A DNA stretch of 64,000 nt. Origin: Nitrososphaerota archaeon. GTDB lineage: Archaea > Thermoproteota > Nitrososphaeria > Nitrososphaerales > UBA183. The stretch spans positions 1 through 64,000 of the forward strand of contig JAFMAW010000003.1 of the NCBI GenBank assembly GCA_029784795.1. The letters are read 5' to 3'. Shown in pieces: positions 1-64,000 of this stretch; the stretch's first letter is position 1; each line of letters opens with the position of its first letter. Below the pieces are notes generated by a model that made no database searches, was not told the origin of the DNA, and was given only the letters and a program-made list of their open reading frames with translations. Both the position numbers and the translations under genes were made by a program.

Positions 1-90
1 GGATGTAGTCTAGTCAGAATAGTGCCTCCCATATCCTGTTTCACTAACTCCAGGTGGTTGCCCTTGAACGGTTTGAATCGATGGCCGAAG

Positions 91-97
91 TTAAGTA
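91..97 (+). promoter_or_regulatory. TATA-like box of the first gene
   Basis: TTAAGTA lies 24-30 nt before the ATG at 121. This is the spacing seen at many genes here and implies a leaderless mRNA. It supports the ATG at 121 over the in-frame ATG at 22. Confidence 0.45.
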
Positions 98-120
98 TCG
101 GAGCACGGTGTCAGAAGACA

Positions 121-882
121 ATGGACTGCATGCGAGGAGGCATCGCCTCACGTGTGGTGCTTGCAGGGGCGGTTGTGATGATACTCGGTATCTTGATCGC
201 GACTGTCGTTGTGCTGGGTTTTCCCGCTTCAATCGGACGTAGACAGTCCACGTCTAATTCAGGAAGTCCTTGGCCAGATGCCACCTCAACTGTGTCCGCT
301 GATGGGTTGCAGCTGAACGTATCGGCCAACGCGACCGAGATACAAGCCGGTCAAGCAATCAACGTCTCGCTAAGGCTCTCCAACACCCGGGCCGGCGTCC
401 TCTCTCTGCGGAACGCCAGCGACTGGGCCTTCAGAGGCATCCCAATCGCAGTGTGGGAACCTTGCGATGTCATATTGCCGCTCGAATTCCTCGTTCTGAA
501 GGGCAATTACACAGTCGACCAGATCATCGCAGGAGGCAATAACCCGACCCTCAGTTACACATGTCTAGAAGCGACTTCTATCAACCATGTCGAGTTCATG
601 CCGAACAGCGACCTGGCTAACGTTACCGGCGTCTACTCCCAAGGGGGCGGCAACAACACTTTCGGCCCCTATGTTATGGGCACCAATTTCTCCATAAGGG
701 GGTACTGGGACCAGATCACACCACAAGAAGCTTCGCCCACGTTCTATTCGCCAACCTTCGACGGTTTCTCCTATCCAGGCATCCCGCCGTCGCCACAGCA
801 CCTCTTCGCTCCTGGCATCTACACGCCGGCCGTAGCTGACGAGTGGGGAGGCTTCGGCGTGCTGCGCTTCGAGGTGAGCTAG
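121..882 (+). CDS. Membrane-anchored exported protein of unknown function
   Basis: I do not recognise this 253-residue protein. After a short basic N-terminus (MDCMRGGIASR) there is one hydrophobic segment at about residues 10-35, which should act as a signal anchor; the rest is polar and predicted extracytoplasmic. The outer part has many N-x-S/T sequons (for example NVSANAT and AINVSLRLSNT), as is usual for archaeal N-glycosylated surface proteins, and several cysteines. The open frame extends upstream to 22, but the extra 33 residues are unlike a signal peptide and the TATA-like box at 91-97 fits the start at 121. The gene stands alone, divergent from the acyl-CoA genes. Confidence 0.6.
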   Translation: MDCMRGGIASRVVLAGAVVMILGILIATVVVLGFPASIGRRQSTSNSGSPWPDATSTVSADGLQLNVSANATEIQAGQAINVSLRLSNTRAGVLSLRNASDWAFRGIPIAVWEPCDVILPLEFLVLKGNYTVDQIIAGGNNPTLSYTCLEATSINHVEFMPNSDLANVTGVYSQGGGNNTFGPYVMGTNFSIRGYWDQITPQEASPTFYSPTFDGFSYPGIPPSPQHLFAPGIYTPAVADEWGGFGVLRFEVS

Positions 883-1007
883 GCAAGCAGCGGACTAACT
901 GATGAAAGAAGGACGCTACGTTCCTTGACTGGTCTTCCAGGTTTCCGTGAATTCGCTCCCGCCAGACCCGCCCCGCGTTGACGTGCTCGCCTCCCCGGCG
1001 GCAGGCC

Positions 1008-1802
1008 CTATTCGCCGACGAAGTTCGGTTCCCGCTTGTCGAAGAACGCCTTGACCCCTTCCGCGTGGTCCCTGGTCCTCCCTGCCACGTCCTGCAGGTA
1101 CATCTCGTACTCCAGAGCCGACTCGACGTCGACAACCACCGCCCTGTTCAGCGCCCTCTTCGTCAGCCCCATCGCCTTGGTGGGCCCCTTCGCCAGCCTC
1201 TCGGCCATGGCGGCAGACCTCTCCCTGAACTCGCCGTCGGGGAAGACCCAGTTGACGAGGCCCAGGCTCATCGCCTTCTGGGCGTCTATGGGCTCGCCCA
1301 GCAGGCCGACCTCCATGGCCCTCCCGAGCCCCAGGATGCGCGTCAGCCAGAAGCTTGTTCCCGAGTCGGGCGCCAGGCCGACCTTGATGAACGCTTCATG
1401 GAACGTCGCCTTGTCCGACGCCGCCCTCAGGTCGCAGGCCAGCGCCAGCCCCAGCCCGGCCCCGGCGGTGACACCGTTGACCGCGGCGAGCACCGGCTTC
1501 TCCATCCTCCTGATCCTGGCTACTATCGGGTTGTACTTCCTCTGAATCACCTCCCCCAGGCGCACGGGCTTGCCGCTGTCGTAGCTCGACCTGTTGGTGT
1601 TCAGGTCCTCCCCGACGGAGAACGCCTTCCCCTCCCCCGTGATGACCAGGCACCTCGCCTCGGCCGACTTCTCCCCCTCCCTGAGGGCTTCGAGCAGGTC
1701 GACCCCCATCTGCTCGTTGAACGCGTTGAGCTTGTCCGGCCTGTTCAGGGTGATCCAGAGGGCCCTCCCGGCCCGCTCCGTCCTGACTGTCTCGTACTCC
1801 AA
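1008..1802 (-). CDS. Enoyl-CoA hydratase/isomerase family protein, PaaG-like
   Basis: A 264-residue crotonase-fold protein acting on CoA thioesters. The N-terminal WITLNRPDKLNAFN motif and the oxyanion-hole glycine stretch GVTAGAGLGLALACDLRAAS are clear. The two glutamates of classical hydratases are not conserved: the first position reads G in GLGLA, and the second region reads FHEAFIKVGLAPDSG. An aspartate in VGLAPDSG matches the PaaG/isomerase subgroup, so an isomerase or ring-opening role is more likely than simple hydration (inference). It starts with TTG immediately after the stop of the upstream crotonase gene, with no spacer, so the two are co-transcribed. Confidence 0.85.
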   Translation of the reverse strand: MEYETVRTERAGRALWITLNRPDKLNAFNEQMGVDLLEALREGEKSAEARCLVITGEGKAFSVGEDLNTNRSSYDSGKPVRLGEVIQRKYNPIVARIRRMEKPVLAAVNGVTAGAGLGLALACDLRAASDKATFHEAFIKVGLAPDSGTSFWLTRILGLGRAMEVGLLGEPIDAQKAMSLGLVNWVFPDGEFRERSAAMAERLAKGPTKAMGLTKRALNRAVVVDVESALEYEMYLQDVAGRTRDHAEGVKAFFDKREPNFVGE

Positions 1803-2579
1803 CTACTTCCCCTTGAACGCCGGCTTCCGCTTCTCCATGAACGCCTTCATCCCCTCCTTGGCGTCCTCGGACGCGAAGAGGAGATAGAACAGTTCGCGCT
1901 CGAAGTCAAGCCCGGCCCCCAGGCCCGTCTCGAACGCCTTGTTGACCGCCATCTTCGCCAGCTTCACAGACATGGGGGACTTCGACGCGATCTCCCTGGC
2001 GACCTTCTTCGCCTCCTCGAGGTAGGCCTCCTTGGGGACCACCCTGCTCACCAGCCCCAGCGTCTTCGCCTCCTCGGCCCCTATGCGCGTCCCTGTGAGG
2101 ATCATCTCCATCGCCTTGTACTTCCCCACCGCCCTCGTCAGCCTCTGCGTCCCGCCGCCCCCGGGGATGACCCCGATGTTGATCTCTGGCTGCCCCATCT
2201 GCGTCGTCTCGGACGCTATCAGCACGTCGAGGCTCATGGCGAGCTCCAGCCCGCCCCCGAGGACGAACCCGCTCAGCGCGCCGACCAGCGGCTTGGGGTA
2301 CCTCCCGACCTTGTCCCAGAGGGGGAAGAAGTGTTCCGTCATCGCCATCTGGACCGCTGACATGTCTACCATCTCCTTGATGTCTGCCCCGGCTGAGAAC
2401 GCCCTGTCGCTCCCGGTCACCACCAGGCACCTGACCTCCTCGTCTGCCTCAAGGGCAGACAGGACCGCAATCAGCTCGCTGACCAGCTCGCGGCTCAGGG
2501 CGTTCAGCGCGTCCGGCCTGTTGATCGTGACTATCCCCAGCGGGCCCTCTTTTGCGACTGACAGAGTCCTGTAGCTCAT
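1803..2579 (-). CDS. Enoyl-CoA hydratase
   Basis: A 258-residue crotonase-fold protein that probably hydrates trans-2-enoyl-CoA to 3-hydroxyacyl-CoA in beta-oxidation. Both catalytic glutamates of the family are present, in GGGLELAMS and in QPEINIGVIPGGGGTQ. The N-terminal VTINRPDALNALS motif is intact and length is normal. The ATG at 2579 lies about 28 nt downstream of a TATA-like GTTAATACG at 2602-2610 (minus strand), suggesting a leaderless transcript. It is first in a two-gene operon with the PaaG-like gene; a 3-hydroxyacyl-CoA dehydrogenase for the next step lies 0.8 kb away. Confidence 0.92.
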   Translation of the reverse strand: MSYRTLSVAKEGPLGIVTINRPDALNALSRELVSELIAVLSALEADEEVRCLVVTGSDRAFSAGADIKEMVDMSAVQMAMTEHFFPLWDKVGRYPKPLVGALSGFVLGGGLELAMSLDVLIASETTQMGQPEINIGVIPGGGGTQRLTRAVGKYKAMEMILTGTRIGAEEAKTLGLVSRVVPKEAYLEEAKKVAREIASKSPMSVKLAKMAVNKAFETGLGAGLDFERELFYLLFASEDAKEGMKAFMEKRKPAFKGK

Positions 2580-2683
2580 GCCGCTCGGTCCGCGTCCGGT
2601 TCGTATTAACTACTGCGAAGCGCCTGCTGACGCTCTACGGCACGACAGCGCTCCGTCTACGCCGCCTTGCGGTGTGGAGCTGC

Positions 2684-2887
2684 CTACCGACCCGCGGCCG
2701 GGGCTGCCGAAGCGGACGACGCCGCCTTCTTCCCGCCGACGAACACGCCGACGAACACGAATATGACCGTGAGCGCCCACAGGGCGACCGTGGTCATGTC
2801 GTACACGTTGTCGCGGTCGACCGCCACGTTCACGATCAGCCCGATGAGGGCCAAGACGCCGCCTACTATGATGAGATTCTTGTTCAT
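2684..2887 (-). CDS. Small two-helix membrane protein
   Basis: A 67-residue protein of unknown function. Two hydrophobic stretches, about residues 5-23 and 32-50, are separated by a short acidic loop (DRDNVYD). The tail GGKKAASSASAAPAAGR is polar, basic and alanine-rich. A perfect palindrome with a TATA-like core sits just upstream at 2914-2927, which supports real transcription. It lies alone between the crotonase operon and the divergent thioesterase gene. Confidence 0.6.
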   Translation of the reverse strand: MNKNLIIVGGVLALIGLIVNVAVDRDNVYDMTTVALWALTVIFVFVGVFVGGKKAASSASAAPAAGR

Positions 2888-2913
2888 TTTGAACGAATCC
2901 TGGCGCGTTTCTT

Positions 2914-2927
2914 ACCGTATTTACGGT
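2914..2927 (-). promoter_or_regulatory. Palindrome over the TATA region of the small membrane protein gene
   Basis: ACCGTA-TT-TACGGT is a perfect 6-bp inverted repeat. It overlaps the AT-rich element expected to be the minus-strand TATA box, about 33 nt from the ATG at 2887. It could be a repressor operator; this is inference from symmetry and position. Confidence 0.4.
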
Positions 2928-2979
2928 TTTAATCGGGACGCCCGCTCAGGTTAAAGGAACGAGCGGCCTCCCCGCGGCC

Positions 2980-3384
2980 ATGGGCGTGTGGCACGAGCAG
3001 AGGCTGCGCGTCAGGTTCGAAGAGACTGACACCATGGGGGTGGTGTACTATGGGAAGTTCCTCACCTGGTTCGAGGTCGGCAGGGTGGGGCTCATGAGGG
3101 ACCACGGGTTCGGGTATGCCGAGTGGACCAGGCGCGGGGTGCAGTTCCCCGTCGTGCAGGCCCACGCCGACTACAGGGCGCCCGCGCGCTTCGACGACGA
3201 GATACTCGTGAAGACCAAGGTCGCCTCCGTCGGCAACAGCAGCCTGAGGTTCGAAAACGAGGTCTACAAGGTCCCCGAGATGACTCTGCTCGCCACCGGG
3301 CACACCGTCCACGTCCTCACCGGCGGAGACGGCAGGAAGATCCCCTTCCCGCCGGACCTGAAGGAGAAGCTCACTTCGCCTTAG
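2980..3384 (+). CDS. Acyl-CoA thioesterase, YbgC/4HBT hotdog family
   Basis: A 134-residue single-hotdog protein predicted to hydrolyse acyl-CoA thioesters. The family signature is clear near the N-terminus: RFEETDTMGVVYYGKFLTWF, with the catalytic-type aspartate in ETDTMG followed by the long hotdog helix. The core HADYRAPARFDDEILVKTKV is also typical. The ATG at 2980 is 26 nt downstream of TTAAAGG (2951-2957), consistent with a leaderless transcript. Its 3' end overlaps the convergent 3-hydroxyacyl-CoA dehydrogenase gene by 14 bp. Substrate is unknown. Confidence 0.88.
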   Translation: MGVWHEQRLRVRFEETDTMGVVYYGKFLTWFEVGRVGLMRDHGFGYAEWTRRGVQFPVVQAHADYRAPARFDDEILVKTKVASVGNSSLRFENEVYKVPEMTLLATGHTVHVLTGGDGRKIPFPPDLKEKLTSP

Positions 3385-4258
3385 TGGCGCCGGGGGAGCT
3401 CCACTCGTAGAACCCCTTGCCGCTCTTCCTCCCCATGAGGCCCGCCCTCACCATCTCCTTGAGGAGGGGGCTCGGGCGGTACTTCGAGTCTTCGAACTCG
3501 TTCATGAACACCTGCGTGATGTTCAGCGTCGTGTCCAGGCCGACGTAGTCCAGCAGCTGCAGCGGCCCCATGGGCCAGTTGAGGCCGAGCTTGACCGCCT
3601 TGTCGATGTCCTCGGGGTCGGCGACCCCCTCCTGGACGAGGAAGATCGCCTCGTTCAGCGCGGGGACGAGCAGCCTGTTCACGATGAACCCGGGCGAGTC
3701 CTTCTTGCACAGCACCGTCTCCTTGCCCAGCTTCGCGGAGGCTTCCCTGACCCGGCCCACCGTCTCGTCCGACGTCCTGTTCCCCCTGATTATCTCGACC
3801 AGGGGCATGAGCTGAGGCGGGTTGAAGAAGTGCATCCCGCAGACGTTCTCAGGCCTCTTGGTCGCCGAACCCAGGAGGGTGATGCTGATGGACGAGGTGT
3901 TGGACGCGAGTATGGCGTCCTCGCCGGCGAGCTGGGCCAGCTTCCCGTACAGTTCGAGCTTGAGCTTGGGGTCCTCGGTGGCCGCTTCCATCACTAGGCT
4001 ACTCCCTTTCACGGCCTCAGCGAGGTCGAGGGTGGGGTGTATCCTCCCCAGGGCCGCCGCGCCTTCATCCTTGCTGAGCTTCCCCTTCTCCACGAATTTC
4101 CCTATGGAGTCCCCGATCATCTTCATCCCTCTGTCCAGGTATGCCTTCTCCACGTCCAAGATCGAGACCTCGAAGCTGCCGACCTGCGACGCGACCTGGG
4201 CGATCCCATGGCCCATGAGGCCCGCTCCCAGCACTGTCACCTTGCTCCCGCTTTCCAT
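3371..4258 (-). CDS. 3-hydroxyacyl-CoA (3-hydroxybutyryl-CoA) dehydrogenase
   Basis: A 295-residue NAD-dependent dehydrogenase oxidising L-3-hydroxyacyl-CoA to 3-ketoacyl-CoA. The Rossmann motif GAGLMGHGIAQVAS is at about residues 10-23, the catalytic histidine is in CGMHFFNPPQLMPLVEI, and the C-terminal domain has the family's NWPMGPLQLLDYVGLD. The open frame runs further upstream, but the ATG at 4258 gives the expected N-terminus. A TATA-like AATTAA at 4283-4289 is about 27 nt upstream, again leaderless. With the enoyl-CoA hydratase nearby it supplies the second half of a beta-oxidation turn. Confidence 0.93.
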   Translation of the reverse strand: MESGSKVTVLGAGLMGHGIAQVASQVGSFEVSILDVEKAYLDRGMKMIGDSIGKFVEKGKLSKDEGAAALGRIHPTLDLAEAVKGSSLVMEAATEDPKLKLELYGKLAQLAGEDAILASNTSSISITLLGSATKRPENVCGMHFFNPPQLMPLVEIIRGNRTSDETVGRVREASAKLGKETVLCKKDSPGFIVNRLLVPALNEAIFLVQEGVADPEDIDKAVKLGLNWPMGPLQLLDYVGLDTTLNITQVFMNEFEDSKYRPSPLLKEMVRAGLMGRKSGKGFYEWSSPGATKAK

Positions 4259-4284
4259 GCTCGCGCGTGCCCAGAAAGAGCGAA

Positions 4285-5127
4285 TTAACCTTTGGCTGCC
4301 TTCCACTCGAAAAGGACGACGGAGACGCGCCGCGCGAACCCGGAGGTCCTCAGGGCATGGATCAGGGGAGAGCCCTGTGAGACGTACGCCCAGCGCTCGG
4401 AAGCGCCTTTCCTCCTCCCAAAGAGGCACCTCGCCAGGCGGACCGCATCCGTCGGCTCCCCGCCGAGGAAGCCTATCTGCTCCCAGTCCCTCCCTTCCCC
4501 TCCAGGCTTGGTGACGGCTACCGCGCCGCCCAGCCTCCACACAGCCCCCTCCTCCACGAGGCGCCTGGTCACCCCGGGGGTCATCAGGGCCGCTCTCCAG
4601 TTGTTCCAGTAGACGCCGTGCCCGATCTCAAACTCCTTCGTCCTACGCATCAGGCGCTCCGCCTCGTCGAGGTCCTCTGGGCCGACCCGCCTCGCTCCGT
4701 CCCTGGCCAGAGCCCCCTTCACGGGCTCGTAGACGCTGAACCGGGTCACCTCGGTGAACCCCAGCCTGGCGATCTGCCTGTGCGCCCTTTTGTTGCGCGA
4801 GCCGCTGGCCAGCTTGAACGCCATAGCGCCTCGTTTCCTGGCCACCCTCAAGGAGTTCTCCCCCAGCATGGTCGCCAGCCCCTTTCCGCGATGGTCGGGG
4901 TGCACCCTCACCCCCTCCAGCCACGCCGACCCGTCTTCCAGCATCGTCATCCTGTTCATCCCCACGGGGACCCCGTCGACCTCTACGACGTACATGGGGT
5001 TGGCCTTGTCCCTGAACCATTCGCCCCAGACCCTGGGGATGTAGTCGTGCCCGCCCCAGACGCCTCTGATGAAGCTCATCAACGGCTCCTTGTCGGAGAG
5101 CCTGGCTGGGCGGACCCGGATACCCAT
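4285..5127 (-). CDS. GNAT-family N-acetyltransferase
   Basis: A 280-residue protein with an N-terminal GNAT domain (about residues 1-140). It has the acetyl-CoA binding signature VRVHPDHRGKGLATMLGENS and the strand-helix NKRAHRQIARLGFTEVTRFS typical of the fold. The second half, about residues 150-280, is not recognised and may be a degenerate second GNAT-like domain. The substrate, whether protein N-terminus or small molecule, cannot be told. The frame is open upstream through the tRNA gene, so the ATG at 5127 (MGIRVRPARLSDKEPL) is chosen as a typical GNAT start. Confidence 0.8.
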   Translation of the reverse strand: MGIRVRPARLSDKEPLMSFIRGVWGGHDYIPRVWGEWFRDKANPMYVVEVDGVPVGMNRMTMLEDGSAWLEGVRVHPDHRGKGLATMLGENSLRVARKRGAMAFKLASGSRNKRAHRQIARLGFTEVTRFSVYEPVKGALARDGARRVGPEDLDEAERLMRRTKEFEIGHGVYWNNWRAALMTPGVTRRLVEEGAVWRLGGAVAVTKPGGEGRDWEQIGFLGGEPTDAVRLARCLFGRRKGASERWAYVSQGSPLIHALRTSGFARRVSVVLFEWKAAKG

Positions 5128-5207
5128 GGGGAGCCGGTATGTGCTCCGCTTATGAACTCGCTCCCTGCTAAAGGATAAGAAGAGAGTCGCCGAGCGCCAA
5201 GAACCGG

Positions 5208-5305
5208 GCCGGGTTGGCAGAGTGGTTATTGCGCGGGCCTTGAGACAGCGGCAAGCAAGCCCGTGACCATCAACGGTCGCGTAGGTCCGAATCCTACACC
5301 CGGCG
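5208..5305 (+). tRNA. tRNA-Ser(UGA) with a 13-nt intron
   Basis: The cloverleaf folds by eye. Acceptor GCCGGGT (5208-5214) pairs with ACCCGGC (5298-5304) and G73 is at 5305. The D arm is GCAG/TTGC, the anticodon stem CGGGC (5234-5238) pairs with GCCCG (5259-5263), a long variable arm has stem GACC/GGTC, and the T arm is GTAGG-TCCGAAT-CCTAC. The loop reads CTTGAG then A after removing the intron at 5245-5257, giving anticodon TGA at 5241-5243. The long variable arm and G73 fit archaeal tRNA-Ser. CC follows the discriminator but a full CCA is not encoded. Confidence 0.93.
5245..5257 (+). other. Archaeal tRNA intron (37/38) in a bulge-helix-bulge
   Basis: The 13-nt insert ACAGCGGCAAGCA lies between positions 37 and 38. 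Exon CTTG (5239-5242) pairs with intron CAAG (5252-5255), forming a 4-bp helix flanked by 3-nt bulges AGA and CAA. This is the substrate shape of archaeal splicing endonuclease. Confidence 0.85.
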
Positions 5306-5493
5306 CCTATCTCTTTGGCCTTCCCGCGCACGGCGTCGAGGAGCCTCTTCTCTTCTCCTTCCAGGGCGGCCTTCTGAGCGACTACGTCATGGGAGAAGAC
5401 ACCAGCTGCGCCTGCTTGACAGGGTCCTGGTTCTGTCTGACTTTCTTCTTGTGATCTCTCTGGCCGACGTCGCGGGCGACTTGGGCCGGCCGC

Positions 5494-6390
5494 CTAGGCG
5501 AACCCGTTCTGCCTGACTATCCCCGCCAGCGCAGCGATCATCTCGCTGCTGCCGTTGGGGGACCTGCACCTGACGAGCTCGGCGCCCCTCTTCTCCGCCC
5601 ACTCCCGGCACTCGATGTCGAGGTCGTAGAGGATCTCGAGGTGGTCCGAGACGAACCCGATGGGGGCCGAGATGAACCGCCTCTTCCCCTTTTCATAGAG
5701 AGCCTGGAGGTGGTCCAGTATGTCGGGGCCGAGCCACGGCTCGCCTGTCTTGCTCTGGCTCTGGAACGCGAAGCTCCAGTCGCTCCAGGCCAGCTTCTCG
5801 GCGACCAGCCTGGACGTCGCCAGCAGCTGGTCTCTGTAGGGGTCGCCCTCCCTGATTGTCCGCTCGGGGAGGCTGTGCGCAGAGAAGACCAGCGACGCGT
5901 CGTCTCCGGCGGTCCTGGCCGCCTCCTTCACCCTCCCCGCCCACATGGAGATCAGGCCGGGGTTGTCGTACCACGACTCCACGAACGTCACGTCGAGCTT
6001 CCTCGCCAGGGAGGCTTTGGCCTCGTCCACCGCCTTAGCGTACCCGACCGTGCTCATCTTCGAATAATGGGGCGCGAGCACGATGCAGAGCAGCTCGGTG
6101 ACCCCTTCTGAGCTCGCCCTGCGGACCACGTCCGCGACGAACGGTGGCGAATGCTTCATCCCCGCGTACACCCTGGGCCCCTCTGGCCCGAGCGCCCGCT
6201 CCAGTCCCGCAGCCTGCTTCTCGGTCGTCTCCAGGAGAGGGGACTTCCCCCCTATCGCCTTGTACCTGGCCAGGAGGTCGTCCATCTGCTCCTTGGACGG
6301 ACTCCTCCCTCTTCTGATGTGCGTGTAGTATGCCTCGACCTCGTCCAAGGATCTGGGCCCTCCGTAGGCCATGACCAGTATCCCCTTCAT
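5494..6390 (-). CDS. hemH: Ferrochelatase, probably coproporphyrin ferrochelatase
   Basis: A 298-residue class II chelatase that inserts ferrous iron into a porphyrin. The N-terminus KGILVMAYGGPRSLDEVEAY, the catalytic histidine in VFSAHSLPERT and the metal-site glutamate in GFVSDHLEILYDLDIEC are all present. The presence of a HemQ-like gene in the same operon and absence of protoporphyrin-forming enzymes suggest coproporphyrin III as substrate (CpfC role, inference). The ATG at 6390 lies one base after the hemE stop, so it is the last gene of the heme operon. The frame is open further upstream within hemE, but homology begins at this ATG. Confidence 0.92.
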   Translation of the reverse strand: MKGILVMAYGGPRSLDEVEAYYTHIRRGRSPSKEQMDDLLARYKAIGGKSPLLETTEKQAAGLERALGPEGPRVYAGMKHSPPFVADVVRRASSEGVTELLCIVLAPHYSKMSTVGYAKAVDEAKASLARKLDVTFVESWYDNPGLISMWAGRVKEAARTAGDDASLVFSAHSLPERTIREGDPYRDQLLATSRLVAEKLAWSDWSFAFQSQSKTGEPWLGPDILDHLQALYEKGKRRFISAPIGFVSDHLEILYDLDIECREWAEKRGAELVRCRSPNGSSEMIAALAGIVRQNGFA

Positions 6391-6391
6391 C

Positions 6392-7417
6392 TCAGGCCCC
6401 TCCTTTCCATCCCTGGACCATCTGCACCACCCTTCTGAGGTTTTCGGGGGGCGTGTCACGCAGGACGCCGTGCCCGAGGTTGAATATGTGCCCCCGCCTC
6501 CCGGATGCCTTCCTCATGATCCCTGCGACCGCGTCCTCCATCGCCCCTCCGCCGGTCGCCGCCAGGACAGGGTCCAAGTTCCCCTGCACCCCCTTGTCCT
6601 TGCCAGCGCGGTCCCACACGCTGTCTACGGGGACCCTCCAGTCCACACTGATGACCTCGGCCCCGGTCGCCGCGAACTCCTCCACGAGGGCCGAAGAGTT
6701 AGCGCAGAAGTGGATCGTCGGGACCGACCCGGCCACCCCGCCGAAGACCGCCGAGGTGTAGGGCCTGACGTACCTGCGGTAGTCTTCGGGGGAGAGGCAG
6801 CCCACCCAGCTGTCGAACACCTGGACCGCGTCCACCCCGCTCCTGACCTGGGCCCCGAGGTACGCCGCCACGAGCCTGGTGAGCTTCGACATCAGGAGGT
6901 CCCATGCCTCCGGGTCGGAGTACATCATCTTCTTGGTCTTCTGAAACTCCCTGCTCGGACCTCCCTCGACCAGGTAGCTCGCCAGGGTGAAGGGGGCCCC
7001 GGAGAACCCCACGAGGGGGGTCCCGGCCAGCTTCTCCACGGCCAGGGCTATCGTCTCGAGGACGTACCCGGCATGCGCGTCGGGGTCGAAGTCTGCCAGC
7101 GCCTCCACGTCCTCCCTCCCGGCGATCGGCCGCTCTATGATCGGCCCCACGTTCTCCTCGATCCTGAACTTGACGCCGACCCCTTCCAAGGGGAGCATTA
7201 TGTCGGCGAAGACCACGGCCGCGTCCACCCCGAGCTCCCTCACAGGGTCGACTGTCACGTCCGAAGCGAGGCGGGGGTCCTTGGCTATCTCCAGCATCCC
7301 CTTCTGGGACCTGAGCTTCCGGTAGCTGGGGAGGTACCTCCCTGCCTGCCTCATGAACCAGACCGGCGTGTGGTCCACCTGCTTCCTCCTGCATGCGTCC
7401 ACGAAAGTGCTCCGCAT
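6392..7417 (-). CDS. hemE: Uroporphyrinogen decarboxylase
   Basis: A 341-residue UroD, decarboxylating uroporphyrinogen III to coproporphyrinogen III in the cytoplasm. It has the signature PVWFMRQAGRYLPSYRKLR (about residues 18-36), the conserved aspartate region VVFADIMLPLEGVGV, and the C-terminal FNLGHGVLRDTPPENL. Length is normal. It begins at 7417, next to the hemL stop at 7418. Its presence shows that uroporphyrinogen is directed toward heme through coproporphyrinogen; the archaeal siroheme (Ahb) route would not need HemE. Confidence 0.96.
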   Translation of the reverse strand: MRSTFVDACRRKQVDHTPVWFMRQAGRYLPSYRKLRSQKGMLEIAKDPRLASDVTVDPVRELGVDAAVVFADIMLPLEGVGVKFRIEENVGPIIERPIAGREDVEALADFDPDAHAGYVLETIALAVEKLAGTPLVGFSGAPFTLASYLVEGGPSREFQKTKKMMYSDPEAWDLLMSKLTRLVAAYLGAQVRSGVDAVQVFDSWVGCLSPEDYRRYVRPYTSAVFGGVAGSVPTIHFCANSSALVEEFAATGAEVISVDWRVPVDSVWDRAGKDKGVQGNLDPVLAATGGGAMEDAVAGIMRKASGRRGHIFNLGHGVLRDTPPENLRRVVQMVQGWKGGA

Positions 7418-8713
7418 TCACTTCTTCACCGCTCTGAACGCCTTCCCTGCGGCGCTGACCGTCCTTTCTACGTCCGCGTCCGAGTGAGCCAGCGAGACGA
7501 ACGCCGTCTCGAAGGCCGACGGAGGGAGATAGACCCCGGAGCCGAGCATCTCCCAGAAGTACCTGCCGTAGGCGCCGGTGTCAGTCTTGCTGGCGGTGGT
7601 GAAGTCCACGACCGGCCCCTCGCAAAAGAACTCGCCGAGCATCGACCCCATCCTGTTCGTCGTCAGCGCTACCCCTGCTTTCTCTGCGCCGGACTCGATC
7701 CCTTCCTGGAGGGCCGCCGACGCCTCCTCCAGCCTCCGATAGCCTCCCTTCGTGAGGAGCTCCAGGGCGCGCAGCCCCGCGGCCATGGCGACGGGGTTGC
7801 CTGAAAGGGTCCCTGCCTGGTACACCGGGCCCTCGGGCGCGACCTCGGCCATGACTTCGCCCCTGCCGCCGTAGGCCCCCACCGGGAAGCCTCCGCCGAT
7901 GACCTTCCCAAGGGTGGTGAGGTCCGGCTCGACCCCCAGCAGTCCCTGGGCCCCTCCGGGCCCGACCCTGAACCCTGTGATTACCTCGTCGAAGAGGAGG
8001 AGGGCGCCGCTGTCCGTGCATGCCTTCCGCAGCGCGGGGAGGAAGCCGTCCGCCGGGAGGACGACGCCCATGTTGCCGCCGACGGGTTCGACTATGGCCG
8101 CGGCTATCTTGTCTCCCTCTTTCCTGAACTCCGATTCGACGGCTTCGATGTCGTTGAAGGGGAGGGTCACGGTGTCGCCCACGGAGCCCGCGGTCACCCC
8201 CGCAGAGACGGGGATGTCCAGGGTGGCCATCCCGGAGCCTGCCTTGGTGAGGAACGGGTCTGCGTGCCCGTGGTAGCATCCTTCGAACTTCACCAGGATG
8301 CTCCTCCCGGTGTGTCCCCTGGCTACGCGGAGGGCCGACATGGTGGCTTCGGTCCCGGAGTTCACGAAGCGGACCTTCTCGATCGACGGCATGGACCTTC
8401 GGACCCTTTCCGCGAGGCGCACCTCTGTCTCCGTGGGCGCCCCGAAGCTGGTCCCCGAAGACATGGCGGCGCGGGCGGACGCCGACACGGCGGGGTTCGC
8501 GTGGCCGTGGATCAGCGCCCCCCAGGAGCAGACGTAGTCGACGTACCTGTTGCCGTCCGCGTCCCACATGCTGGAGCCCTTCCCTCTGCGGATGAACTTC
8601 GGCGTCCCGCCCACCGACTTGAACGCCCTGACAGGGCTCGACACGCCTCCGACCATGACCTTCGAAGCCCTCTCGTAGAGGGCCGCCGATTTCCTGTCCT
8701 TCACTGGCACCAC
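7418..8713 (-). CDS. hemL: Glutamate-1-semialdehyde 2,1-aminomutase
   Basis: A 431-residue PLP-dependent aminomutase making 5-aminolevulinate. The N-terminus ASKVMVGGVSSPVRAFK, the cofactor-binding LLLFDEVITGFRVGPGGAQ and the PLP-lysine motif LTTLGKVIGGGFPVGAYGG are intact. No ATG is available: two in-frame GTG codons occur at 8713 and 8710. The first overlaps the hemQ stop (TAGTG), so translational coupling is likely; either is possible. It works directly after HemA in the C5 pathway although the two genes are at opposite ends of the early part of the operon. Confidence 0.95.
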   Translation of the reverse strand: MVPVKDRKSAALYERASKVMVGGVSSPVRAFKSVGGTPKFIRRGKGSSMWDADGNRYVDYVCSWGALIHGHANPAVSASARAAMSSGTSFGAPTETEVRLAERVRRSMPSIEKVRFVNSGTEATMSALRVARGHTGRSILVKFEGCYHGHADPFLTKAGSGMATLDIPVSAGVTAGSVGDTVTLPFNDIEAVESEFRKEGDKIAAAIVEPVGGNMGVVLPADGFLPALRKACTDSGALLLFDEVITGFRVGPGGAQGLLGVEPDLTTLGKVIGGGFPVGAYGGRGEVMAEVAPEGPVYQAGTLSGNPVAMAAGLRALELLTKGGYRRLEEASAALQEGIESGAEKAGVALTTNRMGSMLGEFFCEGPVVDFTTASKTDTGAYGRYFWEMLGSGVYLPPSAFETAFVSLAHSDADVERTVSAAGKAFRAVKK

Positions 8714-9435
8714 TACCCCAGGAGCCTGATCATTGTCGCCGGGTCGACCGAGGCGCAGGTGAAGATGGGCGTCTCCCGTTCGGTGTACTTGCTCGCGTCC
8801 GACGACCTCAGCTCTTCGACAAGGTCCAGGAACTCCCCCGGGTCGTCCCCCTCGAACGCGAGGACGAACTCCTGGTCGTCGAGGCCGAAGGAGTAGCCCG
8901 TGTTGATCTTGATCGCAGGGTACTTGTGTCCGATCCTGAAGTGCTCTGCCATTATCCTCTGCCTCTCGGCGAAGGGGACCTTGTACCACTCCCTCTTCTT
9001 CACCAGAGGATAGACGAAGGCGTACTTCGCGTTCCGCCGGGGCTCGTCTTCAGCTCCTTCCTGCCCGGGGTGCCTGTGCGAGCCGAGGTACTTCGACTTC
9101 CTTGTCATTGCGAGGAAGGAGTAGGCGACGTCTAGCCGCCTGCCGAGCCCGGTGGCAAGGAGCTCCGAGGCAAGGTCCTGCACCGAGCCCAGGTCCTGGG
9201 CCACGACCCAGATCATGAAGTCGGCGTCCGCCCTGGTCCCGACCAGGCTGTAGCATCTGAGGTCCAGCGTCTTCGAGTACTTGTCCAGGACAGCGAGGAA
9301 CTCGTCGGCGCCGGCTTTCTTCTCGTCCTCCGCGAGAGACCTCCACTCCCTGACCGCCTTGAAGAAGACGTACCTCATCACCTTCCGCGAACCGGCCTCA
9401 AGTTCTTGATGTGCCGATGCTTCCTGCATCACCAT
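8713..9435 (-). CDS. hemQ: Coproheme decarboxylase-like protein (HemQ/ChdC, chlorite dismutase family)
   Basis: A 240-residue protein of the chlorite dismutase/HemQ fold. The ChdC-like tyrosine region FVYPLVKKREWYKVP and the proximal histidine region MAEHFRIGHKYPAIK, followed by GLDDQEFVLAFE, are visible. In the coproporphyrin pathway this enzyme decarboxylates coproheme to heme b with peroxide. Its position between hemB and hemL makes a heme role far more likely than chlorite detoxification. The start is ATG 9435 (overlapping hemB by 7 bp) or ATG 9429 (TGATG overlap). ChdC assignment is from motif and context, not from alignment. Confidence 0.88.
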   Translation of the reverse strand: MVMQEASAHQELEAGSRKVMRYVFFKAVREWRSLAEDEKKAGADEFLAVLDKYSKTLDLRCYSLVGTRADADFMIWVVAQDLGSVQDLASELLATGLGRRLDVAYSFLAMTRKSKYLGSHRHPGQEGAEDEPRRNAKYAFVYPLVKKREWYKVPFAERQRIMAEHFRIGHKYPAIKINTGYSFGLDDQEFVLAFEGDDPGEFLDLVEELRSSDASKYTERETPIFTCASVDPATMIRLLG

Positions 9436-10424
9436 CCCTCCTTGATCCACCCTGCTGCCTGCTCGGCGAAGTATGTGATGATCAGGTCTGCGCCCGCTCT
9501 CCTGATGCCGGTGAGCACTTCGCGGGCCGCGGATTTCTCGTCCAGCCACCCGTTCAGAGCGGCGGCCTTCAGCATCGAATACTCGCCGCTCACGTTGTAG
9601 GCTGCCAGAGGGACTTTGAACCTTCGTCTCGCCTCAGAGATCACGTCCAGATATGCCAGCGCTGGCTTCACCATCACGATGTCTGCACCTTCCCTGATGT
9701 CCTCCTCCACCTCTCTGAGCGCCTCTCGCCTGTTCCCGGGCTGCATCTGGTACCCGCGCCTGTCCCCGAACGACGGGGCAGAACCGGCCGCGTTCCTGAA
9801 TGGCCCGTAGAAAGCCGAGGCGTGCTTGGCCGAATAGCCCATCACCACGGCGTCGTCAAAGCCGGCCTCATCGAGGGCCCTCCGGATGGCTAGCACCTGT
9901 CCGTCCATCATGGCGCTGGGGGCGACGACGTCCGCCCCAGACCGGGCGTACTCCACGGCTGCCCTGGAGAGGAGGGGGAGGGTCCCGTCGTTGTCGACCT
10001 CCCGGCCGCGCAGCACCCCGCAGTGGCCATGCGAGGTGTACTCGCAGAGGCAGACGTCCGCCATCACAACCAGCTCGGGGAACGACTGTCTGATGGATGA
10101 CATCGCCCTGGGAACGATGCCGTCCCTGGCGTAGGCCCCCGTCCCCTGGTCGTCTTTGTGGCCTGGCACCCCGAAGAGCAGCACGCTCCGGATCCCTGCC
10201 CTGACGAGCCTCTCGAAGTAGGTCGGCAGCCGGTCCACCGAGTACCTCAAGACCCCAGGCATGCCGTCAATCTCTTCGGCCCTACCCTCGCCTTCGACCA
10301 CGAACACGGGGGCAACGAACATGTCCTTGTGGAGCCTCGTCTCGTCGAGCATCCTCCGCATGGGCTCGGTCCTCCTGAGCCTCCTCCCCCTTCGCTCCGG
10401 CCTGACCCTCGGTTCGTCAGACAT
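9429..10424 (-). CDS. hemB: Porphobilinogen synthase (5-aminolevulinate dehydratase)
   Basis: A 331-residue enzyme condensing two 5-aminolevulinates to porphobilinogen. The zinc-type metal site DVCLCEYTSHGHCG, one active-site lysine region MGYSAKHASAFYGPF and the second, MVKPALAYLDVI, are all conserved, as is DVVAPSAMMDGQV. The cysteine-rich loop marks the zinc-dependent form. It overlaps hemD by 8 bp upstream and hemQ by up to 7 bp downstream, indicating coupled translation. Confidence 0.97.
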   Translation of the reverse strand: MSDEPRVRPERRGRRLRRTEPMRRMLDETRLHKDMFVAPVFVVEGEGRAEEIDGMPGVLRYSVDRLPTYFERLVRAGIRSVLLFGVPGHKDDQGTGAYARDGIVPRAMSSIRQSFPELVVMADVCLCEYTSHGHCGVLRGREVDNDGTLPLLSRAAVEYARSGADVVAPSAMMDGQVLAIRRALDEAGFDDAVVMGYSAKHASAFYGPFRNAAGSAPSFGDRRGYQMQPGNRREALREVEEDIREGADIVMVKPALAYLDVISEARRRFKVPLAAYNVSGEYSMLKAAALNGWLDEKSAAREVLTGIRRAGADLIITYFAEQAAGWIKEGW

Positions 10425-11172
10425 GGGTCGCCAGCTCCACTATCTTCGCTGCCAGGGCGTCAATCGTGTGTCGCCCCGGGAACACCACCGACCCGAACCC
10501 TGCACTCCTGGCGGCCGACGCCGTCACGGGCCCGATGCACACAGCCGTCGCCCTCCCTGTGACACTGCCCATCCTGTCGGGACCGAGCCGCGACTCGAAC
10601 CCCCTGACTTCAGAAGGGCTCGCGAACGCAACAAGGTCTGCCCCCTCGACGGCGGCGGGGTCCAGCTCCCCTCCTTCGGGCAGAGTCCGGTATGCCGCCA
10701 CCTCGGAGACCTCGAACCCCCTGTCTTCCAGGGTTTTCGTCAGCGCCTTGTCCCCGATGTCCGCCCTGAACAGGAGGACCCTGTTCCCCCGGCCTAAGGG
10801 GAGCGTCTCGCCCAGCTGAGCGGTGAGGAACCTGTCGGGGACAAAGCTCGCCTCGAGCCCGAAGTCCCTGAGCCCAGCTGCGGTCCTCGGCCCCACAGCG
10901 GCGAACTTCGGGAGGGCCCCTCTCCCGCCAGACTTCCTGAGCCGCTCCCCCAGGACAGCCACGGCCCTCGGTGACGTCAGGACCACCCAGTCGAAGTCCC
11001 CGACCCCGGCTAGCGCCTTGTCCACGGCTGACCAGTCTTCGGGCGCCTCGAACCTGACCGTCTCCACCCCGGCCGCTTCGACCCCTGACGCGGCGAGCAT
11101 GGCCTGCAGCTCTTCGTTCCCCTCCCTGGACCGCGCCACGACCACTCTGTGCACCGCGTGCTGGGAGGTCAA
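10417..11172 (-). CDS. hemD: Uroporphyrinogen-III synthase
   Basis: A 251-residue HemD, cyclising and inverting ring D of hydroxymethylbilane. The family is poorly conserved, but the two-domain alternation is visible, with DWVVLTSPRAVAVLGERL and DLVAFASPSEVRGFESRL repeating the same strand-helix theme, and ATAVCIGPVTASAARSAGF near the end. The likely start is TTG at 11172, overlapping the hemC stop by 3 bp; a GTG at 11154 is an alternative. The longer frame upstream lies inside hemC and is discarded. Confidence 0.9.
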   Translation of the reverse strand: MTSQHAVHRVVVARSREGNEELQAMLAASGVEAAGVETVRFEAPEDWSAVDKALAGVGDFDWVVLTSPRAVAVLGERLRKSGGRGALPKFAAVGPRTAAGLRDFGLEASFVPDRFLTAQLGETLPLGRGNRVLLFRADIGDKALTKTLEDRGFEVSEVAAYRTLPEGGELDPAAVEGADLVAFASPSEVRGFESRLGPDRMGSVTGRATAVCIGPVTASAARSAGFGSVVFPGRHTIDALAAKIVELATHV

Positions 11173-12095
11173 CCTGCAATCCCCTCCATGATCTTCGCCC
11201 CGCCTCTCTCCTTGACCTTCCTTGCCAGCTCCCTCCCCAGGGCCTTCGGGTTCCTTCCGTCCCCTTCGACCTCGGCCCTGGCCGACCTCTTCCCTAGCGG
11301 ATCGGCCACGAGGCCGATGGCGACCATCCTGCCCGGGGCGACCGTAGCGTACGCTCCCAAAGGGACGTCGCAGTCCCCTCCTAGCTCTTCCGAGAACGCC
11401 CTTTCGCACTCGCTGGACGCCCTGGTGTCAGGGTCGTCGATCGCCTCCAGCATCGCCAGGACATCGCTGTCCCCCGCCCTTGCCTCGACAGCCAGTGTCC
11501 CCTGGCAGACCGCGGGGACGACCTCCTCGACGCCGAAGGCCTGGGTTATCCTCGAGCCGAGGCCCAGCCGATGGAGCCCGGCCGCAGCCAGCACCGCGCC
11601 GTCGAGCCCCCGCTCCTCGATTTTCCTCAGCCTGGTGTCGACGTTCCCCCGCAGTTCGACGACTTCGATGTCCCCCCTGAGCGCAAGAAGCTGAGACATC
11701 CTCCTGACGCTCGAGGTCCCTATGCGCGCGCCTTTCCTCAGCCGGCCCAGGGTAGCGCCTGAGGGTGACACCAGCGCGTCCCTGGGGTCGCCCCTCTTCG
11801 GGGTGGCGCCGATGACCAGCCGTTCGTCAGTGAGCAGAGGGAGGTCCTTCATGCTGTGCACCGCGATGTCTATGCGGCCTTCTGCCAGCTCTCTGTCTAT
11901 ATCCCCTGTGAACGCCGTCTTCCCGTCGGTCACGAGCCTCTCGTGGGGGAGGGCGTCCCCAGAGGTCTTCAGCGGCACCATCACCAGCTCGGCCTCTGTC
12001 TTCCCGTGGAGGAGGTCCACCACAAGCCTTGTCTGGGCGAGGGCGAGCGCGCTCCCGCGCGTCCCCACGAGCACCCTATCCCTCACCTGAGTCAC
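11169..12095 (-). CDS. hemC: Porphobilinogen deaminase (hydroxymethylbilane synthase)
   Basis: A 308-residue enzyme that polymerises four porphobilinogens to hydroxymethylbilane. The N-terminal VGTRGSALALAQTRLV, the VHSMKDLPLL loop and the dipyrromethane-cofactor cysteine in GGDCDVPLGAYA are present. The stop overlaps the hemD start and the 5' end overlaps hemA by 20 bp. Confidence 0.97.
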   Translation of the reverse strand: MTQVRDRVLVGTRGSALALAQTRLVVDLLHGKTEAELVMVPLKTSGDALPHERLVTDGKTAFTGDIDRELAEGRIDIAVHSMKDLPLLTDERLVIGATPKRGDPRDALVSPSGATLGRLRKGARIGTSSVRRMSQLLALRGDIEVVELRGNVDTRLRKIEERGLDGAVLAAAGLHRLGLGSRITQAFGVEEVVPAVCQGTLAVEARAGDSDVLAMLEAIDDPDTRASSECERAFSEELGGDCDVPLGAYATVAPGRMVAIGLVADPLGKRSARAEVEGDGRNPKALGRELARKVKERGGAKIMEGIAG

Positions 12096-13359
12096 CCCCG
12101 AACACCGCCCTCAGAAGGCCGAGCTTCTCCTCTTCGGACAGGCCTGGGTGCTTCTTCCGAGCGAACCCGACCGGCCTCGCAATGAGCTTGCTCACGATCC
12201 TGCGGCCCATGGCCTCCACGATCCTCTTGTCCCTGGCGGAGGCCGGTCCCAGCCTGCTGACCGCCCTCCTGAGCTCCTCCTCCCTCACACCCTCGGCCCA
12301 GGAGTAGATGTCTGCCACGGTCGTTGACAGCCGCGTCTGAACCAGCCAAGAGTAGAACTCAGACGCTTCTTTCGATACCGCGACTTCAGCCTCAGCGAGG
12401 CCTGCGGGCGGGCGCCGGGCGGTGGCCATCGCGGCCAGGTCGTCCAGGTCCAACAGCCGCACGTTCGGCAGGCCCCTCACGGCGTCGGAGACGTTCCTCG
12501 GCATCCCCAGATCCACCACGGTCTTCGGCCTGCGTCCTTTCAGGTCTGCGGAGGTGATGATCGGCTTCTTCACCGAAGTGGCGGAGATGAGGACGTCGCA
12601 GCTCTTCGCGAGCCTCTTCACGTCAGCATACCTGACCAGCCTGCACCACTCCAGGCCCGCCGGGGACCTCTTCCTCCTCGAAGCGACGTACAGCCGTGAC
12701 ACATTCCCCTTCAGCCTGCGGGCGGCTAGGCGGATCATCTTTCCCGTCCCGACAAGCATCACGACCTTCCTCTCTGGGTGGACCCTGTCGATGGCCTCCA
12801 TGGCCAGGTCGCTGAGCGAAGCCTCGTCAGACCCGAGCCCATAGGATGACCTCACGCGGTTACCGACCCTGTATGCACGGTCGAACAGCGGGGAAAGGAT
12901 GCCCTTGGCTTCCCCCTTGACCCTCGACTCTACCCCTGCCGCCCTCACCTGAGCCAATATCTGGGGCTCCCCGACTACCACCGACTCGAGCCCCGATGCG
13001 ACCCGGAAGAGGTGCCTGACTGCCTCTTGCCCCTTCAGCTGGTAGAACTCTGACCCGACGCGGTCGTGGCCGGTAAGGCCCCGCAGGTACGACACAAGTC
13101 CTGCCGAAGCTGCGTCTGGCTCCTTCGAGACCAGATAGAGCTCATACCTGTTGCAGGTGGAGAGCAGCGCGGACTCGTCCGCCGCGGCCAGCGTCCTGTC
13201 GAGCCGTCCAGCTTCGACCCTCTTCGCCAGGGCTTCGCGGAAGCTCACCCCGGAGGTCTGGTAGGACGTGCCTACGAGAAGGAGCTGGGGCTGAGTTGAT
13301 CCGCCGTCTGATGGCGGCGCGGTGGGTCCCAAAATACCCTGTTGACCAGCGTTCGGCAA
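12076..13359 (-). CDS. hemA: Glutamyl-tRNA reductase
   Basis: A 427-residue NADPH-dependent reductase converting glutamyl-tRNA to glutamate-1-semialdehyde, the first step of tetrapyrrole synthesis. The catalytic cysteine is in LLSTCNRYELYLVS, substrate binding in SGLESVVVGEPQILAQVR, and the nucleotide-binding domain contains MLVGTGKMIRLAARRL. The start is TTG at 13359, giving about 26 extra residues (MPNAGQQGILGP and on) before the conserved LLLVGTSYQT; an A/T-rich TATA element 32 nt upstream supports it. First gene of the eight-gene heme operon and the likely point of control. Confidence 0.95.
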   Translation of the reverse strand: MPNAGQQGILGPTAPPSDGGSTQPQLLLVGTSYQTSGVSFREALAKRVEAGRLDRTLAAADESALLSTCNRYELYLVSKEPDAASAGLVSYLRGLTGHDRVGSEFYQLKGQEAVRHLFRVASGLESVVVGEPQILAQVRAAGVESRVKGEAKGILSPLFDRAYRVGNRVRSSYGLGSDEASLSDLAMEAIDRVHPERKVVMLVGTGKMIRLAARRLKGNVSRLYVASRRKRSPAGLEWCRLVRYADVKRLAKSCDVLISATSVKKPIITSADLKGRRPKTVVDLGMPRNVSDAVRGLPNVRLLDLDDLAAMATARRPPAGLAEAEVAVSKEASEFYSWLVQTRLSTTVADIYSWAEGVREEELRRAVSRLGPASARDKRIVEAMGRRIVSKLIARPVGFARKKHPGLSEEEKLGLLRAVFGGDSGEG

Positions 13360-13385
13360 GGGAATCTGGGCGGCGGGCTCCCTAA

Positions 13386-13406
13386 TTTTTATTTAACGTT
13401 TGTTAA
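13386..13406 (-). promoter_or_regulatory. Heme operon promoter with inverted repeat
   Basis: On the minus strand TTAAATAAAAA (13386-13396) is centred 32 nt before the hemA TTG and is the most A/T-rich element nearby. It is overlapped on its upstream side by TTAAC-GTTT-GTTAA (13393-13406, plus strand), a perfect 5-bp inverted repeat that could be an operator next to the BRE. Function is inferred from position. Confidence 0.5.
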
Positions 13407-13545
13407 TCCCGCGACCGCCTATAAACCCATCCCGGCCTATGATGTCCGCCGAAGGACCACAGGGGATGCCTGTCCTCGCCATCTGCGCGCCCTAATCCCG
13501 CCGCCCTGGGGCAGGCCCCTCGCGATCTCCGCCCGGGGGCGCTGC

Positions 13546-14361
13546 TCAGTTCCACTGGACCCAGTCGACCCGCGGCGCCCTCGGCCTGTTGGCGTTGGCG
13601 AAGGCTTCCACGATGTCCCTGGCCGTCACGACCGCGACGCCTTCTCCGTCGAGAGACAGCGGCAGGCGCTTGAATCTGTGGTCTGCCATCACCCCGGCGG
13701 CTTCCCTTCCTAGTATGCCTGGCTCCGCGGTCACGAGGGGGCGCGTAGCGACCTCCGCTACGGGAGTGTCGAGCCTCTTCCTCTGAGCGAGCACCCTCCT
13801 GACCAGGTCCCTCTCGGTGAATATCCCGTCCCATCGGCCGTCTTCAGAGAGCAGGACGCTCCCTACCTTCCTCTCGTCCATGGTCTTGACCACCGCGTCG
13901 ACCGGGGTCTCCGGCGTCGCGGTGACGACGTCGGTGGATATGACCTTCAGTATCGAGAAGTCCCAATCGATCCGCTTGATGACCCTGACCAGGTCCGTGG
14001 GGGTCACCATGCCCACCAGGTCGGCACCATCGAAGACCATGAGCCTGCTCTTCTTGGCTATCATCGCGCGGGCTGCCTCGGCGAGGCTCCGGGGTGCCTC
14101 TATTGACGGGAACTTTGGCGAAGCAACCTCGGATATCACCGTCGTCTCCGGCTCCCTCCCCCTGGCCAGGACCCTGCTCAGGAGGTCCCTCTCGGTAAAC
14201 ACGCCGCAGGGGCCGAGGTTGTCCAGGACCACGACGCTGCCTATGTCGTGCTCGGCCATGGCGCGCACGGCCTTCTCCACCCTCGACTCCTGATAGACCG
14301 TGACGACCCCTCTCCCCATGAAGTCCTTCGCGAGGGGCCCGTCGTGCTTCTGTGACAGCAA
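13546..14361 (-). CDS. Four-CBS-domain protein
   Basis: A 271-residue soluble protein built of two Bateman modules. CBS motifs repeat at about residues 15-60 (GVFTERDLLSRVL), 80-130 (MVTPTDLVRVIKR), 145-190 (GIFTERDLVRRVL) and 210-260 (VVTARDIVEAFANA). Such proteins usually sense adenosine nucleotides; no effector domain is attached, so the output is unknown. The TTG at 14361 is the start: TATTAAA-like sequence at 14384-14392 (minus strand) is 28 nt upstream, so the message should be leaderless. It lies just upstream of the heme operon but has its own promoter. Confidence 0.85.
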   Translation of the reverse strand: MLSQKHDGPLAKDFMGRGVVTVYQESRVEKAVRAMAEHDIGSVVVLDNLGPCGVFTERDLLSRVLARGREPETTVISEVASPKFPSIEAPRSLAEAARAMIAKKSRLMVFDGADLVGMVTPTDLVRVIKRIDWDFSILKVISTDVVTATPETPVDAVVKTMDERKVGSVLLSEDGRWDGIFTERDLVRRVLAQRKRLDTPVAEVATRPLVTAEPGILGREAAGVMADHRFKRLPLSLDGEGVAVVTARDIVEAFANANRPRAPRVDWVQWN

Positions 14362-14498
14362 CGTCCTCTGAAGTCTCCGTCGCCATATTAAACCGGGAGC
14401 ACAATTCCCAACGTTGAGAAGCCGGGGCTGGCGACTTGACGGAAGGGCGCCGCATTGATCCGCCGGCCGCAGGCATCCCTTGGAGTTCCTCGCTCGGG

Positions 14499-16088
14499 CT
14501 AGAAGACCAGCTCTCTGCCGGTCCGTCCGTCGATGGTGACCTCCCTGTGCTTCCTCCGGGCGACCAGTTCGACCTCGAACACAGGATAGAGGAAGGTGTC
14601 AAAGCTGTCGACGTCGGCGCCGTCCCAGAGCCCCTTGACCGCGTCCCTGACGTCCGACTCCTTGACCCTCGGCCCAACCACCTTCACCCTCGTCTGGTCG
14701 ACCGGGACGAGATCGAGGGGGATGGCCCCTGACGGTACAGGGGGGAGGTCGACGAGGCGCCTGTAGAGCTTCTTCTTCCTCACCTCCGAGCTCCTCACCA
14801 GCCTCTTCGCGTTCAGGGCGCCGAGGGCCCTCGACACGGTCCCCTTGGATTCGCCGAGGACGCTGGCCACGTCGATGACGCTGGTGTCGCTGTCAGGCCT
14901 CAGCTCCCTGAGTATCTCGACCTGCAGGGTCGAAAGGCCTAGGAGCTTCTCGAAGCCGGCGGTGACCTCGAGCCCTTTGCCCACCGAGACGAGCTTCCCC
15001 GACGCGCCGTCCAGGTGCACGTAGGCCGTCCTGAACCTGCGCTTGATCAGCCCGCGCCTGAGCCTGACCCCGAGCTGGACCAGTGTCCTGAAGTACAGGT
15101 TGACCTCTGTGACCGTCTCCCTCGGCCCGAAGATTCCGAAGCTCCTCTCCCTCTTCACCAGGACGGGGAGGTCGTCGGTCTTTATCGAGGGCTCGAGGCC
15201 GAGCAGTCCGCCGGCGGCGGGGGCGTCGCCGGCCTCGTCCTCAGCAGGGGGAGCGGCTGGACTCCCGCTCGGCCTGGAGAACTGCTTCACCACCCTAGAA
15301 GCCAGCGACGGCGTGACCCCGCCCGGCCTGGTGACTCGGCTCTTGACCGAGACGAGAGTCGGGTCTGCCGAAAACCCGCCCATGGCGAAGAACTGGCCTG
15401 TCTTCAGAGACGTGAGCCTGCGCGGCACCCCCTTGCCGGGGAAGAACTGAGCTACCGACTGGAGGTCGTTCTGGATTATGAGCTTCCCGATGAGCTGGTT
15501 GCCGCACTGGCTGAGCACGTTCTTGTCCACGAGGGACGGCCGCTGGGAGCAGACCATCAGGCCCAACCCCCTCTTCCTGCCCCTCCTGGCGGCCTCGGCG
15601 AATATCGGGACGCGCTCCCCGAGCTGCGGGACGAACTTGTCCGCCTCCTCCACTACCACGAGGTAAGGCGTCCTCCTCTCGTTGAGGGTCTCGTACAGCC
15701 CCTCCATGAAGCCGGCCACCTTCGCCTTCGCGTCCTGGATGTCAGACACGTCGAGGATCAACGGAGAGATGTCTGGGGCTTGCCTCGCCAGGTCCGCCAG
15801 GTCGAGCCCCTCCCAAGAGAGGTCGCTCCCTCTCTCTTCGCCGACCCAGATGGCGTCGAACTTCTCCTTCAGGCCCGTGTGCTCTCCTTCGGTGTCAACT
15901 ACGGCGAAAGGGACGCCGTGCCTGCAGAGCTCCTCGCAGATCACCCCGACGGCATAGCTCTTGCCGCTCCCGCTGCTCCCGAGGACGCAGGTCCTGCCTG
16001 TGGCCACGACGTTCGCATCCACGGCGAAAGCGCCGTCGTCCTTCGTCCCGATGTCCAGCAGCGTCCGCCCACTTTCCAACCCGGACAA
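14499..16088 (-). CDS. HerA/VirB4-type DUF87 ATPase with C-terminal winged helix
   Basis: A 529-residue ATPase. Walker A is GSSGSGKS at about residues 38-45, Walker B is YLVVVEEADKF at about 140-150, and the motif after it, FAEAARRGRKRGLGLMVCSQ, carries the arginines of the HerA/FtsK class. After about residue 270 the sequence changes; around 400-460 a helix-turn-helix region (VIDVASVLGESKGTVSRALG) suggests DNA binding. Members of this clan pump DNA or act in recombination repair, but this variant is not next to NurA or Mre11/Rad50, so the role is open. It starts with TTG at 16088, about 33 nt from a weak TATA-like TAAAAT. Confidence 0.8.
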   Translation of the reverse strand: MSGLESGRTLLDIGTKDDGAFAVDANVVATGRTCVLGSSGSGKSYAVGVICEELCRHGVPFAVVDTEGEHTGLKEKFDAIWVGEERGSDLSWEGLDLADLARQAPDISPLILDVSDIQDAKAKVAGFMEGLYETLNERRTPYLVVVEEADKFVPQLGERVPIFAEAARRGRKRGLGLMVCSQRPSLVDKNVLSQCGNQLIGKLIIQNDLQSVAQFFPGKGVPRRLTSLKTGQFFAMGGFSADPTLVSVKSRVTRPGGVTPSLASRVVKQFSRPSGSPAAPPAEDEAGDAPAAGGLLGLEPSIKTDDLPVLVKRERSFGIFGPRETVTEVNLYFRTLVQLGVRLRRGLIKRRFRTAYVHLDGASGKLVSVGKGLEVTAGFEKLLGLSTLQVEILRELRPDSDTSVIDVASVLGESKGTVSRALGALNAKRLVRSSEVRKKKLYRRLVDLPPVPSGAIPLDLVPVDQTRVKVVGPRVKESDVRDAVKGLWDGADVDSFDTFLYPVFEVELVARRKHREVTIDGRTGRELVF

Positions 16089-16233
16089 GTCTACCCCTCA
16101 GGCCTCCGCCTCGGCGCGTAAAATCGTTGCCGGATGGGACCGACCTCGGGGGCTCATCGCGATACTCCTTCTCCTGACTGACAACCTTCCTTCATCCGCA
16201 CGTCATGGCGGGGTTTCACTCATCCATCCGATC

Positions 16234-17032
16234 CTTGGAGGCGATCGGACGGCGGACGAAGGGCTGACAGGCAAACAGTGGGCTATGATGCAGACGCTGA
16301 CGCCGAAGCAGAACGGACCTGGGAACCGAGGGTCGACGACGGGGAGCCCGCTCGACGCCATGCTCTGGGTAGCGAGCACCGGGTACAGACGGGGCGGCTC
16401 GAAGAAGACCGGCTGCAGCCGCTGATACACCACGGCCTGGAGGAGACTGAAGAGGTGGGATGAGGACGAGACTTGGAAGCGGACATTCGTCGCCCTGGTC
16501 TCGCGAGGATGCTCCCTGAGAATCGCGAAAGTGGATGAGCCTTCGATCGATGGCACCACTGTCCCGGCCAAAAAGGAATGCAGGCTGGCTTTGACGGCCA
16601 CAAGCACATCAGGGGCTAGAAGGCCCGCCATGACGACGAAGCCGCTGCCTGTAGCTGCGGAGACGGGTCCGGGGGATGCGCACGAGGGAAACTCCTTTGG
16701 GTCATGAGTCCGTCGGCATCAGGCATGGCGTCGGGCGGCCGAGGAAGAGTCAGAAAATCCCCTAAGACACCAAGTACAGCATGCCGCTGAACAAGCTCTA
16801 CCTGGACGGGAAGCATGCGGCGTCGCAGATGCCAGGCTCGCCGGGGAAGAAGCTGGGCAGGCACGGGCCTTCGACAAGCTGGCGCGCAACCGCGTCAGGC
16901 CGACGATGGAACGCTTCAACGGACGGAAAGCCTCCAGGGGGGTGGCAACCAGCTTCGACAGGCTGCCACAGGGTCTGCATGGGATCCGTTCGTCTGGCGC
17001 GCATCATGGTCTACCCGAGGGTATTGCAATAG
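16234..17032 (+). pseudogene. Decayed IS5-like transposase
   Basis: Fragments of one DDE transposase are readable in order on the plus strand but in different frames. LTGKQWAMMQTLTPKQ is near 16264; WRRLKRWDEDETWKRTFVAL then SIDGTTVPAKKE (first catalytic Asp region) lie at about 16430-16580; LNKLYLDGKHAAS is near 16786; FDKLARNRVRPTMERFNGRK is at about 16869-16928; and RLARIMVYPRVLQ ends at the stop at 17032. These match the order LTDxQW, WQTVYxRFxxW, VDGTTVRA, K-R-R-TxERxFxR of IS5-family transposases (from memory). At least three frameshifts make it inactive. Terminal repeats were not found. No other gene occupies 16089-17050. Confidence 0.75.
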
Positions 17033-17050
17033 GTTCGACGCCAGAAGGGG

Positions 17051-17782
17051 CTATCTGCCTGACAGCCTTGCCGCCCTCATCGCGACGTCTGGGAAGTCAG
17101 ACGTCACCCCGTCGACCCCCAGGCGGATGGCTCTCTCGGCCGACTCCTCGTCGTTGACGGTCCACATCCCGAGCTTGAACCCCTTGGCATGGGCAGCCGA
17201 CACGTCGTCCTCGCCTATGAGATCATGACTCGCGTGCATCCAGGCGCAGCCTAGCTTCTTGGCGATTGGCGTGAACCACCTCACCTTCCCATGCATGATC
17301 ATTCCCGTGCGGAAGCTGCCGTCGAGGCGTCTCACAGTCTCGAGCGCGTCGTAATCGAAGGAGGTTATCTCGACGTGGCGGACCAGCTTCAAGTCTCTGA
17401 CGCACGAGACCAGCTTCTCCTCAACTCCAGGATAGGCCTTGCTGCTGTGTTTCAGTTCTATCCTGTAGTTCGCGCGGCCGAGTTCGTCGAAGACCTCCCC
17501 GAGGGTCGGTATCCTTGCCCCCTTCCACTTGTGACCGAACTTCACCCCCGCATCAAGCTTCTTCAGCTGCTCGACTGTGAAATCTCTCACCGCCCCATGT
17601 CCGTCAGTCGTCCTGTCGACCATGTCATCGTGTATGACGACCAGCTCGCCGTCTTTGGAGAGATGAACGTCCAGTTCCACGCCGTCTACTCCCATCTCGA
17701 CAGCCATACTGAAAGATTCGGTAGTGTTCTCGGGGGCGTATCCTCTCGCGCCCCTGTGTCCGAACACCCGAAGCCGCCGCAC
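17051..17782 (-). CDS. Glycerophosphodiester phosphodiesterase
   Basis: A 243-residue GDPD TIM-barrel enzyme hydrolysing glycerophosphodiesters to glycerol-phosphate and an alcohol. The signature HRGARGYAPENTTESF, with catalytic His and Arg, and the metal/acid residues in VELDVHLSKDGELVVIHDD are complete, as is the C-terminal WTVNDEESAERAIRLGVDG. Start is GTG at 17782: a good TATA box (CTTTATACC) is 28 nt upstream, while the longer open frame would run through that promoter. It may supply phosphate; a phosphate transporter pair lies next upstream. Confidence 0.93.
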   Translation of the reverse strand: MRRLRVFGHRGARGYAPENTTESFSMAVEMGVDGVELDVHLSKDGELVVIHDDMVDRTTDGHGAVRDFTVEQLKKLDAGVKFGHKWKGARIPTLGEVFDELGRANYRIELKHSSKAYPGVEEKLVSCVRDLKLVRHVEITSFDYDALETVRRLDGSFRTGMIMHGKVRWFTPIAKKLGCAWMHASHDLIGEDDVSAAHAKGFKLGMWTVNDEESAERAIRLGVDGVTSDFPDVAMRAARLSGR

Positions 17783-17805
17783 ATTCCGGAGGGCGTCGTT
17801 AGATG

Positions 17806-17814
17806 GTATAAAGC
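17806..17814 (-). promoter_or_regulatory. TATA box of the GDPD gene
   Basis: CTTTATACC on the minus strand, centred about 28 nt before the GTG start, predicts a leaderless transcript. Confidence 0.55.
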
Positions 17815-17879
17815 ATGCGTCGTGTCTTCCGGCTGCCCTCGTCACCTGCCGGCGCGACGGCCTGTCTCCCAGGCGCGGA

Positions 17880-18785
17880 TCATAAGATGAGGCCGATGGC
17901 GAAGCCGAGAAGCGGTGCCGCCACCCAACTCGCGACAACCACAAAGAACGACCTGGACGAGAAGTACTTGTGCCTGTACGAGACCCCCGCACCGAAGATG
18001 CCGGCTGAGAGAGTCTGCGTGTTCGAAAGCGGTATTGCGAAGAGGGTCGCCACCTCCACGAGGACGGTCGAGGCGAGGAGGGTTACCAGGGCATTCGAGT
18101 AGCGGAGGCTGAAGAAGTCTCGTCCGACCCGCCTCAGCTGGGCGCGGCTGAAGTAGATCGGCCCGATGACCGCAGCTGACACCGCTAGCGATATGTTCAG
18201 GGGGCTGAAGGCGCCTATGGCGACCACCAGGCCGAGGGTATTCGCGCCAAGCGTGTAGGCGGTGAAGAAAGAGAGCCCGATCAGCAAGGCCTTGTAGATG
18301 CGCACGGTCAGCCAGACATCTTTCGGCTTGAAAGTGCTGAGAACGCGGAAGAGCATGAACGTCGCGACAATCGCGAGCACCGGGGCCAAGAACCAGGTCG
18401 TGACCACAGTCAGCGCGAAGGCGTGATTCAGGGGTAGTCGCCCGGCGACTGATATCCCGGCCAGGGCCCCCACAAGCGACATAGTCAGTGAGAGAGGCAC
18501 CCTCGCGGCTATCCCGAAGATGAATATGGCCACAGTGATGAACAGCGCGGCCGAAGCCGTGAAATCGCTCTGGTGAGGGAGGAGGGCCTGCGCAGCCGCT
18601 GCCATGCTGGAGCCCTGCGCCAGGAGGCCAACCACGTAACCAGCCACGCCGAGCGCGGTCCCGAACCTCCGGCTGACTACCCCGGAGCCTATGGCTGTCC
18701 CCACGCAGGCCGATAGATTGTTCCCTGATACCAGCGCCACTGCGAGGAAGACGCCAGCGGAGACCAGCTCCCAGAGCTGCACCAT
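17880..18785 (-). CDS. Inorganic phosphate transporter, PiT family
   Basis: A 301-residue integral membrane protein with about eight hydrophobic helices. The PiT signature SGNNLSACVGTAIGSGVVS is at about residues 19-38, and a second family repeat GANTLGLVVAIGAFS occurs in the C-terminal half, as expected from the duplicated PD001131-type motif. It is shorter than bacterial Pit, as many archaeal PiTs are. It lies 47 bp downstream of a DUF47 gene; DUF47-PiT pairing is a well-known operon, with DUF47 thought to regulate transport. Confidence 0.9.
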   Translation of the reverse strand: MVQLWELVSAGVFLAVALVSGNNLSACVGTAIGSGVVSRRFGTALGVAGYVVGLLAQGSSMAAAAQALLPHQSDFTASAALFITVAIFIFGIAARVPLSLTMSLVGALAGISVAGRLPLNHAFALTVVTTWFLAPVLAIVATFMLFRVLSTFKPKDVWLTVRIYKALLIGLSFFTAYTLGANTLGLVVAIGAFSPLNISLAVSAAVIGPIYFSRAQLRRVGRDFFSLRYSNALVTLLASTVLVEVATLFAIPLSNTQTLSAGIFGAGVSYRHKYFSSRSFFVVVASWVAAPLLGFAIGLIL

Positions 18786-18832
18786 GTATCAGGCTCCCCA
18801 GCCCGCCGCAATCTCCATTTCGGTGCGGCTGG

Positions 18833-19507
18833 TCATCTGGAGATAGACGTGGTTATCGTGACTATCAGGTCCGAGATGTCTTCGCAGGCGTCAAGGATAT
18901 CGTCGAACTTGTGAAGGAGCTCCGAAAAATGCATGAACTGCAGATAGTGTACCAACGGGGCTATCGCGTACAGCTTGTCGAACCCCGCATCCTTGATGTT
19001 GTCCCCCTCTTCCTCGATGCGCTGCACGTCCGTACGGAGCTCCAGGATCTTCTCCAAGCCATCGCTGGTGAGCGATGTTTCAAGCATGGCCAACGCGTCG
19101 GCTGCCAGCTTCAACATCTTCGTAAGAGAGGCGTCGAGGCCGACCGTATGCTCGGAGCGACCTCCGTCTAACCTGAGGCCAGCCATCCTGTTCAGCTCTC
19201 TGCTGACATAATAGCAGTTGTCGACAATGCTGTCAGCCGCATCGACGCAGGCAAGGAGATTATCCAGGATGTTCGAGCTGATTGCCCCGTTTTCGATATC
19301 CCCTTTTATCCTGAATGTGATCTCGTCGGCCTTCTTTTCCAGCAGCCTGACGTCCTCGTTTTCAATCTCCAGAGTTTCTCTGTCGGGCTTTTCCAGCATC
19401 TTCGACAGGGACGCGTTAGCCTTCTCCGCGAGCCTGATGATCTCTAGGATTTCAGCGAACGTCTCCTTCTCTCCTATGGCGAGGAAATTCTTGATTTTGA
19501 ACTTCAA
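18833..19507 (-). CDS. DUF47/PhoU-like phosphate transport regulator
   Basis: A 224-residue all-helical protein of the DUF47 family, with heptad-rich charged helices such as RLLEKKADEITFRIKGDIEN and LEKILELRTDVQRIEEEGDN. Acidic DxxE-type positions fit metal binding in PhoU folds. The frame extends to an ATG at 19534, but a TATA box (CTTAAATG, 19533-19540) overlaps that ATG, so transcription should begin near 19510. The TTG at 19507, about 30 nt from the TATA centre, is therefore chosen. Cotranscribed with the PiT transporter. Confidence 0.85.
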   Translation of the reverse strand: MKFKIKNFLAIGEKETFAEILEIIRLAEKANASLSKMLEKPDRETLEIENEDVRLLEKKADEITFRIKGDIENGAISSNILDNLLACVDAADSIVDNCYYVSRELNRMAGLRLDGGRSEHTVGLDASLTKMLKLAADALAMLETSLTSDGLEKILELRTDVQRIEEEGDNIKDAGFDKLYAIAPLVHYLQFMHFSELLHKFDDILDACEDISDLIVTITTSISR

Positions 19508-19819
19508 GAGCTTCCCGTAAGCATGAAGGCGCATTTAAGATGTGGCCTCCTGCTTACTTCACAAGTCCCTCTGATCAGCTGGCCCGACCAGTCGGCGCTC
19601 GGCTGATCGGCGGAGGGTGCAAGCAACGCGATGGCCCCCGAAGCCTCGGGGAACAGGCTGTGGCGTCGTTGTGAGTGGGGTTGTGCCACGGAGGTGCCGG
19701 GGCTGAACAGCGCCACGCTGCCCCAAGCTCTCGCGTCCGCGACGATTCCCTGCTCTGGACCGAGAAACGTAGGAAGACTCATTACCACCTTTACAGCGCT
19801 GCGGCAGCGGTAGGCCATC
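19508..19819. other. Divergent intergenic region with two promoters
   Basis: I see no gene here. It holds the minus-strand TATA box of the DUF47-PiT operon at 19533-19540 and, for the plus strand, a weak CTTTACAG at about 19789-19796, 27 nt before the phosphomevalonate dehydratase ATG. Confidence 0.5.
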
Positions 19820-21028
19820 ATGCAGCTGAACCGACAGCAGGAGGGGGCTCTAAGGGGCGAGGAAGGAGAGGCGCGGCAGCTCGCAATGGAGATACTCGCG
19901 AAGGTCGGCGATGCCATGGAAGCCGATTCGCTTGTACCCATCTCGTCTGCGCACGTGCTGGCCCACTACAGCAGCCTCCACGAGGCTGGCATCGAAATGC
20001 TCGAGAAGTTCCGGGACGGCGGAGGGAGGTTCGCCGTGAAGACGAGCGTCGACCCGGCCAGCATCGACCCACAGAACTGGAAGAGCTTCGGCGTCCCAGA
20101 GGAGTTCGCCGGAAAGCAGTTCAGGCTCTTCAGGGCGTATGAAGCGCTGGGTGGGACGGGGTGCTGGACCTGCGTCCAGTACCAGACGTGCAACATCCCG
20201 AACGGAGGCGAGATTCTCGCATGGGCGGAGTCGAACGCCGTCGTCTATGCCAATTCGTTGCTCGGGTGCAGGACGAACAAGATCACCTCCGGCCTAGATC
20301 TGGCCTGCGCCCTGACGGGACTCACGCCCAGATATGGCATGCTGCTTGACGAGAACCGTGTCGCCCGGGTGGCCTTCAGGCTCTCCGTGCGCGACCCGTC
20401 CGACCTGGACTACAGGAGCGCCGGGTTCTACATCGGAAGGCACTGCGGCTCGAGAGTGCCCGTCCTCTCCGACCTTCCGAAGTCTTCGACGTTCGACAGC
20501 CTGAAGCACCTGGGTTCGGCTGCGGCCACGGGCGGACCGGTGAACATGATCCACTTCGTCGGCTTCACCCCGGGCTGCGACTCTGTGGCGAAGGCGACGG
20601 GCGGAGAGAAGGTCGAGGTCATCGAAATAGGAAGGAAGGAGATGGAGGAAGTCGAAGGCGAGCTGAACCAGACTGACGAGAAGGCGGACCTTGTGGCTCT
20701 CGGCGTACCGCAACTGTCGCTCGACGAGCTGAAGGTGCTGGCCGGCGCGCTGGCCAGCAGGAAGCTCCGACGCGGGTCGAGCATGTATGTGTACACCTCG
20801 AAGCAGGCCTACGACGAAGCGACAGGGTCTGGGATCAGGAGCGCCATAGAAGCCTCGGGCGCCAGGCTGACCCATTCCACCGATGGGGAAATCTCGCCGC
20901 TGAAGGAGATGGGCTTCAGGACCGTCATGACCAACTCGGCGAAACTGGCGGAGACCATCATGTCGGAGGGGGAGATAAGAATGCGCTACGCCCCGCTCAA
21001 GGACATGATAGCTGAGGCCACGTCATGA
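19820..21028 (+). CDS. Aconitase X large subunit: phosphomevalonate dehydratase large subunit
   Basis: A 402-residue aconitase-X catalytic protein. In archaea the two-subunit form dehydrates (R)-5-phosphomevalonate to trans-anhydromevalonate 5-phosphate in the modified mevalonate pathway. Family features visible are SAHVLAHYSS near the N-terminus, the cysteine cluster GTGCWTCVQYQTCNIPNGG, the iron-sulfur-type NSLLGCRTNKITSG, and SMYVYTSKQAYDEA near the C-terminus. It overlaps the small subunit by 4 bp (ATGA), so the two are translated together. Substrate assignment follows the archaeal family rather than anything unique in the sequence. Confidence 0.92.
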   Translation: MQLNRQQEGALRGEEGEARQLAMEILAKVGDAMEADSLVPISSAHVLAHYSSLHEAGIEMLEKFRDGGGRFAVKTSVDPASIDPQNWKSFGVPEEFAGKQFRLFRAYEALGGTGCWTCVQYQTCNIPNGGEILAWAESNAVVYANSLLGCRTNKITSGLDLACALTGLTPRYGMLLDENRVARVAFRLSVRDPSDLDYRSAGFYIGRHCGSRVPVLSDLPKSSTFDSLKHLGSAAATGGPVNMIHFVGFTPGCDSVAKATGGEKVEVIEIGRKEMEEVEGELNQTDEKADLVALGVPQLSLDELKVLAGALASRKLRRGSSMYVYTSKQAYDEATGSGIRSAIEASGARLTHSTDGEISPLKEMGFRTVMTNSAKLAETIMSEGEIRMRYAPLKDMIAEATS

Positions 21029-21441
21029 CCGAGTCGTACTCCGTCAGGGTGATGACCGGCCGGAAGGCGAGAGGTCTCGCCCTCGTCTCCAAGAAAGCGT
21101 TCACGTTCGCCCATGGAGTCGACCCGCGGAATGGCAACGTGACCGACCTGCATAGCGACCTGCTCGGGAAGAACGTGAAAGGGTCGGTCCTCGTCTACCC
21201 GTACGGCAAAGGATCCACGACGGCTTCCGCCTGGTTCCTGGAGACCGTCAGGCTCGGCAACGCACCTGCGGCCGTGGTCACATCCTCCGTCGACCCGGCA
21301 GCGGTGATAGGAAGCGTGGTGGCCAAGGTCCTCTACGGCGTTGAGATCCCCGTCATGCTATGGTCCGACGCCCCCAGCCGCATGAGGTCGGGAGACGCGG
21401 TGGAAGTGGATGCAGGGACGGGAACGATCAGGCTTCGGTAG
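21025..21441 (+). CDS. Aconitase X swivel subunit (DUF126): phosphomevalonate dehydratase small subunit
   Basis: A 138-residue swivel-domain protein. The signature GKNVKGSVLVYPYGKGSTTA, with the active-site serine region, and WSDAPSRMRSGDAVEVDA are typical of the family. It caps the active site of the large subunit encoded immediately upstream with a 4-bp overlap. It converges with an aldehyde dehydrogenase gene 7 bp away. Confidence 0.93.
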   Translation: MTESYSVRVMTGRKARGLALVSKKAFTFAHGVDPRNGNVTDLHSDLLGKNVKGSVLVYPYGKGSTTASAWFLETVRLGNAPAAVVTSSVDPAAVIGSVVAKVLYGVEIPVMLWSDAPSRMRSGDAVEVDAGTGTIRLR

Positions 21442-21448
21442 CTGAGGC

Positions 21449-22942
21449 CTAACCCCTGGGGAGGCCGAAGTACCACGGCCTGTCCCCATAGGAGTAGTCT
21501 ATGAAGACCGTCTTCTTCTCCGTGAAGTGCTCGAGAGCCTCCTCGCCCAGCTCCCTCCCGAAGCCAGAATCCTTGGCCCCGCCGAAAGGCGCGCCCACCT
21601 CCGGCCCCACCGTGCCCTGGTTGACGAAGGTCATCCCTGCGTCGATCCCGTCTATCGCCTTGAAGACGTTCTTGATGTCCTTGGTGTATATGGCTGAGGA
21701 GAGGCCGTAGCGCGTGTCGTTCGCGACCTCTATGGCCTCGTCGATGTCGCTCACAGTCATTATGGCGGTCACCGGCGCGAATATTTCGTCCCGCGCTATC
21801 TTCATGTCGTTGCGGGCCGAGCCGAAGACGGTGGGCTTGACGAAGAAGCCTTTCCGCCGCTCCTCGTCCTCGTAGGTACCGCCTCCCGCGAGGACGACTG
21901 CTCCCTCACTCTCTCCCGCTTTGATGTAGTCCAGGGCGTTCTCCTGCTGGGACCGGCTGATTACCGGCCCGACGTCGACGTCCTCCCTTAAGCCGCTGCC
22001 TACCACCAGCTTCGAAGCCTGCTCGGCGAAGAGCCGCGAGAACTTGTCGGCCACCTGCTCTTCCACTATGATTCTTGACGCGGCCGTGCACTTCTGACCT
22101 GCGCTGCTGAAGGCGGCGTAGAGCGCGGCGCGCGCGGCTACTTCCAACTCCGCGTCCTTGGCCACGATCAGGGCGTTCTTTCCGCCCAGCTCCATCACCT
22201 GCCTCCGGAACAGCGGGGCGTTGACTTCTGCTATGTGCCGCCCTGTTGCACTCTCGCCGGTGAAGACAGTCATGTTGATCCCGCCGTTCTTTATCAGGGC
22301 TTCGCCCACCTCCCCCCCTCCGCCGGTGACCATGTTCAAGACCCCCTTCGGGAGGCCGGCCTTCTCAAACACCCTCACCAGCTCGGCAGAGATGACCGCA
22401 CTGTTGGACGAGGGTTTGAAGACCACTGTGTTCCCCGTCATCAGTGCCGGGGCCAGCCCCCACATGCCCAGCGACGCGGGGTCGTTCCAGGGCGTTATCA
22501 CACCCACCACGCCTACCGGCCTCCTGACGACCATCGTGAACTTCTCGGGCTGCTCGCTGTCTACCACGTTGGAGTACATTCTCCTGGCCATCCCGGAGAA
22601 GTATATGGCGGCGGTCGCGGCTGCACCCACCTCCCTCCTCGCCTCTCTGATCGGCTTCCCGACGTTTTTCACGTCGATTCTGGCAATCGCTTCTAGCTGT
22701 TCCCTGACCAGGAGGCCCGCCCGCAGTACGTAGTCGCCACGTTGGCTGGCGGGGATGTTCCTCCAAGACCTCTGCGCAGCGATGGCGGCGTCCACGGCGG
22801 CCTTGACATCCTCTTCGTTCCCCTTCGGGACCCTTTCAAACTCCTCGCCGGTGGCGGGGTCGATCGCTGCGAACTCCCGGCCCGAGGATGAACCGACCCA
22901 CTGTCCGTCTATGTACATCTTCATGGGTATCTTGCTCTCCAC
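21449..22942 (-). CDS. Aldehyde dehydrogenase, NAD(P)-dependent
   Basis: A 497-residue ALDH superfamily member oxidising an aldehyde to a carboxylate. The general-base glutamate is in VMELGGKNALIV and the nucleophile cysteine in SSAGQKCTAASRIIVEE; the cofactor loop TGESATGRHIAEV and the C-terminal GGAKDSGFGRELGEEAL are normal. The start is GTG at 22942, with an A/T-rich element (TGTTTATTTG) about 23 nt upstream. The substrate is unknown. It lies downstream of an anion-symporter gene in the same direction, next to a second ALDH, suggesting a catabolic role. Confidence 0.93.
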   Translation of the reverse strand: MESKIPMKMYIDGQWVGSSSGREFAAIDPATGEEFERVPKGNEEDVKAAVDAAIAAQRSWRNIPASQRGDYVLRAGLLVREQLEAIARIDVKNVGKPIREARREVGAAATAAIYFSGMARRMYSNVVDSEQPEKFTMVVRRPVGVVGVITPWNDPASLGMWGLAPALMTGNTVVFKPSSNSAVISAELVRVFEKAGLPKGVLNMVTGGGGEVGEALIKNGGINMTVFTGESATGRHIAEVNAPLFRRQVMELGGKNALIVAKDAELEVAARAALYAAFSSAGQKCTAASRIIVEEQVADKFSRLFAEQASKLVVGSGLREDVDVGPVISRSQQENALDYIKAGESEGAVVLAGGGTYEDEERRKGFFVKPTVFGSARNDMKIARDEIFAPVTAIMTVSDIDEAIEVANDTRYGLSSAIYTKDIKNVFKAIDGIDAGMTFVNQGTVGPEVGAPFGGAKDSGFGRELGEEALEHFTEKKTVFIDYSYGDRPWYFGLPRG

Positions 22943-23042
22943 CTAAGGCACGGCAGGCCGCAAATAAACAAATCCCCTCATGCGCATCGGATTCGCGTCA
23001 GCGCTTTCCAAGTCGATATCCCGGCAGCCGGACTTTGGGTGT

Positions 23043-24437
23043 TCAGTACGCGGAGTGTGACTTGGCGGCGGCGAGCATCGTATTGCCCTTTTCGATCGCC
23101 TTGTTCATGGACTTCTCTGTGATGAAGACCAGGTATGCCGCGAGGAACAGGATCATGAAGAACACAGTGCTCGTTATGGCTGCGGGGAAGCCGTACATGA
23201 TTGCCAGGCCTGCGATTATGAGCGAAGTGAACGCGCCCATTATGTTCAGCACACCGTTATAGAACCCGTAGACCGTGGCGCTCGTTTCGCCAGGAGAGAT
23301 TGTGAGCGCGTTGGCAGCCCAAGACCCCACAGTGATGTTCATCACTCCGCCTGCCAAGGCGAGGAGAATCGCGGTGGGGATGAAAGCCCCGGCTTTTCCT
23401 GTGAAGTAAGACGTCGTCACGAAAAGAATCATAAGAACCATCGGAACAAGGGCCGCTATCCTCCTCCCATTGGCGCGCCCCATCCTCTTTGATAGCCCGT
23501 CGTTTATGGGACCCGACGCCAAGTAGCCTCCAAGTAGCGACGTATAGACAGCGCCCGAGTAGATGCCGGTGCTCGTGACGTTGTGGAGGAAGGAACTGTA
23601 GAAGTAAGTTGGGACCCATGACAGAATCGCGCCGAGGATGTATGCGAACGAGACGAAGATCAGGAGCTCGCCAAACCCGGCCCTCGTCGTGAAGGCGAGT
23701 TTCAGTGTTATCTTCCACGTGTCCTTGTTGGATATGTTGGTCCCCTTCATGTCCTCGCCCCTGCTGCTCTCGATGTAGTCGAGCTCTTCCTTGTTCACGT
23801 GGGGGTGTAGCCGCGGGGAGTCTCTTACGTAGAAGTACCACACGCCTACAATGAGGAATCCGACGACGCCCCAGAAGACGAAAGTCAACTGCCACCCCCA
23901 GAGGGACACCTGCAACCCGCCGACCACTGCCGCAATGATTGGGCCCACCGCCTGGCCGGAGCCCGCCAGCGTGAACATGGTTGACTCCTCGCCGGAATTG
24001 GACCACGTCCTCGCGTTCCTGCCGTTTATGGGCCAGACCGGTCCCTCGCCTGCGCCCATGAACGCCCTCACTATCGCCATCGAGATGAAGTTGAACGTGG
24101 CGGCTGTGGCGATGGTGAACGCGGACCAAATCGCAAAGAACGTCGTCATCCCTTTCCGTATGCCCAGTTTGTCCACTATCCACCCGCCTGGGAAATTGAA
24201 GAATGCATAGGCCATCGACCAAATGAAGAGTACCAGGGCTATGTCGGTCAAGGCCTTCGCGGGCAACGGACCGGTGCCCGAATACCAACCGAACGTTTGG
24301 GCGAATTTCGGCTCCGCGATCACCCAGATTATCCTGTCGATGTAATTGACCGCGATAGCGGTCATCAGGACGGTGGTTATCACCCATCGTACATGGGACT
24401 TCTGCTTCTGAGCCGGCACCTGTTGCGCAACGGCCAT
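23043..24437 (-). CDS. MFS transporter, anion:cation symporter type
   Basis: A 464-residue transporter with 12 predicted helices. Helix 1 carries the ACS-like VNYIDRIIWVIAEPKF; the loop after helix 2 has FNFPGGWIVDKLGIRKG, and GAGEGPVWPINGRNARTW in helix 4 resembles the sugar-acid transporter group (glucarate, galactonate, hexuronate). The inferred substrate is an organic anion such as an aldonate or uronate. It shares a 60-bp divergent promoter with an aldehyde dehydrogenase gene; the TATA box is 26 nt from its ATG. GVWY and acidic loop residues are in the expected cytoplasmic parts. Confidence 0.88.
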   Translation of the reverse strand: MAVAQQVPAQKQKSHVRWVITTVLMTAIAVNYIDRIIWVIAEPKFAQTFGWYSGTGPLPAKALTDIALVLFIWSMAYAFFNFPGGWIVDKLGIRKGMTTFFAIWSAFTIATAATFNFISMAIVRAFMGAGEGPVWPINGRNARTWSNSGEESTMFTLAGSGQAVGPIIAAVVGGLQVSLWGWQLTFVFWGVVGFLIVGVWYFYVRDSPRLHPHVNKEELDYIESSRGEDMKGTNISNKDTWKITLKLAFTTRAGFGELLIFVSFAYILGAILSWVPTYFYSSFLHNVTSTGIYSGAVYTSLLGGYLASGPINDGLSKRMGRANGRRIAALVPMVLMILFVTTSYFTGKAGAFIPTAILLALAGGVMNITVGSWAANALTISPGETSATVYGFYNGVLNIMGAFTSLIIAGLAIMYGFPAAITSTVFFMILFLAAYLVFITEKSMNKAIEKGNTMLAAAKSHSAY

Positions 24438-24458
24438 CGGCGCACGTGCACTTTGAAT

Positions 24459-24467
24459 CTATTTAAG
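24459..24467. promoter_or_regulatory. Shared bidirectional TATA element
   Basis: CTATTTAAG can be read on both strands (minus: CTTAAATAG). Its centre is 26 nt from the MFS ATG at 24437 and about 34-40 nt from the divergent aldehyde dehydrogenase start. Only 59 bp separate the two genes, so one element probably serves both. Confidence 0.55.
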
Positions 24468-24496
24468 TTAGCACCAGACTCATCATTCGTCGGTTA

Positions 24497-25819
24497 TTGA
24501 AGATGACAGTGAAGACGACAAACCCTTACACGAACGAAACAATCGCCGAGTACGAGGAAGACAGCTGGGACGACATTGCGGCGAAGCTCTCCCAGCTGAA
24601 GGAGAGCCAGAGGAGGTGGGGGCGGGATGTGCACGACAGAGTCGAGGCGCTCGAGGAGTCGAGGAAGAGGTTCTCGGCCAACGTGGACGGCCTGGCCCGG
24701 CTCGTAACTTCGGAGATGGGCAAGCCGATAACCCAAAGTCTCTCAGAAGTGAGAAAGTCGATTCAGCTGTTGGATTACGCCATCGAACACGCCGAGTCGT
24801 TTCTTGCGCCCGAACAGGTGAAGACTGAAGCGAAACGGAGTTACATACGCTTCGAGCCTCTCGGGACGATTTTGGCGATCGAACCGTGGAACTACCCGGT
24901 CCAGCAAGCAATGCGCGCTGCCGTCTGGGCGCTCGCCGCGGGCAATGCGGTCCTGCTCAAGCACTCTTCAATCGTCTCTGGGACGAGCAGGAAGCTGGAG
25001 GAGCTGTTCGGCCTGGACGTCTTCAGGTCGACGATCTGTGGAGGCGACACTGCGCTCTCAATCATAGGCCATGTGGACGGCGTTGCCTTCACGGGGTCGG
25101 ACAAGACGGGTTCCCGCATAGCCGCGGAGGCGGGGAGGAATCTGAAGAAGGCCGTCCTAGAACTGGGCGGTTCAGACCCGTTCATAGTGATCGATGGGAC
25201 GGGCTTGGACAAGACGGTGGAGAGCGCGGTGAACTCCCGCCTTACGAACGCAGGCCAGATTTGCATTTCCGCGAAGAGGTTCATCGTGCACGCCCACGTG
25301 TACGACGAGTTTTACAGCAGACTGAAGGAGGGGTTCACTAAGGTCAAAGCTGGGGACCCCTTCGACTCGGGCACGTTCATGGGCCCGCTCTCCAGCATGA
25401 ATCAAGCGAAGATCGTCAGGGAGCAGATTCAACAGCTGGGCAAGATCGGAAAGGTGGAGGAAGCGCTGACTGGCCTGAGTGGGAACTTCGTGCCGCCGAC
25501 GGTGGTAAGGGCAGATGGTCTTTTCGACGAAGAGGTCTTTGGTCCTGTCGCGATACTGAACAAGTACGAGACAGATGACCAGGCGGTGTCTCTCGCCAAC
25601 GAGACCCCCTATGGGCTCGGGGCGTCGATTTGGGGAGACTCAGACGCAGCCGAGCGTCTGGCGCCCCGCATCGAAGCCGGGATGGTCTTCATAAACAAGA
25701 GAGTAACGTCCGACCCTCGCCTCCCATTTGGCGGGATCAAGAAGAGCGGGGTGGGGAGGGAGCTCTCTAGGTATGGCATGCTGGAGCTCACTAACATGAA
25801 ATCTGTCTGGGTCGACTGA
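24497..25819 (+). CDS. Aldehyde dehydrogenase, succinate-semialdehyde dehydrogenase-like
   Basis: A 440-residue ALDH, somewhat short as in the YneI/Sad-type group. Substrate-channel start IRFEPLGTILAIEPWNYPVQ, glutamate in VLELGGSDPFIV and nucleophile cysteine in TNAGQICISAKRFIV are intact; the C-terminus ends in GRELSRYGMLELTNMKSVWV. The start is TTG 24497 or ATG 24503 two codons later. Divergent from an organic-anion transporter and close to an enolase-superfamily enzyme and an iron alcohol dehydrogenase, it probably acts on a semialdehyde from sugar-acid or alcohol breakdown (inference). Confidence 0.93.
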   Translation: MKMTVKTTNPYTNETIAEYEEDSWDDIAAKLSQLKESQRRWGRDVHDRVEALEESRKRFSANVDGLARLVTSEMGKPITQSLSEVRKSIQLLDYAIEHAESFLAPEQVKTEAKRSYIRFEPLGTILAIEPWNYPVQQAMRAAVWALAAGNAVLLKHSSIVSGTSRKLEELFGLDVFRSTICGGDTALSIIGHVDGVAFTGSDKTGSRIAAEAGRNLKKAVLELGGSDPFIVIDGTGLDKTVESAVNSRLTNAGQICISAKRFIVHAHVYDEFYSRLKEGFTKVKAGDPFDSGTFMGPLSSMNQAKIVREQIQQLGKIGKVEEALTGLSGNFVPPTVVRADGLFDEEVFGPVAILNKYETDDQAVSLANETPYGLGASIWGDSDAAERLAPRIEAGMVFINKRVTSDPRLPFGGIKKSGVGRELSRYGMLELTNMKSVWVD

Positions 25820-26453
25820 GAGCAAGTCTGACAAGACGGGCTTTCACACACGACTCGAGATAACGTGTGACCGTAAATGCGGTCATTGGAGGACGCAGCT
25901 GTCGCACGGGGTGTTCCTTCATCCCATGGCTTGGTCTTCGGCAAGGCATTCTCTTTCCTTGGCGTGCTGGGACTACCTTCGTCCTCGATGGAGGGCGCGG
26001 AGATCACTGGCGAAGGCGCCCAAGAAGCTCGGTGCACCCTCCGATGTGGCGGCAGCCTGCCCGGGGGCGGTCATCTCGACGCGGCCCCAAGGGGATGCCC
26101 AAGCAGTTCGTCGACATCGACGACCTAGCGCGCTTAGTCGCCCAGGCACCACGTTTCTCGGCGCAGGGCCGTTCCCGCCATCCAGGGCCTCGGTTCAGGG
26201 TCGGCCGTCTGCGTCGCCCTCTCGAGGGTTCACAACCTCCTTCTTGCCTTGAAGCTGACGGAAGCGAGGGGCATCGGCAAGGCGGGGGGCTGACATGCAG
26301 GCCCCGCCAAGGTCCACAGGGCCGGGGGACGCGCCTGGGAAAGGTCAGGCTGTCCGGCGCAGGGCGCAGATGCAGGCTCCTCCTTTTCGGCGCTACGTCG
26401 ACAGCCGCACAGCCGCCGAATCAATTTAAGTTTGAGGCACTGGACCCAGGGTT
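25820..26453. other. Gene-free region, possibly decayed
   Basis: No convincing intact gene in 634 bp. Open frames exist but look like GC-rich noise. A perfect inverted repeat TGACCG-TAAATG-CGGTCA is at 25868-25885. One plus-strand stretch near 26097 reads MPKQFVDIDDLARLV, faintly like an epimerase/reductase segment, but no flanking homology was seen. The end holds the TATA box CAATTTAAG (26422-26430) of the next gene, 28 nt before its GTG. Confidence 0.4.
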
Positions 26454-27545
26454 GTGCCTGTGGAGTCCGTCGAAGCGTTTCCCCTGAGGGTCAAGATGAA
26501 AGACAGGCTCCTCGCCGGCACCTTCCGCTACGAGGACTACCAGTCGGTCCTTGTGAAGACGGTCTGGGACGGAGTGCCCGGTTGGGGAGAGGCAATGACC
26601 AGGTTCTCGCCTGAGGCTACCGTCGGCATGGTGAGGTGGGTGGGACGCCGTCTAGAAGGCAGGGACTTTCCCGGGCCTGCAGCCGCGTGGGAAGATGTCT
26701 ACCGGCAGTTCAGGGTTCGCGGCCAGACCAGAGGAATCGCCATGGAAGCGCTGAGCGGGGTCGAGATGTCGTTGTGGGATGCCTGGGGGAGGGCCAAGGG
26801 AAAGTCGGTGTCCGGACTCCTTTCGGCGCGAAGCGCTGCCCGCGTCCCTGCCTACGCAGGCTCTATCTACGAATCGAGGGGACCCATCTCAGAACAGATC
26901 GAACGGATAAGGTCCTTCGGCCTCAAAGGCGTCAAGTTGAAGATCGGATTCGGCGTCACGAAAGACACGAGGATACTCGCCCAGGCAAGGAAGCGGTGGG
27001 ATGACGGCATGATGGTCGCCGATGCCAACGGGGCCTACGACTCCAAGAGCGCGTCCAAGGCCATGAAGGCCTTCGAGAGATTCAGGCTCGCATGGTTCGA
27101 GGAACCCGTGCCTTCTGACGATTTCGACGGTTACTTCGCCCTTGCGAAGGGCAGAAGGGTGAAGGTGGGGGCAGGCGAGACCTGGTTCGCGGGGGACTTC
27201 CACAGGCCTCTTTCCGGAGGGCTGGTCGACGTCGTGGAGCCGAGCGTCAGCAGGTGCGGCGGCATAGCCTGCGAAGCAAGAGTCGCCCGTGAAGCTTCGA
27301 AGAAGGGAATCGCTTTCTCACCGATGGTGGGGGCCAACTCTGCACTGTCGCTCGCCGCATCCATGCACGTCGCAGCAGCCTTGGGAACGATCGGCGTCGA
27401 GTACGACGTCTTCGACAACCCTCTCGTCAGCCAGTTGACGCCAGGCTTCCCGGAGCTCTCCGCCGGCGAGATCGCAGTGCCCCGGGGTCCCGGTCTCGGG
27501 GTCGATGTCGATTGGAGGTTCGTCAAGGCGAACCTCGCAGGCTAG
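26454..27545 (+). CDS. Enolase-superfamily enzyme (mandelate racemase/muconate lactonizing type)
   Basis: A 363-residue enzyme that abstracts the alpha-proton of a carboxylate. The lysine pair is in GVKLKIGFGV, and the three metal ligands are in VADANGAYD, WFEEPVPSDD and VGAGETWFAGD, the order expected for MR/MLE barrels. GVEMSLWDAWGRAKGKSV marks the capping-domain end. Substrate cannot be read from sequence; sugar-acid dehydratase or racemase are likely given the neighbouring transporter and dehydrogenases. The GTG start at 26454 is 28 nt from CAATTTAAG, a leaderless arrangement. It converges with a HAD gene directly at its stop. Confidence 0.88.
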   Translation: MPVESVEAFPLRVKMKDRLLAGTFRYEDYQSVLVKTVWDGVPGWGEAMTRFSPEATVGMVRWVGRRLEGRDFPGPAAAWEDVYRQFRVRGQTRGIAMEALSGVEMSLWDAWGRAKGKSVSGLLSARSAARVPAYAGSIYESRGPISEQIERIRSFGLKGVKLKIGFGVTKDTRILAQARKRWDDGMMVADANGAYDSKSASKAMKAFERFRLAWFEEPVPSDDFDGYFALAKGRRVKVGAGETWFAGDFHRPLSGGLVDVVEPSVSRCGGIACEARVAREASKKGIAFSPMVGANSALSLAASMHVAAALGTIGVEYDVFDNPLVSQLTPGFPELSAGEIAVPRGPGLGVDVDWRFVKANLAG

Positions 27546-28328
27546 TCAGAGGCAATCGGCCAAATCGTCCACGTTTCCAACCGAGCCCAGGAGGCCCTTT
27601 CTCTTCGCAGGGTGGTCGAGGCCAGTGAGAACCAGGACAGACTCGATGCCCGCACCTCCGGCGCCCTCGATATCCGTGTCCAGTTGGTCACCGACCATGA
27701 CCGCGTCGGAGGCCCGCACGCCCGCCCGCTCGAGGGCGGTCTTGAACATGATTGGCGAAGGTTTGCCTATCACTGTGCCACTCGTTCCTGTCGCATACTC
27801 GAGGGCCTTCAGGATCGGACCAGACGCCAGGGCCGGGCCGTCCTTGTACATGTAAAGCGGTGATGCGTGGGTGGCGACGATGGAAGCGCCCCCTCTGACG
27901 ACCGCCGCTGCCCTGTCGAGTTTTCTATAGGTGAGGCGCCGGTCCAGGCCCACTACCACGAAGCCCGCGCCCAGCCCGTTGGTCCTCCTGTGACCTTGGC
28001 TGCGGAGTTCCGCTTCGAGGCCGGCTTCGCCCAGTAAGAAATACTCGACCGGACCGAACCTGCTCCTGAGGTACTCGGCGGTGGCGCGGCCGCTGGTCAT
28101 GACCTCGTTCAAGTCGAGCCTTACGTCGAACTCCGCAAGCCTGTCTCGAACAGTCTCCACCGTGTCGGTCGAGTTATTGGTGAGGATCGTCAGCTTCTTC
28201 CCCCTCTTCCTCAGCTGGCTGACTATCCGCGTGCCGCCGATCTTGACACGGTTCTCCTTGCCCCTGTAGAAGACGCCGTCTAGGTCGAAGAGGAACAGCT
28301 TTTTCCGTGACAGGTCGATTTTTTCCAT
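27546..28328 (-). CDS. HAD-superfamily phosphatase, NagD/phosphoglycolate phosphatase-like
   Basis: A 260-residue HAD hydrolase with a C2-type cap. Motif I is FLFDLDGVFYRG (nucleophile Asp), motif II TILTNNSTDT, motif III lysine GKPSPIMFKTAL and motif IV VMVGDQLDTDIEGAGGAG. This is the NagD/4-nitrophenylphosphatase branch, which dephosphorylates small phosphosugars. Starts at 28328 (MEKIDLSRKKLF) or 28340 are both possible. It is convergent with the enolase-superfamily gene and divergent from the iron alcohol dehydrogenase. Confidence 0.88.
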   Translation of the reverse strand: MEKIDLSRKKLFLFDLDGVFYRGKENRVKIGGTRIVSQLRKRGKKLTILTNNSTDTVETVRDRLAEFDVRLDLNEVMTSGRATAEYLRSRFGPVEYFLLGEAGLEAELRSQGHRRTNGLGAGFVVVGLDRRLTYRKLDRAAAVVRGGASIVATHASPLYMYKDGPALASGPILKALEYATGTSGTVIGKPSPIMFKTALERAGVRASDAVMVGDQLDTDIEGAGGAGIESVLVLTGLDHPAKRKGLLGSVGNVDDLADCL

Positions 28329-28387
28329 CGAAGATCGCATCTGGGTTCCGAGAGTCATTGGTCTCTGGTGCACCTGCCGGGGCAATC

Positions 28388-28397
28388 ATTTTAAAAG
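28388..28397 (+). promoter_or_regulatory. TATA box of the iron alcohol dehydrogenase gene
   Basis: ATTTTAAAAG is centred 27 nt before the ATG at 28419, predicting a leaderless message. Being nearly symmetrical, it may also serve the divergent HAD gene. Confidence 0.5.
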
Positions 28398-28418
28398 TAG
28401 TCCGGGCGTTTCCCGCCG

Positions 28419-29570
28419 ATGAGCTTCTCATATTATCTGCCGACAAAAATCGTCTTCGGATTCGGCGCGCTGCAGTCCCTACGGGACGAGGCAGGCCAGC
28501 TCAACGCTACGAAGGCGCTTCTGGTGACAGACAAAGTCATGGTCAAGACCGGCGTGGTCGAAAAGGTCACAAAGGCCATGGGGGATGCGGCTGTAGACGT
28601 CTTCGACGAGGTCGAGGCCGAGCCGAGGATCGAGGTAGCGCAGTCCGTCGGGGAGCAGGTCCGTCGAGGAAGCTATGGGCTGGTCGTCGGCGTCGGAGGA
28701 GGCAGCTCGATGGACATGGCGAAGGTTGCGGCGGGGCTGGCGACAAACCCTGGACCCGCCCGAGCCTTCGTAGGCAACAACCTCCTCTCAAAGCCGCCTC
28801 TCTCGTCCATCATGGTCCCCACGACCGCGGGCACGGGCGCGGAGCTGACAGTGACATCGATGGTCACCCTGGACGGTCACAAGCGATGGATCAATAGCCC
28901 CCTCCTTCTCCCGAAAGCCGCAATAGTAGACCCGGAGTTGACGATGACGATGCCTCGGGGGGTAACTGCGGCCACGGGCCTGGACGCCCTCTGCCACAAC
29001 GCCGAGGCGTACATTTCGACCTTGGCGAGTCCGATAACCGACTCGATCGCCCTCGAGGGGGTCAGGCTGGTCTCCAGTAACCTTGAGCGTGCTTTCGACG
29101 ACGGCACGGACCGGAAGGCGCGCGAGTCCATGAGCCTGGGGGCGCTGTTGGGCGGGATTTCGCTCCAGGCCAAGATGGTCTACGGTCACTCCATAGGTTA
29201 CACCATTGCGACAAGGTTCAGGCTGCCGCACGGCGTCTCCTGCGGGATCCCGCTGCCATACATCATCTCCGGCTGTGCCGCGACCTGCGCCCCCAAGATG
29301 TCAAGGCTGGCCGACGCTTTCGGGGTCGGCGTAGAGGGACAAGAAGCTGCCGAGCTAGGGGGCGCCATAGGGAAGAGAGTGATCGAATTGCTGAAACATC
29401 TGGGGGTCCCGACCAGCATGAAAGAGCTGGGGGTGAAGGAAGAGGACCTCCCGGTCCTGGCACGCGAGTGCCTCGACATGTATCCGCGACCCAACAGCCC
29501 GCTCGCCTTCGACCAAAGGAGCATGGAGGGCTTGTACCGGACGATGTGGGAAGGACAGCTGCCCGCCTAA
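28419..29570 (+). CDS. Iron-containing alcohol dehydrogenase
   Basis: A 383-residue group III alcohol dehydrogenase interconverting an alcohol and aldehyde with NAD(P). The cofactor glycine motif is VVGVGGGSSMDMAK (about residues 89-102). The metal ligands lie in GLDALCHNAEAY (Asp and first His), MVYGHSIGY and RLPHGVSCGIPLPY (two His). TTAGTGAE-type VPTTAGTGAELT is typical. It pairs functionally with the aldehyde dehydrogenases of this region. Substrate unknown; lactaldehyde, glycolaldehyde or short alcohols are possible. Confidence 0.93.
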   Translation: MSFSYYLPTKIVFGFGALQSLRDEAGQLNATKALLVTDKVMVKTGVVEKVTKAMGDAAVDVFDEVEAEPRIEVAQSVGEQVRRGSYGLVVGVGGGSSMDMAKVAAGLATNPGPARAFVGNNLLSKPPLSSIMVPTTAGTGAELTVTSMVTLDGHKRWINSPLLLPKAAIVDPELTMTMPRGVTAATGLDALCHNAEAYISTLASPITDSIALEGVRLVSSNLERAFDDGTDRKARESMSLGALLGGISLQAKMVYGHSIGYTIATRFRLPHGVSCGIPLPYIISGCAATCAPKMSRLADAFGVGVEGQEAAELGGAIGKRVIELLKHLGVPTSMKELGVKEEDLPVLARECLDMYPRPNSPLAFDQRSMEGLYRTMWEGQLPA

Positions 29571-29874
29571 GAGGGCCTTCGGGGTTCGGGGCCTTCGGCA
29601 GGCCCCTGGAGGGGCGGCGAAGCCTTTCCGCTACGAGGCGCCTGCAGCGGCCGGGGAAGATGGTCAGGCCATGGCTTCTTCAAGGAAACCGGGCGCAGTG
29701 AATAGCCTCGGGGGGATACGGGTCCAGGCACAACAGCGCATGTCGTGACCCTCGCCATCTTCCTCCCATGATGCTCCGCCTCTTGGAGGTCCTTCCGGGC
29801 TGCAAACGCTTTTATTTCAAAGGGCCCCATGATTTCCATGTACCTCTGCCCGCCGTCCTCTAGGTGCTGAGGCG
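29571..29874. other. Intergenic region, no gene seen
   Basis: It contains a GC-rich hairpin just after the dehydrogenase stop (29588-29606) and an A/T-rich CTTTTATTTC near 29811 that may be the promoter of the hotdog thioesterase-amidase operon, though about 60 nt from the ATG. A minus-strand open frame here shows no family features. Confidence 0.4.
29588..29606 (+). terminator. GC-rich hairpin after the alcohol dehydrogenase gene
   Basis: GGGGCCT-TCGGC-AGGCCCC is a perfect 7-bp stem 17 nt past the stop codon. No T-run follows, so it may be an RNA 3'-end stabiliser rather than a true terminator. Confidence 0.3.
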
Positions 29875-30339
29875 ATGGTCGGCAGCCTTCAGGACGCATA
29901 TGCCCCCAACGGGGTCTGCTTCGGTTGCGGCCCAAAGAATGAGCTCGGCCTCAGGCTGAAGAGCCTCCCCTCCGGGGAGGAGGTGGTCGCAGACTGGACC
30001 CCCAGGAAGGAGCACACGGCGTTCGAGGGCTTCGGGAGCGGAGGGATCATCTCAGTGCTCATGGACTGCCACGGCAACTGGGCTGCCGCCTACGCCTTGA
30101 TGAAGGACAGGGGGCTCGGCTCGCCCCCGGGGACCGTGACCGCCGAGTACACCGTGAGGTTCCTCAGGCCGAGCGCCATAGACAAGCCATGGCATCTGAC
30201 CGCCCGGGCGACCAACATCGAGGGGGACAAGGTCCGCGTGTCTGGGGACCTCAGGGTCGACGGCGCGGTCACGGCCACCATGGACGGGCTCTTCGTAGCC
30301 GTCAGAGAAGGGCACCCTGCCTTCGATCGCTGGCGCTAG
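29875..30339 (+). CDS. PaaI-like hotdog thioesterase
   Basis: A 154-residue hotdog-fold protein. The N-terminal CFGCGPKNELGLRLK and HTAFEGFGSGGIISVLMDCHG followed by a helix with NWAAAYAL are characteristic of the PaaI-type acyl-CoA thioesterases, with the active-site Gly-Gly and acidic residue region in place. The cysteine pair at the N-terminus is common in this subgroup. It ends one base before the amidase gene, so the two are in one operon. The substrate is unknown. Confidence 0.83.
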   Translation: MVGSLQDAYAPNGVCFGCGPKNELGLRLKSLPSGEEVVADWTPRKEHTAFEGFGSGGIISVLMDCHGNWAAAYALMKDRGLGSPPGTVTAEYTVRFLRPSAIDKPWHLTARATNIEGDKVRVSGDLRVDGAVTATMDGLFVAVREGHPAFDRWR

Positions 30340-31782
30340 GTGCTGTCTGGCATGTCTGCGCTAGCGAAGGCTCCTTGGACCATCAGGGATGTCGGCGCCG
30401 CCTACCGGTCAGGCGCCTCTTCGCCCCCGGCGGTCGTCCGCGAGTCACTGAAGTCCATCGCGGCTCTCAACGGCGCGCTGAACTGCTTCATAACGGTCCT
30501 GGGCGAGTCGGCCCTCAAAGCCGCCGCGGAGTCCGACCGCCGCTTCAGGGAAGGGAACCCCCTCGGCCCGCTGGACGGCGTCCCCGTCGCCGTCAAGGAC
30601 ATCATCTACGTCGAGGGGGTGAGGTGTACCGCCGGTTCCAAGATCCTGGCAGGAAACGTCGCCCAGTACGACGCCCCGACGGTCAGGAAGCTGAGGGCCG
30701 CGGGGGCTGTGATCGTGGGGACCACCAACCTCCACGAGTTCGCGGCTGGGACCACGAGCGTCAACCCGCACTACGGGCCGGTCAGGAACCCCTGGGACCG
30801 CAGGAAGATAGCCGGCGGCTCGAGCGGAGGGTCCGCGGCAGCCGTCGCTGCCGGGCTGGCCGCTGCGGCCCTGGGGACCGACACCGCCGGGTCGGTGCGC
30901 ATACCCGCGGCGCTCTGCGGCGTCCTGGGGGTCAAGCCCACCTACGGCAGGGTGAGCCGGCTGGGGGTCGTCCCGCTCGCGAGCTCCCTGGACACAGTGG
31001 GGGTCCTCGCGCGGTCTGCGTGGGACGCGTCGGCCGTCATGAACGTGATAGCCGGCGGAGACCCTGGCGACATGACCACGGCCAACGAAGAGGTCCCAGA
31101 CTTCCTCGCGGCCCTTGCCGCTCCGTCCCCGCGGCTCAGGGTCGGGGTGGTGAAGGACTATTTCTATGACGCCCTCGACCCGGCCGTCGAGGAGGATGCC
31201 GAAGCCTTCCTCTCCAGGCTGCGCCAGATGGGGTGCCAGGTGTCCGAGGCTCGCCTCGACGGGATAGGCGAGGTGTACGAAAAGTGGGTGCCGATAAGGC
31301 GGGCCGAAGCCACCGCATTCCACCTCCGATGGCTGGAGCAGACCCCGGAGCTCTATGGCGACGACGTCAGGCGCCTCCTCGAACAGGGGAAGGACGTCCT
31401 AGCGGTCGACTACGTGGGCGCCATCAACGCCCGCCCGTCCTACATGGAGAGGTTCGCCGCTTCGATGAAGGAGTTCGATGTCCTCGCCCTTCCATGTACT
31501 GCCATCCCCGCCCCCGAGATCGACCAGCTTGCCGTGCCACTGAAGGGGAACAAGGTGCCGGTCTACTCGACGCTGAACAGGCTGACGCTCCCCTTTAACT
31601 ACGTAGGGTTCCCGGCCGTCTCCGTCCCCTCTGGCTTCGCAGGAGGGACTCCGTTGGGGGTCCAGCTGGTCGGCAAGCTCTTCGACGAGGCCACGCCGCT
31701 CCGCCTGGCGGCCGCCTATGAGGAAAAGTTCGGCCTCTTCCCCGGCCCGCCTGAAGTTGCTCCAGCGGCACCGACTGGTTAA
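30340..31782 (+). CDS. Amidase-signature family enzyme (GatA-like)
   Basis: A 480-residue amidase with the complete Ser-cisSer-Lys triad: lysine in GVPVAVKDIIYVEG, cis-serine in IAGGSSGGSAAAVAAG and nucleophile serine in GTDTAGSVRIPAALCG. The NPWD motif and VGFPAVSVPSGF are shared with GatA. No gatB or gatC is nearby and the C-terminus is not typical of GatA, so a hydrolase for small amides is at least as likely as a tRNA amidotransferase subunit. The start is GTG 30340, right after the hotdog stop, or ATG 30352. Confidence 0.88.
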   Translation: MLSGMSALAKAPWTIRDVGAAYRSGASSPPAVVRESLKSIAALNGALNCFITVLGESALKAAAESDRRFREGNPLGPLDGVPVAVKDIIYVEGVRCTAGSKILAGNVAQYDAPTVRKLRAAGAVIVGTTNLHEFAAGTTSVNPHYGPVRNPWDRRKIAGGSSGGSAAAVAAGLAAAALGTDTAGSVRIPAALCGVLGVKPTYGRVSRLGVVPLASSLDTVGVLARSAWDASAVMNVIAGGDPGDMTTANEEVPDFLAALAAPSPRLRVGVVKDYFYDALDPAVEEDAEAFLSRLRQMGCQVSEARLDGIGEVYEKWVPIRRAEATAFHLRWLEQTPELYGDDVRRLLEQGKDVLAVDYVGAINARPSYMERFAASMKEFDVLALPCTAIPAPEIDQLAVPLKGNKVPVYSTLNRLTLPFNYVGFPAVSVPSGFAGGTPLGVQLVGKLFDEATPLRLAAAYEEKFGLFPGPPEVAPAAPTG

Positions 31783-31814
31783 TAACGAAGCCAGCGGAAG
31801 AACCTGAGGTTTCT

Positions 31815-32180
31815 TTGAAGTCGACCTGGGGTATCGGCGCGCTGGTCGCCGTCCTGCTCTCCGTCGCCGCTGGCCTCCTCGAGGTCGTCGACGTCAAAGG
31901 CACATTCGCTCTCATGCTGCTCCTGGTGGGGCTCTGGACGCTCGTCGCGGCCTTCACCTTCGCGGGGAGAGACGACAGGACGTTCTACGCAGGGTGGGGT
32001 GTGGTCTTGGCTGGGCTCTCCCTGACGTACCTGGTCCCGCTCAGGGACGCGCTTGGCCTGATACTGGTCGCCATCGTCATCCTCATCATAGCGACGGTCT
32101 ACTTCGGGAGGTCCAGGGGGAAGGCCCAGGCACAGGCCCCCGAGCAGCCTGGACACCCTCCAGCCGCCAACCTCACCTGA
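31815..32180 (+). CDS. Small membrane protein, about four helices
   Basis: A 121-residue protein of unknown function with four hydrophobic segments (about residues 5-25, 28-48, 58-77 and 80-97) and a polar, proline- and glutamine-rich cytoplasmic tail. It starts with TTG at 31815, about 32 nt from GTTAATAAC at 31777-31785, a plausible TATA box for a leaderless transcript. Its end overlaps the convergent pyrC gene by 8 bp. Confidence 0.6.
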   Translation: MKSTWGIGALVAVLLSVAAGLLEVVDVKGTFALMLLLVGLWTLVAAFTFAGRDDRTFYAGWGVVLAGLSLTYLVPLRDALGLILVAIVILIIATVYFGRSRGKAQAQAPEQPGHPPAANLT

Positions 32181-33444
32181 CCGACTCGAAGTCGTCCATC
32201 AGAATTTCGCCGCCGTAGACGACCCACCTCGCCCTCCCTGGGAACTCCCTGCCTTCGTAGGGAGACCAGCCGGCCCTGCTCCTGACGTCGTCGCCCTTGA
32301 CGATCTCCGCTGCATGGAGGTCAATCACGGTGAAGTCGGCCCTCTTCCCCGGCGCGATCTCTCCCCTGTCGTCCAGGCGGAGGTACTTCGCCGGGTTGGA
32401 CGAAGCGACGTTCGCGACTGTAGTTGGATGCACCCCCTGGCTCTTCATCAGCCATGCGGCCACATGAGAGTAGTCGTCCAGCCCCGGGACCCCGGCGAGC
32501 CCGCGCTCCTCCTTCTCCTCCAGCAGGTGCGGCGCGTGGTCTGTGACCAAGAACGTCACTTTCCCCGACCGCAGCCCCTGAACCAGCGCCTCCCGGTCTT
32601 CCTCTCCCCTGAGGGGCGGATTCGTCCTGAGCAGCGGGTTGTCCAGCATGGCCCTCCGCGAGAAGTAGGCGTGGTGCAGGGCCGCTTCGCAGCTCAGATG
32701 CAGGCCGTCCTTCCTCGCCTCCTCCACCAAGGACACCGTCTCACCCAGGGACGCATGGCAGACGTTGGCGCGGAGGTCCCTCTCCCCGCCGAGGGCCCGG
32801 ATCGCGTTGGCCACTGCCTCAGCCTCCGACCGAGAAGGCCTCGCGTCGCAGTAGGCGTCCGGCTCCGACATGTCCGTCGCATGCGACGCCTCGTCTATGA
32901 CCGCCTGGTCCTCGCAATGGATGCTCAGTGGCTTCCCCGTCCCTGCGACCAGGCTGAACACCCGGGGAAGCTCGTCGGCCGGGAACGCCTTCGCCCCCGT
33001 GGTCTCAGACATGTACAGCTTGTAGCCAGCGACCCCCCTGGACAGCTTCACGAGGCTCCCGGGGTCAGCCGCGGCGATCCCTCCGTAGAAGACCACCCCC
33101 ACCAGGGCTTTAGCATCGGCCAGCCTCGCCTTCTGCGCGAGCGCCTCTGCCGTCGTTGTCGGAGTGGGGTTGTTGGGCATGTCGGCCAGCGTGGTCACGC
33201 CGCCATGTATCGCCGCCATGGTCCCCGTCCTGAAGTCTTCTTTGCGCTCCCATCCGGGCTCGCGGAGGTGGACATGGATGTCGATGAACCCGGGGAATAT
33301 GAGGCACCCCTGCGCCCTTATCCGTCTTGACCCCTTGAGCCCGTGCCCTATCTCGCCGATGACCCCGTCCGTCACTCCCACCTCGGCGTCCTGGGGGCCA
33401 TCGGGGACCACGACCCTCCCCTCGAGGACCAGGTCGTGTTCCAT
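32173..33444 (-). CDS. pyrC: Dihydroorotase
   Basis: A 423-residue amidohydrolase closing carbamoyl-aspartate to dihydroorotate in pyrimidine synthesis. It has the metal site PGFIDIHVHLREPGWERKED, the residue expected to be the carboxylated lysine in GYKLYMSETTG, further ligands in LSIHCEDQAV and VCHAS, and the catalytic aspartate in VTDHAPHLLEEKE. Type I dihydroorotase by length and motif. Third in the pyrB-pyrI-pyrC operon, 6 bp after pyrI. Confidence 0.95.
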   Translation of the reverse strand: MEHDLVLEGRVVVPDGPQDAEVGVTDGVIGEIGHGLKGSRRIRAQGCLIFPGFIDIHVHLREPGWERKEDFRTGTMAAIHGGVTTLADMPNNPTPTTTAEALAQKARLADAKALVGVVFYGGIAAADPGSLVKLSRGVAGYKLYMSETTGAKAFPADELPRVFSLVAGTGKPLSIHCEDQAVIDEASHATDMSEPDAYCDARPSRSEAEAVANAIRALGGERDLRANVCHASLGETVSLVEEARKDGLHLSCEAALHHAYFSRRAMLDNPLLRTNPPLRGEEDREALVQGLRSGKVTFLVTDHAPHLLEEKEERGLAGVPGLDDYSHVAAWLMKSQGVHPTTVANVASSNPAKYLRLDDRGEIAPGKRADFTVIDLHAAEIVKGDDVRSRAGWSPYEGREFPGRARWVVYGGEILMDDFESVR

Positions 33445-33450
33445 CGGGAC

Positions 33451-33939
33451 CTATGTCCTCACGTGGTCAGGGACCTTGTCGAAGCCGAGGAGGGCATCGC
33501 AGTACTGGCACTGGAGCATGCTCTCCTTCTTGAGGGTGGCGAACCTAGTGATGACGGGTTCCCGCTCCGTGTTGGAGATGCAGTTGAGCTCGGGGCAGCG
33601 CAGGCGCCCCTCTATGGTGTCCGGGACCCGAGGCGTGTACTTCGAGACCTCCCCGTCGTCGATGAAGTTGACTGTGATCCCGGGGAAGACCAGGCAGAGT
33701 ATGTCGGCGTCCCTCTCGTCCACGTGCCACCTGTCTATCTTGATGATGTCCTTCCTCCCGAGCCCCTTGCTCGACACGTTCTGGAGGATCACGACCGATA
33801 TGTCCGCCTGCATCTTCGCCAGCTTGTCTAGCCGGAGGACCCTGGAGACGGTGTCTGCCCGCCAGTCCGGGATGTGGTCTATGACCGTCCCTTCCTCTAT
33901 CCTGCTGACCAGCATCCGCTCCCCGTCGGCCTTGGACAT
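33451..33939 (-). CDS. pyrI: Aspartate carbamoyltransferase regulatory subunit
   Basis: A 162-residue PyrI. The N-terminal allosteric domain includes GTVIDHIPDWRA and the zinc domain has the four cysteines in CPELNC and CQYC, which bind the catalytic subunit. It confers CTP/ATP control on ATCase in homologues. It follows pyrB with no spacer. Presence of PyrI means control of the pathway at this step is likely allosteric. Confidence 0.95.
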   Translation of the reverse strand: MSKADGERMLVSRIEEGTVIDHIPDWRADTVSRVLRLDKLAKMQADISVVILQNVSSKGLGRKDIIKIDRWHVDERDADILCLVFPGITVNFIDDGEVSKYTPRVPDTIEGRLRCPELNCISNTEREPVITRFATLKKESMLQCQYCDALLGFDKVPDHVRT

Positions 33940-34878
33940 CTACCTCACGCCTCCGAGTATGAGGTTCAGCAGGACCATCCTCAGGGGGAGCCCGCCGGCG
34001 GCCTGCACGAAGTACTGGGCGTAGTTGGTCTCGTCGATGTCCGTCGAGAGCTCGTCCATCCTGGGGAGGGGATGCATGACCTTCAGCGACGGCTTCGCGT
34101 CCCTCAGCGCTTCGAGGTTCACCTCGTACATCCCCTTGACCTTCTCGTACTCCGTGGGGTCGGGAATCCGCTCCTTCTGTATCCTGGTCACGTAAAGCAC
34201 GTCCAGGCTCCCCGCCACGTCCTTGAGGGCCACCGCCGTCTTGGGCGTCACCCCCCTCTGCATGAGGAGGTGGGACACCTCTGGCCTCATCTGGAGCGCC
34301 TCGGGGGCGATGAAAGTTATCTCCACGTCGAAGTTGGAGAGCGCGTACGCGAGAGAGGACGAGGTCCGACCGTACCTCAGGTCGCCGAGCATCCCCACCT
34401 TGAGGCCGTCTATCTTCCCGAACGCCTTCCTGATCGCGTAGAGGTCGACCATCGCTTGGGTCGGATGCTCCCTGCTCCCGTCCCCTGCGCTCACCACCGG
34501 GACGTCGGAGATCTCGGCGGCGAACCTGGCCGCGCCCATCTTCGAGTGCCTGATGACGAACACGTCGGCGCCATACCCTTCGAACATGCGGACGGTGTCG
34601 TGGAGGGTCTCCCCCTTCGTTATGGACGAACCAGTAGGCCCCGCGAACCCGGAGACGGCCATCCCCAGCTTCTCCGCCGCGATCTGGAAGCTGGAGTAGG
34701 TGCGCGTGGACGGCTCGAAGAACAGCAGCGCGGCGAGCTTCCCCTTCAGGGCGCCGTCAAGGCTCGTGTTGTTCTTCTCTAGGTCTTCGACGGCCCGGAG
34801 TATCTCATCGTACTGGTCCCGCTTGAAGTCGCGGGCGCTGACGACATCCCTGCCAAGGAAATCCGCGCTAAGGCCCAT
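33940..34878 (-). CDS. pyrB: Aspartate carbamoyltransferase catalytic subunit
   Basis: A 312-residue enzyme joining carbamoyl phosphate and aspartate. The carbamoyl-phosphate signature FFEPSTRTYSSFQIAAEKLG, the HPTQAMVDLY motif and the aspartate-binding HPLPRMDELS are intact. The ATG at 34878 is preceded by the Shine-Dalgarno-like GGTGA, 8 nt upstream, unlike most first genes here, so the message probably has a leader. The operon is divergent from carAB across 311 bp. Confidence 0.96.
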   Translation of the reverse strand: MGLSADFLGRDVVSARDFKRDQYDEILRAVEDLEKNNTSLDGALKGKLAALLFFEPSTRTYSSFQIAAEKLGMAVSGFAGPTGSSITKGETLHDTVRMFEGYGADVFVIRHSKMGAARFAAEISDVPVVSAGDGSREHPTQAMVDLYAIRKAFGKIDGLKVGMLGDLRYGRTSSSLAYALSNFDVEITFIAPEALQMRPEVSHLLMQRGVTPKTAVALKDVAGSLDVLYVTRIQKERIPDPTEYEKVKGMYEVNLEALRDAKPSLKVMHPLPRMDELSTDIDETNYAQYFVQAAGGLPLRMVLLNLILGGVR

Positions 34879-34884
34879 CTGTCT

Positions 34885-34929
34885 TCACCCTTCCGGGGGA
34901 CGGTTATTGATTGTTCCTCCGGCTTCCAT
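34885..34929 (-). other. Possible 14-codon upstream ORF in the pyrB leader
   Basis: ATG at 34929 begins MEAGGTINNRPPEG, whose TGA overlaps the pyrB Shine-Dalgarno region and ends 6 nt before the pyrB ATG. A minus-strand TATA candidate CCTTAAATC at 34984-34992 would give a leader of about 80 nt. It may be chance. Confidence 0.25.
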
Positions 34930-34996
34930 GTTGACGAATGATGAGAGAATTTTGAGCCCGCTCTGAGCTCGAGCCGCGGAGCGATTTAAGGCTTCG

Positions 34997-35158
34997 ATGG
35001 CCGCGGGTAAGAACCGACGCAAGGGCCAGGCTACTTCGCCAAGGCCGTTCGGGCTCTTATCCGCCTCCCGGCGGGAGGAGCTGACGGAGGGGCTGGAGGA
35101 GTTGTCCGCGCCTCTCGACGAGGGGCGGCCGATGACGCCCGATCTTCCAAACCCTTAA
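34997..35158 (+). CDS. Possible small protein between pyrB and carA
   Basis: A 53-codon frame beginning MAAGKNRRKGQ with strong G/C at third codon positions, a basic N-terminus and an acidic middle (REELTEGLEELSAPLDEGR). No family is recognised. No promoter is at the leaderless distance; the nearest TTTAAG is only about 11 nt upstream. Its stop overlaps the TATA-like CCCTTAAATG (35152-35161) of carA. Coding is uncertain. Confidence 0.3.
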   Translation: MAAGKNRRKGQATSPRPFGLLSASRREELTEGLEELSAPLDEGRPMTPDLPNP

Positions 35159-35189
35159 ATGTGAAACCAAGGAGCTTGCACTTCTTAGA

Positions 35190-36356
35190 GTGCTCGCTAG
35201 GAAAAGGGACGCGCTTCTTCTCCTCGAGGACGGCTCGATGTTCTTCGGCCAAGGTTTCGGAGCCGAAGCGGACTCCGTGGGCGAGGTCGTATTCAACACC
35301 GGGATGGTCGGCTACCTCGAATCGATGACCGACCCCTCGTACGCGGGGCAGATCCTCACGTTCACTTATCCGCTCATCGGAAACTACGGCGTACCGCCCT
35401 ACTCGGTCCGCGACGGGTTCGGTCTCCCGCGCTTCTTCGAGTCCGACTCGATCAAGGTGAAGGGGATAGTCGTCCAGGAGTCTTGCGACGCTCCCAGCCA
35501 CTGGGCATCCAAGAGGACTCTTTCGAAGTGGATGGAGTCCGAAGGCGTCCCTGGGATACAGGGGGTCGACACCAGGGCCCTTGTCACGAGGCTGAGGGAG
35601 GCGGGCGTGATGATGGGGATTATCGCCAGCGGCCGGGACGCGAAGGACAGGGCGATGCTCTCAGAGCTTCTCGCCAAGACATCCAGCTACTCCTCCCAGA
35701 ACCTGGCCAGGGGGGTGTCCGTAACAGCCCCCGTCGTCCACGGAGAGGCAGGCCCGCGAGTGGTCATACTGGACTGCGGCACCAAGTACGGCATAGTGAG
35801 GAACCTCCTCAGGCTCGGGTTCCAGGTGGTCCGCCTCCCTTACGATTCCCCCTACTCCGCAGTCATGAAGCACGACCCGGCCGGGGTGGTGGTCTGCAAC
35901 GGCCCCGGGGACCCTCAGCTCCTGGGCGACACGGCGAAGTGCGTGGGCTTGCTCATAGACGGGGAGGTGCCGGTGCTGGGGATCTGCCTCGGCGAGCAGG
36001 TGGTCGGGATGTCCCAGGGGGCCGAGACCTTCAAGCTGAAGTACGGCCACAGGGGGCAGAACAAGCCCTGCGTGGACCTCACGACCGGGAGGGGGTACGT
36101 GACGAGCCAGAACCACGGCTACGCCATCTCGGAGAAGACCCTGAGCGGGACCGAGCTCCGCCAGTGGTTCGTCAACGCGGACGACAAGACCATCGAGGGG
36201 GTCTTCCACGCCTCCAGGCCCTGCATGGCGGTCCAGTTCCACCCGGAGGCGACCCCGGGCCCCTATGACACCCTCTTCGTCTTCGAAAGGTTCGCGGAAA
36301 TGGCGCGGAGAGGGAAGCAGCTCAGAGGTGAAGAGATACGAAGCGTGAAAGCGTAA
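35190..36356 (+). CDS. carA: Carbamoyl-phosphate synthase small subunit
   Basis: A 388-residue glutaminase subunit supplying ammonia to CarB. The N-terminal domain includes GEVVFNTGMVGYLESMTDPS; the class I amidotransferase domain has the nucleophile cysteine in VLGICLGEQVVGMSQG and the His-Glu pair in VQFHPEATPGP. The start is GTG at 35190, about 33 nt from TTAAAT at 35155-35160. It overlaps carB by 19 bp. Confidence 0.95.
   Translation: MLARKRDALLLLEDGSMFFGQGFGAEADSVGEVVFNTGMVGYLESMTDPSYAGQILTFTYPLIGNYGVPPYSVRDGFGLPRFFESDSIKVKGIVVQESCDAPSHWASKRTLSKWMESEGVPGIQGVDTRALVTRLREAGVMMGIIASGRDAKDRAMLSELLAKTSSYSSQNLARGVSVTAPVVHGEAGPRVVILDCGTKYGIVRNLLRLGFQVVRLPYDSPYSAVMKHDPAGVVVCNGPGDPQLLGDTAKCVGLLIDGEVPVLGICLGEQVVGMSQGAETFKLKYGHRGQNKPCVDLTTGRGYVTSQNHGYAISEKTLSGTELRQWFVNADDKTIEGVFHASRPCMAVQFHPEATPGPYDTLFVFERFAEMARRGKQLRGEEIRSVKA
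36325..36331 (+). promoter_or_regulatory. Strong Shine-Dalgarno site that fixes the carB start
   Basis: GAGGTGA, complementary to the usual archaeal 16S 3' end, lies inside the end of carA. It is followed after 6 nt by ACG at 36338, in the carB frame. Confidence 0.6.
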
Positions 36357-39300
36357 GGAAAGTCCTGGTCATCGGCAGCGGCGCCATCAAGATCGGCGAG
36401 GCGGGGGAGTTCGACTACTCCGGGAGCCAGTGCCTGAAGGCGCTGAAGGAGGAGGGGGTCGACTCGGTCCTTGTCAACCCCAACATAGCGACCATCCAGA
36501 CCAGCCCCCGGTTCTCAGACCGCATACACTTCGTCCCGGTGTCGGTCGAGTCTGTCACCGGGGTCATCGAGAAGGAGAGGCCTGACGGGATCCTCCTCGG
36601 CTTCGGCGGCCAGACGGCCCTCAACTGCGGCATAGGCCTCTCCGAGGCCGGGGTGTTCGACAGGTACGGCGTCAGGGTCCTGGGGACCCCCATCCGCGGC
36701 ATCCAGCTCACGGAAGACAGAGACCTCTTCAAGAAGACCATGGTCGGGTGCGACGTCCCGGTGCCGCGCAGCGTCGCGGTCTACTCCTTCGGCGAGGCGA
36801 AGAAGGCGGCTGACGACCTCGGCTTCCCGGTGATGATCCGCGTCGCATACACCCTCGGGGGCAAGGGCGGCGGGGTCGCCCGAAACCTCCAGGAGCTCTC
36901 GCAGATCGTCGAGCGCGGCCTGAACAGCTCCCTGGCGCGCCAGGTGCTGGTGGAGGAGTACCTCGGGGGGTGGAAGCAGATCGAGTACGAGATAATGCGT
37001 GACAGGGACGACAACAGCGTCATCATCTGCAACATGGAGAACATGCTAGGCATGAGGGTCCACACCGGGGACAACATAGTCGTCGCCCCCTCGCAGACCC
37101 TCACCAACGCAGAGTACCACCTACTCCGCACGGCGTCGCTCCGGGCAGCCAAGACCTGCGGCATCGTCGGGGAGTGCAACATCCAGTTCGCCCTCCACCC
37201 CGGCTCAGAGAGATACGCAGCCATAGAGATCAACGCCAGGCTCTCGAGGTCGTCGGCCCTGGCCTCCAAGGCGACCGGCTACCCGCTGGCCTACGTTGCC
37301 GCGAAGCTTGCGCTGGGGTATCACCTCACGGAGCTGAAGAACAGGGTGTCGGGGACCACGACGGCCCTCTTCGAGCCTTCTCTGGACTACCTGGTGGTGA
37401 AGATGCCCCGCTGGGACACGGTGAAGTTCGACGGAGCCGCCCGGGGGATCGGGACTTCGATGAAGTCCATCGGGGAGGTCATGGCGGTGGGGAGGGGGTT
37501 CGAGGAGGCGATCCAGAAGGCGGCGCGGATGGCGAACCCGCAGCACGACGGGGTGGTCAGGGCAGGGAAGCCCTCCGAGTTGTCGGCGGCCATGGCGTCC
37601 ATCGAGCACCCGTCCGACACCATAGCGTTCGATCTCGCGGAGGCCCTGCGCGCGGGCGCAGGGGAGGGGGACGTCGCAGCCAAGAGCGAGGTCGACCCAT
37701 GGTTCGTCAGCAAATACAAGAACGTCGTCGACTTCCACGCCTTCCTCGAGTCTCAGCCCCCGGGGGCGGTCCCGAGCAAGGATGCCCTGACCAAGGCGAA
37801 GAAGCTCGGCTTCTCCGACCGCCAGATAGGGGACCTACTTGGGATGGGGGAGGACAGGGTGAGAGAGGCCCGGGTGCGCCTCGGGGTAACCCCGGTCACA
37901 AAGGTCATAGACACCCTCGCCGCCGAGTGGCCGTCAAGGACGAACTATCTGTACCAGACCTTCGACGCGGCCGTCGACGAGGCGCCACCCACCTCGGGGA
38001 GGAAGGTGATGGTCCTCGGGGCAGGCCCATACAGGATAGGGAGCTCCGTGGAATTCGACTGGGGGACGATGAACATGGCCTGGGCCCTGAAGAGGCTGGG
38101 CTACGAGGTGGTGGTCGTGAACTGCAACCCGGAGACTGTCTCGACCGACTTCGACATGAGCGACAGGCTCTACTTCGAGGAGCTCACCGTCGAGAGGCTC
38201 CTCGCCATCTACGACAAGGAGAAGCCGGAGGGGATGGTCCTCTGCGTCGGAGGCCAGACCCCCAACGACCTCGCCGAGTCTCTGGAGAAGAGGGGGGTCA
38301 CGATCCTGGGGACCTCTTCGCAATCCATAGAAACCGCCGAAGATAGGACCAAGTTCAGCGCGCTGCTGGACCGCCTGGGGATCCCCCAGCCGGCCTGGGG
38401 CTCCTTCCGTTCACCGACCGAGGCCGCCATTTTCTGCTCCAGGGTCGGGTACCCGGTGATCGTCAGGCCTTCTCACGTCCTCAGCGGCTCCGCCATGCGC
38501 GTGATCTGGGACCCGTCCGAGCTGGAGGTATACATCACGAAGGCGGCGATGGTCAACCCGAACTATCCGGTGGTGGTCAGCGAGTTCATAGAGGGGGCCC
38601 GGGAGGTCGAGGTCGACGCCGTTTCCGACGGGAAGAACACGGTCATAGGCGCCATCATAGAGCACGTCCAGGACGCGGGAATCCATTCAGGGGACGCCAT
38701 CATGAGCATCCCCACGGTCTCCGTCAGCAAGGCAGCCAAGGAGAAGATACGGGTGTACACGAGGAGCATCGCGAGGGAGCTGAAGGCAAGGGGCCCCCTC
38801 AACATCCAGTTCCTCGTGCGCGGCACCTCAGTCTACGTCATAGAGTGCAACCTCAGGGCCTCGCGCTCCCTCCCTTACGTCTGCAAGGCGACGGGGGTAA
38901 ACCTCGTCGACGTCGTCGCCCCGGCCATAGAAGGGGGGTCACTGAAGAGGACCACGGACGTGGAGGAGCCGAAGTGCTTCGCGGTGAAGGCGCCCATGTT
39001 CTCCTTCTTGCAGATGGACGGCGCGGACCCCAAGCTCGGCGTCGAGATGCGCTCCACGGGGGAGGTGGCCTGCTTCGGAGACACCTTCGCGGAGGCGCTG
39101 TCCCAGGCCTTCTTGGCCACGGGGCACAAGATGCCCAAGAAGGGGGACGTGGGGGTGATGCTCCTGGAGCCCTGGCAGGGGAGCGCGGGGGTCAAGCCCC
39201 TGCTGTCGCGCTTCAGGACCGCGGGGATAGAGGTGCTAGAGCTCGACGAGGAGACCCTCGCCTCAAGGATGACGGAGGTCCTGGGGGCCATCGCTGGCGG

Positions 39301-39451
39301 CAAGGTATCCTTCGTCCTGTCGTTCAACGCCAACACCAACGTGGACTCGGAGGCTTTCCACAGGGTCAGGCGCAAGGCGGTCGACCTCCAGGTCCAGGTC
39401 CTCTCCACCAAGGAGGAGGCCGAGGCGCTCCTCCTCTGCGTCGGGAAGTAG
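36338..39451 (+). CDS. carB: Carbamoyl-phosphate synthase large subunit, apparent ACG start
   Basis: A 1,037-residue synthetase with two ATP-grasp halves. The first half opens RKVLVIGSGAIKIGEAGEFD and has YTLGGKGGGVARNL; the second repeats VMVLGAGPYRIGSSVEFDWG. The C-terminal allosteric domain ends near residue 1,037. The frame has no ATG, GTG or TTG between its upstream stop (36329) and a GTG deep inside the first domain at 36539, which would delete the nucleotide-binding start. ACG at 36338, 6 nt after GAGGTGA, gives the family's usual (M)KRESVRKVLVIGSG N-terminus. Either a non-AUG start or a sequence error. Confidence 0.92.
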   Translation, partial: TKRESVRKVLVIGSGAIKIGEAGEFDYSGSQCLKALKEEGVDSVLVNPNIATIQTSPRFSDRIHFVPVSVESVTGVIEKERPDGILLGFGGQTALNCGIGLSEAGVFDRYGVRVLGTPIRGIQLTEDRDLFKKTMVGCDVPVPRSVAVYSFGEAKKAADDLGFPVMIRVAYTLGGKGGGVARNLQELSQIVERGLNSSLARQVLVEEYLGGWKQIEYEIMRDRDDNSVIICNMENMLGMRVHTGDNIVVAPSQTLTNAEYHLLRTASLRAAKTCGIVGECNIQFALHPGSERYAAIEINARLSRSSALASKATGYPLAYVAAKLALGYHLTELKNRVSGTTTALFEPSLDYLVVKMPRWDTVKFDGAARGIGTSMKSIGEVMAVGRGFEEAIQKAARMANPQHDGVVRAGKPSELSAAMASIEHPSDTIAFDLAEALRAGAGEGDVAAKSEVDPWFVSKYKNVVDFHAFLESQPPGAVPSKDALTKAKKLGFSDRQIGDLLGMGEDRVREARVRLGVTPVTKVIDTLAAEWPSRTNYLYQTFDAAVDEAPPTSGRKVMVLGAGPYRIGSSVEFDWGTMNMAWALKRLGYEVVVVNCNPETVSTDFDMSDRLYFEELTVERLLAIYDKEKPEGMVLCVGGQTPNDLAESLEKRGVTILGTSSQSIETAEDRTKFSALLDRLGIPQPAWGSFRSPTEAAIFCSRVGYPVIVRPSHVLSGSAMRVIWDPSELEVYITKAAMVNPNYPVVVSEFIEGAREVEVDAVSDGKNTVIGAIIEHVQDAGIHSGDAIMSIPTVSVSKAAKEKIRVYTRSIARELKARGPLNIQFLVRGTSVYVIECNLRASRSLPYVCKATGVNLVDVVAPAIEGGSLKRTTDVEEPKCFAVKAPMFSFLQMDGADPKLGVEMRSTGEVACFGDTFAEALSQAFLATGHKMPKKGDVGVMLLEPWQGSAGVKPLLSRFRTAGIEVLELDEETLASRMTEVLGAIAGGKVSFVLSFNANTNVDSEAFHRVRRKAVDLQVQVLSTKEEAEALLLCVGK

Positions 39452-39460
39452 GCGCCCGCC

Positions 39461-39982
39461 TTGGGGGATGAAGAGAGCGTCGACCTGGTCGACGAAAACG
39501 ACTCGGCGGTGGGAGAGTCCACCCTCGGCGACTGCCTCAAGGGAGGCCTGCTGCACCGAGCCGTGGCCGTGGTCGTATCGAGGTCAGACGGGAAGGTCCT
39601 GCTGCAGCGGAGGAGCCGGAAAGATCACTGGCAGCCGGGTATGTGGACGCTTTCTTCCACCGGCCACGTGAGGAAGGGGGAATCCTACGAGGGTGCGGCG
39701 GGCAGGGAGCTCGACGAGGAGCTCGGACTCAGGTCCGGCCTCGTGAACCTGGGGAAGTACCTGATCCCGCCCATAAAAGAAGGTGGCCTCACGGAGCACG
39801 AGTGGGTGTCTCTCTTCGCGGCGTCCACAGACGCGCCGGTCCGCGCAGACCCGGTCGAGGTCGAGTCAGTCGAGGAGTTCGACGCCCGGGGGCTCAGGAC
39901 GATGATGGAAGGAACGGGGCTGACGCCGGACTCGTCCATGCTGCTGGGCGAGTATCTCAGGCTCCGGCCCCGACCTGCCTAG
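39461..39982 (+). CDS. Nudix hydrolase, IPP isomerase-like
   Basis: A 173-residue Nudix-fold protein. The region LLHRAVAVVVSRSDGKVLLQ and HWQPGMWTLSSTGHVRKGES resembles type I isopentenyl-diphosphate isomerases and the YfcD group; the Nudix box is AAGRELDEELGLR. The cysteine that type I isomerases need after WT is serine here (LSSTGH), which argues against isomerase activity. Starts with TTG at 39461, 9 bp after carB, so it rides on the carAB operon. Function unknown. Confidence 0.78.
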   Translation: MGDEESVDLVDENDSAVGESTLGDCLKGGLLHRAVAVVVSRSDGKVLLQRRSRKDHWQPGMWTLSSTGHVRKGESYEGAAGRELDEELGLRSGLVNLGKYLIPPIKEGGLTEHEWVSLFAASTDAPVRADPVEVESVEEFDARGLRTMMEGTGLTPDSSMLLGEYLRLRPRPA

Positions 39983-40022
39983 ACTGGATGTCTTAATACG
40001 AGGGGGGAGCTGGCCCGGACCA

Positions 40023-40412
40023 ATGACCGCCCTCGAAGAGATCAGCTCGCATCTCGCAGGGAGCTCCAGGGCCATCGTCATCTCCGAGAGGGAGGTGGAC
40101 CTTAGGCCCGCGGCTGCAGACAACAGGCTTTTTCTCCTGAAGATAGGCGAAGGGTCCCTGGCTGCCGGAGGACGAGGGGGCGGGTTCGGCGAGAGGAAGG
40201 TAACCGCCGTGTTCTGCTACAGCCGGGCCGGCGGGGCCTGGTCCAAGGTCTACGAGGCTGAAGGAGGCGAGGCAGAGGCCTTCGAGGTCCCCTACTACGT
40301 CGCCAGGTTGCCGATGACCCTGGCAGACGGCACGGAGAGCATGGGCTACGGGGTCGTAGACCAAGACCTGGTCGGGGAACTGCTGAAGAAGACAGGCGCT
40401 TCTCCATCTTAA
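40023..40412 (+). CDS. Hypothetical protein
   Basis: I do not recognise this 129-residue soluble protein. It has a glycine-rich stretch (AAGGRGGGFGERK) around residues 48-60 and an acidic second half with no cysteines of note. The ATG is 27 nt downstream of TCTTAATACG (39991-40000), so it should be transcribed by itself as a leaderless mRNA. Codon use matches its neighbours. Confidence 0.6.
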   Translation: MTALEEISSHLAGSSRAIVISEREVDLRPAAADNRLFLLKIGEGSLAAGGRGGGFGERKVTAVFCYSRAGGAWSKVYEAEGGEAEAFEVPYYVARLPMTLADGTESMGYGVVDQDLVGELLKKTGASPS

Positions 40413-40441
40413 ATAGAAACTGGGTCGGGCCCGCTCTCAGG

Positions 40442-41335
40442 TTGAGAGTCCTAGTGACGGGGGCCTCGGGGATGGTCGGGAGGAACCTTGTCGGGTACTT
40501 CAACGAGAAGGGGGTCGCGACCCTGCCGACAGACCTCTCCGGGTGGGAGCTGGCCGGCGACCTGCTGGACAAAGACTTCGTGTTCAACACCCTGGGGTCC
40601 CAGGACTTCGACGCCATGGTCCACCTCGCCGCGATCACCGAAATCAAGAAGACCATAGAGGACCCAGGGCTCTGCTTCCGGGTCAACTGCTTCGGCACCC
40701 TGAACATGCTCGAGCTGGCGAAGAAGAAAGGGGTGAAGAGGATCGTCGTCGCTTCTTCCGCCAACGTCTTCGGCGCTCCGAAGGCGAACCCGGTGTCCGA
40801 GGAGTCCCCCTTCGACCCGCGGGTCCCCTACGACTACTCCAAGGTCGTCAGCGAGAACATGGCGATGGCGTTTCACAGGGCGTCCGGCCTCCCGGTGTCA
40901 ATCACCAGGAGCTGGCTCCTCTTCGGCGAGCACGACCAGCCGACCCGGGCGACGATCAGGTTCATCCGTGCATGTCTCAGGGACGAGCCGCTCACCCTCT
41001 ACAACGGCGGGAGGGATACCACCTCGCCTTCGCACGCCGTCAACTTCGCCAAGCTCGCACTCTCGATGATAAACGACGAGAATGCGGTGGGGCAGGCCTT
41101 CAACTTCGGGGGCCTCGGCCCGGTCTCCATCAGGGAGCTGGCCGAGACAGTGAAGAGGCTGACAGGCTCGAAGTCGGAGCTCAAGCTCCTGCCGCCGAGG
41201 AGCGAGCTCGAGAAGGACCCGCAGATCAGCTACCCGACAATCAAGAAGGTGCAGAATCTCCTAGGGTACACCCACGAGCTGACCCTGGAGCAGGGCCTGC
41301 AGCGGACCATCGACTGGGTCAAGAAACAGAGCTAA
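40442..41335 (+). CDS. NAD-dependent epimerase/dehydratase, extended SDR
   Basis: A 297-residue extended short-chain dehydrogenase. The nucleotide-binding motif VTGASGMVGRNLVGYF is at the N-terminus and the catalytic YDYSK at about residue 136; HLAAITEIKKTIEDP and SSANVFGAPKAN are typical of UDP-sugar epimerases. The substrate is likely a nucleotide sugar for surface glycans. TTG at 40442 is 30 nt from CTTAAATAG (40408-40416). Confidence 0.88.
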   Translation: MRVLVTGASGMVGRNLVGYFNEKGVATLPTDLSGWELAGDLLDKDFVFNTLGSQDFDAMVHLAAITEIKKTIEDPGLCFRVNCFGTLNMLELAKKKGVKRIVVASSANVFGAPKANPVSEESPFDPRVPYDYSKVVSENMAMAFHRASGLPVSITRSWLLFGEHDQPTRATIRFIRACLRDEPLTLYNGGRDTTSPSHAVNFAKLALSMINDENAVGQAFNFGGLGPVSIRELAETVKRLTGSKSELKLLPPRSELEKDPQISYPTIKKVQNLLGYTHELTLEQGLQRTIDWVKKQS

Positions 41336-41446
41336 GCGCCCGTGGGCTGCGCAGGCTTGCGCCTCCGATGGCTGGTGGCCTAAAGAGGAGCCATCCTTAT
41401 TGAAAACCGAACACGCCGGAGCCCCGGTCGCGCGGGGGTTACGGGC

Positions 41447-41758
41447 CTAGGAGGTGAGTATCAGCTCTACCTTCACGTCTTCGGGGATCCTCAGCTTCGT
41501 GATCTGGCGCATGGTCCTGTCGTCAGGCTGGACGTCGAGGATCCTTCTGTGCACCCTGAGCTGCCAGTGGTCAAAGGTGTGGCTCCCTTCGCCGGTCGGC
41601 GCCTTGCGCGTCGTTATCTTGAGCTTCTTCGTGGGGAGCGGCTGCGGGCCCCTCACCTTCACCCCTGTCTTGTCCGCAATCTCTCTGATGTCGTTGGCGA
41701 CCTTCTCAAGTTCCGGGAGATTGGTGCTCGTTAGCTTGATCCTGGCGAACTGGGGCAT
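41447..41758 (-). CDS. rps10: Small ribosomal subunit protein uS10
   Basis: A 103-residue archaeal S10. Characteristic stretches are RIKLTSTNLPELEKVANDI, VRGPQPLPTKKLKITTRKAP and FDHWQLRVHRRILDV. The TATA box TCTAAATAG (41784-41792, minus strand) is 30 nt upstream of the ATG. In many archaea S10 sits downstream of the EF-1 alpha gene; here it is alone between an epimerase and a TIM-barrel gene. Confidence 0.96.
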   Translation of the reverse strand: MPQFARIKLTSTNLPELEKVANDIREIADKTGVKVRGPQPLPTKKLKITTRKAPTGEGSHTFDHWQLRVHRRILDVQPDDRTMRQITKLRIPEDVKVELILTS

Positions 41759-41807
41759 TTTCTTTCATCGGCGCCGTGGAAGTCTATTTAGATGTTGCCG
41801 CATCCTT

Positions 41808-42614
41808 TCACGTGTACGCCTGCCTGATAGTCGGGAACGCCCCGAGCGCCTGCTCCGGGGTGTACATGTGGGGGTTCAGCTCCAGACAGACGAGGATGTC
41901 CCTCCCGGCTACCTGCTCCATCAGCCTGGCGAGGGGAGCGGTCCCCCTCCCCGGGATGAGATGATCGTCGAGGTCGCCGGAGTTATCGCTCAGGTGGATC
42001 TCGGTGAGCTTAGCCCCCATCGCCTTCGCCATCGCGCTGGGGTCCTGGCCGCTCGCATGGGCGTGGCCGCTGTCGAGGGTGCATCCGCATCCTGGAACCC
42101 TGTTGATGAGGGAGGCGAGGGACTCAGTGGTGCTCCCCAGGGGGTAGCAGTACACGGACGAGCTCCCAGCCTGGTTCTCAACGTTGATGCCGAGCCTCCC
42201 CCCCGCGACCTTTACCATCCTTGTCAGGGTCGACACTGCGTCGTCCTCTGATCGCTGGACCATGGCCTCGTTGTGCACGCTCCCCGGGTGGACGGTGATT
42301 ATGCGCACTCCGAGGGAGGCACAGAACTCTACAAACGACTCCAGGGTCTTCGCTACCGCCTCTTTCACCGGCTGGAAGGGATTCGCAGGGTTAAGGTCGG
42401 TGAAGGGCGCGTGGGCTGTCACCGTCATGTTATAGGCCGACAGCGCGTCTTCGACCTCCCTCCGGTCGGACCAGCCTGGGTACGCGTGGGGGACTTCGCC
42501 CCAGAGCTCGATGTAGTCCGCCCCCGAGTCACCGATTGCCTTCACCGCCGCGCCGATGTCCAGCCCTAGGAGAGACCAGGTGCTGATGCCTACCTTCATC
42601 TTCTCTCCCTGCAA
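41808..42614 (-). CDS. Sugar phosphate isomerase/epimerase-like TIM barrel (AP endonuclease 2 family)
   Basis: A 268-residue xylose-isomerase-like barrel. Metal-site features include HAPFTDLNP, VRIITVHPGSVHN, GINVENQAG, CTLDSGHAHASGQD, KLTEIHLSDNSGDLDDHLIPG and CLELNP, the order seen in IolE/IolI-like and endonuclease IV-like enzymes. The histidines and acidic residues for divalent metals are complete, so it should be active. Start is 42614 or the ATG at 42599 (MKVGISTWSL). It lies 10 bp downstream of the cNMP-binding gene, in one operon. Substrate unknown. Confidence 0.82.
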   Translation of the reverse strand: MQGEKMKVGISTWSLLGLDIGAAVKAIGDSGADYIELWGEVPHAYPGWSDRREVEDALSAYNMTVTAHAPFTDLNPANPFQPVKEAVAKTLESFVEFCASLGVRIITVHPGSVHNEAMVQRSEDDAVSTLTRMVKVAGGRLGINVENQAGSSSVYCYPLGSTTESLASLINRVPGCGCTLDSGHAHASGQDPSAMAKAMGAKLTEIHLSDNSGDLDDHLIPGRGTAPLARLMEQVAGRDILVCLELNPHMYTPEQALGAFPTIRQAYT

Positions 42615-42624
42615 GTGGTCGCGC

Positions 42625-43050
42625 TCAGAACCCTGTGGATGCCTCGACCGCTCGGAGCCTCTTCACGAGCTCCTTGAGCATAGGAATCGCGACCTCGGGG
42701 TGCCCCTTTATGAGCCCCGCGAACCCCCACGCGGGAAGCACCCAGCACTTCGTCTGAGCCACGGCGACAACGTCCGCCGACCTCGGCTGCCCGTCTATCA
42801 CGGACATCTCGCCGAAGAACTCCCCTCGCCCCAGGGTCGCGAGCAGCTTCGGCCCCTTCCTGACCTCCACCTTCCCGTCGATGATAAGATAGAATCCCAC
42901 TCCTGACCCCTTCTCGCCCACGACCCTGTCGCCTTCATTGAAGGACACCTCCTTCCCTTCTTTGACGATTGCCTTCCTGCTCTTTCCGTCGAGGCCGTCG
43001 AAGAAAGGCACGCCAGCGATGAGCTCAACCGTGTCGGGAGAATCCGCCAT
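42625..43050 (-). CDS. Cyclic nucleotide-binding domain protein
   Basis: A 141-residue single cNMP-binding beta-barrel. The phosphate-binding cassette is GEFFGEMSVIDGQPRSADVV at about residues 76-95. No helix-turn-helix or catalytic domain follows, so it is a stand-alone sensor. Ligand is unknown. The ATG at 43050 is 28 nt from a strong TATA box GTTTAAATC (43074-43082, minus strand). It is followed by a TIM-barrel isomerase gene. Confidence 0.83.
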   Translation of the reverse strand: MADSPDTVELIAGVPFFDGLDGKSRKAIVKEGKEVSFNEGDRVVGEKGSGVGFYLIIDGKVEVRKGPKLLATLGRGEFFGEMSVIDGQPRSADVVAVAQTKCWVLPAWGFAGLIKGHPEVAIPMLKELVKRLRAVEASTGF

Positions 43051-43099
43051 CCTGTCTCAAGGCGCCCCCTGGCGATTTAAACCCACCGAGCGCATCAAC

Positions 43100-44704
43100 T
43101 CACCCGAGGGCCCTCCGCCTGAGGAGGTAGGCCCGCCACACCAACACGTCGGCCACCGCCCCGGCTGCGAGTACCGCCAGCAGAGCCACGGTCAGTACGG
43201 GGAACTTCGCGGCCGCCGGGTTCAGCGTGATGTCGGTGGTCTGCCCCGACGACACCTGCACGACCTGGCTGACCGTGGAGCCGTCGTAGGTCATGGTGAA
43301 GTTGTACTCGCCCGGCGGGAGGACCAGTGAGACGGACCCTCCCCTGCCTGTCTTCAGGTGTTCCGGCTGGGCGCCCACCTTCTGCACCGTCAGCGTGGCG
43401 TTCTCGATGGGGACGCCTACGGAGCCCGCCAGGGCGTCCACCGTCCCCACCGATGGCTGGATGCTCTCGACCTGACGCGGGCCTGAGACCGAGACGGGGA
43501 AGGAGACGGTTGTCACGTTCTCGAAGTTGAGCGCCACAGACGCCGCGACCGGGAATGACCGGGCGATGATATACGCGCTCCCCTTGTACGCCACGAAGTC
43601 GGCGACCCCTGGCCCCGACACGGTGACCCCGACCTTGCCCAGGGCCACAGCCTGGGTCGCGTTGCCCAGGTCGATCCGCGTCTCCGAGGCAGGCGCGCTC
43701 GAAATGGTGAACGACTCGATCCCTCCGTCGTTGTAGGTCATCAGCAGTGTGGTCGGCCACGACGAGGCCGATCCGTTGAGGGGGGCGCTCAGCTGGAACG
43801 ACCCGGACGACACCGGGGTGAGTTGGTTGCATGCTCCCAGAGAGACCCAGGTCCTTCCGTTGACCAGGAGATACTGGGTATCGTAGGTTGATATCCCCGC
43901 GGGGGTCCTGACATAGGACCTGAGATCGTAGGGGCCGCTCCTCAGGCTGAGGTAGGTGGTCATCGGGGCTACCACGGGCTCGGTGCTTGCGCCCACGGCG
44001 ACCGCCTGGGTCTCGCCAGCCATGGTGTCGTAGGTGACCAGCCCGGTCGCTGTCAAGTAGGTCCGCGGGGTGTAGAGTTGGAACCAGGCCGAGACGGGCT
44101 GCTGGGCCTGGGGAGCGAAGGCGCTAACTGAGCTGCCGTTCAGCGACACGATCAGGGCGCCCCCGACGGAAGTAGGGAGCTGGAACGTAGACGTCCCTCC
44201 CGCCGCCGGCCCCATCAGGCAGGCCTGCATCCCGTAGGCAGTGGTGTTGGCCACGGAGTAGCCCAGCACAAGGTCGCCCTTCGAGAGCCCAACCGACTCC
44301 AGCGCGGGGGGCTGGAGGGCGCTGGCGTTCCGCACGGAGAAGCCTATCTGGGCGACCCCGTCCCCGAGGTATGCGTCCAGGGTCCACTCACCCACTGACC
44401 CATTGGACGGGAAGGTGTAGATCTTGGCCAGGGCGCCGGCGGGGAGCTCGACGGCCGGAAGGTCGGAGCCGTTCGGGGGCGCGAGGATGAGCGTCATCGC
44501 GCTGCTGTTGGAGTATGATTGGACCCAGAGGTTGTCCCCCGGGGCGAACACGGGGACCGCCCTGGAAGCCGGCTGGATGCTGAGTGGCCCGTATCCGAGG
44601 CCGAGGAGGCCCTGGATGGAGTTCGACGCCGCCGCGTGAGACGGGAGAGGGGCGAAGGCCAGGAGGAGCAGGGCGGCCACGGCCAGCGCGGCGCTACTTC
44701 GCAA
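43100..44704 (-). CDS. Large exported, membrane-anchored surface protein
   Basis: A 534-residue protein with a classical signal peptide (MRSSAALAVAALLLLAFAPL, cleaved near SHAAA) and one C-terminal helix (about residues 505-525) followed by the basic tail RAYLLRRRALG. The ectodomain is rich in beta, serine, threonine and N-x-S/T sequons. Near residues 440-500 is a carboxypeptidase-regulatory-like strand (VSLVLPPGEYNFTMTYDG). Function unknown. Last gene of the MoxR operon, overlapping the preceding gene by 11 bp, so likely a client or partner of that system. Confidence 0.75.
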   Translation of the reverse strand: MRSSAALAVAALLLLAFAPLPSHAAASNSIQGLLGLGYGPLSIQPASRAVPVFAPGDNLWVQSYSNSSAMTLILAPPNGSDLPAVELPAGALAKIYTFPSNGSVGEWTLDAYLGDGVAQIGFSVRNASALQPPALESVGLSKGDLVLGYSVANTTAYGMQACLMGPAAGGTSTFQLPTSVGGALIVSLNGSSVSAFAPQAQQPVSAWFQLYTPRTYLTATGLVTYDTMAGETQAVAVGASTEPVVAPMTTYLSLRSGPYDLRSYVRTPAGISTYDTQYLLVNGRTWVSLGACNQLTPVSSGSFQLSAPLNGSASSWPTTLLMTYNDGGIESFTISSAPASETRIDLGNATQAVALGKVGVTVSGPGVADFVAYKGSAYIIARSFPVAASVALNFENVTTVSFPVSVSGPRQVESIQPSVGTVDALAGSVGVPIENATLTVQKVGAQPEHLKTGRGGSVSLVLPPGEYNFTMTYDGSTVSQVVQVSSGQTTDITLNPAAAKFPVLTVALLAVLAAGAVADVLVWRAYLLRRRALG

Positions 44705-45470
44705 CGCCTATCCCCCACGAAGCGATGACAACGGCCAGCGCCGGCGGCGCCAGGATCAGCGGCGGATAGAGGCCTGTGAGCGATGCGACCACCGCCCACC
44801 CGGCCGTTGCCGCCGTCGCCACTATGGCTACAACGATCTGCCTCGGCTCCACCCTCCCCCCGGCGTCCCATCCGAGGGTCGCGTAGAGGAGCAGCACCAC
44901 GTACAATGCGGCGAAGTCGAAGTAGACGGGGTTGGAGGCGGCGAAGGAGACGTACCCTGAAAGGGCGCTCCTAATCACGGCGCCGGGGTCTCCTCCCGCT
45001 GTAGCCGCGGCGTCTGCGGAGTTGATGAGGAGCAGTCCCAGCTCGGCCGCGGCGAGGCACGTGGGCACCACCCTGGTCAGCCTGTCGGACCGGGACATGG
45101 CGACGCCCACCCTGAACGCCAAGAACGCCAGTCCGCAGGTCGACGCCCCCAGGACCCAGCCTAGGACCAGCTCCTGGCCAAGGCTGGGGATGAGCGTCCC
45201 GCCGAAGGCGAAGTACGCGACGACCAGGACAGGGAGGGCGAGGACGTCTGCTCCGTAGAAGTCGATGACGAACGCTCCGCTTGCGTTCCTTAGCTTAGGC
45301 ACCGCGAACAGGGCCTCCGTCTTACCCACTTGGAGTGCGACTACCATCAGTTCGAAGAGCGTCAACTGGGAAAGGACACCGGAGCCGAACAGGGCCACTA
45401 TGTACTCGACGTCTATGTAGAGGAGCGCGACCGTCGCGGCGACGGCAAGGGGGACCGTCCGCGCGTTCAT
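44694..45470 (-). CDS. Multi-spanning membrane protein of the MoxR operon
   Basis: A 258-residue hydrophobic protein with about seven predicted helices and no recognised family. ATG at 45470 overlaps the DUF58 stop by 4 bp (ATGA). The longer open frame is a shadow of the DUF58 gene. In MoxR-DUF58 operons uncharacterised membrane proteins are regular members, so a role in assembling or anchoring the complex is plausible (inference). Confidence 0.7.
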   Translation of the reverse strand: MNARTVPLAVAATVALLYIDVEYIVALFGSGVLSQLTLFELMVVALQVGKTEALFAVPKLRNASGAFVIDFYGADVLALPVLVVAYFAFGGTLIPSLGQELVLGWVLGASTCGLAFLAFRVGVAMSRSDRLTRVVPTCLAAAELGLLLINSADAAATAGGDPGAVIRSALSGYVSFAASNPVYFDFAALYVVLLLYATLGWDAGGRVEPRQIVVAIVATAATAGWAVVASLTGLYPPLILAPPALAVVIASWGIGVAK

Positions 45471-46528
45471 TTGCTGAGCACCATGGCCACCAGGCCGCTG
45501 ATGTCTTCCTTGCCCGTGAAGAAAGCGACCCCAGAACCGATGACCGGGTTCCTCTTCCCCCATGTCAGCACCAGCGACGGCTTCTCGAGCACCAGGGCCA
45601 TGGTCTCGGGGTCCTGTGTCTCGACCTGCCCCACGACGACGAAGTCGGAGTCTTTCGGCGTCTCCCTGGTCATCTCTCTCGCGCCGTCCTTCTTCCAGAG
45701 CCACACTACCATCTCCGCCAGCCCCGCCGGGTCCCTGGCCTGGGTTGTCCTCGCGTCGCCATCGACTACGTGCAGCAGCCTCACCGCCGTCCCGGACAGG
45801 ATGGCAGGGAGCGCCACCCTCGCTATGGCCTCCGACGCCAGGTCCATCCATATGGCCGTCCCCCTCTCCTCGCTGTCCCGCTCTTCCAGGAAGCAGACGG
45901 TCATCGTCTCCGGGATGTTCGCCTCCCCGACCCTGACGTAGAGCCTGTCGCTGGGGAGCTTCGCTTCCCTCTTCCACATTATGTCCTTAGAGCTGGACGA
46001 CGTGTTGTAGACCTCTGCCGAGTAGAACTCCTGGCCGAAGCCGCTCCTCCCTGCCGGGAGGTCTCCCAGCATGGCCGCGGCGACAGTGATCGGCTCCCTG
46101 CTGGCCAGGAGGAACGTCGGGAGGAACTCCAGCGCGAGGTCGAGCTCATGGAGCTGGCTGCGGACGAAGAGCCCGAGGGGGTCCCCCGCCCCCACCCTGA
46201 CCACGAAGCCGCTGAACAGCCCGGCGAACCTGGACTGCACAGCCAGCACCCTGGAGCTCCCCTCCCCTTCCAGCGAGGCATCGATCCCGCGCGGCCCGGA
46301 TACCAGCTCGAAGTTGACCGCCACCCTCCTCGGGCCCGACCACCCCTTCAGGGCGACCGTGACCCTCCTTCCTTTGAACGTCCTCTCGCGGGACTTCTCG
46401 GCGTAGAGGGTCAGCGCCTCGGGAGGGAGCGCCACGACGGCGAGGAGCGAAAACAGCGCCACGAATGCCAGGGAAAGGCCGATGGCCATCCCCCATCCGA
46501 AGTTTGAGATGGACCCGACGACTGTCAC
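45467..46528 (-). CDS. DUF58 domain protein
   Basis: A 353-residue protein with one or two N-terminal helices (about residues 10-40), then a beta-rich part and the DUF58 motif SGFGQEFYSAEVYN followed by KDIMWKREAKLPSDRLYVRV at about residues 161-200. DUF58 proteins accompany MoxR ATPases and often have a VWA-like fold C-terminally. It lies 44 bp downstream of the MoxR gene. Confidence 0.85.
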   Translation of the reverse strand: MTVVGSISNFGWGMAIGLSLAFVALFSLLAVVALPPEALTLYAEKSRERTFKGRRVTVALKGWSGPRRVAVNFELVSGPRGIDASLEGEGSSRVLAVQSRFAGLFSGFVVRVGAGDPLGLFVRSQLHELDLALEFLPTFLLASREPITVAAAMLGDLPAGRSGFGQEFYSAEVYNTSSSSKDIMWKREAKLPSDRLYVRVGEANIPETMTVCFLEERDSEERGTAIWMDLASEAIARVALPAILSGTAVRLLHVVDGDARTTQARDPAGLAEMVVWLWKKDGAREMTRETPKDSDFVVVGQVETQDPETMALVLEKPSLVLTWGKRNPVIGSGVAFFTGKEDISGLVAMVLSK

Positions 46529-46572
46529 TAGGGCTGTGGCCTTCAGGAAGTCCTTGCCATGGCTTGTCAGCC

Positions 46573-47508
46573 TTATCGTGGCGGCTTCACTCTTGTGAGT
46601 ATCTCGCTGACGATGTGCCCGGGGTCGTTGGCCTGGCCGACCAGCACCGCAGACTGGTCCAGCTTCAGCCGGTGCCCGAGCACCTCGACGGCCACCTGCT
46701 TGATGTCTTCAGGGGTCACGTAGTCCCTGCCTTCGAGGTAGGCCAGGGCCCTGGCGCAGTGTGTCAGGTGCACCATCGCCCTTGGGCTCGCCCCGAGGCT
46801 CAGCCTCGCGTCCCCCCTGCTCTCCTTCGCGATGGTCGCCAGGTACCCGATGATCTCGTCCGACACCTTCACCTTCTGCACCCCATCCATGATTTCCGCT
46901 AGCTCCGCGCCGCTCACGACAGCCTTGATCTGGTCCGTGTCCATCTCCCCGAGGTTCCTCCTGATCAGGGCAGACTCGGTGGCCAGGTCAGGGTAGGGCA
47001 TCTCGATCCTCATGAGGAATCTGTCCAGCTGGTTCTCCGGGAGCGGGTAGACCCCGTGGAACTCCTGGGGGTTCTGGGTAGCGATGACCATGAACGGCCG
47101 GGGGAGGGCCTGGGTCTGCCCCTCGACCGTCACCTGGAACTCCTGCATGGCCTCGAGGAGGGCGCTCTGCACCTTGGGGGGCGCCCGGTTAATCTCGTCG
47201 GCGAGGAGTATGTTGGTGAAGACTGGCCCCTTGCGGAAGTCGAAGGCCCTGTCCTTCATGTTGAACACGAATCCCCCCACCATGTCCATGGGGAGCATGT
47301 CAGGCGTGAACTGGATCCTCTTGAAGTCCACACCTATGCACCTCGTGAACGACTTCGCCAGGACAGTCTTCGAGACCCCCGGCACCCCCTCCAGGAGGAC
47401 GTGCCCTCCCGCCAGGAATGAGACGAGGAGGAGGTTAACCTCCCTGTCCCTCCCTATGACCACCGTCCTGACCTGCTCAGACACTCTTTCTCTTAGGTCC
47501 ATGTCCAA
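46573..47508 (-). CDS. MoxR-family AAA+ ATPase
   Basis: A 311-residue AAA+ ATPase acting as a chaperone for protein-complex maturation in related systems. Walker A is LLEGVPGVSKTVLAKS, Walker B LLADEINRAPPKVQSALLEA, sensor 1 MVIATQNPQEFHGVYPLPE, and the C-terminal LGASPRAMVHLTHCARALA is the MoxR lid. The start at 47508 overlaps the preceding small gene by 32 bp. Confidence 0.95.
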   Translation of the reverse strand: MDMDLRERVSEQVRTVVIGRDREVNLLLVSFLAGGHVLLEGVPGVSKTVLAKSFTRCIGVDFKRIQFTPDMLPMDMVGGFVFNMKDRAFDFRKGPVFTNILLADEINRAPPKVQSALLEAMQEFQVTVEGQTQALPRPFMVIATQNPQEFHGVYPLPENQLDRFLMRIEMPYPDLATESALIRRNLGEMDTDQIKAVVSGAELAEIMDGVQKVKVSDEIIGYLATIAKESRGDARLSLGASPRAMVHLTHCARALAYLEGRDYVTPEDIKQVAVEVLGHRLKLDQSAVLVGQANDPGHIVSEILTRVKPPR

Positions 47509-47821
47509 GCACTCCTCTCTGGATCTTCATAGCCAGCCCGGTCACTTCCTCCTTCCCCTCCACGGGGTCTGGCCTCCCGCCATACCTGAACGCTTCGTAT
47601 GCCTTCAGAGTCTCGCCCATCTTCGACCAGTCGGCCTCCACTCCCGCCCCCTTAAGGCGCTCGAATGCCTCACCCCAGGTGGAACCCTGGGGGAGCCAAG
47701 GCGCCCCCGCCGCCATCGAGCGCTCCAGCACGGAGAAGGCCTCGGCCAGGGTGTCGACTTTCCTAGCTCCCGCCCCCCTCAGGGCCAGGACGCCGACGGC
47801 CGCCGCTGCGAGGACGGCCAT
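47477..47821 (-). CDS. DUF4129-like short membrane protein
   Basis: A 114-residue protein with an N-terminal hydrophobic segment (MAVLAAAAVGVLALRGAGA) and a soluble helical part. The closing LKAYEAFRYGGRPDP resembles the C-terminal helix of DUF4129 domains found in MoxR operons (LxxxYERxRYG). Only the C-terminal half of that domain appears to be present. It is between an exported protein and the MoxR gene, overlapping the latter. Assignment is from pattern and context. Confidence 0.6.
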   Translation of the reverse strand: MAVLAAAAVGVLALRGAGARKVDTLAEAFSVLERSMAAGAPWLPQGSTWGEAFERLKGAGVEADWSKMGETLKAYEAFRYGGRPDPVEGKEEVTGLAMKIQRGVLGHGPKRKSV

Positions 47822-47843
47822 GTCTCCCAGGGCCAGCAGGATC

Positions 47844-48692
47844 TCAGACTGCGAAGTACTTCACCTCTGACGACATCGCGTACTGGAGCAGCGAGAGGCC
47901 GTAGGACGGGAGCACCTGGTCTTCCCCCTGTGGCCTGAGAACCACGATCGTCCCCGCGGGGGAGCCGTAGGTTCCGACGACAGTCATGTTCACGTTCATG
48001 AAGTCCTGCGGTGCGAACCCAGGCGCGATGAAGCCTCTCAGCTCGGTCGAAGTATCGGCGAAGCTGACGGCTCCTCTCACCCCAGCGTAGACCAGCGCGG
48101 TGGGCTCTGCACCTACCAGCGTGTCCTGGTTCACCACGCTCAACGACGCGACCGCGCCGTAGGCCGGGGTGACCCTCAGGATGAGATATGTGACGGTGTT
48201 CGACTTGAACGACAGAGTCCCCCTGAAGTTGACGTAGGGTCCGGAGCCGACAACGCTGTAGTTCCCTTCGAGGACAGGTATCTCGCCAGTCCCTGTCGTG
48301 TTCGTGATGAGTATGTTGGAGAGGACCTCCCCCCTGAACACCTTGGGGAGGCCGACCACCTCGAACCTGACTCCGCTGACCGGCTGGCCCAGCTGCGCCA
48401 GAGACGAGGGGGACTTGGACCCGGACGTAAAGGCGGCGCCGACGGTGGAGTTCCCCCCGGGTGCGACGCCGAATGTGACGTTCAACCCGGTCGCGGCAGG
48501 GGCCAACACCTGAACGCTCACTGCGAAATAGGGGCCCTTGGGGACCTGGGTCGTCTGCGCCCCCGCCTGGGTCGCGATGGGGAGGCGGCCCTGGAGGCCT
48601 GTCCCACCCGCCAGGGCGAACGCAAGGCCCCCTGTGACCGCAATCAGGACAACGAGAAGTGCGGTTACAACGGTAGGGCGCCTCATGGGCAC
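47844..48692 (-). CDS. Exported protein, first gene of the MoxR operon
   Basis: A 282-residue protein with an N-terminal signal anchor (about residues 8-30) and a beta-rich outer part containing many N-x-S/T sequons (for example ILITNTTGTGE and LEGNYSVVG). Function is unknown. GTG 48692 or ATG 48686 is the start; the TATA-like TACTTTTAGT (48716-48725, minus strand) is 28-34 nt upstream and begins the six-gene operon. Confidence 0.68.
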   Translation of the reverse strand: MPMRRPTVVTALLVVLIAVTGGLAFALAGGTGLQGRLPIATQAGAQTTQVPKGPYFAVSVQVLAPAATGLNVTFGVAPGGNSTVGAAFTSGSKSPSSLAQLGQPVSGVRFEVVGLPKVFRGEVLSNILITNTTGTGEIPVLEGNYSVVGSGPYVNFRGTLSFKSNTVTYLILRVTPAYGAVASLSVVNQDTLVGAEPTALVYAGVRGAVSFADTSTELRGFIAPGFAPQDFMNVNMTVVGTYGSPAGTIVVLRPQGEDQVLPSYGLSLLQYAMSSEVKYFAV

Positions 48693-48902
48693 GGGGACTC
48701 TGAGGGGGCCATCGCACTAAAAGTATTGTTGACAGCCGCAGGGCACGGAGGGAGCGCTCCCACGACCCCCTTCGTCTCTCTGACGCTCCGGAGCCCCTGC
48801 GCCAGATTTCCATGGCGGGGGTGGGGCCGCCTGAGTCAGACCGAACGAGCCTCTCGCCTCGCGGGGCAAGCTTAAATCAAATGGAGGCTGCTTCGCCCAG
48901 GC

Positions 48903-49310
48903 TTGCATCAGGCAAAGGGACCGGCGAAGTGCTCGCTCTGCGGCGCCGAAGAGGCCACCTCAGGCTCGTTCCCCCTGGTGGTGGGGGTGGGGAAGGTCTG
49001 CATAGCAGACGGGATGGTGAACGTGAAGTGCGAAGCCTGCGGCGCGGGCGTCAAGAGGGTCACTTCTGCAAGACTGCAGGGACGGACGCTCTGCCTGTCA
49101 GACTACATGAAGGAGATAGAGAAGTACAGGCGGCATATAGTGCAGAGCTTCGACGAGGATGACGAACCTGCCGTCGCAATCCTCCAGCGGGCCCACAACG
49201 AGGCGCCCGTAGGGTACACCCTCCTGGCGGTCCGCCGGGGGAGGAACAGCACCCATGTCTGGGAGGCGGAGTACGAGAAGACCGAGGTCTTTCAGATGCG
49301 CTGCAGCTGA
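48903..49310 (+). CDS. Zinc-ribbon-like small protein
   Basis: A 135-residue protein of unknown function. Cysteine pairs KCSLCG (near residue 10) and VKCEACGAG (near 43) and a further Cys in RTLCLSDYM suggest a zinc ribbon or treble clef in the first half; the second half is mixed alpha/beta without known motifs. The TTG start is 30 nt from CTTAAAT (48871-48877), a leaderless layout. The ATG at 48881 is out of frame. Confidence 0.65.
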   Translation: MHQAKGPAKCSLCGAEEATSGSFPLVVGVGKVCIADGMVNVKCEACGAGVKRVTSARLQGRTLCLSDYMKEIEKYRRHIVQSFDEDDEPAVAILQRAHNEAPVGYTLLAVRRGRNSTHVWEAEYEKTEVFQMRCS

Positions 49311-49397
49311 CCACGATGCCAACAAACTAACCGCGAGACCAACAAACATACACACTTTTCCTTAAACTGGCGGGGCGCCGTCACACCTCCGTCGCCC

Positions 49398-49721
49398 TTG
49401 GCCAACGAAGAGATGCTCGTCCTGAACAGGCTCCTCCAGGAGATAGAGGACCTCAAGGAGGGGCTCGACCCTGCGATTCTGTCGGGGTGGTACCAGAAGG
49501 TGATGAGCGACGCCAGGGCAGATGCTCCAGGATACCTGACTGACTCGATAGGCGTCGTCCAGGATCCTATCCTCCCCATGAAGTTCGAGTTCAAGACGTC
49601 GAGGCGGGCTGTCAGGCACGTCATAGGCGCCATCGACCGGAACCTCGACGCCATGCCGCTGGCTACCAGGCTCTACTTCCAGAAGGTGGAAGAGCTGATC
49701 CAGGCCGAGTCGCTGCGCTAG
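49398..49721 (+). CDS. Small helical protein of unknown function
   Basis: A 107-residue, mostly helical, acidic protein starting at TTG 49398, about 32 nt after CCTTAAACTG. No family is recognised. It contains LLQEIEDLKEGLDPAILSGW and ends AIDRNLDAMPLATRLYFQKV. Upstream is a short direct repeat, CCAACAAAC at 49318 and 49340. Confidence 0.6.
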   Translation: MANEEMLVLNRLLQEIEDLKEGLDPAILSGWYQKVMSDARADAPGYLTDSIGVVQDPILPMKFEFKTSRRAVRHVIGAIDRNLDAMPLATRLYFQKVEELIQAESLR

Positions 49722-49760
49722 CTCACTTCGCGGCCGCGTCCAGGCGCGCCGCCCCGGAGG

Positions 49761-51416
49761 CTATCCATCGCCGAGCAGCTTGGCAAGGTGCATGGGCCCG
49801 GGGCTGAAAAGCGAAGGGTCCATCTCTATTACTTCCTTGGCCACCGCAGGCCTGTACTCCATCTTCTCCAGCACGTCCCTGTCAAGGTCTGCTCCGGGCG
49901 CCAGCTCGATGAGCTCCAGGCCGGCCGGCGTGAGCCTGAAGACTGCCCTCTCGGTGACGTAGCTGACCTCCTTGCCGAACTTGAGCGCCTGCCTGCCGCT
50001 GAAGAAGTTCTTGTAGACACGCCGCACGAACTTCTTCACTTCGCCGTCCCTGGCGATCTTGAGCTTCCCGCCGTCCACTGATATCTTCGGCTCGCGGGCG
50101 GTGAACGCTCCCGCGAAGTAGATGCGGGGCGACCCCCCGGCTATCACCGGGAACCCCCCCGGCCCATAGATCCTCCCTGGGAGGGTCGACGGATTGACGT
50201 CTCCGTTCTTCCCGACCTGGAGGAAGCCCAGCGAAGCTGCGTCGATTATCCCGCCCTCGAAGTTGGAGAACATGTCCGGCATGGTGGAGAGCGCGAATGG
50301 GCCGACTGCGGCCCCGAAGTCCACCCCAGGGAGGGCCATGCCGCCCCACTGCCCCGACTCCACCACGGTGACTATGCGGTCCTCCAGCCCTTCTGAGACT
50401 GCCAGCCTCGACACCAGGGCTGGTATGCCTATGCCGAGGTTGACGATGTAGGGGGCGCCTTTCCTCTTCGCGGCCTCGGCCAGCCCCACCAAGACACGCC
50501 GCGCGATGACCAGCTCCACAGGATCAATGGGTCCCTGCTCCATCCTCTGCGTCGGCTTCCCACTCGAGCAGTAGGCGTGGTCGTAGACCGTGGAGCCCAC
50601 CTGCCAATGGTACGCGTTGGGCGAGACCACCACCATGTCCACCAAGGGGCCGGGGACCTCCACCGCCCTGGGGTGGGCGTCCCCTCTGTTCAGGTTCCTG
50701 ACCTGCGCTATCACGACGCCGGGGCTCGGGTGCGCCTTGGTCGCCTGCGCCATGCTGAGCACTGTCCCCCTGATGGCCTCGTCTTCCATGGTCAGGTTCG
50801 CTCTCCTGTCGGCCGTGGACGCCCTGACGAGGGCGACGTTTGGCTTCGGGGCCTCGTACAGGAGATACTCCTGGCCGCCGACCGCTATCCTCTTCACCGT
50901 ACAGGTGTTCCTCGCGGCCGCCAGCCTGTTGGCCTTCCCCCCTCCCTTCCGCGGGTCGATGGCCGTGTCTATGCCTATCTTGCTGATCACCCCGGGTCGC
51001 CCTGAGGCCACCTCCCTGAACCAGTATGCCGCCACCCCCATGGGCCAGCTGTATGCCTCCACGACGTTGTCACTCACGATCTTCTGAAGCCACGGGGAGA
51101 AGCCAAGGAAGGGGACGGAGATGCCGCGCATGAACCTGCCGTCCTCCCTCTGGGACAGGTCCTTGGCGACGACATCGAGGCCCCTGTCGGGGATTGCCGG
51201 AAGAGCGTCAGTGATGACAAAGAGGTTGTTCGGGTGGCCGGTCTTCAGGTACTGCCTGTGGAGCTCGAGTATCAGGTACTCCGGGGTGTTGGCCATGTTG
51301 AAGCCGGAGATGGCCACCACCGACCCGTCCTTCACCGTCGAGACCGCATCGGCTGCGGTGCAGACTCCCGCCCTGCGCCCTTCAGGCCCCCCAGCTGCCC
51401 TCGTCGAAGACACCAT
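49761..51416 (-). CDS. Acyl-CoA:carboxylate CoA-transferase, fused alpha-beta (propionate/acetate type)
   Basis: A 551-residue class I CoA-transferase carrying both halves in one chain. The first half has VVAISGFNMANTPEYLI and the second VNLGIGIPALVSRLAVSEG and the nucleophile glutamate in TVVESGQWGGMALPG. It moves CoA between acyl-CoA and a free acid, as in Pct or YdiF. With the acyl-CoA dehydrogenase, enoyl-CoA hydratase and 3-hydroxyacyl-CoA dehydrogenase elsewhere in the window it would activate acids for oxidation. It lies 50 bp downstream of the DUF7521-like gene. Confidence 0.9.
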   Translation of the reverse strand: MVSSTRAAGGPEGRRAGVCTAADAVSTVKDGSVVAISGFNMANTPEYLILELHRQYLKTGHPNNLFVITDALPAIPDRGLDVVAKDLSQREDGRFMRGISVPFLGFSPWLQKIVSDNVVEAYSWPMGVAAYWFREVASGRPGVISKIGIDTAIDPRKGGGKANRLAAARNTCTVKRIAVGGQEYLLYEAPKPNVALVRASTADRRANLTMEDEAIRGTVLSMAQATKAHPSPGVVIAQVRNLNRGDAHPRAVEVPGPLVDMVVVSPNAYHWQVGSTVYDHAYCSSGKPTQRMEQGPIDPVELVIARRVLVGLAEAAKRKGAPYIVNLGIGIPALVSRLAVSEGLEDRIVTVVESGQWGGMALPGVDFGAAVGPFALSTMPDMFSNFEGGIIDAASLGFLQVGKNGDVNPSTLPGRIYGPGGFPVIAGGSPRIYFAGAFTAREPKISVDGGKLKIARDGEVKKFVRRVYKNFFSGRQALKFGKEVSYVTERAVFRLTPAGLELIELAPGADLDRDVLEKMEYRPAVAKEVIEMDPSLFSPGPMHLAKLLGDG

Positions 51417-51466
51417 CCACGCCGGCTATGCCGACCCTGGCCGCATGTCTTGGACCGGCACGGCTG

Positions 51467-51742
51467 TCAGCCCTTCGCCCGCGCCAGGGAATACACGATG
51501 ATGAAGAACCCTACCGCCTGGCAGTACGCCTGCACCGTGATCACCGTCCCGAGGTCTTGCGTCCCGAAGTTGTAGATCACCCCGGCGACCAGGGCGCCCA
51601 GCGTCACGAAGGCGAAGCCGATGGCCAGGAGGAGCATCGCGTGGCTCTTGGTCTTTCTGTAGGCCTTGCCCGCGTAGTAGACCACGACGCCGCCAAAGAT
51701 CAGGATTAGCGCTTGCGCTAAGTCGAGATAGGCAAAATACAT
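51467..51742 (-). CDS. DUF7521-like small membrane protein
   Basis: A 91-residue protein with three helices (about residues 5-24, 35-58 and 67-86) in the pattern AGKAYRKTKSHAMLLLAIGF, which resembles haloarchaeal DUF7521 proteins. Those are usually next to a winged-helix regulator, and here one lies 62 bp upstream. The TATA box CCTTTAAAG (51769-51777, minus strand) is 31 nt from the ATG, so it has its own promoter. Function unknown. Confidence 0.65.
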   Translation of the reverse strand: MYFAYLDLAQALILIFGGVVVYYAGKAYRKTKSHAMLLLAIGFAFVTLGALVAGVIYNFGTQDLGTVITVQAYCQAVGFFIIVYSLARAKG

Positions 51743-51804
51743 GATTAGTCAGTGTCACCTCCCGCGACCTTTAAAGGCTTGAAGTCGATTCTCAAGGCTG
51801 GAAA

Positions 51805-52167
51805 TCAGTAATCCTCCCTCATGGTCAGCCAGAGGCGCTTCAGCTTATCCGCCACGTCTTCGTTGATCACCGCGTCCACCTTCATCACTCCGCCGTCGAA
51901 GGAGACGTCCACGGCCCTGTAGGCGCTCCTGAGGAGCTCGTACTTCTTCCCCTCTGGGGTGACTATGATCTTCTCCACCAAGAGGATCTGGGCGTCGAGG
52001 AGCTCGTGGACCCTCCTGTAGCAGGTGCTCAGGGGTATGTCGTTCTCTTTGCTGATGTCCTCGACTGACTTGCTCTTGGGGATGGTGGACAGGATTATCT
52101 TGCGCGAATATTCGTCAGCGAGCCCTTGAACCAGCGCCTGGATGCGAGACGGCTCGGTTATCTCCAA
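51805..52167 (-). CDS. ArsR-like winged helix transcriptional regulator
   Basis: A 120-residue winged-helix protein. The recognition region is KSVEDISKENDIPLSTCYRR at about residues 32-51, followed by a long helix and the wing LLVEKIIVTPEGKKYELLRS. No ligand-binding domain is attached. The TTG at 52167 is 27 nt from CTCAAATACG. It is adjacent to the DUF7521-like membrane protein, a pairing that suggests the membrane protein is its sensor or target (inference). Confidence 0.8.
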   Translation of the reverse strand: MEITEPSRIQALVQGLADEYSRKIILSTIPKSKSVEDISKENDIPLSTCYRRVHELLDAQILLVEKIIVTPEGKKYELLRSAYRAVDVSFDGGVMKVDAVINEDVADKLKRLWLTMREDY

Positions 52168-52246
52168 CCTTCCAGAATTGCTGCGGCATCGTATTTGAGT
52201 TTAACCGGGTCTTTCGCGCTTAGGAAAAACTGGAGGGAAGCAGGAC

Positions 52247-52810
52247 TCAGTCTGTCCTGCTTCGTATGAGATACCCTAGGCCGCCCAGGAGCGCGCCGAT
52301 GGCCGCTAAGAGTATCAGTGCCCCGATGGGGTCGGTCAAGTGTCCGAGTATCTGGACGTGGATCTGTTCTGAAGTGAGGCCCTCTCCTCCTCCGGCGACT
52401 GGCGCGCTCGCCCAGCCTGCGAGGTAGCCGCCCCACATCATCAGGAACATGGAGCCGGCGACGCCCACGTTCATGAAGATGAGGTGCCCCCAGGCGAACG
52501 CGTTTGTGATCCCCTTGTATGGCTTGCCCTGCATCCCTTCGATGTAGAGGTAGAATATCGCGGTGACCGCCATGGCGACTACTCCAACCACCAGGAAGGA
52601 GATGTATCCGGTGAAGAACCAGGTCCCGGCTCCGTTGGCGGCTATGACTCTGGCGGGGGAGAAGTAGTCTGGCTTTCCTGTGATGTACTGGAGCGGGTCG
52701 AGGGTCAGCACGGTGGCGACCACCGCGAAGAAACCTTCGACCACCGCCGCCCAGATGAACCTGCCTGCCCACTTGCTCTTGAAGGTGAACTGCGGTTTGG
52801 TGTTTTCCAT
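52247..52810 (-). CDS. Integral membrane protein with helix-embedded histidines
   Basis: A 187-residue protein with about five hydrophobic helices. Histidines fall in or near helices (FAWGHLIFMNVGVAGSMFLM and IHVQILGHLTDPIGALILL), in a style resembling haem-copper oxidase or quinol-binding membrane proteins, but no family is recognised. The long N-terminal extension of the open frame is discarded: TTATAAG (52833-52841, minus strand) is 27 nt before the ATG at 52810. Confidence 0.7.
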   Translation of the reverse strand: MENTKPQFTFKSKWAGRFIWAAVVEGFFAVVATVLTLDPLQYITGKPDYFSPARVIAANGAGTWFFTGYISFLVVGVVAMAVTAIFYLYIEGMQGKPYKGITNAFAWGHLIFMNVGVAGSMFLMMWGGYLAGWASAPVAGGGEGLTSEQIHVQILGHLTDPIGALILLAAIGALLGGLGYLIRSRTD

Positions 52811-52995
52811 GGGTCCGCGTTCAGGTCTGGTGCTTATAATACGCTTAGACGTTTTTCGCGTATGATAATCAGTTCCAGGGGGAGCCTGGCCGCTCCGCGG
52901 TCCCGCATGGCTGACGGCGACCAACAGAGACCTCGGCTGTCATGCCGCGCCTTTCAGGCGCATAGGCGTTAGCCCCCGCCCGATGGCTGGGCGAG

Positions 52996-53013
52996 ATTCC
53001 CAACGATGGGAAT
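52996..53013 (+). promoter_or_regulatory. Inverted repeat upstream of the uspA promoter
   Basis: ATTCCC-AACGAT-GGGAAT, a perfect 6-bp inverted repeat, ends 10 bp before the TATA box GATTAAATAG (53024-53033). That position suits an activator or a BRE-blocking regulator. Confidence 0.4.
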
Positions 53014-53060
53014 TGTAAGGACGGATTAAATAGTGAGGGCCGAAACTGGCGACGTAGGCC

Positions 53061-53519
53061 ATGGCAGCCAATGACAAGGTGTTCCAGAACGTCGTCGTCG
53101 CCTTCGACGGGTCGAGCGACTCGGTGAAAGCCGTACAGCTGGCTTGCTCCATCGTGTCGAAGTTCGGGTCGGCGCTCACTGTTGTCCACGTCTACAGTTC
53201 GCCTGCGATGGTCTTCGCGGGGGGCCCGGGCATGCCCATCCCCAACTACAGCGAGCTGGAGGAAGCGGCCAAAGGCACAGCCGCGGCCACGCTCTCCAGG
53301 GGGGTCCAGACCGCTGGCCAGTACGGGGTGAAAGCCAAAGGGGAGGTGATCGAGGCTTCGTCTGTCGTGGAAGCGCTGGTGGGTTACGCGACGGACCAAG
53401 GCGTCGACCTCATCGTGACAGGGACCAGGGGAATGACGGGCTTCAAGAAGCTGATCATGGGGAGCGTCACTTCAGGACTGGTCAGCCACTCTCACTGCCC
53501 GGTCCTCGTAGTGAGATGA
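53061..53519 (+). CDS. Universal stress protein (UspA family)
   Basis: A 152-residue UspA domain. Strand 1 is NVVVAFDGSSDSVKAVQLAC and the nucleotide-binding loop is GTRGMTGFKKLIMGSVTSG near the C-terminus, so ATP binding is likely. It is 4 bp upstream of a CBS-pair gene, and both are nucleotide sensors; they probably form one operon. ATG is 32 nt after a clear TATA box. Confidence 0.92.
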   Translation: MAANDKVFQNVVVAFDGSSDSVKAVQLACSIVSKFGSALTVVHVYSSPAMVFAGGPGMPIPNYSELEEAAKGTAAATLSRGVQTAGQYGVKAKGEVIEASSVVEALVGYATDQGVDLIVTGTRGMTGFKKLIMGSVTSGLVSHSHCPVLVVR

Positions 53520-53523
53520 GAAG

Positions 53524-53949
53524 ATGATCTACGTCAAGGACATCATGACAAGAAAGGTCAGGACCATAGACGCCGACGCATCCATCAAGGAAGCGGCGAA
53601 GGCGATGTCGAAGTGGCGGATAGGCGCACTAGTGATCATGGCAGGGTCTAAGCCGGTCGGAATAATCACAGAGGGGGACATCTCGAGGAGCGTGGCCAGG
53701 GGGCACGACCCCGACGCCACCGTGGGCTCGCTGAAGAAGAGCCTCATCACGGTCTCCCCAGCCGAGAAGGTGGAGGTAGCGGCCAGGATAATGTCGGAAG
53801 CAGGCATCAAGAAGCTCCCTGTGATGGAAAACCACAAGCTCGTGGGCATCGTGACCCAGACCGATATCGTCGGATCCAGCTTCTCCCTGGTCACCTCGCT
53901 CAAGGAGATGGTCCAGGCCCGATACAGGCCCCCCGACTTCGAGATGTGA
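53524..53949 (+). CDS. CBS-pair (Bateman module) protein
   Basis: A 141-residue protein made of two CBS domains. The first has VKDIMTRKVRTIDADASIKE and GIITEGDISRSVARG, the second LPVMENHKLVGIVTQTDIVG. It is a probable adenylate-nucleotide sensor with no output domain, cotranscribed with the UspA gene immediately upstream. Confidence 0.9.
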   Translation: MIYVKDIMTRKVRTIDADASIKEAAKAMSKWRIGALVIMAGSKPVGIITEGDISRSVARGHDPDATVGSLKKSLITVSPAEKVEVAARIMSEAGIKKLPVMENHKLVGIVTQTDIVGSSFSLVTSLKEMVQARYRPPDFEM

Positions 53950-54014
53950 CCCCGGAAGCGCGGCGCCCGTCTCAGAACTGACTATAAGCACCTGCCTGGA
54001 GGGGCACTCACGGA

Positions 54015-54335
54015 TTGAGCATCCCAGACTACACGGTGGTGGTCAACTACGTCAGCGAAGGGGAGGTGGCGAACCTCATCAGGGGATACGTCCAGGTGAA
54101 GGGAAAGAAGGTCAGATTCTCTGGCGTGGCCTACGGCCGCTTCGGCGGCCAGAACTTCTCCCCTCAGTTCACCAAAGGGGCGAAGTTGAAGCTTGCGGCC
54201 CTCACAGGCGACTTCCCGAAGTTCGAGGAGGACCTCCAGCTGCGCCTCGTGAGGGGGGATTTCGAGGCCAAGCCGGGGAAGAACGAACATCATCACCACC
54301 TTCACCTAGGCGGGCCAGAGGGGGCGCACGTGTGA
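54015..54335 (+). CDS. Small protein with histidine-rich C-terminus
   Basis: A 106-residue protein with a beta-rich, basic core (YVQVKGKKVRFSGVAYGRFG) and the natural metal-binding-looking tail KNEHHHHLHLGGPEG. No family is recognised. The TTG start is 30 nt downstream of CTATAAGC (53982-53989). It overlaps the downstream epimerase gene by 4 bp, so the two are translated together. Confidence 0.62.
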   Translation: MSIPDYTVVVNYVSEGEVANLIRGYVQVKGKKVRFSGVAYGRFGGQNFSPQFTKGAKLKLAALTGDFPKFEEDLQLRLVRGDFEAKPGKNEHHHHLHLGGPEGAHV

Positions 54336-55255
54336 ACCTGCTCGTGGGCGGGACGGGCTTCGTAGGGGGGCACCTCGTGGAGTACCTGTTCCAACAGGGC
54401 GAGATCTCCAAGGGCGCCTTCAGGAAGGGGGCGCACCTGAAGACCATGGACACCAACGGGGTCCAGGGGGTCGAGGTCGACCTCGCAGACCACCACTCCC
54501 TCCACGAGGCGATGGAAAGCGTGGACGCGGTATACAATCTGGCGTCCCCCATGCCATACTCAGGGAGCGGTTTCATGGGTCCCAACACCGAGGGGATCCT
54601 CAACCTCCTGGAGGCGGCCACCGAGGCGAAGGCCAAGTGCTTCGTGCACCTGAGCACGCTCGATGTCTACGGGTTCGGCGCAGGGAAGGTGGACCAGTCT
54701 AGGCAGCTCAGGCCTGCAGGCGAATATCAGACCGCCAAGGCCGAAGCTGAGAGGCTCCTGCTGGAGTTCACGAAGCGGACGTCTTCACCCCGGGTCACGA
54801 TAATCAGGGCGGCGAAGGCCTTCGGGTCGCGGGACCAATCCATCGCTGTCCCGCTGCTCAAGATGGTCGAGCAGGGGAGGGTGGTCGTACCCCGGGGAAG
54901 CAGCATGTCCTACACGCACCCGCGGGACATCGCCCAGGCGATGTACAGGGCCGCCACTGGGACGCTGGCCACCGGTACGTCCTTCCTTGTGAAGTCGTTC
55001 GACGCCACCCCGGAGGCCCTCGCACGGGGGGTGTCGTCCGCCATAGGCAAGACCCCGGAGTTCAAGAAGCAGGGGCTCTTCTCCGGGCCGGCCGTGTCGA
55101 AGTACGCCTCGGACCAGCTGAGCGCGTCGCTGGCCATCGACGACCAGCCGGACTGGTCGGAGCTCGGCTACGCCCCGCAGTTCGGCCTGAAGGCGACCTG
55201 CGACGAGGTCGCCGCCTGGTACAGGAAGGAACCATGGGTCACCGAAGGCGCCTAG
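54332..55255 (+). CDS. NAD-dependent epimerase/dehydratase (extended SDR)
   Basis: A 307-residue SDR starting with GTG. The nucleotide-binding motif is [17 protein letters not shown]; the active-site region reads [14 protein letters not shown] and [17 protein letters not shown], where the usual YxxxK is YQTAK. It resembles 3-beta-hydroxysteroid dehydrogenase/nucleotide-sugar epimerase relatives. It is between the His-tail protein and endonuclease III genes, overlapping both. Confidence 0.85.
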
Positions 55256-55926
55256 CGCTCCCCGACCTCCTCCGAAAGATCAGGGGGATGGTCCATAGCT
55301 CATCGGACAAGCGGGCCACCGCCCTGGCGAAGCTGCAAGGCGCAGAGGGGGGCGAGCCGTTCAGGATTCTGATCGGGACCATCCTCTCCCATCGGACCAG
55401 GGATGAAAACACCACCCGCGCGACTGAAAACCTGTTTGCAAGGTACAAGACCCCCGGCGAGCTCGCGAGCGCAGACCCCGAGGCGGTCAGCCGGCTCATC
55501 CGCCCATCGGGGTTCTACAGGATGAAGTCGAAGAACATCATCAGGGTGTCGAAGCAGCTGGTCGCCGAGTTCGGCGGCGCCGTCCCCGACAACGAGGACG
55601 ACCTGCTTAAGCTGCACTCAGTGGGGCGGAAGACGGCGAACTGCGTCCTCGTGTACGCCTTCAACAAGCCGGCGATACCGGTCGACACGCACGTCCACCG
55701 TATCTCCAACCGGCTCGGGCTGGTGAAGACGAAGACGCCGGAGGAGACTGAGGCAGAGCTGGTCAAGACGGTCCCACGCCGCTACTGGCTTGAGCTCAAC
55801 GAGCTCTTCGTCAGGTTCGGGCAGACCACCTGCAAACCGATAGGCCCGAAGTGCCCGTCGTGCACCGTCGCCGGGTCCTGTGAGTACTACCAGACGGTCG
55901 TGGCTCCCCGGGCCAAAGCTTCATAG
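55234..55926 (+). CDS. nth: Endonuclease III (DNA glycosylase/AP lyase)
   Basis: A 230-residue base-excision-repair enzyme removing oxidised pyrimidines. The helix-hairpin-helix and catalytic lysine are in [20 protein letters not shown], the aspartate in [15 protein letters not shown], and the [4Fe-4S] loop has four cysteines with Cys-x6-Cys-x2-Cys-x5-Cys spacing in [17 protein letters not shown]. Its start overlaps the epimerase gene by 22 bp. Confidence 0.95.
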
Positions 55927-55950
55927 CCTCACCTCGGCGCCGTCCGGGCC

Positions 55951-56271
55951 GTGCCAACGCTGGAAGCGGCAAAGAAGAAGGTCGAAGAGCTCGTCGTGGC
56001 GAAGGGGTTCGGCAACTCCCCCGACGAGATAGCCAACAAGCTGCTATTCGCGTTCATCGAGCTGGGAGAGGCAGGCGACTCCTGGAAGAAGGGGAAGCCG
56101 AAGGAGGAGACCATCGAAGAGCTGGTCGACGTCATATTCTACGTCCTCGACGCGTCCAGGCTGATCTCCCCCGACGCAGACCTCGACGCGGTGTTCGAGG
56201 CGAAGTGGTCGAAGAACATGACGAGGCCCCACCGGTACGGCGAGGGGTTCAGGGACAAGCAGCAGGCCTAG
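55951..56271 (+). CDS. MazG-like nucleotide pyrophosphohydrolase
   Basis: A 106-residue all-alpha NTP-PPase-type protein. The metal-binding pattern ExxE then ExxD is seen in FIELGEAGDSW and IEELVDVIFYVLDASRL. It is predicted to clean noncanonical NTPs. GTG 55951 follows endonuclease III by 24 bp, making a plausible genome-maintenance pair. It overlaps the convergent small zinc protein gene by 4 bp. Confidence 0.8.
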   Translation: MPTLEAAKKKVEELVVAKGFGNSPDEIANKLLFAFIELGEAGDSWKKGKPKEETIEELVDVIFYVLDASRLISPDADLDAVFEAKWSKNMTRPHRYGEGFRDKQQA

Positions 56272-56483
56272 ACCGCCTTCACCCATGTGACCTGCTTGTC
56301 TGCGTGGCAGACGTAGCCGACGAACCCAGGGCCGCTGCCGTCTGTCACAGTCTCGGTCCTCGATAGGGTGCGGCCGCAGATGGTGCATCTCTGCTCGGTC
56401 TGCTCCTGCTTGATGGCGCTCCAGTCGACCATGTAGTAGGTCAGCCACATGGGCGAGACATCAGTCTTCAACCCTTCGTACAT
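56268..56483 (-). CDS. Small zinc-finger-like protein
   Basis: A 71-residue protein containing RCTICGRTL and YVCHADKQVTWV, a probable CxxC...C(H) zinc site. The ATG at 56483 is preferred over 56504 because the shared TATA element at 56518-56528 would leave too little room for the longer form. Function unknown. The much longer open frame upstream is antisense to the acyl-CoA dehydrogenase gene. Confidence 0.6.
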   Translation of the reverse strand: MYEGLKTDVSPMWLTYYMVDWSAIKQEQTEQRCTICGRTLSRTETVTDGSGPGFVGYVCHADKQVTWVKAV

Positions 56484-56517
56484 CGGGGGCCGGTTCAAAA
56501 GCATGCGCGGCAGGTGA

Positions 56518-56528
56518 GGATTAAATCC
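56518..56528. promoter_or_regulatory. Near-palindromic TATA element
   Basis: GGATTAAATCC is 30 nt before the acyl-CoA dehydrogenase ATG and about 40 nt before the divergent zinc-protein ATG. Confidence 0.5.
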
Positions 56529-56552
56529 AGGCAACCTCACCCCGGGCCAGCC

Positions 56553-57776
56553 ATGGAACGCCTGTTCCAGTCCTCCATGGACGAGGTGGATAGGCTCGTC
56601 GGACTCGATGACGAGGAGAAGCAGCTCCTCCAGGACGCGGACGCGGCCGCGGACGAACTGCTCGTCTCGGAGTTCGAGAAGTACGTCGAGAGGAAGTACA
56701 ACCCTGAGATAGCCAACGTGCTCAGGCGCCACAACCTGATGGGGGTCCCCATAGACAAGGAGCACGGGGGCCGAGGGGCGCGCCAGCTGGTCGAGGCTCT
56801 CTTCCTGGAGAGGATGGGGCAGACGGGGATGGGCGTCATCACCCTGGCCGACGTCCACATGTGCCTGGGGAGCCTCGCGGTCCAGGACTGGGGGAACGAG
56901 GAGCAGAAGGCAAGGTACCTCCCGGCGGCTGCCAAGGGGGACGTCCTGTTCGCCTACGGCCTGACCGAGCCTGAGGCCGGCTCTGACCCGGGCTCCCTGA
57001 AGACCAGCTATGCCAGGGACGGGGACGGGTTCAGGCTGTCCGGGTCGAAGTATCTCATCTCCAACGGGTCCGTCGCGACCAACATGCTCGTCTTCGCCCG
57101 CCCCGAGGGCGCGGCCCGGGGGGTCACCGCCTTCCTTGTCGACACAAAACAGGAGGGGTTCAAGGTCGACATGCGCCTCGAGGAGAAGATGGGGCTGTTC
57201 ACCTCCGACACGTCGCTGATCAGCCTCGACGGGGCTTTCGTCCCCAGGGAGGATGTCCTCGGGGAGGAGGGGAAGGGGCTCTCCGTAGCCTACTCGGCCC
57301 TCCTGAACGGTCGGATAGGCATCGCCTCTGGATGCCTCGGGGTGATGGAAGACTGCCTCAACCAGGTGAGGGAGAGGGTCACTTCCAGGGTCCAGCACGG
57401 CAAGGAGATAGCCAGGCACCAACTGATCCAGAAGCACGTAGCCTACATCGAGTCCAGCCTTGAGGCGTGCAGGTGGCTGGTGTACAGGGCTGCGATGAAG
57501 AAGGACGAATACGAAAAGTCTCCGGGAACCCTCTCTGTCCGCACTGACGGGGACAGGCTCTCCGCGGTGGCGAAGTACGTCTCGTCGAGGTGCGCCTTCG
57601 AGTCTGCAGACAGGGCGGTCCAGTGCTTCGGCGGGTTCGGATACTCCATAATGTCTCCCGTGGCCAAGCACTTCCTCGACTCCAGGGTCGCCAGGATCTA
57701 CGAAGGCACCGACGAGATAATGGAGCTCAAAATCGCCTCCTCCGTCCTTGGAAGGGGTTTCGAGGCCTACAGGTAG
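56553..57776 (+). CDS. Acyl-CoA dehydrogenase
   Basis: A 407-residue FAD-dependent dehydrogenase introducing the 2,3-double bond in acyl-CoA. FAD/substrate motifs LTEPEAGSDPGSLKTSY and FAYG, the hydrophobic KYLISNGSVATNMLVFA, and QCFGGFGYSIMSPV are typical. The catalytic glutamate is expected in ARIYEGTDEIMELKIAS. ATG 56553 is chosen from the homology start and the TATA box 30 nt upstream. It completes the beta-oxidation set in this window. No ETF genes are seen nearby. Confidence 0.94.
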   Translation: MERLFQSSMDEVDRLVGLDDEEKQLLQDADAAADELLVSEFEKYVERKYNPEIANVLRRHNLMGVPIDKEHGGRGARQLVEALFLERMGQTGMGVITLADVHMCLGSLAVQDWGNEEQKARYLPAAAKGDVLFAYGLTEPEAGSDPGSLKTSYARDGDGFRLSGSKYLISNGSVATNMLVFARPEGAARGVTAFLVDTKQEGFKVDMRLEEKMGLFTSDTSLISLDGAFVPREDVLGEEGKGLSVAYSALLNGRIGIASGCLGVMEDCLNQVRERVTSRVQHGKEIARHQLIQKHVAYIESSLEACRWLVYRAAMKKDEYEKSPGTLSVRTDGDRLSAVAKYVSSRCAFESADRAVQCFGGFGYSIMSPVAKHFLDSRVARIYEGTDEIMELKIASSVLGRGFEAYR

Positions 57777-57858
57777 GAGGAGGCCGAGCAGTGCGCCACC
57801 GTCCTCGGCCAGACCGCGCCTGTGAACGCCCCAGGCGCGCCCAATCGTTTCCTGAGCA

Positions 57859-57874
57859 GGAGTTAAATCACTCC
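57859..57874 (+). promoter_or_regulatory. Inverted repeat flanking the coxG-like TATA box
   Basis: GGAGT-TAAATC-ACTCC: a perfect 5-bp inverted repeat encloses the TATA element, 24-30 nt before the ATG. A bound repressor would exclude TBP. Confidence 0.4.
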
Positions 57875-57890
57875 GGGCCGCCATCGAGGT

Positions 57891-58337
57891 ATGCAACTCC
57901 ACCTCGACGGATCAAACGTCATCAGATCCCCGCAGAGCAGGGTCTATGCCCTCCTCACGGACGCTGATTTCATCGCCAGGACCCTTCCAGACGCTGACGA
58001 CGTCCACGTCATCGACCCGCAGAGCCTGGAGGCGAAGATCAAGCTGAGGGTGGCGGTGGTGTCCAGCACCATGAAGGTGAAGATGACCATCTCCAAGACT
58101 GCACCTACATCGAAGGCGACCTTGGTCGCCGAAGGGACCGGGAGCGGCAGCTCCATGAAGATCACCAGCGTCTTCGAGCTCTCCGGGGACGCGCCCACTG
58201 ACATGCGCTGGTCCGCCGACGCCGAGATAACCGGCGTGATGGCCGGGCTGGGATCCTCGTTGCTGAAGGGGTTCGCGACCAAGAAGGTCGCCGAGATCTT
58301 CGAAGGGATTACCAGGGCAGTGGAGTCAGCTTCCTGA
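57891..58337 (+). CDS. CoxG-like SRPBCC/START-fold protein
   Basis: A 148-residue protein of the CoxG group (carbon-monoxide dehydrogenase subunit G family, SRPBCC fold). It starts MQLHLDGSNVIRSPQSRVY, has TLPDADDVHVID, and ends with the amphipathic SSLLKGFATKKVAEIFEGIT. CO-dehydrogenase genes are not present nearby, so a lipid- or membrane-anchoring role is possible. Its own TATA box is 26 nt upstream. Confidence 0.83.
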   Translation: MQLHLDGSNVIRSPQSRVYALLTDADFIARTLPDADDVHVIDPQSLEAKIKLRVAVVSSTMKVKMTISKTAPTSKATLVAEGTGSGSSMKITSVFELSGDAPTDMRWSADAEITGVMAGLGSSLLKGFATKKVAEIFEGITRAVESAS

Positions 58338-58455
58338 GCTGGGCGTCGCCCAGGCGACGAGGAGGGCGCTTCAGACCGCGGCCTGGAGCCAATCCGAGGA
58401 CGATTAGCAGGAGGGTGTTAAGCCACGTTAAATACGGTCAGGAATTCGCCGCATC

Positions 58456-59409
58456 TTGCCCGCCTTGACCCGCATATTCTTCACGACAGACGTCCACGGC
58501 TCGGACAGGTGCTTCAGGAAGTTCCTCAACGCCGCCAAGGTCTACAAGGCCGGCTGCCTCATACTCGGGGGGGACATCACCGGCAAGGTCCTCATCCCCA
58601 TCGTCGAGCGTGAGGACGGGAAGTACGAGGCCCACGTCTTCGGCGAGCGCAGCCTCTTCGGCAAGGAGAAGGTCGAGGAGACCAGGAAGAGGCTCCAGGA
58701 CGCCGGGCAGTACTCTTTCGTGACCACCAAGGCCGAGCTGGCTGAGATACAGGGTGACAAGGCAAGAGAGGAGGCTGTCTTCAACGGCGCCATGGCCGAA
58801 GTGCTCAGGTCCTGGATGGCCCTGGCGCAGGAGAGGCTCAAGGAGACAGGCGCCAAGTGCTACGTCTCGCCGGGGAACGACGACAAGCTCGAGATAGACT
58901 CGGCCCTGGTGGACTCCGGGCCCTTCGTCAACCCAGAAGACAAGGCCGTGGAACTCGAAGGCGGGTTCGAGATGATAACCCTGGGGACGGCCAACCCCAC
59001 GCCCTGGAAGAGCCCCAGGGAGGTGAGCGAGGAGAGGCTCGGGGAGATGATAGAGCGCCTGGCGTCCCAGGTCAACAGGCCGGAGGACGCCATCTACAAC
59101 CTGCACGTCCCGCCCATGGACACCGAGCTGGACAGGGCCCCGGCCGTCAGCCACGACTTCAACTACGTGAGGGAAGGGCTCGGGGTCAAGTACATCCACG
59201 CGGGGAGCTCGGCGGTGCGGAAGGCAATCGAGGCCCATGCGCCCCTCCTCGGGCTGCACGGGCACATCCACGAGTCGAAGGGGTTCGTGAGGATAGGGCG
59301 GACCCTCTGCCTCAACCCGGGGAGCGAGTACGCCGATGGCATCCTCAGAGGCGCACTGGTGAATCTAGAGCCAGGGAAGGTCCACGACTTTATGCTGACA
59401 AGCGGCTAG
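58456..59409 (+). CDS. Calcineurin-type metallophosphoesterase
   Basis: A 317-residue two-metal phosphoesterase. Metal motifs in order: TTDVHGSDRC, LGGDITGK, VSPGNDDK, YNLHVPP and LLGLHGHIHES. The insertion around residues 55-120 is charged and helical. The substrate is unknown; members of this family include cyclic nucleotide phosphodiesterases and phosphatases. The TTG start is 25 nt from GTTAAATACG (58427-58436). It overlaps the convergent ABC permease gene by 4 bp. Confidence 0.88.
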   Translation: MPALTRIFFTTDVHGSDRCFRKFLNAAKVYKAGCLILGGDITGKVLIPIVEREDGKYEAHVFGERSLFGKEKVEETRKRLQDAGQYSFVTTKAELAEIQGDKAREEAVFNGAMAEVLRSWMALAQERLKETGAKCYVSPGNDDKLEIDSALVDSGPFVNPEDKAVELEGGFEMITLGTANPTPWKSPREVSEERLGEMIERLASQVNRPEDAIYNLHVPPMDTELDRAPAVSHDFNYVREGLGVKYIHAGSSAVRKAIEAHAPLLGLHGHIHESKGFVRIGRTLCLNPGSEYADGILRGALVNLEPGKVHDFMLTSG

Positions 59410-60254
59410 GACGTGAACTCCTTCCGCTCAAAGAGCACCAGCCCCAGGACCGCCATCACGACGAAGTAGACTCCGAGGATCAGCAGTCCCTCGGGGATGG
59501 TCGCGTGGAACTGGGCCAGGGTGAACCTCCTTCCCGCTCCGAGGGACGTCACGACCTTGTGCGCGGGATAGGGGACATTGAGCACGTCGGAGATGATGCC
59601 TGCTGCATAGGTGATCGAGAACCACGGCTCTATCCCGGCGACCAGCGACGCGACCGTGTCTATGACGTTGAAGACGAACAGCAGGAGTATGACGCTCATG
59701 AGGATCGAGATGGAGCTGCTCTTGAACAGGGAGCTGAATGCGAACGCCAGCGACATGGCGGCAACCAGGTATACCCAGGCGAAGGCAAATGACTCCACGA
59801 ACTCCCAGGGGATGCTCCCAGGGAAGTAGAAGAGCCCGTTCGCGAGCATCGCCAGGGCAAACACGCCGAGTATGATAGTCGAGGCGGCCAGCGCGGCTAA
59901 CCACTTCCCGACGTAGATTGCTGACCTCCTGATCGGGTTCGGCACCAGGAAGTACCCGGTCCGGTTCTGGAACTCACCTGAGATGGCGTCCCCTCCGAAG
60001 AAGGCGGCGGACAGCACCACCACGAAGCTGGCGAAACTCCCCCACCCGGCGCCGTAGAAGCCCAGGGCGTCCCCGCCGACGAAGCTCGGGGGCCTGTAGT
60101 ATCCGACCAGGGTAGTGAGGAGGCCGGTTATAATCACTATGATGGCGAGCATTACATAGAACCTGCGCGCCCTGAAGTAGTTCAGGAAGTTGTACTTCGC
60201 GGTGATGCCGACGTGGGCCAGAGAGCCCACGACCGACTTACTTTCGTCCGACAT
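59406..60254 (-). CDS. ABC-2 type transporter permease
   Basis: A 282-residue membrane protein with about six helices. Typical ABC-2 features are the cytoplasmic N-terminus with KYNFLNYFRARRFYVMLAI, GFYGAGWGSFASFVVVLSAA and an amphipathic GDAISGEFQNRTGYFLVPNP. It pairs with the ATPase gene 3 bp upstream for export of an unknown substrate. Confidence 0.88.
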   Translation of the reverse strand: MSDESKSVVGSLAHVGITAKYNFLNYFRARRFYVMLAIIVIITGLLTTLVGYYRPPSFVGGDALGFYGAGWGSFASFVVVLSAAFFGGDAISGEFQNRTGYFLVPNPIRRSAIYVGKWLAALAASTIILGVFALAMLANGLFYFPGSIPWEFVESFAFAWVYLVAAMSLAFAFSSLFKSSSISILMSVILLLFVFNVIDTVASLVAGIEPWFSITYAAGIISDVLNVPYPAHKVVTSLGAGRRFTLAQFHATIPEGLLILGVYFVVMAVLGLVLFERKEFTS

Positions 60255-60257
60255 GCC

Positions 60258-61190
60258 TCAGAGGGTCTCCTTGATCAGAGAGAGGTACGCGTCTTCGAGC
60301 CCAGACGCGCGGGTGAATGTCAGCGCGCCGGCTTTCAGGCCCGCCACGCTCTCCAGGAGCTTGTCCTGGGTCACGGCGGCGGGGTCGAACTTCACGATGA
60401 GGTGCCTGTCGTTGGACTTCGTGGTGGAAGTCACCCCCGGGAGCTTTGAGACCCGCGCCCTGAGCGGCTCATCCACGTCCCCTGCGAAGCTGACTTCCAC
60501 GGCCCCCCCGCCTCCGGCGAACTTGGCCGTCACGTTCTCGATGGTGTCGTACACCAGTAGCTTCCCATGGTCGATCATGGCCACTTCCTGGCACACTTCG
60601 GTGACCTCGGCGAGCAGGTGGGAGCTCATGAAGACCAGCCTGTCCTTGAGGGACATCACTATGTCCCTGACCTCGCTCATCCCGCGCGGGTCCAGCCCGC
60701 TTGAAGGCTCGTCGAGTATAATCACTTCTGGGTCGCTCAACAGCGTCGAGGCGACGTTCACTCTCTGCTTCATCCCCTTCGAGAACCCCCCGACCTTCTT
60801 GTCCGCCCACTCGGACATCTTGACCCGGGCGAGCACCTCGTCAATCGTCTTGCTCCTCTCCTGCCGGGGGACGCCACGGATCTCGCAGAGCATCGACAGA
60901 GCCTCCTTAGGGGTGAGCGACGGGTAGATCTCTGGGGTCTCTATGATGGTGGTGCACGAAGCCATGGCCGCCTTCTTGTCCTTGACCACGTCGACGCCGT
61001 TGATGAGCGCGGTCCCTTCGGTGGCCCTGATCAAGCCGGTGAGTATCTTCATGGTGGTGGTCTTGCCTGCGCCGTTCGGGCCGAGGAACCCGACGCACTT
61101 GGTCCCTTGGATGTTGAGATCCAGCCCCGAGAGTGCGGTGAATTGACCGTAGCTCTTTGTGAGCTGGCGCGTTTCGATGGAGGGTGCCAT
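60258..61190 (-). CDS. ABC transporter ATP-binding protein
   Basis: A 310-residue nucleotide-binding subunit of the drug/lipid-export class. Walker A is GPNGAGKTTTMKILTG, the signature GGFSKGMKQRVNVAS, Walker B VIILDEPSSGLDPRG and the H-loop MSSHLLAEVTE. The C-terminal 90 residues are the usual extension. It is divergent from a PadR regulator, which probably controls the operon. The TATA box GATTTAAGG (61223-61231) is about 37 nt upstream of the ATG. Confidence 0.95.
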   Translation of the reverse strand: MAPSIETRQLTKSYGQFTALSGLDLNIQGTKCVGFLGPNGAGKTTTMKILTGLIRATEGTALINGVDVVKDKKAAMASCTTIIETPEIYPSLTPKEALSMLCEIRGVPRQERSKTIDEVLARVKMSEWADKKVGGFSKGMKQRVNVASTLLSDPEVIILDEPSSGLDPRGMSEVRDIVMSLKDRLVFMSSHLLAEVTEVCQEVAMIDHGKLLVYDTIENVTAKFAGGGGAVEVSFAGDVDEPLRARVSKLPGVTSTTKSNDRHLIVKFDPAAVTQDKLLESVAGLKAGALTFTRASGLEDAYLSLIKETL

Positions 61191-61222
61191 TTACGAATGC
61201 TGGTTGCCCGGCCGACGGTCCC

Positions 61223-61265
61223 GATTTAAGGATTATCTAATACGATATCGGATACTATTTTATAC
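61223..61265. promoter_or_regulatory. Divergent ABC/padR promoter region with central palindrome
   Basis: The minus-strand TATA box of the ABC operon (61223-61231) and the plus-strand TATA box of padR (ATTTTATAC, 61257-61265) flank the perfect palindrome CGATATCG at 61243-61250. This is a natural PadR operator position; binding was not shown. Confidence 0.5.
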
Positions 61266-61291
61266 CTCACCTTCGGCGGACTCCACATATC

Positions 61292-61864
61292 ATGGCGCGT
61301 CACCTATCGAGGCGGTGGCTCAACCCTCAGGCCGTCCCACGTGGCTTCCTGAGGCTCTACACCATGACGCTTCTTTCGCGCGGGCCAGAGACCGGCTATT
61401 CGATAATCCAGAAGATAGAGGAGAGGACTGACGGCGCCTGGCGCCCCGGGCCGGGGACGATGTACCCGACGCTCAAGGGGCTGGTCTCCGACGGCCTCGT
61501 GAAGGTCGCCCGTGGGGCGACCGCGGGAAGGAAGGAGTACGTCATGACAACGGAAGGCCACAGGGCGCTCAGAGAGATGCGAGAAAAGATCGCCGGCCTG
61601 GGGCGGAAGGAGAGGGTCATCACGCGACTCTTCTCCGACATCCTCCCCCCACCGGTGTTCGTCCCGCTCGTCCTCAACAGGTACAGGGAGGGAGCCCAGC
61701 AGCTCAGGGAGAAGATGTCCGAGATACCCCTCCCCGAGAGGGTTGTGTACCTCAAGGAGCTCAAACTCTTCATGGAGACCCAGGTCGGGTGGGTGGATTC
61801 GCAGCTCCCGATGCAGAGGGCAGCGGTCCGAGACGGTGGGCTCCGTTCGCGCCGAAGATACTAG
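61292..61864 (+). CDS. PadR-family transcriptional regulator
   Basis: A 190-residue PadR-like winged helix. The signature RPGPGTMYPTLKGLVSDGLV is at about residues 51-70, and the C-terminal helical dimerisation domain covers about residues 100-180. PadR proteins repress multidrug export genes and dissociate on ligand binding. Flanked by a divergent ABC exporter and a downstream 14-helix MFS transporter, it probably regulates both. ATG is 31 nt from its TATA box. Confidence 0.9.
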   Translation: MARHLSRRWLNPQAVPRGFLRLYTMTLLSRGPETGYSIIQKIEERTDGAWRPGPGTMYPTLKGLVSDGLVKVARGATAGRKEYVMTTEGHRALREMREKIAGLGRKERVITRLFSDILPPPVFVPLVLNRYREGAQQLREKMSEIPLPERVVYLKELKLFMETQVGWVDSQLPMQRAAVRDGGLRSRRRY

Positions 61865-61920
61865 GCGGGTGTCGGGCGGAACCTGAATCCAGCAAGTTCC
61901 ACTGAGGGGGCGGCCTGAGC

Positions 61921-63675
61921 ATGCAGTACAAGTGGACCGTGCTCTCAAACACCACCATCGGGGTCCTGATGGCCACCATAGACGGCACCATCGTCCTGAT
62001 CTCGCTCCCAGCCATCTTCAACGGGATCAAGATCGACCCTCTCTCGACCGGCTCCTTCCAATACCTGCTCTGGATCCTCTTCGGATACAGCATAGTCACC
62101 GCCACGCTCCTCGTGACCTTCGGAAGGATTTCAGACATGTTCGGCCGGGTCCGGCTCTACAATCTGGGGTTCGCGATATTCACAGTCGGCTCGTTCCTCG
62201 CCTATCTCACCCCTAGTACTGGGAGCCTGGGAGCCATGGAGCTCATCGTGTTCAGGATCGTCCAGGGGGTCGGAGCAGCCTTCCTGTGGTCCAACAGCGC
62301 CGCTATCGTGACCGACGCCTTCCCTGCCAACGAAAGGGCGCAGGCCCTGGGGATAAACATGGTCGCGGCCCTGGCCGGGTCGCTGCTGGGGATCATAATG
62401 GGGGGCGTCCTGGCCACGATCAACTGGCGGCTGATCTTCCTCGTCAGCGTCCCCGTGGGCATCTTCGGGACTGCCTGGTCATACCTGAAGCTGAAGGAGG
62501 TGGTGTCGGTCAAGAGGCACCAGAAGCTGGACTACTGGGGGAACGTGACCTTCGCCCTGGGGCTGATCCTGCTGCTTGTGGGTGTCACCTACGGCCTCCA
62601 GCCCTACGGTGCCTCTGACATGGGGTGGGGTAGCCCAGGGGTCATCGGCGCGCTTCTCGGCGGGGCCGCCCTCCTCGTCGCCTTCCCCTTCATAGAGATG
62701 AGGGTCGAGGACCCGATGTTCAGGCTCTCCCTCTTCAAGAACCAGGCTTTCAGTGCAGGGAACTTCGCAGGGCTCCTCGCGGCCATCGGGAGGGGTGGGG
62801 TGCAGCTGATGCTCATCATATTGCTCCAGGGGATCTGGCTCCCGCTGCACGGTTACAGCTACCAGTCGACCCCCTTCTGGTCTGGGATTTACATCGTCCC
62901 AATGCTGGTCGGCTTCGTGATAATGGGCCCCATAAGCGGACGGATCGCTGACAGGCGGGGGGCGAGGTTCTTGGCCACCCTTGGCATGGTGGTGACCGGC
63001 GCCACGTTCATCCTCCTTTCTTTCCTCCCCTACGACTTCGCCTTCCCCGAGTTCGCGGTGATAATCTTCGTGATGGGCCTCGGAGGGGGTATGTTCGCGG
63101 CCCCAAACACCGCCGCGATCATGAACGCGTCTCCGGCCGAGCAGCGGGGGGCGGCGTCAGGCATGAGGGCTACGATCCAGAACGTCGGGCAGACCGCGAG
63201 CCTCGGGGTCTTCTTCTCCATAGTCCTCATCGCGCTGGCGGCTTCGCTCCCGGGAGCGCTGGGGAACGCGCTCACGAGCGCCGGGGTCCCGCAGCTTGCC
63301 GCCACTTTCAAGCAGATCCCTCCGACCAACGCCCTCTTCGCCGCTTTCCTGGGGTACAACCCCGTAGCAGCGACCCTGCGTGCCGCGCCAGCGTCCCTGA
63401 CGTCGTCCATCCCGCCGGCCACCCTGGCATACCTGACGGGGAAGGACTTCTTCCCAACCGCGATAGCCCCCGCATTCATGTCGGCGCTCAGGCTGACCTT
63501 CTACATAGGGGGGGTCCTCTCGCTGGCGGCCGCCGTGGCCTCTGCCCTCCGCGGCAGGGCTTACGTGCACTTCGAAGAGTTCAAGGGAACCGGGATGCCG
63601 GCGGACTCCGGTCCCAGGGCCGGGGGGAAGCAGCCCGGAGCCGGGGGCCCGGCGGTGGACCCGCGCCCTAACTGA
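61921..63675 (+). CDS. MFS drug-efflux transporter, DHA2 (14-helix) family
   Basis: A 584-residue transporter of the EmrB/QacA group. Motif A-like [18 protein letters not shown] follows helix 2, motif C-like [20 protein letters not shown] is in helix 5, and [20 protein letters not shown] contains the helix-1 acidic residue. The C-terminal tail is cytoplasmic, glycine- and proline-rich. It lies 56 bp after padR, probably in one operon, so drug or metabolite export under PadR control is likely. Confidence 0.9.
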
Positions 63676-63692
63676 GGGTTGAGTGCGAACAC

Positions 63693-64000
63693 ATGGCCCA
63701 AGACAGGCAGACCGTCAACGTCCTGGTCCTGGAGCTGGCGACCATGGTGGTCGCCATATCGCTGGCCTTCACGGCTACTTTCGTCGCGGCCCTCGACATC
63801 AACACCATAATCTCCTACGTGTCTACAAACATCCTGGTCATCTGGTTCTGGTGGGGGTATGTGGTCGACAGGCTCGCCTACCCGCCGAAGACGCTGAACT
63901 TCCCGATCCTGGACATATTCATCCTCATACTGATCTCCCTCGTCCCGTTCACCCTCAAGTTCGGAGGCATTACCTACATCTCGGGGGTGGTCGGGGTGAT
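63693..64000 (+). CDS. Membrane protein, partial at window end
   Basis: The frame opens at ATG 63693 (MAQDRQTVNVLVLELATMVV) 17 bp after the MFS stop and runs off the window, giving at least 102 residues. At least three hydrophobic helices are seen, with tryptophan-rich VIWFWWGYVVDRL in the second. The style is like a small multi-helix channel or LtrA/TMEM175-type protein, but no family can be claimed. Confidence 0.6.
   Translation, partial: MAQDRQTVNVLVLELATMVVAISLAFTATFVAALDINTIISYVSTNILVIWFWWGYVVDRLAYPPKTLNFPILDIFILILISLVPFTLKFGGITYISGVVGV

What the first reader, a model, noticed from the sequence alone, without database searches (positions are those of the whole stretch)
5494..13359. Eight-gene heme operon using the coproporphyrin-dependent route in an archaeon
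The order hemA-hemC-hemD-hemB-hemQ-hemL-hemE-hemH is one operon with overlaps or gaps of at most a few bases. HemE plus HemH plus a HemQ/ChdC-like protein is the Gram-positive-type coproporphyrin pathway (known enzymology), whereas many archaea make heme from siroheme (Ahb). HemQ sitting between hemB and hemL is unusual and indicates it was captured into the operon.
Basis: partly seen in the sequence, partly recalled or inferred. Interest (0 to 1): 0.7.

Follow-up and report, generated by a model that had tools for sequence, protein, structure and literature searches.

The report
Archaeal coproheme operon without its oxidase
A non-ammonia-oxidising relative of the Thaumarchaeota carries, in one tightly packed operon, the genes for making heme by the route usually associated with Gram-positive bacteria, but the usual gene for one step was not found in its nearest sequenced relative, which points to an unknown replacement.

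Summary
The operon is real: hemA-C-D-B-Q-L-E-H, minus strand, 13359-5494, with overlaps or gaps of at most 20 bases. HemQ carries coproheme-decarboxylase residues, not chlorite-dismutase ones; HemH is CpfC-like; HemE keeps its named catalytic residues. AhbA/B was found in 0 of 10 genomes of the two operon-bearing families, and no AhbC, AhbD or HemN in the nearest genome. The coproporphyrin-dependent reading is well supported. The "HemQ was captured" reading is not: 24 of 33 related loci have the full order, and a Gemmatimonadota locus nearly so.

Two genes travel with the system. A TIGR04053 radical-SAM protein sits beside some archaeal and one bacterial hem operon, and in or near the AhbD slot of three Ahb clusters. 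A CopD-like membrane protein beside it is shared with Thermoplasmatota, which include the other archaea reported with hemE+hemH but no known oxidase. They are candidates for oxygen-independent coproheme decarboxylation and coproporphyrinogen oxidation; both assignments are inference.

The parts
12076..13359 (-). hemA, glutamyl-tRNA reductase (427 aa, TTG start as listed; true start may be further in)
   Evidence: TIGR01035 232 bits (cut-off 209.6); GlutR_N, GlutR_dimer
11169..12095 (-). hemC, hydroxymethylbilane synthase
   Evidence: TIGR00212 297 bits
10417..11181 (-). hemD, uroporphyrinogen-III synthase (start uncertain)
   Evidence: PF02602 156 bits; below NCBIfam cut-offs
9429..10424 (-). 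hemB, porphobilinogen synthase
   Evidence: NF006762 475 bits (cut-off 297)
8713..9435 (-). hemQ/chdC, coproheme decarboxylase (240 aa from ATG 9435; a GTG at 9432 is equally possible)
   Evidence: PF06778 196 bits; nearest PDB sequences are coproheme decarboxylases; Y142, W150, H165, H120; fold match (fold alone does not separate ChdC from chlorite dismutase); below NCBIfam cut-offs
7418..8710 (-). hemL, glutamate-1-semialdehyde aminomutase
   Evidence: TIGR00713 581 bits (cut-off 527)
6392..7417 (-). hemE/uroD, uroporphyrinogen decarboxylase
   Evidence: TIGR01464 399 bits; one search aligned to 2inf, with the Asp, Tyr and two Arg named in PMC10427985 identical
5494..6390 (-). hemH/cpfC, coproporphyrin-type ferrochelatase
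   Evidence: TIGR00109 232 bits; best 18 PDB sequences 222-266 bits, mitochondrial ones at most 111; Tyr, His, Glu conserved
13381..13404 (-). AT-rich stretch upstream of hemA, possible TATA-like promoter element (inference only)
   Evidence: sequence; not tested

Best explanation
The operon makes heme b from glutamyl-tRNA by a coproporphyrin-dependent route. HemA-L-B-C-D make uroporphyrinogen III, HemE makes coproporphyrinogen III, HemH inserts iron into coproporphyrin III, and HemQ (ChdC) decarboxylates coproheme to heme b with peroxide. Shown here: gene identity, order, residues, and no Ahb set in the genomes searched. Inferred: the reactions themselves. [quoted passage not shown] It is either non-enzymatic in these probably oxygen-respiring cells or done by an unidentified enzyme; the CopD-like membrane protein is the best candidate found. 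HemE, HemH and HemQ were probably together before the archaeal operon lineages diverged, rather than HemQ being added alone.
For: Families. HemQ: Tyr142, Trp150 and His165 in 30 of 30 archaeal operon HemQs, distal His120 in 29 of 30, and Ile at the column that is Gln in five distant bacterial rows and Ala in two actinobacterial ChdCs. Chlorite dismutases have isoleucine at the ChdC tyrosine and need a distal arginine (PMC7611857, passages). HemH: Tyr12/His182/Glu263 equivalents (PMC10427985, passages) are kept in every row except the Tyr of L026, whose ORF is cut there. HemE: full-length alignment to 2inf. Co-occurrence: HemH is in 9 of 37 class genomes and HemE in the same 9 (8 over cut-off, G147 cut by a contig end; four other genomes have only weak UroD-family hits); HemQ is in all 9. 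AhbA/B 0 of 10 in f1 and f13. AhbD over cut-off 0 of 37. Nearest genome: nine radical-SAM hits, none HemN, AhbC or AhbD over cut-off (six by NCBIfam; three by inspection). HemF 0 of 10. COX1 in 6 of 7 f1 genomes. Gene order 24 of 33.
Against: CgoX, a canonical enzyme of the route, passes its cut-off in only 1 of 9 genomes with HemE+HemH, and CgoN in 0 of 10. In S. aureus CgoX is required for aerobic and anaerobic heme synthesis (PMC6620371, title and abstract), which argues against simple autoxidation. HemQ is below the curated NCBIfam cut-off (143 against 235 bits for NF042928), and its fold model also matches chlorite dismutases closely. The window's own assembly is not held; the nearest genome is 90% complete. 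AhbD's cut-off of 500 bits is strict: only 1 of 14 controls passes. HemG and HemJ were not searched genome-wide.
Confidence: 0.85

Rival explanations
1. The route is the ordinary complete coproporphyrin-dependent pathway and a HemY/CgoX gene exists in this species but was missed (assembly gaps, divergence).
For: Two operon-bearing archaea do have CgoX: L032 (Gagatemarchaeum stordalenia), 307 bits, divergent beside hemA, and G027, 305 bits. The window's own assembly is not held.
Against: No match over cut-off in G097 (one contig, 100% complete), G170 (100%), G005 (99%) or the five other genomes with HemE+HemH; PF01593 in G001 finds only three proteins, one a glutamate-synthase-like protein by NCBIfam and the other two glutamate-synthase-like and dihydrolipoyl-dehydrogenase-like by look. 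In 32 of 33 archaeal loci no hemY match of 200 bits or more lies in the stretch held, while 9 of 11 bacterial hemE loci have one within about 1.5 kb of hemE.
Confidence: 0.1
2. Classical protoporphyrin route: coproporphyrinogen is decarboxylated and oxidised to protoporphyrin IX, HemH is a protoporphyrin ferrochelatase and HemQ does something else.
For: HemE and HemH are also protoporphyrin-route enzymes.
Against: HemF 0 of 10; no HemN among nine radical-SAM hits of the nearest genome; HemY over cut-off in 1 of 9; HemH is the coproporphyrin type with the proximal tyrosine; HemQ lies inside the operon and keeps ChdC residues.
Confidence: 0.04
3. Siroheme (Ahb) route is the real heme pathway and the HemE-HemH-HemQ genes serve something else.
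For: Most archaea with heme genes carry ahb-nir genes (PMC3004389, passages).
Against: AhbA/B 0 of 10 in f1 and f13, yet found in 19 of 37 panel genomes, so the search works; no AhbC/AhbD over cut-off.
Confidence: 0.02
4. HemQ was captured alone into an older archaeal hem operon.
For: The HemQ of the ammonia-oxidiser-type families is a separate clade, so HemQ has moved or diverged within the class.
Against: The position is conserved in 24 of 33 loci; operon HemQs are one side of a branch 93/93; archaeal operon HemE likewise 97 in a quick tree; a Gemmatimonadota locus has A-C-D-B-Q-E-H.
Confidence: 0.1

Closest known systems
Coproporphyrin-dependent heme pathway of Firmicutes and Actinobacteria (UroD-CgoX-CpfC-ChdC)
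   Same: UroD, CpfC and ChdC with conserved catalytic residues; all-in-one gene clusters are known, e.g. Cutibacterium acnes (PMC10427985, passages).
   Different: In an archaeon; no CgoX in the operon, and over cut-off in only 1 of 9 genomes with HemE+HemH; HemQ between hemB and hemL; actinobacterial-type distal histidine but Ile where two actinobacterial ChdCs have Ala and Phe where they have Trp.
hemE/hemH set of Thermoplasma and Picrophilus
   Same: Archaea with hemE and hemH and without recognizable hemF/N/G/Y, the only such among 59 genomes surveyed; route called unclear in 2010 (PMC3004389, passages). A ChdC structure from Thermoplasma acidophilum exists (3DTZ; PMC7611857, passages).
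   Different: Their gene order was not examined here; the eight-gene operon is shown here only for Nitrososphaeria relatives.
Haloferax volcanii PitA (ChdC fused to an ABM-like domain)
   Same: Archaeal ChdC implicated in aerobic heme synthesis.
   Different: H. volcanii lacks uroD, cgoX and cpfC and has ahb genes (PMC5746218, passages); here uroD and cpfC are present and AhbA/B was not found.
Gemmatimonadota hem locus L051
   Same: hemA-C-D-B-Q-E-H order, plus a TIGR04053 gene just beyond hemL.
   Different: Has hemY after hemH and hemL after that; HemQ only 33% identical.

Membership tests
Coproporphyrin-dependent (CPD) pathway | Uroporphyrinogen decarboxylase HemE/UroD | tested here: met
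   TIGR01464 399 bits over cut-off 303
Coproporphyrin-dependent (CPD) pathway | Coproporphyrin-type ferrochelatase CpfC (proximal Tyr, distal His and Glu) | tested here: met
   residues named in PMC10427985. One PDB chain named coproporphyrin III ferrochelatase (28wn) scores only 107 bits, so bit score alone does not define the type
Coproporphyrin-dependent (CPD) pathway | Coproheme decarboxylase ChdC/HemQ | tested here: met
   by sequence, residues and fold; NCBIfam equivalog cut-offs not reached; activity not tested
Coproporphyrin-dependent (CPD) pathway | Coproporphyrinogen oxidase CgoX (HemY) or CgoN | tested here: not met
   TIGR00562 over cut-off in 1 of 9 genomes with HemE+HemH, not in the nearest genome (PF01593); PF07285 0 of 10. 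The window's own assembly is not held
Coproporphyrin-dependent (CPD) pathway | Coproporphyrin III and coproheme as intermediates | not testable with these tools
   needs LC-MS or enzyme assays
Siroheme-dependent (Ahb) pathway | AhbA/B siroheme decarboxylase | tested here: not met
   PF17805 0 of 10 genomes of f1 and f13, nearest genome included
Siroheme-dependent (Ahb) pathway | AhbC and AhbD radical SAM enzymes | tested here: not met
   none over cut-off in G001; TIGR04545 over cut-off 0 of 37 with a strict cut-off; note the TIGR04053 relative, 253 bits to AhbD
Protoporphyrin-dependent pathway | HemF or HemN and a protoporphyrinogen oxidase | tested here: not met
   HemF 0 of 10; HemN not among 9 radical-SAM hits of G001; HemY not in G001; HemG and HemJ not searched genome-wide
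Chlorite dismutase (Cld) | Catalytic distal arginine and isoleucine at the ChdC-tyrosine position | tested here: not met
   Tyr142 in 30 of 30; Ile177 in 30 of 30 at the column taken as the distal Gln/Arg site (that this is the Cld arginine column is inferred from numbering); rule from PMC7611857
AhbD heme b synthase (for the companion TIGR04053 protein, not in the window) | NCBIfam TIGR04545 equivalog cut-off 500 bits | tested here: not met
   every complete or nearly complete TIGR04053 copy scanned scores 253-295 bits to AhbD and passes the TIGR04053 cut-off of 395 (422-505 bits); the truncated L217 copy scores 207 and 389. L130, from another family, is nearer to AhbD (324 bits)
HemJ oxidase (for the CopD-like protein, not in the window) | Match to the HemJ family or fold | tested here: inconclusive

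The most novel reading that the evidence does not exclude
These archaea run a coproporphyrin route with two non-canonical enzymes. The CopD-like four-helix membrane protein replaces CgoX as coproporphyrinogen oxidase, and the TIGR04053 radical-SAM/SPASM protein is an oxygen-independent coproheme decarboxylase working beside the peroxide-dependent HemQ, as its counterpart would in bacteria with TIGR04053. Together they would fill both missing steps: the oxidase missing in Nitrososphaeria and Thermoplasma, and the unknown oxygen-independent partner of ChdC.
Probability: 0.15. Interest if true: 0.85.

Novelty: new variant of a known kind. Interest (0 to 1): 0.6.

Why it matters
A review describes the coproporphyrin route as almost exclusively Gram-positive (PMC10427985, abstract and passages). 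Here it is the genomically supported heme route of a lineage of uncultured archaea. In the 37-genome panel it divides the class Nitrososphaeria into a HemE/HemH/HemQ group and a group with AhbA/B plus HemQ. The near-absence of CgoX and the two companion genes make two open questions directly testable: how coproporphyrinogen is oxidised in archaea that have hemE and hemH but no known oxidase, and what decarboxylates coproheme without oxygen in coproporphyrin-route organisms (named as unknown in PMC10965808, passages).

Tried and rejected
Looked for CgoX with PF01593 and TIGR00562, CgoN with PF07285 and HemF with PF01218: nothing over cut-off in the nearest genome that is a porphyrinogen oxidase. 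Looked for a conserved unknown gene inside the operon: none; flanking genes differ between clades. A 164-184 aa protein follows the second-type HemH in L026, L031 and L033; the copy scanned (L026) has no Pfam or NCBIfam match and it was not pursued.

HemJ as identity of the CopD-like protein: no Pfam hit seen, and the fold search was uninformative for a helical bundle. Against a strict link of that protein to this pathway: genome G190, with no HemQ, HemH or AhbA/B match and only sub-cut-off HemE-family hits, has the same TIGR04053 plus CopD-like pair.

Common ancestry of operon HemQ and the HemQ of the ammonia-oxidiser-type families could neither be shown nor rejected (AU p 0.147). In the first HemQ tree (55 rows) the operon HemQs were not one side of a branch (2 changes, 0% of bootstrap trees); it was redone with 50 rows after dropping five long-branch bacterial rows (L051, L053, L054, L055, L061), giving 93/93. 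Fragmentary bacterial HemQs (L056-L060, L062) and archaeal L050 and L052 were in neither tree. The HemH and HemE trees are quick trees with thin bacterial sampling and decide nothing about donors; the L051 row was left out there as the same genome as L219.

ARAGORN and Rfam (gathering threshold) reported nothing in the window, although a tRNA-like stretch is visible near 5209-5308. Passages found for heme or archaea terms in PMC10740692, PMC8529089, PMC7242693, PMC10833072 and PMC9287336 do not describe this operon.
Full report
Observation. The eight genes hemA-C-D-B-Q-L-E-H lie on the minus strand from 13359 to 5494 with overlaps or gaps of at most 20 bases. HMM scans identify all of them. 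HemD and HemQ are clear by Pfam but below NCBIfam's curated equivalog cut-offs.

Organism. The window's own assembly is not held; the nearest genome, G001, shares 98% of the window's sampled words and is 90% complete. Named relatives are mostly MAGs titled Nitrososphaerota, Thaumarchaeota or archaeon, and one is Candidatus Gagatemarchaeum stordalenia (L032). For its family aerobic respiration has been proposed (PMC10640624, passages). COX1 is present in 6 of 7 genomes of the window's family f1. The 37-genome panel used below was chosen by me from the 200 genomes, so its counts are not random samples.

HemQ is a coproheme decarboxylase by sequence. The best-scoring solved structures are coproheme decarboxylases of Streptomyces coelicolor and Corynebacterium diphtheriae by sequence and by the fold of an AlphaFold2 model (mean pLDDT 75.8, weak in 112-131); chlorite dismutases follow closely in the fold list. 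In 30 of 30 archaeal operon HemQs the residues matching C. diphtheriae Tyr135, Trp143 and His158 are kept (Y142, W150, H165; the mutants Y135A and W183Y named in PDB titles fix the numbering). A distal histidine, typical of actinobacterial enzymes (PMC7611857), is kept in 29 of 30. The Gln/Ala column is Ile and the Trp183 column is Phe in all 30. Chlorite dismutases have isoleucine at the tyrosine position and rely on a distal arginine, so that membership fails.

HemH and HemE. The best 18 PDB sequences for HemH score 222-266 bits (B. subtilis and Listeria types, organisms partly recalled), against at most 111 bits for mitochondrial ones; one chain named coproporphyrin III ferrochelatase (28wn) scores only 107 bits. 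The Tyr, His and Glu named for CpfC are kept. HemE aligns over its length to B. subtilis UroD 2inf, and the named Asp, Tyr and two Arg are identical.

Other heme routes. In the panel HemH occurs in 9 of 37 genomes and HemE in the same nine, eight over cut-off and G147 cut by a contig end; four more genomes have only weak UroD-family hits. The nine are six of seven f1 genomes and all three f13 genomes sampled. HemQ is in all nine and in 154 of 200 class genomes. AhbA/B is found in 0 of 10 f1 and f13 genomes but in 19 of 37 overall, including 15 of 16 f2-f5 genomes. AhbD over cut-off: 0 of 37. In G001 there are nine radical-SAM hits. Three look like MoaA, LipA and Elp3 by inspection. NCBIfam names TIGR04053, TIGR04084 and AmmeMemoRadiSam over cut-off, a contig-cut tetraether synthase below it, and gives two proteins only weak matches. 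None is HemN, AhbC or AhbD over cut-off. HemF: 0 of 10.

The missing oxidase. CgoX (TIGR00562) passes its cut-off in one of the nine genomes with HemE+HemH, G027. The other eight include G097 (one contig, 100% complete), G170 (100%) and G005 (99%). CgoN: 0 of 10. A second archaeal CgoX lies divergently beside hemA in L032. Among 33 archaeal loci that is the only hemY match of 200 bits or more in the stretches held. Of 16 HemQ-bearing bacterial genomes 11 have HemE over cut-off, and 9 of those 11 hemE loci have hemY within about 1.5 kb. Non-enzymatic oxidation typically needs oxygen (PMC10965808), and CgoX is required even aerobically in S. aureus (PMC6620371, abstract), so autoxidation alone is possible but not a comfortable answer.

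Operon history. The nine others are cut by contig or locus ends (L013, L021, L052, probably L038), fragmentary (L050), have the hemH on the other strand (L016), or lack detectable genes (L024, L036, L037). Operon HemQs form one side of a branch at 93/93 once five long-branch bacterial rows are dropped, but not with them; archaeal operon HemEs do so at 97 in a quick tree. A Gemmatimonadota locus has hemA-C-D-B-Q-E-H-hemY-hemL. HemQ's place is thus a property of the block, not a sign of solitary capture. Five loci (L016, L026, L028, L031, L033) have a second, more bacterial-like HemH (quick tree, 99 and 88), so HemH has probably been replaced at least once.

Two companions. (a) A TIGR04053 radical-SAM/SPASM protein, whose next-best family is AhbD (253-295 bits for complete or nearly complete copies), lies before hemA in L018 and L024, directly after hemH in L032, near hemH in L027 and L030, and beside the Gemmatimonadota operon. 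In G011, which has AhbA/B, it stands between AhbA/B and an AhbC-like gene that it overlaps by 4 bases, where AhbD would be expected; in G013 and G009 it lies about 2-3 kb from AhbA/B. By the AhbD profile and tblastn it is in 7 of the 9 HemE+HemH genomes and not at that strength in G097 or G164. I infer an AhbD-like coproheme decarboxylase (about 0.45). No paper in the searched library contains the name TIGR04053.

(b) A CopD-like protein of about 161 residues, four long helices (model pLDDT 91.5) with His12 and Arg44 invariant in 50 of 50 aligned, lies next to TIGR04053 in G001, G147, G170, G200, G005, G021, L027 and L030. It was not found in the stretches of the two CgoX-bearing cases (L032, G027) or of L018 and L024. 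The protein search found 132 relatives. Among the 120 listed, those with an organism name are Nitrososphaerota/Thaumarchaeota, Thermoplasmatota (Thermoplasma volcanium among them) or one uncultured archaeon. Thermoplasma and Picrophilus are the archaea reported to have hemE and hemH without hemF/N/G/Y. This fits a replacement of CgoX (about 0.2). G190, with the pair but without the pathway, speaks against it, and its status in G097 and G164 is untested.

Literature limits. The listed results of the searches (10-20 papers each) showed no title or abstract describing this operon in Nitrososphaeria, nor did the passages opened. The library lacks most subscription papers, and the main 2017 review is not held.

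Verdict. A real, conserved, archaeal coproporphyrin-type heme operon whose canonical oxidase was not found in the nearest genomes; new variant of a known kind, interest 0.6.

Noticed in passing
L201-L203, L205-L211, L213 (unnamed f2-f5 genomes, ammonia-oxidiser type by inference): HemQ lies within about 12 kb of fused AhbA/B in 11 of the 15 such panel genomes that have AhbA/B (coordinates); in G047 and G090 it is far away, in G138 and G116 on another contig. These 11 HemQs keep the ChdC tyrosine and proximal His but have no distal His in the alignment. Their AhbD-profile hits are weak, so they may use siroheme decarboxylase plus ChdC. One paper lists the protein only as chlorite dismutase-like (PMC5817080, passages); another says heme genes of these archaea need more screening (PMC4010524, passages).
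   Followed up: partly
L201-L203, L205-L210 between hemQ and AhbA/B: An aldo-keto-reductase-like gene (cluster 1; named from its sequence look, not scanned) stands between HemQ and AhbA/B in these nine stretches; a possible lead for the missing AhbC step.
   Followed up: no
G176 (same genus as the nearest genome, 96% complete): No match to HemQ, HemE or HemH but COX1 present: unexplained heme source, or an assembly gap.
   Followed up: no
L016, L026, L028, L031, L033: A second, bacterial-like ferrochelatase stands in place of the usual one; in L026, L031 and L033 it is followed by a 164-184 aa protein, and the L026 copy has no Pfam or NCBIfam match.
   Followed up: partly
L132 (G190): TIGR04053 plus CopD-like pair in a genome with no HemQ, HemH or AhbA/B match and only sub-cut-off HemE-family hits.
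   Followed up: partly
window 5209-5308, + strand: tRNA-like stretch (by eye) just downstream of hemH that ARAGORN and Rfam did not report; possibly intron-bearing.
   Followed up: partly
window 19820-27545: Aconitase X family gene near two aldehyde dehydrogenases, an MFS transporter and an enolase-superfamily (MR/MLE) gene: looks like a sugar-acid or hydroxyproline-type catabolic cluster (families; function is recall).
   Followed up: no
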